From: a virus
IMG/VR virus record: IMGVR_UViG_3300042863_000489
Span: 1-33,892 of that record
Direction: 5' to 3' (one strand)
Length of the DNA stretch: 33,892 nt
The position numbers were made by a program, and so were the translations under genes. Positions 1-33,892 of this stretch are shown one piece after another (the first letter of the stretch is position 1; every line of letters begins with the position of its first letter). The notes beneath the pieces are model-generated. The model made no database searches and had not been told where the DNA came from. It saw only the letters and a program-made list of their open reading frames with translations.

Positions 1-585
1 TGCTGCTGCTGCTGCTAATGCTTCTGTTTTTGCTGTGACAACTGCGGCATTTGCTGCATCTGCTTCTGCCCTTGCTGCAACAGCCTTTGCATCTGCTGCT
101 GCTGCTGCTGCAGCCGCTGCAATTGCAGCATCATTTGCTCCATCTGCTACATCTGCTGCTGCTGCTGCATCTGCTGCTGCTTGAGCTGCATCTGCTGCTG
201 CTTGAGCTGCATCTGCTGCTGCTGCATCTGCTGCTTCCTGTGCTGCTTCCGCGTCCCCCTGAGCAGTAGGGTCAGTAATTGGATAGTAAGTATTATCATT
301 GCCAGAGTAGATAGAAGATGAACCGTCTGTAGTACTAACAACTAATAATCCATCTTTAGGATTTTGTACAACAACATTGTTAATATCTGTTTCAGGAGTT
401 GTTATTGCAGTACCAAAATTAACTTCATCTGCCGTAATAGTCTCGGGGGCAATGGCGGCAGCAGTAACTACTTTTCTCTGTAACTTTGTACGGACAGGGC
501 GGCGCTCGAGGTAGCGCATACGGCGCTGGACATCAGCAAGATTTGTTCCTAGATTTTTAGTTCTAGCTCTGCGTCTACTTGGCAT
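1..585 (-). CDS. Ala-rich tail protein, N-terminal part (3' end beyond the window)
   Basis: The frame is open from an ATG at 585 to the window edge, giving 195 codons without a stop. An AGGAGG at 595-600 lies nine bases upstream, and the gene overlaps the end of the tail-hub gene by 11 bases. The first ~45 residues are basic (many Arg and Lys) and could anchor it to the baseplate. A short beta-type segment follows (about residues 50-100). The remainder is almost entirely Ala with regularly spaced Asp and Gln, in repeats such as ADAAQAA, which predict a long helical or trimeric coiled-coil shaft. Position after the tail hub and this shaft architecture suggest a tail-fibre or tail-tip protein. 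The receptor-binding end is not in the window, so the role is inference. Confidence 0.75.
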   Translation of the reverse strand, partial: MPSRRRARTKNLGTNLADVQRRMRYLERRPVRTKLQRKVVTAAAIAPETITADEVNFGTAITTPETDINNVVVQNPKDGLLVVSTTDGSSSIYSGNDNTYYPITDPTAQGDAEAAQEAADAAAADAAQAAADAAQAAADAAAAADVADGANDAAIAAAAAAAAADAKAVAARAEADAANAAVVTAKTEALAAAAA

Positions 586-2986
586 TGCGCCTATCCTCCT
601 TAAACTCACTAATAAGTTCTAAGTCTACCTTTTCAGGGAAAGCAGGAGATTCTGGGACACTTACTTTGTAGCCAACAATTTTACGAACAATGACATCAGA
701 ACGTGGCTCTAAATCACTACCAATACGCATTCTTACAAAGTCATCATCAATAATAATGGTGCACCAATCTCCAGGAAGATAGTCTCCTACAGCAGGGGAT
801 AGTGAACCATTTACAGAAATACTAAATGTCATCTCTGGTGGACGAGCCTCTAGAAGATACTCTTCAGCGTAGTCATAAAGCATCGCCTCTCCTGCTTGGT
901 CATTAGAGCTAGATTCAATCTGGTCAAGTACTGGCCAACCTGCCCCTAATAAATCTAAAGAACTTGCTGCAGCATAAGGCTGGCTTGCTTCACCATCAAG
1001 ACCATCTTTATTTCCACCAACCCACATTCTGGTTGCAGCCTGCTCTGCTGACTCGTCAATTTTAAATTCAATAATATTTCCAGGGTATTCAAAAACATAC
1101 TGGTCTGCACCTAAAACACTCGTAGGATGGACTAAACCAATAAATCCATAGCAAGGGGTAGAGGGGACGTTAAGTTTGTATGACTTATAAGTGAAAGTAG
1201 TAGATGTAGGGATGCTTTCAACAACAATTGTTCCATCAAAAGCAAGTCCTACATCAGTCACAACAACCTCTTGACCTACTACTAACAAATGCGCATCCTG
1301 TGTTGTTAAAGTAGCAGTGTTAGAAGTAAGAGCCTTGTTAGTTACAATTACCTTTTGAGGAGGGGGAATAAATGGTACAAATCTAAAAGTTCTTGTAAAC
1401 TGTCCATCTTGAAAGTCGCAGTCAATACGGTATTCAAAGCCGTTAATATCTTTAGTAAAGTCTTCTAAAATCTCTCCAAAGTATCTTAAATCAGAGCCTC
1501 TAAATACCTGCTGAGTGACTCCGATATATTTATTGCTTATCTGGTCTGTTACGCCAATATCAGCATCAGAGTTTCCAGAGAAAGAGCCAAATGTTCCAGC
1601 AACGGCTCTTCCACCCCATTTAATAATTCCACCATCTACTGCTTCTGCAGCGGTGTTGAGAGTACTAAACACGCTATATCTAAAAGTTGTTGTGTTTATT
1701 ACCTTAGAAACTACAAATGTTCCATCATAAGCCTCATCGTTTATTTCTACTACAACTGTCTTATTTTTTGATAGTCCATGCGCTGTGGCGGTAACAAGAA
1801 CTGCTGTTTTATAAGAGAGTTCGCCTGCTTCTACAGCAGTAGGTGCCATATCTGCTACTGATTTTACATATGTAAAAGTTGTAGTAGTTGGCACAGAGGA
1901 GACTACATATCTTCCATTAAAGTTTGTATCTACTAGTTGAATAGCAACCTCGTCCCCGACAGCTAAATCATGAGCAACAGTAGTGGTTAAGGTTATAACA
2001 TTGTTAGATGCAGATTTAGTTCCTACAGTGTAGACATTAGTTACAGTTGCTTTTGTTATTACGTTATAAGTGTTTATACCAGTTACGGCTGTTGAACTAA
2101 TACTTGAAGTACTTCCAGAGACCTGAAAGGATACTGAACTAGAGGTAGGTATTGCCGTGATGGTCTGATACCCATTAAGAGCAGAATCAACATCTACAAT
2201 CTCTATAAGTTGGCCTTCTATTAAGTCATGAACGTTAGAAAAAGTAAGAGTTGCTAAGCCAGATGTCATAGTTTTATTAGTTACTGAATACTCATTTTCT
2301 GAGGCTGGCTTGATAGCATCATTTACAAATTGATTTTCACCAAAGTCATCTGTGAGCCAACCAAGAATGTCTCTAGTAACGTCATAAGCATCAACAATAG
2401 TTCTTGCAGTACCAGTACTAGATGGACTGATAGGAGAAAGGTTTGCGGTGCTTGCAAAAGTAAAACTTGCTAAAGAAGGTGTCTCAGTTATAACGTGAGT
2501 TCCGTTAAGACTAGTATTTAAATTAAGAATTTTTACTGTATCACCAGCAAGGAATCCGTGTTCTACATCTGTGTAGACAGTAGCAGTACCTGAACCAGCC
2601 TTGTACTGCGAGCAATAGATTTCCTCCGAGCCGTAATATAAGGTCTGCCAAACAGCACGATGATATAAGTAACTAATCCACTCTTGCCCATCAACTGTTA
2701 AACTTTTATTAGATGGAGAGTAGCTGCGGCTCCAGATGATGCCGCCCCAGACGCAGACTCCGTTACGCAGTACATAAAGTGCTGTCTTTCCAGGCATAGT
2801 TGTTTCGTATAAATTCAAATTTTGAGTTGCTTCAATGACTGGAATTTCTCCAGAAAAACTTCCAGCTTTACTTAAAGAACGCTCAAAACTAACATTAGTG
2901 AAAGGAATTTCTGCAATTACATTATTTGTTAAGAGGTCGGCAACGTAATAGCGATACTCCGCTAGTACTATCTCGTTTCTTGCCAT
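575..2986 (-). CDS. Tail hub / minor tail protein with five FCCH-like beta domains
   Basis: 803 residues, ATG start at 2986 with an AAGGAAA ribosome site. It follows the distal tail gene and precedes a fibre-like gene, the usual place of the tail hub that plugs the tail tip. Residues 1-120, 455-540 and 605-803 look like the hub body, resembling actinophage minor tail proteins with patterns such as NGVCVWGG near residue 75. Five copies of a ~55-residue beta module are inserted, at about 130-182, 234-297, 312-378, 388-440 and 546-602. Each has the pattern A-H-G/D-L...G-x-x-V...FNGT...V-P-T-T-T-F-T-Y. This matches my memory of the E1-FCCH-like domain often annotated in phage tail proteins. These copies probably decorate the tip and could bind the cell surface. 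Hub assignment is by context and partial resemblance. Confidence 0.75.
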   Translation of the reverse strand: MARNEIVLAEYRYYVADLLTNNVIAEIPFTNVSFERSLSKAGSFSGEIPVIEATQNLNLYETTMPGKTALYVLRNGVCVWGGIIWSRSYSPSNKSLTVDGQEWISYLYHRAVWQTLYYGSEEIYCSQYKAGSGTATVYTDVEHGFLAGDTVKILNLNTSLNGTHVITETPSLASFTFASTANLSPISPSSTGTARTIVDAYDVTRDILGWLTDDFGENQFVNDAIKPASENEYSVTNKTMTSGLATLTFSNVHDLIEGQLIEIVDVDSALNGYQTITAIPTSSSVSFQVSGSTSSISSTAVTGINTYNVITKATVTNVYTVGTKSASNNVITLTTTVAHDLAVGDEVAIQLVDTNFNGRYVVSSVPTTTTFTYVKSVADMAPTAVEAGELSYKTAVLVTATAHGLSKNKTVVVEINDEAYDGTFVVSKVINTTTFRYSVFSTLNTAAEAVDGGIIKWGGRAVAGTFGSFSGNSDADIGVTDQISNKYIGVTQQVFRGSDLRYFGEILEDFTKDINGFEYRIDCDFQDGQFTRTFRFVPFIPPPQKVIVTNKALTSNTATLTTQDAHLLVVGQEVVVTDVGLAFDGTIVVESIPTSTTFTYKSYKLNVPSTPCYGFIGLVHPTSVLGADQYVFEYPGNIIEFKIDESAEQAATRMWVGGNKDGLDGEASQPYAAASSLDLLGAGWPVLDQIESSSNDQAGEAMLYDYAEEYLLEARPPEMTFSISVNGSLSPAVGDYLPGDWCTIIIDDDFVRMRIGSDLEPRSDVIVRKIVGYKVSVPESPAFPEKVDLELISEFKEDRRNAK

Positions 2987-3013
2987 GTCATTATTTCCTT
3001 TGCGTAAAGTGTA

Positions 3014-4171
3014 TTAACCGAGGTGGCCAGACCTGTATTCAACATCAATCTTTGCAGCAGATGCCGAGGCTGCACCTTCATCAGAGAAAGAAATTACATT
3101 TGCTCCAGGAGATAAAGTAATCCAGTCGTTATATACCTCTAGTTTACTGCGTGCACCATAGTACTCGCCGTTTAGGTACACGTTTCTATTGTATGTATCA
3201 ATTTCTAAAGTGTCAGGGCCGTATGCTAAAGACCCAGATGCTGCTCCATATGAAACATTTGTTCCCGTAGCCTCGTAAGTAAACTGAGTAGATGTTGCAG
3301 AATCTCCGATAATGCTTGTAACAACCTGTTCGCCATTGTATGGAGTGCCGAGTCCAGAGATGGTTACTACGTCTCCAGGGACTAGTCCATGGGCTGCTGT
3401 GGTCCCAATAGTAACTAGAGAGTCTGTTATTCCTCTGTTGTTAATAGTCTTAGTAACCGCACCACGCAAACTTCCAATGATTGTTATGAATTCTTCATTT
3501 GTATTGTTGGAGATTACTGCTGGCCCAACAATGGGACCCGTAACTGTTATATATGTACTAACAGGGAAGTTTCCATTGTTTGTGATAGTCCCTAAACCTG
3601 TACGAGAAGGGGATGTAGATTTACAAAGAATTTGTGAAGTAAAATATCCGTCAGGGTCTGAAGCGTTCCACTCATACTTAAGCGGGTCGGCAGCACGAAG
3701 TCCAATAGAAAATTCAATACGACCACGGGCAGATACAGATTCAAACTCAGGTTCACCACTGAGACGCACCCAAGAGGCTTTTATTGGACTCTCGTTAGTC
3801 TTAAGCCAACCGCCAGAGTAGACAAGATTAGTTGCTGTAATAAGACGATTTCTAGCAGCAGGAGCAAGGGAAGGGTCTGGACAAAGAATTACACCAACAA
3901 GGGTTATGTCTCGTGCATTCCAACGACCTTTAACATCATAAGAACCATCACCCCAACCACGCTTGATATCTATCATGTCAGGTGAGGGGGGTTGCCACCA
4001 ACCAGCAATATCCGTGATAACCCAAACAACTCCATACTCGTCAATTTTATTAAAGACAAAACCGTTGAGGGAGATATCCTCCTGCAACTTCATTCCCGTA
4101 AGATGCGGGAGCGGAAGTGGAGTTAAGGATGAATCTACTTGATTATTTTTATAGCCCTGTGTGTACGTCAT
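3014..4171 (-). CDS. Distal tail protein (Dit-like) with an inserted FCCH-like domain
   Basis: 385 residues. The ATG at 4171 overlaps the tape-measure stop as TAATG, so translation is probably coupled. The location directly after the tape measure and before the hub is diagnostic of distal tail proteins. The N-terminal half (about 25-170) reads as a beta-rich ring-forming domain, with phrases such as KGRWNARDITLVG. The C-terminal half, from about 185, is a beta sandwich with the closing strands LEIDTYNRNVYLNG. One FCCH-like module at about 242-305 (AHGLVPGDVVTISGLG...YNGEQVV...TQFTYE) interrupts this C-terminal domain rather than being appended. The protein should form the hexameric ring that links tail tube to tip. 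Family placement rests on order and general resemblance. Confidence 0.75.
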   Translation of the reverse strand: MTYTQGYKNNQVDSSLTPLPLPHLTGMKLQEDISLNGFVFNKIDEYGVVWVITDIAGWWQPPSPDMIDIKRGWGDGSYDVKGRWNARDITLVGVILCPDPSLAPAARNRLITATNLVYSGGWLKTNESPIKASWVRLSGEPEFESVSARGRIEFSIGLRAADPLKYEWNASDPDGYFTSQILCKSTSPSRTGLGTITNNGNFPVSTYITVTGPIVGPAVISNNTNEEFITIIGSLRGAVTKTINNRGITDSLVTIGTTAAHGLVPGDVVTISGLGTPYNGEQVVTSIIGDSATSTQFTYEATGTNVSYGAASGSLAYGPDTLEIDTYNRNVYLNGEYYGARSKLEVYNDWITLSPGANVISFSDEGAASASAAKIDVEYRSGHLG

Positions 4172-7100
4172 TATGCGGCTCCTCTACGAAGTTGGAATGC
4201 AATCTGACGAGAGACAATTGCTGCCAGTTCACGCTCGTCCATGCCAGCAGAAGGGTTAATTACCATATTGACTGTTGTTCCTTTACCACCAGAAAGTTCG
4301 GCAATGATTGCGCGGTCACGAACTGACAGCCCCTGAGCATCAAGTGGCTCTACGCGCTCAGATTTTCCAGCCTCGGCTAACTGAGCAAAAGTTCCATTAG
4401 AAGATGGACGAACTACACCACCTTTTGCAAGTTTTACTGGCTGAATTTCTTGAAGATTAAATCCAATTGCAGGAGTCTTTAGAGGACCGATACCAATTGA
4501 AGGAATTCTAACTCTGTTAATTGCACGAATAATAAAGTTAATTCCAGAAATAATTGTATTAATTACAGCAGATAGGCCGTTCTTTAAACCATCCCATATT
4601 CCAGCTGCAGCGTTAGCAATTCTAGTTCTGATATTAGTAATATAACTAAGTATTCTTTCGAAGACAGTTTTTGCAGCATTCCAAGCAGTTTCAAGACCAC
4701 TTCTTAATACATTCCATACAGTACTTAGATTATTTCTTACTCTTGTTATGTAGGCTTCCACACCTCTTCTGATGAGGTCCCAAACTACTTGAATACCATT
4801 CCAGACTGCTTCAAGACCAGTTCTTAGGACATCCCAGACAAAACCTAAAATACCCGTGATGATACCTATTTGTATCCGTACACCTGCAACAATTAGGTTC
4901 CAGATACCTTGGATAATATTCCAAACAAATTCAAGACCAGCTCCTAGTCCATTCCAAATTGGACTAAGTATTGCTATAATAAGGCCTACAGCTGGCTCAA
5001 TAATTGCATAGATTGATTTAAAGGTATTTCTAAATAAAGAAACTAATCCTCCAAATGCTTCTCCAAATGCTTCGCCTGCTCCCTGAAAATCTCCAGTAAA
5101 AATTCTAAAAAGTCCTTTTAAAACATTAAAGACAACAACAAATGCATCTTTTACTGCAGCAAAAATATAAATAAGACCTGTAATTGCTCCACCAAGATTG
5201 TCAATCATAAATCCTACTAATGTTTTTAGTGGAGGCATTACATATGTTGCTATAAAATCACCAACATTTTTTAAGAATTCTTTAAAGCTTTTCATACCAC
5301 TGCCAGAACCGCCGCCAAAAGCATCATCAAATGCCTTTTTTATTTTTTCAAAGTTTGCTAAAAGTTTTTCTTTAATAAATGCGCCAAGTTCTGCAATAGA
5401 CTTCCTAAACTTCTCACTCTGAGTATAGGCACCAACTAAAATAGCAATTACAACAGCAATAGCAGCAGCAATTGCAACAAATGGCCCTACAGCAAGACCG
5501 ACTTTAGCAGCCATATCAGCAATTACTGTCATCATTGCTCTATACAATGCAGGGCCTGATGTAAGAAATTTAAACATTCTAGAAAATCCACCAACAATTA
5601 CCTTAAATGCAAAGCCACCAATCTTTGCAAGAAAACCGAAGGCTGCTAAAAAAGGAAGAATCTTTGCAGATGTTTTTAAGATATTTTGGCCTAAATCAGT
5701 TGCAAGGAATTTATTAAGTTGTTCTAAAGCAGTAGTTAGTACGCCAAAAAATATCTCAATTGAGCCGCTATCTGTGACAAGTTTTACAAATTTAGCAAAC
5801 TCAATTCCTAGCTCGCTTATGGCAACCATAGCCCCGCCAAGGTCAATTGTGTTGAGAATATCTACTGCTTTACCTATGTTATCGTAGAAAATGCCTAAAG
5901 CAGGGTCATCTGCAAACCTAATAAACCCGCCAAAAATCTTACCTAAAAGTTCAAGAAGTTTTACTCCATTCTCTGCAGCTTTTGCAAAAAACTCCTTAAT
6001 CGGCTTTCCATCAATACTTGTAAGATTCTTAAAACTCTCTGTTATTTTTTTAAAGTACTCTAAAAATATCTGTCCGCCGCTACCTGGACCTGTGTTGGCG
6101 TCAAAAAGTTTACCTAGTCCGCCAAAAACATTGCTAAATATCTTACCTAAGTCTGAGAAAATGCCTTTGGCTACTGCAAATCTATCTGAAAGTTTTTTTA
6201 CTCCTTCTGTAGTGTTAAGAGTCATCTTCCAAGCATTTGTTAGCGAGACAAGCCAGTCACCAAATGCATCAATAAGAGGTTTTGCAGTATCAAGAATAAT
6301 GAGGAAGACTTCATAAAGATTGGCTCCAGCCTCGCCAAATTTACGTAAAAGTTCATCATTTGTCTTCCAGACACTTTGTAATCTTGCTAGATTCTCTGCC
6401 GAAGTGATTGTTTTAGAGAAATTTATTGCTACATCTCCTAAGGCACTACCAGTTCCTTGGAGAAGGTCCTTAAATATTTTTATATTGTCAGTTGAAAAAA
6501 GATTCTTTAGTGCTACTGTTAGTTTAGGGAAAAGGTCCTTGCCAGCAGCAGCTTTAAGCTCTTTAAAAACCTCTTTAAGAGATACAATGTATTTAACAAA
6601 ATCTTGAGCCTCAGGGGAAAGTTCTTTTAAAGCATCTTTATAAGCATCAACGGCATCTTTGTTTTCTTTTATATCCTTGACTGCCTCGGCAGCATCATCT
6701 CTATTCTCAGTTGCGCTTTGAATGGCTCTTGCGTTTTCAAGTTTAGTTTCTGTTAGGTTCTCTGTAGCATCATTTACTGCTTTTATTGCTGAAACTACAT
6801 TCTCTTGACCATCAACTTGTTGTTTAAAAGTTCCCATCGCAGCATTTTTTGCTTCTGTCTTTTTAAGGTCATTATTTTTATCAATTGCGCGGCGATAGTT
6901 TAAATCAGCCTCTGCAAAAGCAAGTTCTGCTTCTTTTCTAGCGCGAGAGTTGGGAGGAAGGTCTGATACACGAGCAAGAGTTTCACGTGCTTTTTCTAGC
7001 TGAATTGCTGCTTTTTGCTCCGCAATTGCAGCATCTTCTGAGTCAAAACCTAGTTGTTGTAAGTCTTCAATAGCCTGTTCACGAGCCTTATGTAATTCGT

Positions 7101-7689
7101 TTTCCGCATCAACAAGGGCACGTTTTGCTCTTATCTCTGCTTTTGCTGCATCTTCATATGCTTTAGCTAAAGCCCTCTGAGCACGTTCTAATGCTTTATT
7201 TGCTTTTTCAAGTTGCTTTGCGTTGCCAGCGCCTGCTTTTGCTGCTTTATTTCCAGCAGAGATTGCTTTTCCAACTCCAGCAAATGCTAGTTTTACAGTT
7301 ACAGCGGCTTGGGCCAGAGACATCATAGATGAACCGAGAACTGCCATGGCAGGTAAGGTAATAGCGCCAATTATGGAGCCCAAAGAAATTAATCCCGTAC
7401 CTAAAACACCAATTGTTCCAGCTAGAGCCTGTAGGATCGGGGCAAGAGTGTATCCTTTTCTAGTAAGGCTACTAAACTTTTTACTTGCTTCTTCGCTTTC
7501 TTTGAGGAAGTTTTTGAACATTCCTCCACCGCCACCACCACGTTTAAATCCGTTATTGAAAGCACGACCAGTTCTATCACCAGCAGCTCCGCCTTCTTTA
7601 TCAACATCTTTAAGTTTGTCTCTAATATCTTTATCAATACCAGTAGTGATGGCATGTATCATCACATAAGCATCACCTATAATTGCCAC
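4171..7689 (-). CDS. Tail tape measure protein
   Basis: 1172 residues. The start is a GTG at 7689 with a near-perfect AGGAGGTGAT ribosome site, which favours it over the ATG that begins inside that site. It is the longest tail gene and sits after the chaperone pair. N-terminal residues to about 60 are Gly-rich. A hydrophobic stretch spans about 80-145 and a charged coiled coil about 150-370 (many Ala, Lys, Glu). A second strongly hydrophobic stretch lies near 690-760. Residues about 895-1030 carry tandem Trp-containing units such as VWDVLRTGLEAVWN, typical of tape-measure repeats. The C-terminus has the SGGKGTTVNMVINPSAG signature of the family. The general 0.15 nm per residue rule implies a tail of roughly 175 nm. 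Confidence 0.92.
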   Translation of the reverse strand: MAIIGDAYVMIHAITTGIDKDIRDKLKDVDKEGGAAGDRTGRAFNNGFKRGGGGGGMFKNFLKESEEASKKFSSLTRKGYTLAPILQALAGTIGVLGTGLISLGSIIGAITLPAMAVLGSSMMSLAQAAVTVKLAFAGVGKAISAGNKAAKAGAGNAKQLEKANKALERAQRALAKAYEDAAKAEIRAKRALVDAENELHKAREQAIEDLQQLGFDSEDAAIAEQKAAIQLEKARETLARVSDLPPNSRARKEAELAFAEADLNYRRAIDKNNDLKKTEAKNAAMGTFKQQVDGQENVVSAIKAVNDATENLTETKLENARAIQSATENRDDAAEAVKDIKENKDAVDAYKDALKELSPEAQDFVKYIVSLKEVFKELKAAAGKDLFPKLTVALKNLFSTDNIKIFKDLLQGTGSALGDVAINFSKTITSAENLARLQSVWKTNDELLRKFGEAGANLYEVFLIILDTAKPLIDAFGDWLVSLTNAWKMTLNTTEGVKKLSDRFAVAKGIFSDLGKIFSNVFGGLGKLFDANTGPGSGGQIFLEYFKKITESFKNLTSIDGKPIKEFFAKAAENGVKLLELLGKIFGGFIRFADDPALGIFYDNIGKAVDILNTIDLGGAMVAISELGIEFAKFVKLVTDSGSIEIFFGVLTTALEQLNKFLATDLGQNILKTSAKILPFLAAFGFLAKIGGFAFKVIVGGFSRMFKFLTSGPALYRAMMTVIADMAAKVGLAVGPFVAIAAAIAVVIAILVGAYTQSEKFRKSIAELGAFIKEKLLANFEKIKKAFDDAFGGGSGSGMKSFKEFLKNVGDFIATYVMPPLKTLVGFMIDNLGGAITGLIYIFAAVKDAFVVVFNVLKGLFRIFTGDFQGAGEAFGEAFGGLVSLFRNTFKSIYAIIEPAVGLIIAILSPIWNGLGAGLEFVWNIIQGIWNLIVAGVRIQIGIITGILGFVWDVLRTGLEAVWNGIQVVWDLIRRGVEAYITRVRNNLSTVWNVLRSGLETAWNAAKTVFERILSYITNIRTRIANAAAGIWDGLKNGLSAVINTIISGINFIIRAINRVRIPSIGIGPLKTPAIGFNLQEIQPVKLAKGGVVRPSSNGTFAQLAEAGKSERVEPLDAQGLSVRDRAIIAELSGGKGTTVNMVINPSAGMDERELAAIVSRQIAFQLRRGAA

Positions 7690-7709
7690 AAGCCATCACC
7701 TCCTAGTAT

Positions 7710-8156
7710 TTAGCCCAGCGGGGCGTCTAATGTCTTTCCAAACGGTAGTGCTGCATCAGGATTAAAATCTGTAGAAGGTACAAATGGCTTTGTCGCTGCC
7801 TTAGCAGGATCAAAAGGAACTACATCGCTGTAGTCGTATCCACCTTCTTCAGGTTCTAAATCCGAGTAATCTGTATTGCTTGAAGAAGAGTGCTTATACT
7901 CTTTTTCATAGAACTCTCGATATATAATCTTTCTTATCTTGTTCTTTGCGTCAACTTGTTCTCCACTAGTGGCGTTTGTATAGTCTTCTTCAAAGATGAC
8001 ATGTATTACATCCAGCATTTCTGCCGAGTCCATCTCTCCAAGACGTAGGCCGCTCATCAGTGCTTTCCCGTTGACATAAGGCCAATGGTCTACTGCCCAC
8101 TCAAGGAGTCCGTTGGCCCCGCTGTGGGACGGCCTGAGTACTGTTCTACCAGCCAT
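7710..8156 (-). CDS. Tail assembly chaperone, frameshifted (T) part
   Basis: 148-codon frame overlapping the end of the upstream chaperone gene in the -1 frame. Tape measures are usually preceded by a G/GT chaperone pair, and the arrangement here fits. The relation between frames is that of a -1 shift, and the downstream frame has a stop just above 8165, so the shift would have to occur between there and 8090. A shift at GGGG (8117-8120) would give a 241-residue fusion, 106 residues from the upstream frame plus 135 from this one. The fused part contains helices rich in charged residues (RKIIYREFYEKEY) and an acidic, Tyr-rich tail. Independent initiation at ATG 8156, with a weak AGGTGA upstream, is the alternative. 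Confidence 0.7.
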   Translation of the reverse strand: MAGRTVLRPSHSGANGLLEWAVDHWPYVNGKALMSGLRLGEMDSAEMLDVIHVIFEEDYTNATSGEQVDAKNKIRKIIYREFYEKEYKHSSSSNTDYSDLEPEEGGYDYSDVVPFDPAKAATKPFVPSTDFNPDAALPFGKTLDAPLG

Positions 8157-8434
8157 GATGTAATTTCACCTAGAGATTCAACAGTAACAATCTTGTCTGA
8201 CTCTAAGAGAGCATTGAAGCGCTCATAGCTTTCAGGCATAAGAGCCTTGCCAAAAAACCCTGTAACTAAGCTAGCGGCATCTGAAGAATTTTCAGATGAT
8301 GCTGCAGCAACCATATCTAGAAGTACTTTTCCTTGAAGTGATGTTTTGCAGTGGAACTCTTCATCGTACAATTTGAACGATAATGGTTCTGTAACAATAT
8401 CGGTACTACCGAAGTCTTTGAATCTACTTGTCAT
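8090..8434 (-). CDS. Tail assembly chaperone (G part)
   Basis: 114 residues, ATG at 8434 preceded by the purine-rich AGGAAAAGGAAAC. It begins with a short beta segment (PLSFKLYDEEFHCK) followed by helices. It ends in SGRPTAGPTDSLSG, similar to the disordered ends of zero-frame chaperones that I know from actinophages. It would bind the tape measure during tail assembly and is not expected in the mature virion. The next frame overlaps its end by 67 bases, which is where a programmed frameshift would act. Confidence 0.75.
   Translation of the reverse strand: MTSRFKDFGSTDIVTEPLSFKLYDEEFHCKTSLQGKVLLDMVAAASSENSSDAASLVTGFFGKALMPESYERFNALLESDKIVTVESLGEITSWLVEQYSGRPTAGPTDSLSGQ
8117..8120 (-). promoter_or_regulatory. 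Candidate -1 ribosomal frameshift site (GGGG)
   Basis: In the upstream chaperone frame the codons read ACA GCG GGG CCA. The P-site tRNA on GGG could slip back one base and still pair with GGG, entering the downstream frame at GCC. No classical X-XXY-YYZ heptamer is present in the 76-base overlap that permits the shift, so this is the best candidate, not a proven site. Confidence 0.4.
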
Positions 8435-8493
8435 GTTTCCTTTTCCTCGTTTCTCTTATGTCTTTTTACTATTTACATAGTAATATTATTATT

Positions 8494-8877
8494 TTACATT
8501 ACTTTTCTTAGGTTGTCTGAGAGATATCTATTGGCTTTTGTCCCTGGGTGCATGACCGAGTGGGCATAAACAATAGAAGAACCTTTAACAAATCTAAGAA
8601 CTTTTGCATTATTAGCAACAATTAAGTGAGGTTTTGTACCCTCATGGTGCATCAATGCGTAGTTAAGTCTAGAGCCAACCATCACATATTGCCCACGCGG
8701 GTCACGCATGTGTCGCATGTGAATAGATGCCCTAAGTGCCCCTGTTCGGACTCCTACCTGAGCCTTTGCCAGAACTTCTAGTTTTCTACCCTTACTTGCA
8801 AGGTGTTTTCCAACCATGCCATTAGGATTATTAAATACAAAATCATATGCTGGCTTTCTAATTACAAATCTAGCCAT
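8494..8877 (-). CDS. HK97 gp10-like neck / tail-completion protein
   Basis: 127 residues. ATG at 8877 overlaps the upstream stop as TAATG. The sequence has the hallmarks of the HK97 gp10 group: a basic helical N-terminus, then VGVRTGALRASIHMR, then a Gly-rich beta strand (YVMVGSRLNYALMHHEGTKPH) split here by natural turns, and a C-terminal basic helix. Proteins of this group act at the joint between head and tail. The position between the completion protein and the chaperones is typical. Confidence 0.8.
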   Translation of the reverse strand: MARFVIRKPAYDFVFNNPNGMVGKHLASKGRKLEVLAKAQVGVRTGALRASIHMRHMRDPRGQYVMVGSRLNYALMHHEGTKPHLIVANNAKVLRFVKGSSIVYAHSVMHPGTKANRYLSDNLRKVM

Positions 8878-9380
8878 TATGGAATTGCTGCCGTAAGTGT
8901 CAAGGTCACTGTTTGATATCCGCCCTCAGGAGCGTTGACTTCAACAGTTGCAATAACTCCAAGACCAAAACCAGAAGCCTCCCAAGTATCTAACTGAGCA
9001 GCGCTGTCAAGAAGAATCCAAGCATCGTAGGCAGAAACTTCTGCATATGATTCAATGGTCTCGGCTGCTGGTGCTTTACCGCTAGGTCCAACTGTTGGTA
9101 CTTGTCTAGAAACAGCAACAGTTATAGTTGCACTGCGTGGGTCTGAGCATCGACGTGGAGATGTTGCTTCATCTCCTGGAGCACCTACATACATTTGGAT
9201 AAGAGAGACTACAACTTGTTCGCAGTCTACTGCAGGCGCACCTAGTGTCCAGTATTTTCTAAAAGGAAGTGGCATGTTGTATGAGGCATAAGATGTAACA
9301 ACTTGGTCAAGAACTGCCTGCATAAAAACGGCAAGGTTTTTAGCGTTACTGCTAACTGTTGCTTTATTTATATTAATCAT
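8877..9380 (-). CDS. Head-tail completion / tail terminator-type protein
   Basis: 167 residues, ATG at 9380 with an AGGAG ribosome site. The pattern LGAPAVDCEQVVVSL near residue 50, followed by PRRCSDPRSATITVAVSR and a C-terminal GGYQTVTLTLTAAIP, resembles a recurrent actinophage protein in the neck region. The fold should be an alpha-beta sandwich that caps the tail tube or closes the neck. Its neighbours on both sides are neck proteins. Whether it is the terminator or a stopper cannot be told from the sequence alone. Confidence 0.65.
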   Translation of the reverse strand: MININKATVSSNAKNLAVFMQAVLDQVVTSYASYNMPLPFRKYWTLGAPAVDCEQVVVSLIQMYVGAPGDEATSPRRCSDPRSATITVAVSRQVPTVGPSGKAPAAETIESYAEVSAYDAWILLDSAAQLDTWEASGFGLGVIATVEVNAPEGGYQTVTLTLTAAIP

Positions 9381-9405
9381 GTCACTCCTATGCGTCGTTT
9401 TATAT

Positions 9406-10548
9406 TTATGGTGTGTAGATTGGTTCTACTCTTGTAGCAAGACTAATAGAGATGTTAGCAGAGAGAATAGTTACTACCTCTTCTACTGCTGAGTTTGTTG
9501 GGCTAGGTCTTGTACAATAAATTTCATAAGTTCCAGGGTCTCTAATGCCAAGAACGTCGTATACATCTTGATACGGAGCATACAAAGAGATAAGTTCAGC
9601 TCCTACATCTAAAGTCACTGCATTTGCAATAACTGCTGTCTTAGCCTCTGTATAGTCAGATACGGACATAAAAATAGTCCAAGTGTCTTGTGTAAGTAGG
9701 AAGTCTCCACCAATTTCATCAAAGTAGAGGGTAAGACTTCCACCTGTAGGAAATACTTGAAGGTCAGATGCAGTCGGTGTTAGAAGTAGAGAGTGAGGTG
9801 TGATTCTTCTGGCTTTAGGTACATCTGGAGAAAATACTCGAGCACGTGCACGAGCACGGTCAGGGTTAGATGTTTTTAAGAATAAGTCAATTGCGTAGAT
9901 ACCAGTGCGAAGTTCATCAATAAAATCTTGGCTGTCAAGTAGAGTGTAAGAAACACCTTGACGAGAAACAGATGTTACACGCTGTGGCAGAGCGCAGGTG
10001 TCATCACCTTCATACAGCTTAACTAGTTCTATTGCAAGAATACGAGCAGCAGCCTTGCCAGCAGTTGGGGGTGGGGTTCCGTAGGTATATGTAACTTCTA
10101 CGTTTGAAGAAGACCAGTTGGCTCCTGGAGTTGCAATAATTGTTGAATGCTCTGAAAGATAGTATTTACTCGGGCTAATAATTTTGCCGAATTGGTCACG
10201 CATATTATGAATCTTAATTACTTTACGACCACGAAGGCGTAAGCGGGAGGTAGAAGATGTTCCATCTCCCATAAAATCATGTTCGCCAAAGCGACCAAAA
10301 CCATCTGAGCGGACATTCTCGACATGTCCATCTACTAATACAGGTTGGTAATTCTTTGCCGATGCGCCCATACGAAGGTATGGGTCATAAGAAGAAATAT
10401 ATTTTTCTGTTACAGTCGTTGTTCCAGAGTATTTACGACCAGACATTCCCCACAGTAAATAGGAAGCAGTCTTACAAGCATCATAGGCGTATGTAGAGTC
10501 CCCGTATGAACCGAGTTCTTCTGCGGTTACCCATAAATTGCTAGCCAC
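9406..10548 (-). CDS. Head-tail adaptor / connector protein
   Basis: 380 residues. GTG start at 10548, seven bases after a strong AAGGAGG site. The N-terminal 40 residues carry ACKTASYLLWGMSGRKYSG, which resembles the start of actinophage head-to-tail adaptors (an 'AS-LLW-LSGR-YSG' pattern). Residues about 50-240 continue the adaptor core. The C-terminal ~130 residues form an extra beta-rich domain that makes this protein longer than usual adaptors. It would bind beneath the portal. It is the first gene after the intrinsic terminator, so its expression is probably lower than that of capsid and tail tube. Confidence 0.7.
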   Translation of the reverse strand: MASNLWVTAEELGSYGDSTYAYDACKTASYLLWGMSGRKYSGTTTVTEKYISSYDPYLRMGASAKNYQPVLVDGHVENVRSDGFGRFGEHDFMGDGTSSTSRLRLRGRKVIKIHNMRDQFGKIISPSKYYLSEHSTIIATPGANWSSSNVEVTYTYGTPPPTAGKAAARILAIELVKLYEGDDTCALPQRVTSVSRQGVSYTLLDSQDFIDELRTGIYAIDLFLKTSNPDRARARARVFSPDVPKARRITPHSLLLTPTASDLQVFPTGGSLTLYFDEIGGDFLLTQDTWTIFMSVSDYTEAKTAVIANAVTLDVGAELISLYAPYQDVYDVLGIRDPGTYEIYCTRPSPTNSAVEEVVTILSANISISLATRVEPIYTP

Positions 10549-10565
10549 TGTTCCTCCTTAAATAC

Positions 10566-10623
10566 AAAAAGCGGACGACTACCATGTGTGCTGATGACAC
10601 GACTGGCCTGTCGTCCGCCTTTT
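10566..10623 (-). terminator. Intrinsic terminator after the major tail gene
   Basis: A perfect 9-bp inverted repeat, GCGGACGAC at 10571-10579 and GTCGTCCGC at 10610-10618, is followed on the minus strand by TTTTTG. The loop of about 30 bases holds a further GTGT/ACAC pairing. It lies between the major tail gene and the head-tail adaptor gene. A T-run also follows the repeat on the plus strand, so it could act in both directions. Confidence 0.88.
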
Positions 10624-10634
10624 GTTTTATTTAA

Positions 10635-11681
10635 TTAAGCTGATGGATCTTCTGATGAAGCGATAATGAAGTCAATTGGAAGGTCTGCGTTATAGCTCTG
10701 CTGACCAGGTACGTTGTAGGCTGTTGTAGAACCTTGTGAGGTAAAGTCTGTAACTGCCTTGTATCCACGTTGACGAACTGCTGAACCAACTGGGCTAACT
10801 GCCGCACTTGATACGTTAGTTGCTGTCTTAGCGTATGTAAATGTAGTAGTAGACGGAACTCCAGTAATTGTAAATGTACCATTGAAGGTTGAATCAACAT
10901 CTGCTACAACAACGCTCTGACCTACTTCAAACCCGTGAGCTGAAGCGGTTGTAAGAGTTGCTACGTTACTACTTAGAGCCTTATTGTTTACAACTGCTGA
11001 ACTATTATCAAACCATTGGTAGAATCCCTTAAGACCTGTAGGGGCCCAGTCATCACGTGCATAAGCATATGGACGCTCTGTAGCAACTGGGAACTCCCAG
11101 CGGCCATCTAGACCTGTACCGAATTCTACGTTTCCAAGGCCGTAACCTTCGAATGTGTTAGCAAGAAGACCGTTTTCAATAACACGGTCACCTGACTGAC
11201 GAAGCTTTGCGTATGGGAAAATCCAGTAGAAGTATGGAAGTGATGTTGCACGCTTGCCATCCTTAACTGCGAATGACCAGCATTCAATAGCAACACCGTT
11301 GCCTGAAGGGTCATCGCCAACTCCTGGAGCAGCCCAACCAATAGACTTGTTGTCTGTTGATGCGTATGTTCCAAAGTTCTTGCGAAGAAGCAAGCCACCT
11401 GAAAGAAGTGCTGTTAATTCTGGGTCTGGATCGCAGATTGCGAGTTCCATAGTGATGCGCTTAAGAGTGTCTGGCGCCTTGTAAGAAACGCAAATGACAC
11501 CACTTGCAGACTTCTCGATGATTTCATCGCCTTCTTCATACTCTGGTGTAAATGATGTACGTAAGAACGCCGAGGTTGTATAACTATCACCAGGTTCGGT
11601 GAGTAGGTTTCCTGAGGCGTCCAGTCTAGTGACTCGGATCGCCACACCTTGGACGCTTGCTGCGTAGTCCTGAGTGGCCAT
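10635..11681 (-). CDS. Major tail (tube) protein with C-terminal FCCH-like domain
   Basis: 348 residues, ATG at 11681 with a TAAGGAGAA ribosome site. The N-terminal ~225 residues resemble actinophage tail-tube proteins, with VTRLDASGNLLT near the start and the central stretch LAICDPDPELTALLSGG. Residues about 229-300 are an FCCH-like beta module (AHGFEVGQSVVVADVDSTFNG...PSTTTFTY) that would project from the tube like a decoration domain. The terminator right after it suggests that it is the last gene of a highly expressed capsid and tube unit. Assignment as tube protein is by family resemblance and position. Confidence 0.8.
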   Translation of the reverse strand: MATQDYAASVQGVAIRVTRLDASGNLLTEPGDSYTTSAFLRTSFTPEYEEGDEIIEKSASGVICVSYKAPDTLKRITMELAICDPDPELTALLSGGLLLRKNFGTYASTDNKSIGWAAPGVGDDPSGNGVAIECWSFAVKDGKRATSLPYFYWIFPYAKLRQSGDRVIENGLLANTFEGYGLGNVEFGTGLDGRWEFPVATERPYAYARDDWAPTGLKGFYQWFDNSSAVVNNKALSSNVATLTTASAHGFEVGQSVVVADVDSTFNGTFTITGVPSTTTFTYAKTATNVSSAAVSPVGSAVRQRGYKAVTDFTSQGSTTAYNVPGQQSYNADLPIDFIIASSEDPSA

Positions 11682-11709
11682 ACCAGTATTCTCCTTAGTT
11701 TGTTTTTAC

Positions 11710-12594
11710 TTATACAGTTGCAGGTACTGCTACCCGCACTGCAAAATGAATTGATGGGTCGAAATAAACAGCCGCAGAGCGAACTGCCTTGATAACCATG
11801 TCGTTAATGTTAGCATTAATTCCTTGGCTCAATGATTCGTTTACGATTTCTGACTTACTTAGGTGTACTTCTACTGGACCTGTTGCATACATCCAACGAT
11901 TTGTTGCAGATGGTGCAGCTCCAGTTACGCTGTATGGACCAATTCCGCTATAGCCTGAGCCAATAGCAACTTCTGTTCCTAAACGTGTCATTGCCTTACC
12001 TGTTTTTCCACCATCTGTTGAGGCGTAGACAATCTTTGACCCAAGGATTGAGGCTACATCACGAGTCATATGAATAACTCCCGATGCACCTGTAGGTGAA
12101 CTTGCTATTGCTTGCTCTAAATGAAACAGAGCGTTAGAGGCAGTGTGTGCTCCAGAAGCAGGGACAGTTGCAGCGCCTTCTTTTGATAAAAATACATTTG
12201 AATTGGTGGCTGCTGTAGCAGCAACCCCACTCCATAATTCTAATTCGACTGCCTTTTGTGTTGCTGCCTCAAGTTGCTTAAGTGCGATAGCAAAACGGTC
12301 CTGTGCAGGTAGACCAAATGTTGAACGTGCAATCTCTACTTCAATGAAGAATGGAGAGTAATCTCTATAGTACTGCTCATCAGATGCGTCATACAGTTCC
12401 CCACCTGTGACGTCATCATCATTAGTTGTAAGAATACGTGTTGTAGCAAGCGAGTCAAACTCATAAGAAAACCCACGCACCCAGCGCTCATCATAATCGC
12501 TGGATGTGTGTGTTTTGACAGTAGCAACGCTCAAGAGACCGCAAGGAGTAGGTTTCAGTTCTGGAGCTGTATAAACCCCACGAAATGCTGCCAT
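11710..12594 (-). CDS. Second capsid-associated structural protein
   Basis: 294 residues, ATG at 12594 preceded by AGGAGATAAAA. It follows the major capsid gene directly. It starts MAAFRGVYTAPELKPTPCGL and contains GSGYSGIGP and NRWMYATGPVEVHLSKSEIV towards the end. This resembles proteins that accompany the capsid gene in many actinophages. The alpha-beta pattern in the middle (KQLEAATQKAVELELWSG) is compatible with an HK97-like fold, so it could be a minor capsid or decoration subunit. I cannot name its function, but a virion role is very likely from the context. Confidence 0.6.
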   Translation of the reverse strand: MAAFRGVYTAPELKPTPCGLLSVATVKTHTSSDYDERWVRGFSYEFDSLATTRILTTNDDDVTGGELYDASDEQYYRDYSPFFIEVEIARSTFGLPAQDRFAIALKQLEAATQKAVELELWSGVAATAATNSNVFLSKEGAATVPASGAHTASNALFHLEQAIASSPTGASGVIHMTRDVASILGSKIVYASTDGGKTGKAMTRLGTEVAIGSGYSGIGPYSVTGAAPSATNRWMYATGPVEVHLSKSEIVNESLSQGINANINDMVIKAVRSAAVYFDPSIHFAVRVAVPATV

Positions 12595-12662
12595 TTTTTA
12601 TCTCCTCTTGATCTCTTGAGCGTTAACTATTGTTATCTAATCTTTACTGTATTAAATACTTT

Positions 12663-14780
12663 TTAGTATTCAATCGCAGCAGCAGTTGCGCCACCAGTTG
12701 TGTCGCGGAGGGCAGCAGCCACACCGTTAACAGAAATGGTTGAAGTAATCTTCAAGGCTTCAACTCCGATGAAAGCAATTCCTTCGAATGTTTCAACGAA
12801 CATCTTGTAGTCGTTGGTGCCAACAAGGCTTGAGTCACGGATAATTCCGAGGTCAAGTGTGCCACCATCAAGGAACAAGAATGAGCCCTCTGAGAACATG
12901 TACCATACGAATGAATCTGCAAACTCGTTAAGAGCTCCACCAGATTGTGCGCCAGATACAGTTGCATCTAGTGAAGCAGTTAGGTTTACGTTGCGTGATG
13001 CTACGTATCCATCAATCTCGCCGTATGCATTGAGAAGTGAATCTCCAGGCATTGATAGAGCGAGGTCAGCAGCCATTGCATCCTTAACCCAAGCAGGAAT
13101 GATTGCACGAAGTGGTGCATCAGCCTCTAGGCGGTGACGTGAACGGTAAGCAGAAGCAGCGCGGCCTAGTTGAACTAGGAAGTCACGACCAAATCCGATT
13201 AGGGAAGTAGTTGTAACTGCTGTTGAAGCCTCACCAATCTTTGTAAGAAGGTTCTGCTCTGCTTCACGTGCATGCTGAATCAGACCCAACTCGTTGTGAC
13301 GAGCGATGAGTTCTGGGTAAGCACGTGTCATCAAGTTACCAAACTGTAGCTGAAGAGTTACAGCGTCTGTTGCGACGGTGTTCTCTGAAGCAGCAGTAAT
13401 AGTAAGGCTTGACTTTGTAGCTGGGTCTGGTGAGCTTGCTGCATCATTAGCAGCAGTCCATAGGCCAACAGCATTTCCGTAGTCAGAAAGCTTTGGAGGA
13501 GTGATGAAGCGGATACCACCACGGTCAGCCTGGAAACGAGGAAGAGCATCACGTACTGGACGTGCTGTTGTTCCCATTCCAAAGATGTCGTACTTAACTG
13601 CGAATGGTGTTGAGTGACCACCAGATGCAACGAGTGCCTCTGGACCTGTCACTGCTTGAATCTTGTTCCAGTTTGACTCTGCATCTTGTGTAAGAGTGCG
13701 AGCTTCTGGGAATGCTGTGGATACAGAAGCAACAATGTGCTGCTCGCCATCTCCACCGTTTACACGGCGTAGGCCATGTAGACGCTTTGCCATTGCCTCA
13801 GCAACGACGTTCATGTTGTCTAGAGAAGAGCCTGCTGTGTAACCAGGAATGTCAGCACCTGCAGTGATTGCCACTGCCGCTACTGATGCCTGTGCTACAG
13901 GGCGGTGGCTCGCTGGTACCTCAATGTTGAGGTTGTCTGCGTTATCTGCAGCGGCGGTCACGGGTGCCTCCATAATTTCTTGTGCCATTGGCACAGCTGA
14001 TTCGGTTGTTTGAATTGATGCTTCTGAGCCATCAACTGCATCTGCAACGGCTGCGTCTGCTGCGGCATCATCGACTGATGCTTCTGCTTCTGCTGCTGGT
14101 GCTTCTTCAGCTACTGGTGCTTCTTCGGCTGGTACTTCTGCTGCTGCTTCTGTTGTTTCAACAGATGCAACAACTGTCTCCTCGATAGCAGCAGGTGCTG
14201 CTTCTGGAGTCACTTCTGTGGTTGAGAACTCGGTTTCTGTTCCCGCTGTAGTAGACGCTTCAGTCATGGTCTTTTCCTTTTCCTTTTCTTCTTCTGTTTT
14301 TTCAACAGGAGATGTTTTATCTTCAGTTTCTGGCTTTGGAGTTTCTGTAGGAGCAACTGGCATTGCGCCTGCTGCTTCTGGTTTCTTTTCCTCTTCCAGT
14401 ACTGGGACAGGAGTTTCGGAAATAGGTGCTTCAGCCATTGGAGCTTCAGCCATTGGGGCAACTGGTGCCTCTTCTGCTGGAGCAGGTGCTGGTGCAGCAT
14501 CCATGTTTTCTTCTGCTGGTTCGTCATCTTGTCCATAAACGCGGGAAGCGGCCTCAGAGGCTCGCTGAGCGAGTTCTACGGCTGCGGCCTCGCGGCGCTT
14601 GACTTCGTTTCTAACTCCATCGAGCATATCGGCAAGCGACGTCATCGCGTCAACTGTCTGCGGGGTAGGATCTTCTTTCTCAACCGATTCAAATGCACTA
14701 AGGATTTCATTTTGGAGTTCAGTAACTTGATCGTCACCTAGCTCGGCAAGTTGGTCCACTTGTTCTTTAATTCGGTCCAC
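12663..14780 (-). CDS. Major capsid protein with fused scaffold-like N-terminus
   Basis: 705 residues. GTG start at 14780, five bases after AAGGAC. Residues 1-85 form a charged helix bundle or coiled coil (MDRIKEQVDQLAELGDDQVT...), like a built-in scaffold (delta) domain. Residues 86-290 are a disordered Ala-Glu-Pro-Thr linker. From about 305 the sequence becomes an HK97-type capsid protein of the actinophage kind: GTTARPVRDALPRFQADRGG, then AVGLWTAANDAA, then the C-terminal DSFVWYMFSEGSFLFLDGGTLDLG. The core is about 400 residues, the normal size for the family. AITAG at 304-308 lies at the border and may be the maturation cleavage site. A Met at 172 with GGAAAAGGAAAAG upstream could serve as an internal start. 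The linker is unusually long. Confidence 0.88.
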   Translation of the reverse strand: MDRIKEQVDQLAELGDDQVTELQNEILSAFESVEKEDPTPQTVDAMTSLADMLDGVRNEVKRREAAAVELAQRASEAASRVYGQDDEPAEENMDAAPAPAPAEEAPVAPMAEAPMAEAPISETPVPVLEEEKKPEAAGAMPVAPTETPKPETEDKTSPVEKTEEEKEKEKTMTEASTTAGTETEFSTTEVTPEAAPAAIEETVVASVETTEAAAEVPAEEAPVAEEAPAAEAEASVDDAAADAAVADAVDGSEASIQTTESAVPMAQEIMEAPVTAAADNADNLNIEVPASHRPVAQASVAAVAITAGADIPGYTAGSSLDNMNVVAEAMAKRLHGLRRVNGGDGEQHIVASVSTAFPEARTLTQDAESNWNKIQAVTGPEALVASGGHSTPFAVKYDIFGMGTTARPVRDALPRFQADRGGIRFITPPKLSDYGNAVGLWTAANDAASSPDPATKSSLTITAASENTVATDAVTLQLQFGNLMTRAYPELIARHNELGLIQHAREAEQNLLTKIGEASTAVTTTSLIGFGRDFLVQLGRAASAYRSRHRLEADAPLRAIIPAWVKDAMAADLALSMPGDSLLNAYGEIDGYVASRNVNLTASLDATVSGAQSGGALNEFADSFVWYMFSEGSFLFLDGGTLDLGIIRDSSLVGTNDYKMFVETFEGIAFIGVEALKITSTISVNGVAAALRDTTGGATAAAIEY

Positions 14781-14952
14781 GAACTGTCCTTTCCTACGGC
14801 CAGTCTAAATAGGTCTTATTACCCATTTCGCTAATCAATCGGGGCCGAGGGACTCCAGGACGCATTTAATCTGCGGGAGGCACTCCACCTATTAACAGAT
14901 ACTACATTAGTTCAAATAGTGTGATTTTTAATTTTGTACGATTTTTATCTGA
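14781..14952 (-). promoter_or_regulatory. Leader region of the capsid gene
   Basis: This 172-base gap is the longest between genes inside the operon and precedes the capsid gene. The minus strand has TTGAAC (14910-14915) and TAATAG (14889-14894) separated by only 15 bases, a weak promoter candidate. Two copies of GAGGSACTCC (plus strand) sit 30 bases apart at 14847-14856 and 14877-14886. A ribosome site precedes the GTG. A dedicated promoter or mRNA leader for high capsid expression is plausible but not shown. Confidence 0.35.
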
Positions 14953-17900
14953 TTAGGTAAGTAACCGAAGCAACTTAGACATTTGACTAGATATCTCGCT
15001 TTGGCTATAGTAGTCAGAGCCAGACATAAAACCCTTCAAATCTTTAGTTGCTATGTTGGCATCCTTTTTTCCAATTTTAGCTTCCACGCGGGTAATCATC
15101 TTGTCCATCAAATCCTGTAGCGCAGGGGGGATATCGCTAAAACGGATTTTTTGAGCATCTTGACCAAAGGCAAAAGGAAGGTTAGCAATAACCGAACCTA
15201 GCTGCCCCGCTGAGAGTCTTACATTTTCTAAAGACTCTGCATTGAGTGCTCCAGTGTCTAACCTATCAATTACGCCTAATAAATCTCCAGCAGCATTGGC
15301 TGCACCAGCGTAATCTCCTGCGTTATCGAGATTTTCTGCTTCTTTAATCTTTTTCAACGCCTCATCTGAGCCAGAATCACCTAAATTAACTTTCAACCGA
15401 GCAAGCACTTGTCGAAACTTCCCCTTGGTATCACGGGGTTGTGTTTTAGGTGTATAGGTTCCTGACTTTTCTTCGGCCTTCTGCTTGCTCTTAACTTCTT
15501 TTTTTAGTAGGTCCAACTCTTCATCGGTAAGACCTTCTAGGTCCTTCTCTGAAATCTCTATAGCAAAAGCCTCTTCAGTGTCTCCACCATTGAGTATTAC
15601 AATTTCTTCATCTAAAGGCCCTGCTTTTGGCTTAAATACGCCTTTTTCTTCTTGATAAATCTTGGTTCCAAAAGTGCTTTTATTTTCAGTAGAAGCGACC
15701 ACAGATTCAACGATTGCGATGCGCTCTCTCAGGCTAGCAACCATGGACTCTGAATCAGACGCTTCTTTCCAACTAGCTGGAATAAGTTCTTTCTTATCAA
15801 GTTGGCGAGCCATCTTCGCAATGTGACGACGAACAACTCCACGCTTTCCTGGCTTAGAACGTCCGTATGCCTGAATAGCATTACGAAGGTCATTAGCGTT
15901 ACGAATTGGGAATGAGCCATCTGGAAGAGCCTTCTTCGACTCTGCAAGTTTCATGCGTTCTTTGCGTGTGATAACAGCAAGTTCTGCATCTGAATCATCA
16001 AGCATTTGAAGCATGTATGCAGAGTCTTCATTTCTTGCTGCCTTAACTTTATTTGAAAGTTCTTCTGCCTTAATTGCTGCAGTCATTGCTTGCATACGAG
16101 TTCTAGCATCTCCTGCGGCAGCAACTAATGGTGCTTCTAACTTATCAATTCTGCTATGAAGTTCTGCGAGAGGGTCGTGCTTTAGTTGAGCAAGAACACT
16201 TGCTCCAGCAGCAACAAGTGCCATTACCTGACCTGAAGCAACGCGAGCGCGAGCAATAGGGAATCCAGGAACGTTTACCTGACACACAGCAACAAGTTCT
16301 AGAGCACCCTTGATAGGTCTCCAGTCACCTGATGGTGCTGATGCACGAAGTGAGCGAATCTGTTCTGGACTAGTTCCAGGGCGAAGTGCTCCTGATACCC
16401 AGATGCCATAAGCATCTTCTCCTGCATGAACATCAGCAACTGCGGATGCTGTGTCGTCGTAGTGACGAACTGCTTCCTGAGCAGATGCTTCAAGTCCTGC
16501 GTGACCTCCAGCAAGAGTTAATTGACCTACAGGCATATCTACACCTTCTTCAGTGCGAACAACTCCTGTATGGAAGAATGCATAATTACTCTTACTGCGA
16601 GGAGGGCGAGTACCAAACGCCATTCCAATATGGTCCACATGCCAAGCGGCAATGTGACCAAAAACTTTTCCATCATCGGTTACAGTAAGAGCAGTTGGTT
16701 TTTTCAAACCAGGGTTGTTAAACCACTCTTTAGGTGGGGTTACTGGGATTGCTCCAGCTACCATTCCGCAAGCGATGAGTGCTGAAGCATCGAGAGGATT
16801 TACTCCTTCGACGTACACTCCATCTTGAATCACTTCTTCCTCCTGCTCTAGTCCCATCTCGTCAACAAGTTCTACCTTGCATTCTTGATATGCGGGCTTG
16901 GGTACAAGAGTTACAGCCATAACTCTTGCCTTTGTTATCTTCATTTTACCTGCTCCAACTTTGCCGTCAGCATCGTCTTTAGCAGCATTCTCATGCTCTT
17001 TTGCTTCGAACATATCTAAGTCAGCAGAAACTCCACGAATGAAGCCTCCACGGACCAATCTTTCCGCTTCTTTTCCATACTCTCCAGTGTCAAAATGCCC
17101 GTAAGCATTTCCAATACCATTTTCAACTCTTTCCATCTTTGTAATTATTCCAACTACAACTGATCCTGAATGACCTTCTCCAGTCTTGATTTGCCATAAA
17201 AATGGAAGAGGGAGGTCACGAATAGTGATTGCGCCAGCATCAAACTTGCGACCATCTCCTGATTCAGTTCCTTCTGGAATTACTAGAGGGATAAAGAAAC
17301 TTGCTCCCTGATTTTCTGAAACAGGTTCCTCACCAAATACTCTTATTCGAGCATCTTCTGCTCTTGCTCTAATAGTTGCTGAAGCAATCATCGCTTCTGA
17401 AGAAACAACAAAGTCGCTACTAAAAGCATTCCTTGCCTTACCCTTCTTTCCGAAGAGTTGTTTATGTTCTTTGTCACCAGTCCAAAGACCAGTTGCTTCC
17501 TTGTGACGAAGTGCGCAATAGCCTTTTGCTCGAGGACCCATGTACTTCGAGAGTTGACGAACGCATCGTGTCCAATCACCACCAGTTCCCCAACGAATCT
17601 TTGCTGCGCCTTTACCAGTTAACCAATATTGACGTAACTCTTCAGCGTTTCCTTTATTTCTATCAGCACCGCCTGCTGCAATCATTGCAGCAACAATCCT
17701 CATATCTGATTCATCGTAGCCAGAAGATGTCATTGGTTTGATTGAATCAACTTGCTCTAAAACAGTTGCTAGTGTTTCATCATCTAGTACAACAACTGGT
17801 GGAGGTGTAGGACTGTTGAGGTCATTAAGAACTTGTTCGTTCTTCTCCCACTTCCCAGGCTTACGAATAAATGTCATAGGACTAGTAGAGTTTGTTGATG

Positions 17901-20562
17901 CAGGAATGAGTGAAACTAAATCCATAACAGCCTGAGGGTCATCAGGAGAAACAATTGCCATATAAATTGGTGGAACATCTGAAGTATCTGGAGTTAATTC
18001 TTTTCCTGCTTCAGCAGCAGCAATAAGAGCAGAAGCTCGTACTGGCTTAACTCTTGCCCATGAACCATCTTCTTGCATAACAAAACCTTTAGCAACAACT
18101 CTATTCTTTGAGCCGTACCAAATTGATTTACCGTCTGAATACTTTGTACGAACTTGGCCAGTAAAGGGGTCTGTAAATGTTTTTAAAACCTTACCTACTT
18201 GACCATTAGGGCCAGTCTTAGAACTATCGTAAGAACCTGAAGGTGGATTTTTAGGGTCATTAGGTCCTATAGAACCGTCTTCGTAAAGTTTGAATCCCTT
18301 AGGAACAACTGTTCCCCTCTGTCCAAACCAAGTTTCTCCGTAAGCACCTCTATACTCTGTAGTTTCTTTTCCAGAAGCATCTTTAAACCTCTGTACAGCA
18401 GTGCCAAATTCTCCCTTGTCGTTAATTGCATCAGTAGACTCGCCAGGATAGATTGTTGCTCCTCCAATAGAGAATCCTGTAGAAGGTACGTATACGTACT
18501 TAGGTTCAGGTGCCTTGCGTTCAGTCGTATCTGGCTCTCCGCCAGAAGCTGGGTCATCACTTGGAGCTTTTCCAGTTCCTTTTGAACCAGGTGCTTTTCC
18601 TGTTCCACTACTTGGAGCACCACCAGAGGATGGATTACTTGGAGTACCAGGAGAAGATGGGCTACTAGGGGTACCACCAGAGGATGGATTACTTGGGGGG
18701 TTACCAGAAGATGGACTACTTGGATTTGTTGAAGAAGGTTTTGGAGCAAACCCTGCTGCTGGCTGTTGTAGCCAACTTTCAGGGTTCTTTCCAGGAGATG
18801 GAGTTAACTCGCTGGATGGTTTTGCACCTTCCACATCTCCTGGTTTAACTCCGCGTAAATCTGGACGATACCAAATTGCATTTGGATAAAGTGTTTCTCC
18901 GTTAGGAGCCTTAGATGACTTTTCTAGAAATGAACGAAGCGATGGGTCGTTGTAAGCATTAGGACTCTTGCTGTCCATTATCTGCTGAATAAGAGCAGAG
19001 CGTTCTGTAGGAGCAGCACCAGTATTTAATTTAGCTGTTCTAGCATCAGTAGCCCATGGAGAGAAGTCAGCAAGGATTGTATTTACTTGATTACTTCTCA
19101 ACTGAGGAAGTTTTCCAGGAGTGTTAGCAACAGGGCTGTCAATAGGTGTGCGAGGCTGTCCTAAAATATTACGAGTAATTTCTTTTGTAGAAGATGCTGA
19201 TTGAATTTGAGGCAGAGGTACAAAAGTATCTGCAGGTTCTGTTGTGTTTCCTGGAACATCTACAAATGCTCCGTTATCAAGTTTAATTTTTAATGTTTGT
19301 GTATCTGAGTTTGCAGATTCAACTGTTCCTGAGTATTTAGCGTTTCCACCAATAACTACACGGCCACCAGCTTTAGCAAACTCGCCATTCTTATTACGAA
19401 CCTGACCACGAGCCTTAGATGAACGCTCTTCTGGTGTGTAGTTTCCATCTTGGTCTGTAATAGTAGACTTTAAAGTTACAGAGTCTCCCTTTTCAGGAAC
19501 AGCTGCGGTAATTGAACTTCCTGAGTAATCTTCAAAACTTACATAGTTATCAGTGTTATCAAACAAGACTGCATCAATAAGTCCCCAGTCGACACCACTT
19601 ACTTGGTCAACAAAAAGTTGAGCCTCTTCAGGAGCTAGTTGGGAGATTGATACTGGTTCAAATGGGTTAGAGTCAAACATTCCGCAAAGAATGATTGATG
19701 TTTGAACATCTACAGGTACATGCATTTTCATAGTTCTGTCATACGGGTCGTCTAGTGAACGATCATATGTTTCAAAATCGTGATTTACATTTCCTAAGTC
19801 TTCCCACATACCGTCATCCCAAACAAAACAAGCACCATCTGGAATTACTTTATAAATACGGTCAACTTTTCCAGAGTCCAAACGGATTCGGATATAAAAC
19901 TGAGGAGCACTCTCTATAGGAAGTGTTTCTGATTCTATAAACGCATCGAACTCAATTCGACCAGGGCTTTCGTAGCCGCCCATGATGTGGTTGTAGGAGG
20001 CAGTAATTGAATTTGACTGAGCCTTCTTATTTTCACGGTCAACAATTGCTGATGCCCAACGCTCTGCGGCATCTCCACCCCAAAGTGCCCAAGCAATACG
20101 ACCATTTGATGGGTAGTTAGGTTCCCCTGGCTCGTAGCCCTTACCCTTTTTATCTACCTGATGGCGTGGAAAGTATTTAGCAATGTGGCGAACCTTGCGG
20201 ATTCCAATTTGTCCACCTTTAGCAAGAGTGCGAGCAGTATTTAAACCAACAGGTGTTCCGCCACGTTTTTCTTTTTTGCGCCACTCTAAAGCACGCTTTG
20301 CTTCTGCCTGAACTGCTTTTGGAATTGTATAAAGACGGTCATTATTTGAAAAAACCTTGACGTCTAAGTCTGTTGTAGCCGCTACTGCTAATTCGAAAGG
20401 TATGGAGTCTGGTGCTTTTTGGTCGCCAGAGGGAGTGAAAGAGGCAACTAGAACCTCTGAACTACCTACGGAAGAAACTAATTTTCTTTTCTCGTTGACA
20501 ACTACCGCTAATTCCCCTGCGGAAAATAAGACTTCATCGCCACTACGACCAATAAATAGCAT
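14953..20562 (-). CDS. Giant head-maturation protein with embedded S78-like prohead protease
   Basis: 1869 residues, ATG at 20562. Modules in order: a basic phage domain at about 80-180 (EKRGGTPVGLNTAR...NGRIAWALWGGDAAERWA); a beta region to 350; an NGEFAKAGG segment near 392; a Pro-Ser-Gly linker about 605-680; two related ~30-residue units near 735-765 and 805-835 (WFGQRGTVVPKGF and WYGSKNRVVAKGF); a domain about 945-1045 (ADRNKGNAEELRQYW...MGPRAKGYC). The S78-like protease spans about 1085-1235, with LPFLWQ, His1131 in GEGHSGS and Ser1179 in IRGVSADL as likely catalytic residues. Then come the actinophage GHIAAW...PGFPIAR block (1290-1440), a DUF6582-like piece (1545-1597) and a helical C-terminus. 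It precedes the capsid gene, as proteases usually do. The fusion of all these modules is unusual. Confidence 0.8.
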   Translation of the reverse strand: MLFIGRSGDEVLFSAGELAVVVNEKRKLVSSVGSSEVLVASFTPSGDQKAPDSIPFELAVAATTDLDVKVFSNNDRLYTIPKAVQAEAKRALEWRKKEKRGGTPVGLNTARTLAKGGQIGIRKVRHIAKYFPRHQVDKKGKGYEPGEPNYPSNGRIAWALWGGDAAERWASAIVDRENKKAQSNSITASYNHIMGGYESPGRIEFDAFIESETLPIESAPQFYIRIRLDSGKVDRIYKVIPDGACFVWDDGMWEDLGNVNHDFETYDRSLDDPYDRTMKMHVPVDVQTSIILCGMFDSNPFEPVSISQLAPEEAQLFVDQVSGVDWGLIDAVLFDNTDNYVSFEDYSGSSITAAVPEKGDSVTLKSTITDQDGNYTPEERSSKARGQVRNKNGEFAKAGGRVVIGGNAKYSGTVESANSDTQTLKIKLDNGAFVDVPGNTTEPADTFVPLPQIQSASSTKEITRNILGQPRTPIDSPVANTPGKLPQLRSNQVNTILADFSPWATDARTAKLNTGAAPTERSALIQQIMDSKSPNAYNDPSLRSFLEKSSKAPNGETLYPNAIWYRPDLRGVKPGDVEGAKPSSELTPSPGKNPESWLQQPAAGFAPKPSSTNPSSPSSGNPPSNPSSGGTPSSPSSPGTPSNPSSGGAPSSGTGKAPGSKGTGKAPSDDPASGGEPDTTERKAPEPKYVYVPSTGFSIGGATIYPGESTDAINDKGEFGTAVQRFKDASGKETTEYRGAYGETWFGQRGTVVPKGFKLYEDGSIGPNDPKNPPSGSYDSSKTGPNGQVGKVLKTFTDPFTGQVRTKYSDGKSIWYGSKNRVVAKGFVMQEDGSWARVKPVRASALIAAAEAGKELTPDTSDVPPIYMAIVSPDDPQAVMDLVSLIPASTNSTSPMTFIRKPGKWEKNEQVLNDLNSPTPPPVVVLDDETLATVLEQVDSIKPMTSSGYDESDMRIVAAMIAAGGADRNKGNAEELRQYWLTGKGAAKIRWGTGGDWTRCVRQLSKYMGPRAKGYCALRHKEATGLWTGDKEHKQLFGKKGKARNAFSSDFVVSSEAMIASATIRARAEDARIRVFGEEPVSENQGASFFIPLVIPEGTESGDGRKFDAGAITIRDLPLPFLWQIKTGEGHSGSVVVGIITKMERVENGIGNAYGHFDTGEYGKEAERLVRGGFIRGVSADLDMFEAKEHENAAKDDADGKVGAGKMKITKARVMAVTLVPKPAYQECKVELVDEMGLEQEEEVIQDGVYVEGVNPLDASALIACGMVAGAIPVTPPKEWFNNPGLKKPTALTVTDDGKVFGHIAAWHVDHIGMAFGTRPPRSKSNYAFFHTGVVRTEEGVDMPVGQLTLAGGHAGLEASAQEAVRHYDDTASAVADVHAGEDAYGIWVSGALRPGTSPEQIRSLRASAPSGDWRPIKGALELVAVCQVNVPGFPIARARVASGQVMALVAAGASVLAQLKHDPLAELHSRIDKLEAPLVAAAGDARTRMQAMTAAIKAEELSNKVKAARNEDSAYMLQMLDDSDAELAVITRKERMKLAESKKALPDGSFPIRNANDLRNAIQAYGRSKPGKRGVVRRHIAKMARQLDKKELIPASWKEASDSESMVASLRERIAIVESVVASTENKSTFGTKIYQEEKGVFKPKAGPLDEEIVILNGGDTEEAFAIEISEKDLEGLTDEELDLLKKEVKSKQKAEEKSGTYTPKTQPRDTKGKFRQVLARLKVNLGDSGSDEALKKIKEAENLDNAGDYAGAANAAGDLLGVIDRLDTGALNAESLENVRLSAGQLGSVIANLPFAFGQDAQKIRFSDIPPALQDLMDKMITRVEAKIGKKDANIATKDLKGFMSGSDYYSQSEISSQMSKLLRLLT

Positions 20563-20571
20563 TTTTACGCT

Positions 20572-20871
20572 TTACTCCGTCTCTTTAGGCGCAGACTCGT
20601 ACTCGGCAACCAATTCGATAGGAACAGCATAGTTTTCCATGTCTGCTGAATCGTATACAGGTATGAAGGCGGGGTCTACGTAGAAACTAATTGTCCCATC
20701 TAAATCAAACTCCCAATCGTCTTCTGGAGTGATTTCTTTCCACTGACCTTTGTCACGATAAAACAATCCATCAGCAGAGTCGTAAAAAATAGTGATTGCT
20801 TGGTCGATATCAGGGTTGCAAACACAAATCAAGTCCTGAGGTCTTTCGGGTTTATTTGGACTAAATGCCAT
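20572..20871 (-). CDS. Small acidic head-module protein, unknown
   Basis: 99 residues, ATG at 20871 with GAGGAGAAG upstream, two bases after the previous stop. I do not recognise a family. It is acidic and beta-rich, with no signal peptide or membrane segment. The stretch DGLFYRDKGQWKEI loosely resembles DGACFVWDDGMWEDL near residue 242 of the neighbouring 1869-residue protein, so the two may share a small beta domain. It lies between two giant structural genes and is probably co-expressed with them. Confidence 0.6.
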   Translation of the reverse strand: MAFSPNKPERPQDLICVCNPDIDQAITIFYDSADGLFYRDKGQWKEITPEDDWEFDLDGTISFYVDPAFIPVYDSADMENYAVPIELVAEYESAPKETE

Positions 20872-20873
20872 TT

Positions 20874-21284
20874 TTACTTCTCCTCTGTCTTATTGTCATT
20901 GCTTGGGGACTCGGGGAAGGTAGGCTCGTGAAGTTTAAACTCCCAGCCAGTGACTCCATTAGAAAATGCTGATAAATATGTCTTTGCATAATCAACAGCT
21001 TCTTCCCAAGAATCATATATATCATCTTCCGCATCTGCATCAATAAACATCATATTATAAATAATAAAATTAAGAACTTCGCCTGGTGATACAGATTTTT
21101 TATTTTCAGTTACTGCTTTAATACGTGCCCCGATTGCTGCACTCATCGGAATTATAGACTCCTCATTCATCCCGTCGGCATAGGCAATTCCATACTTGCT
21201 ACCATCCGTAATCACAATAAATGCAGGTGTCTCGTTACGACCATCTAGATGTGTATCAGAGTATAACTTATAATATGTTTTCAT
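20874..21284 (-). CDS. Small acidic protein in the head module, unknown
   Basis: 136 residues, ATG at 21284, with AGGAG ten bases upstream. I recognise no family. The N-terminus (MKTYYKLYSDTHLDGRNETPAFIVITDG) reads here as two beta strands around a loop, then helices follow, including the acidic DADAEDDIYDSWEEAVDYAK. The C-terminal ~15 residues are charged and probably disordered. No transmembrane segment is visible. It is flanked by the two giant genes and likely made with them. Confidence 0.6.
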   Translation of the reverse strand: MKTYYKLYSDTHLDGRNETPAFIVITDGSKYGIAYADGMNEESIIPMSAAIGARIKAVTENKKSVSPGEVLNFIIYNMMFIDADAEDDIYDSWEEAVDYAKTYLSAFSNGVTGWEFKLHEPTFPESPSNDNKTEEK

Positions 21285-21299
21285 TTATCTATATCTCCT

Positions 21300-24200
21300 T
21301 TATCGGAAAGTTAACAAAGTATCAACGAATTTTTCAGGGTTTTTAAGAATGTAATCTGCTCTTGCAATAAGATATTCGTTTGCTCTAGCGTCTCTAAACT
21401 TCATAGCCTCTGCACGCTCTCGCATACGAGTAGCAAACTCGACCACCTTAGCAACTGCAGCAGGTTTCTGCTCGCCATTTGCAATTTGATCTGGCGTATA
21501 TCCTTGGTTAATAAACTGCTTAGCAAGTCTTCCTACCTGATTAAAGTTTCCATAATTACCCAGAACCACCTTGTTTGGGTCTAGGTGTAACGGATTATTT
21601 ATGTTCTTCTCTGGCTCACCGAATGCGCCGTTAAACATTGCAAGTCCATTATCAATAGGTACAAGTCTTGCTTTTCCTGTCGCAGGATCATTTCCCCACA
21701 TAAAGTTTCCTCCATGTCGGTCCGTGTTTCCGATAATTGCATTGGCAACTAGGAAGTGGAGCAACTCTTCACGATGTGCAGCACTAACTTGGTCTAGACT
21801 ATATACAGCAGATTTATTATGGACTTCAATGTTTACAAGACCAAAGAATCCTGCATCAGCATATTGCATAACGCCAACTCCTCCAATATCTGGAGTAAGG
21901 TTGTCAGGATTGATTACAGCAACTGCAGGCTGAGCAAACCCTAAATCTCTATAAAGTTCCGCAACCATTTCTTCAGCTTTAATTCCATTTCCTTTGAAAT
22001 CTCCTCTATTGCCGTCATTATCGTATTTAATAACGATTCTTTCGCCTGTAAGAGCATTTCTTAGTAAAAATACAGTGTTAAGGTTGTTTGCTGCGCTAAG
22101 TTTCTTTTCAAACTTCCAGTTACCGTAGCCATTTAGTAAGTCTTTATATCCAAGACCTTCAAACTCTCTAGCAATATCTGCTAAATGGTTCGCCATATCA
22201 TCGTTTGGTACTTCGCGGGAAGGTACTTTTGGAAGGTCTCCAACGGCATCAAAACGTTTCTTAAGGTCTTTCAATCTGTCTATAACTACAGCATCTGCTG
22301 GTACAGGGTTAGGTCTATCAATTGAAGCAAGAATTGCATCAATATCTCCACGACCCCTAACTATGGCAGCTCTAAAGTTAGGGTTGTAGACATCTGGATT
22401 TACAAGTAAGTCGTTATAAGCATTCATAAGAGAGTCAACTCTTCTTCTGCCATTATAGTCAAGTCTTTTTGCTAACTCTAACTCCATATTATTACCAAAG
22501 AACTCGGGATGCATCTCTCTAAGGTCTGCAATTTTATTATTAAAATCTTCTCCGCCATCACGGATAGGAAGCTTGTCTACTCTCTTTTGTAGAGCAGCAA
22601 TTTTCTGAGCCTCCTCAAACCAGCCAAGGACTACTGCATAACGATAGGCCACACCAAGATCGCTATTAAATCTTGCATTTTGACGACGGTCTACTCCTCC
22701 TAGTGCATCAGCACCATTACCAACTGCTAAACGTAGCTCGATAGACCTTCTTAGTCTTTGTTGCTGATCTGGTGTTAAGTCTTTTCGAGCATCTCCAGGC
22801 AACTCTTTATCTCGGAGAGCGACAGCTAGGTCCATAGCGCGAGCTTTTGCTTCTTTGAGTTGAATTGCTTTTACTGCAGGAAGTGGAGGTACATCTGGTG
22901 TATCAACAGTTAATACAGGTTGCTCTACTGGATCTGGGAAACCTCCATAAGCTCGAAGAACTTTTTCTCCATCATTAGAGTCAGCAACTTCTCCAATAAA
23001 CTGTCCAATAACTCCTTGAACTTCACCTAAGGATATGTTTTTGGCGATAACTGCATTGAGGTCGCCATTCTCATTAAATACAGCAGCCTCATACATATCA
23101 TCAATTTTTACTACACTAATTTTAAATTTGTTACCTTTTTGGTCCTCAACCTCTGCTTTATAAATAGGCTTAGGCATGCCTGGAGCAACGGGTGCGGCAG
23201 GCTTACCTTCAGGAGTATCTAAAAGTCTTCCTTGTTCTGGAGCAGGAGGTACTGGACGCTCTCCTCTTACATCTTCTGGGAATAAGTTAGCATCACGATC
23301 ACCAGATTGTGGAGGACTTGCAGGAGCAGGATTTGCTGGAGCATTAGGAATCATAGCCCCACCTCTGAATCTAGGGTCTAAGACTAAGTCGTCGTAGTTA
23401 CCCTCATATAACTCTAGGTATCCAGCTTTAACATCACGACCAGCGTTGCCTAGAACCCAGTCAAGGTTACCGCCTTCAAACTGAACTAATAACTTATTAG
23501 CCTGAACTTTTCCAGCACGTACTTGGCCTCCAGCTTTTTTACCTTCTCTAACTTGTGCACCAATACGATTCTTTACAACTCCACGTCCCCATTCAGGGTG
23601 TTTTGGATGTATAACAACATCTCCTGGCTTAATTGGGACACCATTTTTATCTTTAAATAATCCTTCTTCTTCTTTCTGTCTTGCTACAGGTCTTCCTGTT
23701 TTTGCTCTAACTTGCTCAGAGAGAGGGGCACGCTCAATTAATCCACGCTTTCCTCCGCGAGGCGCTGCCTTTACGGGTGGAATTGTCTCTGCTTGGTCTT
23801 CAATACCAAGACGACGAACATTGCGAAGTGGAGAATCCATTACAAAGAATCGATCTTCTTCTTGGTTATTGTAAACATTGAAGACTCTAAACTCTATACG
23901 TCCTAAATCTGCTGGTTTCATTTCAAGAATTTGTTCGTAGCGATCATAGAATGCATTGTACAAAAAGTCACCAACCTGAAGGTCTTTTGCTTCGGTTGGT
24001 AGAAGAACTCCAGCATTTGCTATTACATACTCGTTATTCTTGATAACGGCTATATCGGCTTCACTAAGGTCTTTAGGCTTAGTTTCAGGAGCAGGAGGTG
24101 GTGTAGTGCTCTTTGCCATTTCCATCTTATCCAAGGTAAAGACCTTGAATACTCCATCAGGACCGTCTTCTATAGCACGAAGATTTACATTGCCGTTCTT

Positions 24201-27200
24201 TGGATTAGTCCAGATACTCTGTGGAGTGACAACTCTGTTCTTTCCATTGTAAGAGAAAGCAATTTTCTGACCCTTATCAATTGCAGATTGAATCTCTTCT
24301 TGAAGGTTAGGACTGTTTACATCAACAGCAACAACAGATTCTGCTTGTGAAGATGGTGCAGAAATATCCTTCTCTTCTTGATCAACAAAATTAAATGGCT
24401 TTTGTTCTCTCTCTTCAAGAACTTTTAATCCTTCTTCACGAGGGAGCTCATTGAGTGCCTCCATAGCAGTCTTGCCATACATGCGCTTCATATCGGCTTC
24501 GGCAACAGCCTGAGCATCACCGCGATCCATATCTTCTTCTGCTTGATACTTGTCTGCTAGTGCCTCTTCTTGATCTAAGAACTCTTTTACATACTCTCTC
24601 TTAAATTTGGCAATTAGTTCTTTGTTGTCAGTCGTATCTAAGCCCTTAGGTGTTGGCGCATCGATATCCATACTGACATTTGCTCTATCCCAACCTTCGA
24701 ACCAATCTTTCATCAATTGATTTCTCTCTGCAGAAGATTTACCTTCCATCAGATTTACAAGGTCTGGGTCAGCCGCTGCATTGCGCTCCTTTCCTTTAGC
24801 AAATGCATTTTTGCCAATTTCTTTAGGATCAGACGGAAGTGTTCCTGAGTCCAAACCGTTTAGTGCTTCATCCATATCTTTGGCATACTTATCAAACTGA
24901 GCGTCACTCTCCCAATCGATTCCACCATCCATATCAATACGAGCAACAACAGGGTCTCCTGGCTCCCAATTATCTGGGATTACCTCAATGTTTTCAGCTT
25001 TAGCACCAAATGCTCCTCTATTAATTACAAAGTTAAGACCGTTAGCCTTATACCCATCTCTCTCGTTCTTATTAATCTCTGCAACAAGGTTATCTAAGAC
25101 AGGCTTTTCAATCAAAGGATTTTCTGGTGTCGCATCCTTTGGTGGGTCAACAATAGTTTGTTCTGTAGAGTCACCAGAAGGAGCGTCTCCTGCCTGTGCA
25201 AGAATCTTTTCATTCTTACCAAACTCTGACCAGCGTGCTTTTTGTTGAGGGCTAGGTAGGTCCACTGCAAATGAGTTAACCCAATCAACAAGTGCGTCAG
25301 CATAGGCAGGTGTGTGATTATCTGGGTTAGCAAAGAAGTCAGCAAGTTCTTGCTGGGACATTGAATCAAATGAAGCAATCTGCTCATCGGAGTATCCGTA
25401 TTGTTTTGCAATCTCTGCTACACGCGCACGAGCAGCAGAAGAGTATTCTGCTCTTTGGTTTTCTAGGTCTGCCTTTAAATCGTCCCAGTTATCATAAGAT
25501 TTATCTGGAGTAAGCTCATTGCGGTCTCTAACAGTAATCTTTCCATCTTTATCAACTGTTGCTTCAAAAGTGTTGTTTCCATAAACGTTATAGAAGTTAT
25601 CTGGATCAGCGTCTAGTCCCCTTCTCCGATACTCAGCGCCCCAACCTTCAGGAATAGTGCGTCCCAGATCGTCAACGCCGTCTTCGGCATCTTTCTTAAG
25701 CTTTGCTACACGCTCATCAACTGCGTCTCTTTCTGCCTTCTTCTCTGCCATCAAACGCTCGTAAGCATTCATAGGCTTCGGTTCGGCAGGGGTGTCTAGA
25801 GGAAGTTCCGCCTGTGGGTCTGCTTCCTTACCAAACTTCATTGGTGGGTCCATGATCATGCCAGGGTCATCTTTACCTTCAAGAGAACGTGCGTAATCGG
25901 CTTCGAGTCGTCGGACTTCTAGGCGAGTAAGGCCAAGGTCTTCTGCAACCTTGTCCAATGAGTCACCTGTTGCAATGCGACGTTCATAAATTTCTTTACC
26001 TAGTGACTTGTCATCTTTATCTGGACCAAAGTTCATTGGAGGGTCCATGATCATGCCAGAATCATTTTCTTCTAAACGAGTCATTAACTTATCTACAACG
26101 TCTGCAGCTTCAGCAGAGTTCTTGCCGTTAGGGAAGATGCCTTCTCCTGGACTTTCTAAGCCGTCCATTATTTCATAGGCAGTACCAAGAGATGAAAGAG
26201 CAGATTTTGTATCTCCTGCTTCAAGATACTCTTTTGCTTCCTTGAGGTGGCGTTGTGCTTCAGAGATACCCATAGCTCTGTCTTCAGTAGTGCCTTCTTC
26301 ATCCATGTGCTTATCTAAGAAATCTAATGCCTTATTTACATCTTTAGCATCTTGATCACTTGGCTTAACAAATTGACCTTCAGGTAGAAACTTCGCGGGT
26401 TCAAATCTCTCGCCTCTAGGGTCCTTTGGAGGGTCCATAATGATTTCATCTACAGATTTTTTATCTTTATCTGGACCAAAGTTCATTGGAGGGTCCATAA
26501 TCATTTCATTATTCTGACCAGCAAAACCTTCATCAGAAATTTTCTTGATAAATTCATTTGTATCTACACCTTGAAGTTGTAGCGCATCACGCACTGCTTC
26601 TCCTGGAATGTTAGCAACAAACTCTTCGCCATCTTCATCTTGAAGTGAGATGTTTGCATATCCTGGTGTTGCAGAATCTGGTTCGATTGAACGGCGAAGC
26701 TCTGCTTCTAGGCTCTGCTTATCAATTGACTGAGCAAGGAATACTGGGTTATCACTAAAGCCTTCTGGAAGAACTGCATCAGGTGTATCAGCAGTTACTT
26801 CACGCCAAGAAGAAAAAGGAGATGGGTCAAGAGTGCTATAGCCCTCTGGCATATCGATTGATTCGTTCTCTGGAAGATAAGGAGTATGGTCCCCTGTCTC
26901 TATAAACTGTCTCATCTCCGCGTCTGATAAACCTTCAAGAACTGGAGGAAGGTCCATCTCTGCTTCACTAAACTTTGGTACTTCAGTTGCTGGGACCTCA
27001 TCTGGGTTCATAGCAACAGTGCGTTCAAATGATTCTGCAACATCTGGCTTTGATTGGTCAAGGCGTGCTATGCCCTTACGGTTATCCTTAAGAGCGTTCT
27101 CGTTGTTGTTGCTGCCTAAACCTTTGTCATAAATACGTGCGAGTTCTAGAGCAGCATCTTCTCCTGCTTCATCAAGTGCGTTATAAAGTGCTTGTACAGG

Positions 27201-28640
27201 AACATACTCATCTCCACCGTTAAAACGAAGAACACCATAACCAACAGCATTGTCTCCCTTATTTTCAGGAAGAACACCTTGCTCTAAAGCTTGAATTAAA
27301 TCTCTAGGGTCAAACTTTTGACCAAGTTCTACAGGGTCATCTGTAAAATCTGGACTCTCTTCATCGACACGACCTTCAGGGTCGTATGACTCATCAATTT
27401 TAATTTTAACTGCGCCTTGAGGATATTTAAACTCGAAAGGTTTTGGAGTCTTAGGTCCTCCTCCGTCACCACCACGTCCGCCTCCACCCTTACCATCTTT
27501 TGGTGGGTCCATGATGATTTCTTCTACAAACTTATCATCTGAAGGAAGGACAGCTTTCTTTCCTTCTTTCTTTTCTGCAATGTTATCTAGAGCATCTTCC
27601 CAGTCGCCACTGCTAGTGCCTACTGTTTTTCCAGCAGGGTCTTTAATCTCATATTGATAGTAGCCATTTTTATCTCTACCTTTTTCAATACCCCAGCCAT
27701 CCTCGGAGTTCCAAGTGTTGGTGCCAGTCTTACTCCACCCCTGAGGTGCATCTACATAGACTAAATCTTCTTCGTTAATGATGTTCTTAGTTGTTGCTGT
27801 CTTTGCAGTGTTTTTACTATATCCATCTGAAGTAGGATTAATAACAGCCTTGATAAACATACCTTTTGATGCGGGAATGTTTACAATTTTTCCATCAGGA
27901 AGTTCCATCTGAATGTCATCGCCATTAGGTCCATCAATGATTGGGCGACCTACAAGGTTATAAACTCTGCCATTACTTTTACGAACGAGGGCACTAAGTC
28001 CTCCACCCATAAATGCGAATTTACCTTCACGGTCACGACGCTGCAAGCGAGCACGAAGTGAGCGCTCTGCACTTGAGTTTCCACCTGAGAATGGATTACT
28101 AGCAGCAACAATAACCTCTGCAGGAACTACGCCCTGAGGAAGGCTAGAAAGAATAGAGTTGTAGTAGACATGTTCTACAGATGCGTACTTGGATGTAAGA
28201 GCAGAAGCAATAATTGTTTTTGCATATCCATCAACAATGCGAGGGTCATCAGCAACCCAACGTGCACGAGCTTCGGTAAGAGCAGAAGCAGTCATTGAGT
28301 GGTTGCGGGTAGAACGTGGATGTGAGACTGGTAGAAGGTCTGTATTAGAAAGAGTAAGAGAAGTAGACTTATCACTTTGAGCAAGAGTGATGTACTGAGA
28401 AAGTTCTCTGATAGCCATGTGCTCACGGAGTGAGAATGGAAGATTGCGTGTTGACTGTAGTGAGCGAAGTACAACTGTGAAAGCAGCCTTCTTTGTAATC
28501 TTACGACTCGTAGACGCGTTTAAGTTTGCTTGGTCGACAATTCCAAAAGCGGTGTCACGAATACGTGATGCCTGCTGAGATGCCAGTGCGCGGCGACCCT
28601 CTTCAGAAATTACTTGGCTTAAGCGGCGAATACGGCTCAT
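21300..28640 (-). CDS. Giant multidomain head-module protein with C-terminal atypical kinase domain
   Basis: 2446 residues. ATG at 28640 overlaps the upstream stop as TAATG. The helical N-terminus contains DLLPVSHPRSTRNHSMTA (100-117), shared with the upstream gene, then REGKFAFMGGG near 205. Disordered stretches carry six MDPP-type motifs. Two related beta-alpha units lie about 432-510 and 630-710. A helix-turn-helix-like piece is at about 877-923, a WYL-like domain at about 1440-1510 and a KOW/CarD-like stretch (GDVVIHPKHPEWGRGVV) at about 1665-1735. Residues 2147-2446 look like a HipA or PI3/4-kinase-type fold: Lys2205 in ERIVIKY, the catalytic loop NTDRHGGN (Asp2307, His2309, Asn2312) and Asp2330 in VPIDNGLAM. 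It probably enters the virion and may act as an injected effector. That role is inference. Confidence 0.8.
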   Translation of the reverse strand: MSRIRRLSQVISEEGRRALASQQASRIRDTAFGIVDQANLNASTSRKITKKAAFTVVLRSLQSTRNLPFSLREHMAIRELSQYITLAQSDKSTSLTLSNTDLLPVSHPRSTRNHSMTASALTEARARWVADDPRIVDGYAKTIIASALTSKYASVEHVYYNSILSSLPQGVVPAEVIVAASNPFSGGNSSAERSLRARLQRRDREGKFAFMGGGLSALVRKSNGRVYNLVGRPIIDGPNGDDIQMELPDGKIVNIPASKGMFIKAVINPTSDGYSKNTAKTATTKNIINEEDLVYVDAPQGWSKTGTNTWNSEDGWGIEKGRDKNGYYQYEIKDPAGKTVGTSSGDWEDALDNIAEKKEGKKAVLPSDDKFVEEIIMDPPKDGKGGGGRGGDGGGPKTPKPFEFKYPQGAVKIKIDESYDPEGRVDEESPDFTDDPVELGQKFDPRDLIQALEQGVLPENKGDNAVGYGVLRFNGGDEYVPVQALYNALDEAGEDAALELARIYDKGLGSNNNENALKDNRKGIARLDQSKPDVAESFERTVAMNPDEVPATEVPKFSEAEMDLPPVLEGLSDAEMRQFIETGDHTPYLPENESIDMPEGYSTLDPSPFSSWREVTADTPDAVLPEGFSDNPVFLAQSIDKQSLEAELRRSIEPDSATPGYANISLQDEDGEEFVANIPGEAVRDALQLQGVDTNEFIKKISDEGFAGQNNEMIMDPPMNFGPDKDKKSVDEIIMDPPKDPRGERFEPAKFLPEGQFVKPSDQDAKDVNKALDFLDKHMDEEGTTEDRAMGISEAQRHLKEAKEYLEAGDTKSALSSLGTAYEIMDGLESPGEGIFPNGKNSAEAADVVDKLMTRLEENDSGMIMDPPMNFGPDKDDKSLGKEIYERRIATGDSLDKVAEDLGLTRLEVRRLEADYARSLEGKDDPGMIMDPPMKFGKEADPQAELPLDTPAEPKPMNAYERLMAEKKAERDAVDERVAKLKKDAEDGVDDLGRTIPEGWGAEYRRRGLDADPDNFYNVYGNNTFEATVDKDGKITVRDRNELTPDKSYDNWDDLKADLENQRAEYSSAARARVAEIAKQYGYSDEQIASFDSMSQQELADFFANPDNHTPAYADALVDWVNSFAVDLPSPQQKARWSEFGKNEKILAQAGDAPSGDSTEQTIVDPPKDATPENPLIEKPVLDNLVAEINKNERDGYKANGLNFVINRGAFGAKAENIEVIPDNWEPGDPVVARIDMDGGIDWESDAQFDKYAKDMDEALNGLDSGTLPSDPKEIGKNAFAKGKERNAAADPDLVNLMEGKSSAERNQLMKDWFEGWDRANVSMDIDAPTPKGLDTTDNKELIAKFKREYVKEFLDQEEALADKYQAEEDMDRGDAQAVAEADMKRMYGKTAMEALNELPREEGLKVLEEREQKPFNFVDQEEKDISAPSSQAESVVAVDVNSPNLQEEIQSAIDKGQKIAFSYNGKNRVVTPQSIWTNPKNGNVNLRAIEDGPDGVFKVFTLDKMEMAKSTTPPPAPETKPKDLSEADIAVIKNNEYVIANAGVLLPTEAKDLQVGDFLYNAFYDRYEQILEMKPADLGRIEFRVFNVYNNQEEDRFFVMDSPLRNVRRLGIEDQAETIPPVKAAPRGGKRGLIERAPLSEQVRAKTGRPVARQKEEEGLFKDKNGVPIKPGDVVIHPKHPEWGRGVVKNRIGAQVREGKKAGGQVRAGKVQANKLLVQFEGGNLDWVLGNAGRDVKAGYLELYEGNYDDLVLDPRFRGGAMIPNAPANPAPASPPQSGDRDANLFPEDVRGERPVPPAPEQGRLLDTPEGKPAAPVAPGMPKPIYKAEVEDQKGNKFKISVVKIDDMYEAAVFNENGDLNAVIAKNISLGEVQGVIGQFIGEVADSNDGEKVLRAYGGFPDPVEQPVLTVDTPDVPPLPAVKAIQLKEAKARAMDLAVALRDKELPGDARKDLTPDQQQRLRRSIELRLAVGNGADALGGVDRRQNARFNSDLGVAYRYAVVLGWFEEAQKIAALQKRVDKLPIRDGGEDFNNKIADLREMHPEFFGNNMELELAKRLDYNGRRRVDSLMNAYNDLLVNPDVYNPNFRAAIVRGRGDIDAILASIDRPNPVPADAVVIDRLKDLKKRFDAVGDLPKVPSREVPNDDMANHLADIAREFEGLGYKDLLNGYGNWKFEKKLSAANNLNTVFLLRNALTGERIVIKYDNDGNRGDFKGNGIKAEEMVAELYRDLGFAQPAVAVINPDNLTPDIGGVGVMQYADAGFFGLVNIEVHNKSAVYSLDQVSAAHREELLHFLVANAIIGNTDRHGGNFMWGNDPATGKARLVPIDNGLAMFNGAFGEPEKNINNPLHLDPNKVVLGNYGNFNQVGRLAKQFINQGYTPDQIANGEQKPAAVAKVVEFATRMRERAEAMKFRDARANEYLIARADYILKNPEKFVDTLLTFR
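26013..26048 (-). repeat. 36-bp exact repeat within the giant kinase gene, copy A
   Basis: Identical to 26463-26498, exactly 450 bases (150 codons) away. It encodes MDPPMNFGPDKD in both places, which points to internal duplication of a linker motif. Confidence 0.85.
26463..26498 (-). repeat. 36-bp exact repeat within the giant kinase gene, copy B
   Basis: Second copy of the repeat at 26013-26048. The two copies are in the same frame and orientation. Confidence 0.85.
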
Positions 28641-30004
28641 TAGTTGTCATCCTCTTCTTCTTCTGAACTTGGTAGTAAATCTGCGTCAAGACTGAGTTCT
28701 CCGTGTAGTGCTAATAGAGACGCTCTTCTAAACGGGTCTCCACCTGCACGAACTGCACGAAGCCAAGATGCTCTAATTGCATCTTCTGCTTCATACCCTG
28801 CTCCAGAAAACTCTGCCATAGCAAGGATGGCATCCTCTGGAGAATTATAGTCCTCTTTACTTCCTAGAGATATTGATAATTCTCTATCAAAGCGATACTC
28901 CTGCAGAATGTCTTCTGTTAGCTTGTTTTCGTTTCCGAGTTTTTCGCCTTCGAGAACTCCGACATCAACGACCCCATCTGGAATAACCGCGAAACGACAC
29001 TTACCTTCGTCTTCGACTTCTTGTTCGATGATTCTGCACGATCCATTACCCATGTATAGAACGCAAGAAGAGCACTTGACTCCGATTCCCTTGTATTTAT
29101 TTTCTTCGGCTGAGGCGTATCCTGCCCAAATTCCTGTGGCATCTTCATTAAACTTTCCATACTTCTCAGCGATTTCGACGAGAGCATTAGCTAGGTCTGA
29201 CTCTTCTGGAACTAAACCAGCAGCGGCAGTAATTGAGTTGTCTCTTTTTGTTGAACGAGGGTGTTTAGCTGGGAGTAAATCATTATCTGTTGTGTAAGCA
29301 GAGTTTGTTGGCTTACCTGATTTAAGAAGTTTAAGGAAAGCGTTGACACGGCCCATAGCCCACTGATTACGGTTCATTCCAGGCCGGTGAGATGTAGAAA
29401 ATGCTCCTGCGCCACGGCGATATACAGCCTTAAGCATTCCTAGAGAGGCTTTTCTACCTTCTGGTGCTTTTTCATTGTGTTCTTTGACTTTGGTAGAGAG
29501 GGTGTTTTCTGTTGCTTTACTAAATACAACTTTTCTAGTTCCAGATGCTGAACCTTTTTTATTTTTGCTAGAGCCTTTTATTTTATCTTTTTTAGGAGCA
29601 GGAGTTTGAGAGATAGTTCTTTTTCCTGCAGCAGTCACTGGGCCGCCAGCAACCCACGCACGGCAGGTGCGTGCTGATGCGCATTTGAAGTCGAAGATTT
29701 CGCAGTATCCAAGTTCTCCTGCTGCATCAATTGATTCAAACTCATCTGCGTTATCTGTTAAGCCTGTTTCAATACAAGAAAGCATCTCTGGAGTCTGAAT
29801 AAATACAGCGCAGTTACCGCAAGTTTGTTTCTTTGCAGTTTCAGCATCTACATTCCACTCTTGACCAAGTGCGTTCCAATACTCTTCGTTTGGTTCCGCA
29901 GGATTAAGAGGTCCATACATCGCAGTGTCAATTGCCTTCTTACGATTAGTAAGATTAAGTGCAATGTCCTGTGTAGCAGGAGGGCAGCCGTTAATTTCAG
30001 CCAT
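28640..30004 (-). CDS. Head-module protein with two Cys-rich modules
   Basis: 454 residues, with ATG at 30004 overlapping the portal stop (TAATG). The first Cys module has Cys62, 65, 77, 101, 108 and 114 (TCGNCAVF...GYCEIFDFKCASARTC). The second has Cys311, 314, 323 and 336 (KCSSCVLY...GSCRII...GKCRFAVIPDG). The spacing recalls HiPIP-like iron-sulfur or zinc-binding modules that occur in phage head proteins. Between them lies a phage domain about 158-250, HRPGMNRNQWAMGRVNAFL followed by DNDLLPAKHPRST. The C-terminus is acidic. The position after the portal suggests a capsid-interior or portal-associated protein. Function is unknown. Confidence 0.7.
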   Translation of the reverse strand: MAEINGCPPATQDIALNLTNRKKAIDTAMYGPLNPAEPNEEYWNALGQEWNVDAETAKKQTCGNCAVFIQTPEMLSCIETGLTDNADEFESIDAAGELGYCEIFDFKCASARTCRAWVAGGPVTAAGKRTISQTPAPKKDKIKGSSKNKKGSASGTRKVVFSKATENTLSTKVKEHNEKAPEGRKASLGMLKAVYRRGAGAFSTSHRPGMNRNQWAMGRVNAFLKLLKSGKPTNSAYTTDNDLLPAKHPRSTKRDNSITAAAGLVPEESDLANALVEIAEKYGKFNEDATGIWAGYASAEENKYKGIGVKCSSCVLYMGNGSCRIIEQEVEDEGKCRFAVIPDGVVDVGVLEGEKLGNENKLTEDILQEYRFDRELSISLGSKEDYNSPEDAILAMAEFSGAGYEAEDAIRASWLRAVRAGGDPFRRASLLALHGELSLDADLLPSSEEEEDDN

Positions 30005-31773
30005 TACTGCTCTGTTTCTGGGGCTGGCTCTGCTGGAGCTGCTGTCTCAGGGGTTGCTGTGGCTCCCTTAAGAATGTCTTCAAGCCCTGGTGGAAGCGGA
30101 GCAACAGAGGCTGCTTGTTGAGCACTGCGAACTGCTTCCATCATCTCTGGGGCAACAGTTGCAAGCATTGATTCTGTAAGTTCTGGAGTGATTGCACCCT
30201 TTTCAAACAACATACGAATTGCGATTTCATTTGATGTAGGAGCATCTGCGTTTGAGAAACCATGAGCGCGACGCCATGTCTCGTAAGAAACAGCGCCACG
30301 GTCAAATCCTGAATCTGCATCCGTTGCGCGGTCATTGCGAGTAGCAACTGCTGATGGGTCATACCAAACAACAATGCGGTCAACATCTGAAGGAGAATAG
30401 CCTTGAGCAATTAAGTATGGACGCAGGTAAACAATTGTTAGAGCATCAACAATAAGAAGCATCAAAGGCTCAATGTGCGCCTTGTAGAGTCCTTCGTCAA
30501 TCTGTAAAGCGTTTGAATACTTAACATTTGCTAAGCCAGTAACAACATCTTTAGGAACATCTAGTCCCTGAAGGATGCGCTCTAGAACACGGTCTGCGCG
30601 TTGTGCAAGTGCTGGGTCGAATGAACGCTCAAACTTAAACTGCTTAATCTTGTCACCAAGTTCAGCAGGTCCGCGAATAATAAGTGGAACAACAGCGGAT
30701 GCAGACTCTTCATCACGAATCGGAGTTGTCATCGCATCGATGAGTTGGTCTTCAAACTCGTCTTCTGCTTCTTCTGCTGTGAAACCAGGATCTGTTTGAC
30801 CATCTCCATCTTCATACGGATAGTCTGGGTCGCCTTGTGCAGCAACTGACAAACCATCTGGAAGATAAAGTGCGCCAGCGTTTAGGCGAGAGCGTGCTGT
30901 TGCACGGAACGTTCTGTTAAGAAGAAGTAGTTCTGCGCAAAGGTCTAGCAGACCGCGTATTGAAGAATCTGATTCATCAGAAAAGCGTGGATGTGAACGC
31001 CAGATGCGACCAACAAATGCGCTGGTACCTAAATGAGTTGTTGGGCCAGTATTTCCGCCACCACTTGTTTGCTCACGGCGACTTACTACGTTGTATCCGC
31101 CACGAGCATCTATAACTACTTCATCTACAGAACGAATATCCCAAGACTCTGGAATACCTGAGCCCTTACGCTCTGGCATCTGCACTAGATAACATTCGCC
31201 AGCCACCGAAAGGTTGAGTGCAGCATCTCGGAGGAGACCAGCTTGTCCACCGTATGCAGAATCAAGACGAGAAAGTGCTCGCTCTGCTGCAGCAGATAGT
31301 TGTTTATCTAAAGTTGTTGAAGAACGTACTGATGTTGGAGCCTGAGAAGGGTCATCAATTACTGCTGGAAAAATTCTGATTCGTGATACAACTGATGCAA
31401 CAAGATTGAATGCATATTTGATTTCACCAATTGCGTCGTAGTACTCCCATGCTTCTGCTTGCCATGCACTTGAAGCAGCAGAGCGGCGATTTCTAAATTG
31501 CTCTGATTCACCTTTGTCATTTAGCTTTACCTGTACCGCTGCTGCTGTAAGAGAGCGAGGTTGGTTATATGGAACTGCTTGCGCTTGATTTGTTTGAGAT
31601 AGGAATACAGATGCGGCTCCACTGATTATCGGAGCAGCTTGAGGAATTCTAGATTGTGTGCGAGAACGAGTTGTCTGCTTCGACTGTGTTTTTTTCTTAG
31701 GAGCAGATTTCTTTTTTGGCACGGAGACGGGAGTAGAGTCATTGTTTGGTTCGCTGCGCTTAAATACGCTCAC
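30004..31773 (-). CDS. Portal protein
   Basis: 589 residues. The N-terminal ~45 residues are very basic (KKKSAPKKKTQSKQ) and disordered. The core from about 100 to 510 has portal-like features: WEYYDAIGEIKYAFNLVASVVSR, then AGECYLVQMPE and NRTFRATARSRLNAGALYLPDG, then QGLDVPKDVVTGLANVKYSNALQI near 405-430 (split by natural turns), and a helical stem after it. The C-terminus is Pro/Ala-rich. The portal is the dodecameric ring through which DNA is packaged and ejected. RSLTAAA at 73-79 may be a processing site that removes the basic arm. Start and overlap with the next gene (TAATG) are clear. Confidence 0.88.
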   Translation of the reverse strand: MSVFKRSEPNNDSTPVSVPKKKSAPKKKTQSKQTTRSRTQSRIPQAAPIISGAASVFLSQTNQAQAVPYNQPRSLTAAAVQVKLNDKGESEQFRNRRSAASSAWQAEAWEYYDAIGEIKYAFNLVASVVSRIRIFPAVIDDPSQAPTSVRSSTTLDKQLSAAAERALSRLDSAYGGQAGLLRDAALNLSVAGECYLVQMPERKGSGIPESWDIRSVDEVVIDARGGYNVVSRREQTSGGGNTGPTTHLGTSAFVGRIWRSHPRFSDESDSSIRGLLDLCAELLLLNRTFRATARSRLNAGALYLPDGLSVAAQGDPDYPYEDGDGQTDPGFTAEEAEDEFEDQLIDAMTTPIRDEESASAVVPLIIRGPAELGDKIKQFKFERSFDPALAQRADRVLERILQGLDVPKDVVTGLANVKYSNALQIDEGLYKAHIEPLMLLIVDALTIVYLRPYLIAQGYSPSDVDRIVVWYDPSAVATRNDRATDADSGFDRGAVSYETWRRAHGFSNADAPTSNEIAIRMLFEKGAITPELTESMLATVAPEMMEAVRSAQQAASVAPLPPGLEDILKGATATPETAAPAEPAPETEQ

Positions 31774-31811
31774 TGATTTAACTCCTCGTCGTTGTTACGG
31801 AACATGAGGGG

Positions 31812-32099
31812 CTACCGCTCTTCATGTGCAGTTAACAGGCCAGCGATTGCAGATAGAGCAAAAATTATCTCGACTACATACGTGGCTTCTGGATTAATGA
31901 TACTAGATATTTGAAGAATTGATGCGACCCAAATGCTTATACACCAAGGGCAAGTCAGGAGATATCCTAATAAAGACTTCTCTGGAGGGAATTTCTTCCA
32001 GAAGAAATTACGAGGTCTTGCTAGTAGTTCATCACGAATAATTAGCCTAGTGATTCTGTATGTAGCCAATCCCATAATTAAAAACTCTAGCGTTGTCAT
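31812..32099 (-). CDS. Small membrane protein, DUF1360-like
   Basis: 95 residues. I chose the ATG at 32099, which overlaps the upstream stop as TAATG and has GGAG just before it. A longer frame from 32174 would lie inside the upstream gene. Two hydrophobic segments are visible (LLGYLLTCPWCISIWVASIL and the Val/Ile-rich C-terminal helix), with a basic stretch before them. The motif LTCPWCISIW is characteristic of DUF1360, a family of small membrane proteins that is frequent in phages next to the portal. Function unknown; it probably inserts into the host membrane. Confidence 0.75.
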   Translation of the reverse strand: MTTLEFLIMGLATYRITRLIIRDELLARPRNFFWKKFPPEKSLLGYLLTCPWCISIWVASILQISSIINPEATYVVEIIFALSAIAGLLTAHEER

Positions 32100-32461
32100 T
32101 ATTCTCCGTCCGTTTGTGACATTAAAATGCTTCCATATGGGCTCCAACTGCGTAGGCGTGAGCCACATCCGCAATTCTCGTCCTTTCGGAAAGCAATCAT
32201 CTTTCCAGATTCAGTAATCACCCTATGAACCTTTTCTTCCTTAGAGTAGAAGGTTATATTTTCACTAAAGATAAGTTTTGGGCCAGAAGGGTCGTCAACA
32301 ACAACCATAATCTTTTCCTCGGTAGCAATAATCCTACATCTGTCTAACTTTCTAGAGCCTTTCGGCGCACCGCCTCGTGGAAGTAGTTCATTTATATCCT
32401 CTAGCGAGCCTGGCTCAGCAATGGTAAGTACTGCTGGGAAGATATCTGCTCTGATTCTCAC
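32099..32461 (-). CDS. Small protein with CGCGSRLRSW motif, unknown
   Basis: 120 residues. The start is a GTG at 32461, whose GTGA overlaps the upstream stop; GGAG lies six bases before it. The protein is basic to neutral and predicted beta-rich, with two Cys in the NCGCGSRLRSWSPYG stretch near the C-terminus. I have seen this ending in small actinophage proteins encoded near the DUF1360 gene, but no function is known to me. The Cys pair could bind metal. Confidence 0.65.
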   Translation of the reverse strand: MRIRADIFPAVLTIAEPGSLEDINELLPRGGAPKGSRKLDRCRIIATEEKIMVVVDDPSGPKLIFSENITFYSKEEKVHRVITESGKMIAFRKDENCGCGSRLRSWSPYGSILMSQTDGE

Positions 32462-32784
32462 TTATTCTCCGCATGTATCGGTGAAACATAGAATTCTTGC
32501 CAACCCAGATAGGATTTGGCTAAAGATATCGGAATAAGGATAGGATTTTCTCTATTAGATATCTCTGGAGTCAACAAAAAGTCTATTTCTATAGAAGTTG
32601 TTGCTACTGGACAGCTTTTCCAAGATTGAATTGCTTTCAAAGAGGCTAAAGACATCGCAATAGGATGAATTGATGCTTCAGATATCAAAGTCTCAAGCGT
32701 GCGAGCGTTAGGGCGTCCCTTTTGCTTCTTTGGATTAGCCCAAACTGCTACAACAAGGTCTTCACTGCTTGTGGGTTTAACCAT
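32458..32784 (-). CDS. Small hypothetical protein
   Basis: 108 residues. I place the start at ATG 32784, six bases after AAGGA, and it overlaps the upstream gene by 8 bases. A longer frame from 32835 would lie inside that gene. The N-terminal part is basic (NPKKQKGRPNARTLETLI). The middle is helical and the C-terminus is beta-rich. I recognise no family. Its neighbours are a helix-turn-helix protein and the small CGCGSRLRSW protein. Confidence 0.55.
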   Translation of the reverse strand: MVKPTSSEDLVVAVWANPKKQKGRPNARTLETLISEASIHPIAMSLASLKAIQSWKSCPVATTSIEIDFLLTPEISNRENPILIPISLAKSYLGWQEFYVSPIHAENK

Positions 32785-33277
32785 TAGCGATCCTTCTTGC
32801 CATAGCACGATAAGTAACTCCTGCGGCTTGAGCAATAGAGGCTGCGGGGACTCCTCGGTGATAAAGGTCTAGAGCAATCTCTGTAAGTTCTCTATTTGCC
32901 TGTGCTAGGGGGCTGGAAGAAGGTGTTTTAGACCTATAACGCTTCGACAACTCTGCCAACTGGCCAATATGAGCAACCATATCAAGAGGAACTTCTGGAG
33001 AAATGCTACGCATGCGAGGGGAAGACGCAAGCGGTGCGGAGGAGGTCAATGATTTAGCTGGAGGAGAGGGAATTGTTCGTGTTTGCTCCTGATTAGCAGC
33101 GTTCTTGACCCAGAAGTGAACTGTGGACTTTGGGCGAACAGGTTTGAGGGATTTAGCAATAACTCCCAAAGACCAACCTGCTTCCCAAAGGGCGCGGAGG
33201 CGTCCTGGAATAAGTTCTGGAGACATGGCAGAGATAAAACGAACTTCGTCGTCTGGTAATTTCTGGCTATGTTTCAC
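32777..33277 (-). CDS. Double helix-turn-helix protein (regulator or small terminase candidate)
   Basis: 166 residues, GTG start at 33277 with a weak ribosome site (TAGG). No better start is evident; the ATG at 33226 has none. Two helix-turn-helix-like parts are visible. One is near residues 18-56 (RLRALWEAGWSLGVIAKSL). The other is near 125-165 (IALDLYHRGVPAASIAQAAG, then VTYRAMARRIANG). A disordered Ser/Pro-rich linker joins them. It is the first gene of the rightmost unit, next to a repeat region and close to the portal. It could be a small terminase subunit that recognises packaging sites, or a late-operon regulator. I cannot decide between them. Confidence 0.6.
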   Translation of the reverse strand: MKHSQKLPDDEVRFISAMSPELIPGRLRALWEAGWSLGVIAKSLKPVRPKSTVHFWVKNAANQEQTRTIPSPPAKSLTSSAPLASSPRMRSISPEVPLDMVAHIGQLAELSKRYRSKTPSSSPLAQANRELTEIALDLYHRGVPAASIAQAAGVTYRAMARRIANG

Positions 33278-33285
33278 TGACCTAT

Positions 33286-33313
33286 CGTACAGTCTTTTTC
33301 AGAAGCGTACAGT
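33286..33313 (-). promoter_or_regulatory. Paired ACTGTACG direct repeats upstream of the helix-turn-helix gene
   Basis: ACTGTACG (minus strand) occurs at 33286-33293 and 33306-33313, twenty bases apart, i.e. two helical turns. It begins nine bases upstream of the GTG of the first gene. This geometry suits an operator pair, perhaps for autoregulation by the helix-turn-helix protein. Confidence 0.4.
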
Positions 33314-33468
33314 GAGTGTTGAAGCAGCGGAAGCATTGGACGAATCGTTAAAATATATGAACATTACCGTTTTTTGCTTTTGGCCTGCGAGACGGCTTTG
33401 CATGGGCGCGGGGCTTTTCCAAATCGTTTCCGGATAATTTATTTTATTTTTGCTTAGTTTTTATTTTC

Positions 33469-33548
33469 CTGAGAACTGGCTGAGAGTCTAGTATCTTAAA
33501 GTTTTCTGAGAAATACTCCTATAATCCAACCCTGAGAGTTATCTGAGA
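33469..33548 (+). repeat. Five CTGAGA motifs with symmetric spacing
   Basis: CTGAGA starts at 33469, 33480, 33506, 33532 and 33543. The intervals are 11, 26, 26 and 11 bases, a symmetric layout close to whole helical turns. The hexamers are direct repeats. This could be a protein-binding array, although hexamers alone give weak statistical support. Confidence 0.4.
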
Positions 33549-33559
33549 GGTATAAAGAG

Positions 33560-33715
33560 TAAGTTACTAGTGAGTAACATAGGAAATGAGTAAGTTACTA
33601 GTGAGTAACATAGATACATAGTTAAGTTACTAGTGAGTAACATAGATACATAGTTAAGTTACTAGTGAGTAACATAGAAAGTAGTAGTGAGTAAGTTACT
33701 AGTGAGTAACATAGG
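33560..33715. repeat. Five-copy iteron-like dyad array
   Basis: The 16-bp core GTTACTAGTGAGTAAC occurs without change at 33563, 33594, 33626, 33658 and 33695. Each core is flanked by TAA on the left and ATAG on the right, so 23 bases are conserved. Start-to-start distances are 31, 32, 32 and 37 bases. Arms GTTACT and AGTAAC form a dyad with a 4-base centre. The layout suits binding of a dimeric protein, as at replication or partition sites. Confidence 0.85.
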
Positions 33716-33764
33716 TCTTGGTTGATAGGTAGTAGGTCTATGAACTACAGACAACTTCCCTTAG

Positions 33765-33842
33765 ATGACTGGTTATGACTGGTCATGACTGGTCATGACT
33801 GGTCAGGTAGTTATGACTGGTCATGACTGGTCATGACTGGTC
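33765..33842. repeat. Seven 10-bp tandem repeats, ATGACTGGTC
   Basis: Four contiguous units (33765-33804; the first ends in T) are followed by the 8-base spacer AGGTAGTT and three more units (33813-33842). The 10-bp period places every unit on nearly the same face of the helix. TGACTGGTCA is close to palindromic (TGAC-TG-GTCA). AGGTCTAT flanks the array at 33734-33741 and 33843-33850. Confidence 0.85.
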
Positions 33843-33892
33843 AGGTCTATCTACAGGCTAGGGGGTGACTAGGTAGGTGTTATAGACATTAC

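What the first reader, a model, noticed from the sequence alone, without database searches (positions are those of the whole stretch)
21300..22202. Atypical kinase domain fused to a 2446-residue phage head-module protein
Residues 2147-2446 carry a Lys in ERIVIKY, a catalytic-loop pattern NTDRHGGN and an Asp in VPIDNGLAM, the order seen in HipA and PI3/4-kinase-like folds. The gene lies between the Cys-rich head gene and the prohead protease gene, so the product is probably made with the virion and could be packaged and injected. Known precedents are MuF-type phage proteins with C-terminal toxin domains; a kinase at this position would be a less familiar cargo. All key residues appear intact.
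Basis: partly seen in the sequence, partly recalled or inferred. Interest (0 to 1): 0.78.

Follow-up and report, generated by a model that had tools for sequence, protein, structure and literature searches.

The report
Swappable kinase-plus-partner cassette in phage head
A giant protein encoded among the head genes of phages that probably infect actinobacteria ends in an intact-looking kinase that is exchanged between phages together with a small neighbouring gene, as toxin-immunity pairs are, which suggests that these phages may carry a regulated kinase into the cells they infect.

Summary
The 2446-residue product of window 21300-28640 (-) ends in an atypical kinase. Sequence and predicted fold place it near HipA/HipT, CotH, CtkA and PI 4-kinases. 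Lys2205, Glu2223, Asp2307, Asn2312 and Asp2330 are kept in relatives down to about 20% identity; selection is purifying.

The giant belongs to the known 'polyvalent' class: relatives in the same slot carry ArdC, MPTase-PolyVal, ADP-ribosyltransferase, helicase or exonuclease domains.

New points: (1) The kinase end is a swappable cassette: giants about 95% identical at the N-terminus carry kinases about 20% identical. (2) The cassette includes the next gene (20874-21284, 136 aa). Kinase and partner distances correlate at r 0.93 over 13 loci, kinase and N-terminus at 0.15; in two near-identical phage pairs DNA similarity resumes at the partner's end. The partner follows the kinase in 16 of 17 distinct portal-lineage giants examined (not in Pumpernickel). 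(3) A motif, [LIVM]TA[AS], recurs at borders of portal, Cys-rich, giant, protease and capsid proteins, as a prohead-protease site might, though not in every giant.

Best reading: a packaged, injected kinase effector with a cognate regulator, probably an inhibitor. Packaging, injection, inhibition and substrate are inferred.

The parts
21300..28640 (-). Giant polyvalent-type head-module protein, 2446 aa
   Evidence: family A4 with ArdC / MPTase-PolyVal / ART / helicase / exonuclease members
21303..22268 (-). C-terminal atypical kinase domain (residues 2125-2446 as modelled)
22026..22028 (-). Lys2205, putative ATP-binding lysine
   Evidence: invariant in A1; 23 of 23 covered domains
21972..21974 (-). 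Glu2223, putative partner of the lysine
   Evidence: invariant in A1; 22 of 23 covered domains
21720..21722 (-). Asp2307 of NTDRHGGN, putative catalytic Asp
   Evidence: 26 of 27 domains
21705..21707 (-). Asn2312 of NTDRHGGN
   Evidence: 27 of 27 domains
21651..21653 (-). Asp2330 of VPIDNGLAM, putative metal-binding Asp
   Evidence: 26 of 26 covered domains
20874..21284 (-). Partner gene, 136 aa, 15 nt after the kinase stop; co-swaps with the kinase; candidate cognate inhibitor or regulator
   Evidence: model pLDDT 81.4
20874..22910 (-). Swapped cassette: pre-kinase stretch + kinase + partner gene; blastn similarity (E<=1e-10) to the near-identical phage L119/L010 stops at 22911 and resumes at 20874
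28284..28295 (-). Putative prohead-protease motif MTAS at giant residues 116-119 (PRSTRNHSMTASAL)
28640..30004 (-). Cys-rich head-module protein with DUF5824; motif VTAA at residue 123 and ITAA at 258
30004..31773 (-). Portal protein (phrog_776); motif LTAA at residue 75
20572..20871 (-). Small conserved gene, 99 aa; relatives also in ArdC-type phages without the kinase
14953..20562 (-). 1869-aa protein with a Peptidase_S78-like / head maturation protease region; motifs at residues 186, 351, 1493
12663..14780 (-). Major capsid protein; motif VTAA at residue 274, just before the well-conserved part, and two further matches at 461 and 600

Best explanation
The C-terminus is a kinase effector carried by a polyvalent head protein. 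The giant is made with the head proteins, enters the prohead, is trimmed by the prohead protease at a [LIVM]TA[AS] site, and goes into the next host with the DNA, where the kinase phosphorylates a host target. The gene right after it encodes a cognate partner, most likely an inhibitor that keeps the kinase silent in the producing cell. Kinase and partner are exchanged between phages as one cassette, like a polymorphic toxin with its immunity protein. Shown by computation: kinase fold and conserved residues, purifying selection, polyvalent family, cassette swap, co-inheritance with the partner, recurrent motif near domain borders. Inferred: packaging, cleavage, injection, inhibition, substrate.
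For: Kinase: invariant K, E, D-R-H-x-x-N, D-x-G in ten sequences 19-59% identical to the window's (wider set); Foldseek HipT 1.0e-4 and CtkA 2.2e-4; VIA Z 11.8 CotH (236 aligned, rmsd 4.0), 11.4 HipA (226, 3.9), 11.0 PI4KIIbeta (235, 4.7). dN/dS 0.07-0.28 in 5 kinase pairs, 0.06-0.19 in 3 partner pairs. Polyvalent class: MPTase-PolyVal, ArdcN, ADPrib_exo_Tox, UvrD and RNase_T among 18 giants. Cassette: window vs L010 giants 97% identical over residues 1-200, 24-25% over 2001-2400; L051 vs L056 97% then 27-28%; L059 vs L056 98% then 34-36%; L056 vs L103 the reverse, N-terminus 53%, kinase 90%, partner 94%. Kinase-partner r 0.930, partial 0.928 given the N-terminus, none of 20,000 permutations as high, 13 loci. 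DNA similarity resumes at window 20874 (end of the partner's stop codon) and, in L088/L107, at 11344/10829, the first codon after the partner domain. Partner after the kinase in 16 of 17 distinct portal-lineage giants; no partner hit without a kinase in front. Motif: 10 sites in 7 head genes of the window against 1.47 expected, 1 against 1.43 in 13 other ORFs; 12 of 13 proteins have it (Ala also allowed first) within 30 residues before the CPPATQD domain, 0.15 expected.
Against: No virion proteomics or cleavage data. The motif was defined after looking. In three of four other phages head genes are enriched (P 0.00068, 0.028, 0.00012), in Sixama not clearly (0.078), and the control genes there were a hand-picked part of the annotated ones. 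35 of 53 giant rows have the motif in the ST...TAS context near residue 116; 6 have it elsewhere only and 12 not at all, some with LSAA or LSGA at that place; in Pumpernickel no giant site was found and in Mimi only one at residue 2322. In 9 of 15 aligned cases the partner is fused to the Cys-rich CPPATQ domain, so it may itself enter the head, which fits a co-delivered subunit as well as an inhibitor. The partner has no convincing fold match: best Z 3.5, HipS-type chains 2.3 and 2.0, tied with unrelated rows. Foldseek TM-scores of the kinase model are low (0.41-0.43 for HipT and CtkA) and ordinary kinases (CK1, p38) also appear; profile hits to solved structures are weak (best E 0.012) with ribosomal protein L11 among them. 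The kinase of the cultured phage Pumpernickel is a weak profile hit (E 5e-4) and has no partner hit.
Confidence: 0.55

Rival explanations
1. The kinase is not packaged: it is an enzyme made late and acting in the producing cell, for example against superinfecting phages, as proposed for the HipA-family kinase between portal and capsid genes of 'Gratiaviridae'.
For: Same gene position and kinase superfamily in that proposal; a mobile kinase-regulator pair also fits an abortive-infection toxin-antitoxin role; the motif is missing from 12 of 53 giant rows.
Against: Here the kinase is part of a polyvalent giant with ArdC, metallopeptidase and ART relatives in the same slot, domains that make sense on entry, and many giants share the protease-like motif with capsid and portal.
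Confidence: 0.18
2. The kinase works in head morphogenesis, phosphorylating head proteins or timing maturation; the partner is its regulatory subunit.
For: Location among head genes; partner sometimes fused to a conserved head-module domain.
Against: Related phages with related head genes gave no kinase hit (ArdC-type L016 and L120-L122, Mimi, Sixama, DSL-LC01), and swapping between unlike kinases in near-identical heads is odd for a core assembly enzyme.
Confidence: 0.12
3. The partner is an activator, chaperone or missing piece delivered with the kinase, not an inhibitor (this can be true together with packaging, so the odds overlap with the best explanation).
For: In 9 of the 15 aligned partners it is the N-terminal part of a protein with the Cys-rich CPPATQ domain, joined through the putative protease site, so it could be packaged and released in the head.
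Against: In 6 of 15 it is a free small protein. Co-swap with the kinase is the usual mark of toxin-immunity pairs, but fits an obligate subunit too.
Confidence: 0.3
4. The domain phosphorylates phosphatidylinositol in the host membrane rather than protein (overlaps with the best explanation).
For: The best profile hit among solved structures is PI 4-kinase type II (NTDR..N, IDNGLA; E 0.012). Actinobacteria make phosphatidylinositol (recalled, not from a call).
Against: The fold matches the protein kinases HipA, HipT and CotH as well as lipid kinases; no lipid-binding feature was tested.
Confidence: 0.15

Closest known systems
Polyvalent proteins of phages and conjugative elements (Iyer et al. 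2017, PMC5512222)
   Same: Very large multidomain protein in the head-gene neighbourhood; relatives carry MPTase-PolyVal, ArdC, ART, helicase and nuclease domains.
   Different: The kinases in the passages read there are of the Ser/Thr/Tyr kinase superfamily without the C-terminal subdomain, primarily from Verrucomicrobia-Chlamydia and Bacteroidetes; 'HipA' and 'PI3' have no occurrence in the main text. A co-swapped partner gene was not among the passages read.
HipBST / HipJ / HipIN kinase toxin-antitoxin families (PMC8262856)
   Same: HipA-like kinase next to a small partner; HipM, HipI and HipJ have the putative antitoxin gene downstream, as here (passages).
   Different: Those are toxin-antitoxin operons; here the kinase is the tail of a giant head-module protein, and the partner's likeness to HipS is only Z 2.3.
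HipA-family kinase of 'Gratiaviridae' gut phages (PMC8008677)
   Same: Kinase gene between portal and major capsid genes.
   Different: [quoted passage not shown] no polyvalent fusion or partner in the passages read.
Polymorphic toxins including MuF phage-capsid-like systems (PMC3482391)
   Same: Variable C-terminal effector exchanged together with an adjacent small gene.
   Different: No MuF match here; the peptide kinase in the passages read there is lantibiotic-synthetase-like and goes with another delivery system.

Membership tests
HipA/PI3-4-kinase-like atypical kinases | Kinase fold with Lys, Glu, D-R-H..N loop and metal-binding Asp | tested here: met
HipA/PI3-4-kinase-like atypical kinases | Curated Pfam cut-off passed (PF00454 or HipA_C) | tested here: not met
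   27.0 bits against 27.1 for PF00454, 18.4 against 30.5 for HipA_C; so a superfamily relative, not filed as a member of either Pfam family
HipA/PI3-4-kinase-like atypical kinases | Phosphotransfer activity | not testable with these tools
   needs an assay
Phage polyvalent proteins | Large multidomain protein with exchangeable effector domains, relatives with hallmark domains | tested here: met
   in the window's own copy Pfam recognises only the kinase (below its cut-off) and a short DUF3553 match
Phage polyvalent proteins | Packaged and injected | not testable with these tools
   indirect support only: gene position and motif
Polymorphic toxin-immunity systems | Variable C-terminal effector swapped with an adjacent small gene on a conserved N-terminal part | tested here: met
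Polymorphic toxin-immunity systems | Small gene neutralises its own effector | not testable with these tools
   needs co-expression
HipS antitoxins (for the partner) | HipS fold | tested here: inconclusive
   chains 7ab3_E (HipBST entry) Z 2.3 and 7vkb_B (bacterial kinase complex) Z 2.0 among 24 of 994 chains at Z>=2, tied with unrelated rows; that these two chains are the HipS subunits is my reading of chain length, not printed
MuF toxin fusions | MuF domain in the same protein | tested here: not met
   no MuF match listed for P0001 at E<=10 in Pfam or E<=1 in PHROGs; a profile test only

The most novel reading that the evidence does not exclude
Phages of actinobacteria keep a polymorphic effector-immunity system inside the virion: a HipA/PI4-kinase-like kinase, one of several interchangeable C-termini of a giant ejected head protein, with a cognate inhibitor that co-swaps with it and is parted from it during protease-driven head maturation, so that the kinase becomes active only in the next cell.
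Probability: 0.33. Interest if true: 0.88.

Novelty: new variant of a known kind. Interest (0 to 1): 0.74.

Why it matters
Injected phage effectors are known above all as ADP-ribosyltransferases and nucleases (recalled and PMC9503650 passages). A delivered kinase with its own exchangeable regulator would be a further way for a phage to rewire a host at entry, would explain how a phage can make a harmful enzyme in the cell it needs for assembly, and would give pairs of kinase and inhibitor to study. A cultured relative with a related kinase end exists, so it can be tested.

Tried and rejected
MuF fusion: no such match. Chance motif: rejected by conservation and fold. Dead pseudokinase: made unlikely by invariant residues and low dN/dS, not excluded; two of the dN/dS comparisons with the window have dS near or above 1, so they are rough. 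Host gene capture: one scan of genome contigs with A1, which used a single pattern around DRH, gave 11 distant loci (Clostridia and relatives, Acholeplasmatales-type, Brevundimonas, Campylobacter), no close cellular source. Stenotrophomonas phages Pokken and Piffle match only the N-lobe part (E 8e-4 and 3e-3); not pursued. A type-B kinase and a type-B partner had no match in the phage records. PDB phmmer with the single domain found nothing. Partner in Pfam, PHROGs or PDB sequences: nothing convincing; Foldseek best E 0.36.

Samples. In the portal sample, not chosen for the kinase, 10 of 13 loci with a complete giant 3' end carry it (one of the 10, L006, is nearly the window itself). L016 is ArdC-type, L015 is split and its next ORF resembles ArdC-type giants, L022 has no recognised end; L071, with a split giant, was left out of the 13. 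In the protease sample 8 of 11 loci that reach the giant's end carry it and 3 are ArdC-type; the two samples share contigs; L115 and L116 do not reach the end and were dropped. One search counts distinct sequences by the last 150 residues; L059 (cut) was dropped, L051 is counted through its second locus L088, and three partners (L020, L034, L056) are cut by the contig or locus end.

In print: nine searches of the paper library gave no listing, and the passages read gave no text, on a PI-kinase- or HipA-like kinase fused to a head or polyvalent protein; most subscription papers are not held. Papers were seen as listings and as passages, none read whole.

Full report
What is there. The window is a 33,892-base linear virus record. 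On the minus strand it carries a head-to-tail module: portal, a Cys-rich protein, a 2446-residue giant, two small genes, a 1869-residue protease-containing protein, major capsid protein and tail genes. Its portal is most like that of DSL-LC01 (73%) and then those of large phages of Microbacterium, Arthrobacter and Gordonia, so an actinobacterial host is likely (inference). DSL-LC01 is itself metagenome-assembled (PMC10611076, title and passages).

The kinase. The single sequence scores just under Pfam's cut-off for PI3_PI4_kinase. Relatives from environmental virus contigs settle it: in ten aligned C-termini, the other nine 19-59% identical to the window's, K2205, E2223, N2305, D2307, R2308, H2309, N2312, D2330 and G2332 are invariant. 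In 27 distinct domains the Lys is kept in 23 of 23 covered, the Glu in 22 of 23, DRHxxN in 26 of 27 and the second Asp in 26 of 26 covered. DRHxxN was one of the search patterns and the mark by which I first spotted relatives, so its count is biased; Lys and Glu were not. A profile reaches PI 4-kinase type II, CtkA, FAM20 and actin-fragmin kinase in the PDB, all weakly (E 0.012 to 2.2), with ribosomal protein L11 in between. The AlphaFold model (pLDDT 75.2, pTM 0.79) matches HipT and CtkA best in Foldseek, with low TM-scores, and ordinary kinases after them. VIA-align lists CotH, HipA, HipT, CtkA and PI kinases at Z 9.9-11.8 over 211-252 residues in the 50 rows shown; the nearest viral model is annotated as a PI 3-/4-kinase domain protein of an uncultured phage. 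dN/dS is 0.07-0.28 in five kinase pairs. So it is very probably an active-type kinase; its substrate class is open.

The carrier. Of 80 portal relatives, 13 loci show a complete giant in the same slot, 1,939-2,969 residues apart from the split L015; others are cut by contig or locus ends. Eighteen giants scanned together show, besides the kinase (9 of 18 at E<=0.01), an RNase_T exonuclease (9 of 18), Sigma70_r4 (2 of 18) and in single members ArdcN, MPTase-PolyVal, ADPrib_exo_Tox and UvrD helicase domains. This is the polyvalent-protein class of Iyer et al. (passages read). In the portal sample 10 of 13 end in the kinase. Cultured phages vary: Pumpernickel gp82 ends in a kinase (weak profile hit, E 5e-4, motif visible), Mimi gp77 in an apparent metallopeptidase, Sixama gp75 in an ADP-ribosyltransferase.

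The cassette. Near-identical phages carry different kinases. Window and L010 giants are 97% identical over the first 200 residues and 24-25% over residues 2001-2400; L051/L056 and L059/L056 behave alike. Conversely L056 and L103 share 53% at the N-terminus, 90% in the kinase and 94% in the partner. The gene directly downstream swaps with it: kinase and partner distances correlate at r 0.930, kinase and N-terminus at 0.153; partial r 0.928, none of 20,000 permutations as high, 13 loci (the test does not model shared ancestry). DNA similarity between window and L119 stops at 22911 and returns at 20874, the end of the partner's stop codon; between L088 and L107 it returns at 11344/10829, the first codon after the partner domain. 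Of 17 distinct kinase-bearing giants with this portal lineage and enough downstream sequence, 16 have the partner; the exception is Pumpernickel. No partner hit lacked a kinase in front; the ArdC-type giants L120 and L122 have no partner after them. A search with one partner alone gave six contigs, all already in hand as kinase-bearing. Kinase proteins of other phage groups (L092, L093, L095, L098-L101) give no hit to this partner, although L092, L093, L095, L098, L099 and L100 are followed by some other small gene, which in dense phage genomes means little by itself.

The motif. [LIVM]TA[AS] occurs in portal, Cys-rich protein, giant, protease and capsid protein: 10 against 1.47 expected in 7 head genes, 1 against 1.43 in 13 other ORFs of the window. 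One of three capsid sites lies just before the well-conserved part of that protein. In 12 of 13 proteins, not all independent of each other, it lies within 30 residues before the CPPATQD domain, whatever is fused in front (0.15 expected; this count also allowed Ala in the first position). The motif was chosen after seeing examples. In DSL-LC01, Pumpernickel and Mimi it is enriched in head genes (P 0.00068, 0.028, 0.00012), in Sixama weakly (0.078); hand-picked control genes there gave P 0.1, 0.42, 0.37 and 1. The shuffle test ignores local composition. Against it: of 53 giant rows 35 have it in the ST...TAS context near residue 116, 6 elsewhere only and 12 nowhere, some with LSAA, LSGA or LSAS at that place; the Pumpernickel giant has none and Mimi's only one at residue 2322. 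I read it as a probable prohead-protease site.

How it works. Most likely the giant is packaged, trimmed and injected and the kinase acts on the new host, while the partner restrains it in the producing cell. Direct proof of any of these steps is missing. The fusion of the partner to the Cys-rich domain in 9 of 15 aligned cases keeps the activator/subunit rival alive. The partner model (pLDDT 81.4) has no clear fold match; HipS-type chains appear at Z 2.0-2.3, a lead only.

Novelty. A HipA-like kinase between portal and capsid genes is known ('Gratiaviridae'), polyvalent proteins with other kinases are known, and HipA-type kinases with downstream antitoxin genes are known. The combination, an atypical kinase as a swappable end of a polyvalent head protein with a co-swapped partner, was not in the listings and passages of nine searches.

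Noticed in passing
window 21300-28640, giant residues 375, 713, 733, 863, 928, 1163: A short linker motif (I-M/V-DPP) recurs six times between modules of the giant; its role is unknown.
   Followed up: no
window 575-2986, 3014-4171, 10635-11681: Tail-region proteins seem to share a repeated domain of about 60-70 residues (seen in BLAST rows of relatives).
   Followed up: no
window about 18642-18662: The near-identical contig L001 differs by a short deletion in the Pro/Ser/Gly-rich stretch of the protease protein (1851 against 1869 aa).
   Followed up: no
L108 24678-25295 (Pumpernickel gp83): The gene after the Pumpernickel kinase seems to have an extra N-terminal part before a domain that looks like the window's 99-aa protein (by eye); it could hold an unrelated partner.
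   Followed up: no
L092, L093, L095, L098, L099, L100: Kinases of the same superfamily in other phage groups, each followed by a different small gene; possibly further kinase-partner pairs.
   Followed up: partly
window 14953-20562 residues 1096-1522: PHROGs names the matching family 'portal protein' (phrog_859, E 5.6e-89), which looks like a misannotation of a head-protease-containing protein.
   Followed up: no

Follow-up and report, generated by a model that had tools for sequence, protein, structure and literature searches.

Phage operators that are read by host regulators exist, the LexA boxes in CTXphi being one example, and repeated sites in phage DNA can also belong to replication, as in the O iterons of lambda, which are tandem dyad units beside AT-rich DNA. 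On the host side, the regulators GlnR and MtrA are widespread. The GlnR box of S. venezuelae reads GTnAC-n6-GTnAC (PMC10704036), the MtrA site reads GtnAcC-n5-GTnAcn (PMC13189361), and FdmR is described, in papers that cite Dong 2021 (PNAS), as a TetR-family fatty-acid repressor. The locus described below resembles the CTXphi boxes in placing a site of chromosomal type in a phage control region, but differs from them in that the site forms an array and its motif is metabolic rather than SOS-type. It lies close to the end of the window, by which we mean the whole stretch of DNA analysed, an entire IMG/VR fragment of 33,892 bp. On balance, comparison of the sites leads us to favor the reading that they are operators of a host-type acyl-CoA/beta-oxidation regulator, which the phage would use as a switch or a decoy.

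The dyad array and its control region

The array is built from the 23-nt unit TAAGTTACTAGTGAGTAACATAG, within which lies the dyad GTTACT-AGTG-AGTAAC. Exact matching of the window returned exactly five exact copies between 33560 and 33714, identical to one another at 23/23 positions.

33560 to 33582, no strand: dyad unit 1, TAAGTTACT-AGTG-AGTAACATAG, exact match
33591 to 33613, no strand: dyad unit 2, exact match, its 32-bp period identical to that of unit 3
33623 to 33645, no strand: dyad unit 3, exact match
33655 to 33677, no strand: dyad unit 4, exact match
33692 to 33714, no strand: dyad unit 5, exact match, 37 bp after unit 4

The five perfect dyad iterons announced in the earlier note are therefore all present and in their places. 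Base composition predicts 0.003 exact dyads for the whole window against the five observed, and a search of the window for further copies found no exact dyad outside the array. The units start 31, 32, 32 and 37 bp apart, so that the step of about 32 bases, or three helical turns, that had been described holds for the first three intervals and fails for the last. Similarly, the units are identical as had been said, but the spacers do not vary throughout: the 32-mers starting at 33591 and 33623 are 100% identical, and because of this full identity we regard part of the array as a recent tandem duplication. The array had also been placed at the edge of the structural block, yet this edge is an accident of assembly, because the window simply ends there and five relatives (L012, L014, L019, L020 and L022) continue straight through the region.

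In these longer relatives the array is seen to lie inside a non-coding region of ∼0.65 kb between two divergent operons. One of them, in the minus sense of the window, begins with HTH1 and continues through two small ORFs and a DUF1360 gene to the portal and virion genes; the opposite one holds small ORFs together with HTH2, the other double-HTH protein. The neighbors of the array are lysis and virion genes. Read toward HTH1, an array of TGACCAGTCA comes first, the GTTACT-N4-AGTAAC array, the AT-rich DNA and a conserved element present once follow, and a promoter-like motif comes last.

33766 to 33843, no strand: second array: seven decamers, each a palindrome of the form TGACTGGT(C/T)A (TGACTGGTCA), in 10-bp steps with one 18-bp step
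33427 to 33477, no strand: AT-rich stretch between array and conserved element, ∼76% AT
33365 to 33434, minus strand: conserved element in non-coding DNA, CCGGAAACGATTTGGAAAA...GCCGTCTCGCAGGCCAAAAGC, present once in each genome
33283 to 33312, minus strand: predicted promoter of HTH1, leaderless-type: TGTACG followed by TGTACGATA, with its end a few nt upstream of the start codon
32777 to 33277, minus strand: HTH1, 166 aa, with a linker between its two helix-turn-helix domains; the portal/virion operon begins with it
32458 to 32835, minus strand: conserved ORF of 125 aa, downstream of HTH1
32099 to 32461, minus strand: conserved ORF of 120 aa, homologue of Cece gp61 and of a DSL-LC01 protein
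31812 to 32174, minus strand: DUF1360 protein (Pfam PF07098, E 8e-17)
30004 to 31773, minus strand: portal protein (phrog_776, E 5e-108)

Multiple dyads in non-coding DNA between divergent transcription units are the arrangement expected of an operator array. The predicted HTH1 promoter motif is kept in nearly all aligned relatives and, with the pattern used, is unique in G001, G003 and the window. No promoter was recognised overlapping the dyads in the clade of the window, and the leftward promoter lies ∼380 bp away (L012). The element at 33365-33434, which follows the pattern CCGGAAACGATTTGGAAAA...TCTC(A/G)CAGG(C/T)CAAAA, keeps its place at the start of the virion operon even where other genes have been inserted ahead of HTH1, and is a candidate packaging site or late promoter. 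Several TCTCAG/CTGAGA repeats occupy 33469-33549, between the dyads and the AT-rich stretch.

The second palindrome array went unmentioned in the earlier note. Single copies of its palindrome occur at the same place in many relatives, where they precede the GTTACT dyad, often by 35-56 bp. The transcript of the leftward operon begins with a hairpin just before the ribosome site (L012:8486-8572, with equivalents in L020, L023, L040, L043, L062, L065, L076 and L092); when the sequences are folded individually, the stem has 6-9 bp and a 5-nt G-rich loop, and its sequences diverge widely while the pairing is kept.

Conservation of the dyad among related phages

Relatives of the window include the Actinomycetia phage DSL-LC01, which is metagenome-assembled (PMC10611076), and the large Microbacterium phages Cece, Pumpernickel, Big4 and Zooman. 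In 19 viral relatives (1.33 Mb) we found 14 exact GTTACT-N4-AGTAAC sites, and each is located upstream of HTH1 at a distance of 0.3-0.5 kb. When the comparison was widened to the ∼71 relatives with at least 700 bp of upstream DNA, 22 had an exact dyad there and 33 had one with at most one mismatch, and the upstream dyad persists down to 57% HTH1 identity. The arms are fixed among relatives and the four central bases vary (CACT, CGCT, CATG, AGGT, CCCC and others). Copy number ranges from 0 to 5, falling from 5 to 3 to 2 inside a clade of 97-99% identity, and some relatives have no dyad at all. Conserved arms, a free spacer and a conserved position across relatives are again the properties of an operator array, and fixed arms with a free N4 and a copy number of 0 to 5 are operator behavior. 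The view of the earlier note that binding by a protein is under selection is in our judgment well supported by these comparisons.

The full site extends beyond the core to a 22-bp dyad with TA ends. In phage sites gathered regardless of their flanks, TA adjoins the core on the left in 19/22 and on the right in 12/22, against a background of 0.084, although binomial values for these flanks overstate the case because the phages behind the 22 contexts are related, which makes the contexts non-independent. The site also recurs at other positions and in other arrangements. The lineage of L092, L095 and L096 has a dyad array of its own with 15-bp steps, and the TerL operons of related phages are preceded by the site too (L017, L154 and L141/L151/L153). 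In the TerL-bearing L141 the same 22-mer sits where the -35 of a TATAAT promoter is expected, a geometry that supports control of phage promoters by a host regulator. The terminal region of Rhodococcus phage Dorin (PQ114736) has three GTTACT/CTACT-N4-AGTAAC dyads within 49 bp; it is like the window in carrying several dyads in gene-free DNA, but its spacing is ∼16 bp and no other DNA similarity between the two was found. The Arthrobacter phages Mimi and Atuin have no site, although Arthrobacter chromosomes do.

The matching motif in bacterial chromosomes

A scan of GTDB genomes with TAAGTTACTNNNNAGTAACNTA placed the same 22-bp dyad, TA flanks included, in bacterial chromosomes. Among the matches listed, 72 of the 80 loci belong to Actinomycetota (assigned by title), mostly Arthrobacter relatives, Nocardia, Mycolicibacterium and Nanopelagicales. 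The chromosomal form TA(A/T)GTTACT-N4-AGTAAC(A/T)TA, seen in Arthrobacter, Nocardia, Mycolicibacterium and some Nanopelagicales, is identical to the phage site in core, spacing and TA flanks over the 22 bp; the difference is one of number, with one site per promoter in the chromosomes and five in tandem in the phage. The genes that flank the chromosomal sites cluster in function, comprising acyl-CoA dehydrogenases, thiolases beside RNase D, and etfB, and further an EtfD-like oxidoreductase, methylmalonyl-CoA mutase, 3-hydroxybutyryl-CoA dehydrogenase, crotonyl-CoA reductase and acyl-CoA carboxylase. The phage site and this chromosomal motif, which is enriched ahead of acyl-CoA genes, have the same sequence.

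A search with the core only in ten host genomes, which had been selected for already having a full site, gave 28 sites; the reversed control gave 1. The neighboring palindrome ATGACYRGTCAT gave 2 sites against 9 for its control in the same ten genomes, and TGACYRGTCA was accordingly rejected as a second host motif; because this palindrome is without host enrichment, the host likeness is particular to the GTTACT dyad. Within the phylum the full 22-mer occurs unevenly: in the order of G020 it is present in 7 of 119 genomes, and of 296 genomes drawn across the phylum only the centre genome has it, so a phylum-wide host motif was rejected as well. No TetR gene was found beside the chromosomal sites with a crude pattern, a result that says little, and a literature search by the letters of the motif gave unrelated matches only. 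The MftR operator was considered as a known counterpart and rejected, its sequence being different.

Given the sequence, position and conservation of the phage sites, and since host acyl-CoA genes are preceded by the identical motif, we infer that one protein binds both phage and host sites, and likewise what that protein may be and what its binding may do. Because the phage sites share the sequence of the chromosomal acyl-CoA/beta-oxidation operator, a symmetric dimer of the host regulator would be expected to bind the phage units, most likely an acyl-CoA-responsive repressor; FdmR-type TetR repressors could be its kind, a guess made solely from the genes that the chromosomal sites flank. Actinobacteria are the putative hosts of the large phage represented by the window. 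Five operators clustered in the control region between the HTH1/portal/virion operon and the small HTH2 operon could then tie phage transcription to the lipid status of the host, or the multiplying copies of the phage could pull the regulator away from host genes. A bolder proposal, which we regard as doubtful, is that the array might be a natural sponge, in which five operators per genome, multiplied by replication, titrate the acyl-CoA/beta-oxidation repressor of the host and bring about lipid burning during infection, the same trick having been acquired by separate actinophage lineages. If one protein reads both sets of sites, there is a testable link between the control of virion genes in uncultured actinophages and the lipid metabolism of their hosts, and the motif outlines a candidate acyl-CoA regulon in actinobacteria.

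Other readings of the array

The earlier note had left the array among four candidates (replication origin, partition site, repressor array and terminase recognition site), and an array of operators appears to fit best; it had also called HTH1 the obvious ligand. It is conceivable, although we think it rather unlikely, that the dyads belong, as operators, to a regulator which the phage itself encodes (HTH1, HTH2 or a further protein) and which serves both divergent operons, with the host likeness due to convergence. An operator beside its own regulator is the commonest arrangement in phages, in L020 and G147 the region has a double-HTH gene on either side, the two being related, and L017 has sites upstream of both HTH2 and TerL. 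The proteins themselves fit less well. HTH1 is predicted to fold into two HTH domains with a linker of low confidence between them (mean pLDDT 85, pTM 0.45), and comparison with the PDB gave no significant match by sequence or by fold. Its homologues have weak Terminase_5-type/HTH_38 matches (best E 7e-5) and weak RepB-type HTH matches, and those of HTH2 have weak sigma-70 region 4 and HTH_3 matches; neither predicted pattern would lead one to expect a symmetric dimer on a 22-bp dyad. HTH1 is unsupported as the ligand because its two HTHs, on one chain, differ from each other whereas the site is perfectly symmetric, because many relatives retain HTH1 and yet have no site, and because the match to the chromosomal motif of some actinobacteria spans 22 bp with TA flanks. 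HTH2 was rejected as an obligatory ligand, since it is absent from several records that have the site (it was not found in G010, G011 or G014).

A host-type regulator of acyl-CoA genes must also be set against the OmpR-family regulators GlnR and MtrA, whose boxes the sites could be, linking the phage to the nitrogen or cell-cycle state of the host. This we consider improbable. The phage unit, read as GTTAC-N6-GTAAC, satisfies GTnAC-n6-GTnAC and is close to the MtrA site, but as a longer, symmetric, TA-ended 22-bp dyad with a mostly S-R-Y-S centre it is unlike a tandem repeat. Moreover, the genes beside the chromosomal matches that we inspected are acyl-CoA genes, among which we noticed no nitrogen gene and no cell-cycle association, and the full site is patchy whereas GlnR and MtrA are widespread.

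That the units serve as iterons in a phage origin of replication, where the neighboring AT-rich stretch would be the unwinding element, is very improbable. As in lambda, tandem, directly repeated dyad units adjoin AT-rich DNA (here an AT-rich 50-mer). Unlike the lambda O iterons, however, the array is outside any replication module and lies among lysis and virion genes, cumulative GC skew, the check that had been proposed, has no extremum at the region in the three large relatives G001, G003 and G014, many relatives have only 0-2 units, and the same site stands upstream of host metabolic genes.

A cos or pac site, at which terminase would recognise the DNA ahead of the virion operon, has the slimmest chance of all, for although the array is upstream of the portal operon and the homologues of HTH1 show the Terminase_5-type matches given above, a packaging end is disfavored because the contigs of relatives run through the array and TerL, preceded by an HTH gene of its own, lies ∼72 kb away in G003 and ∼53 kb away in G014, and further the copy number is not conserved and the single-copy element at 33365-33434 would suit the role better.

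HTH1 was rejected as a small terminase on the weakness of its Terminase_5/HTH_38 matches, the PDB result and the different HTH ORF that precedes TerL. That ORF (G003:1012-1485; G014:29030-29488) encodes an HTH protein of 152-157 aa directly upstream of TerL, with an HTH module related to HTH1 and HTH2, and is a candidate small terminase. In Cece (OP068343) the same HTH2-like match occurs at both 16970-17497 and 185404-185931, a duplication that points to a long (∼18 kb) terminal repeat ending shortly past the HTH2-like gene. Homology of the Cece TerL (L098:8540-10837) to other TerL proteins skips residues ∼116-385, and the protein appears to be interrupted, as by an intein.
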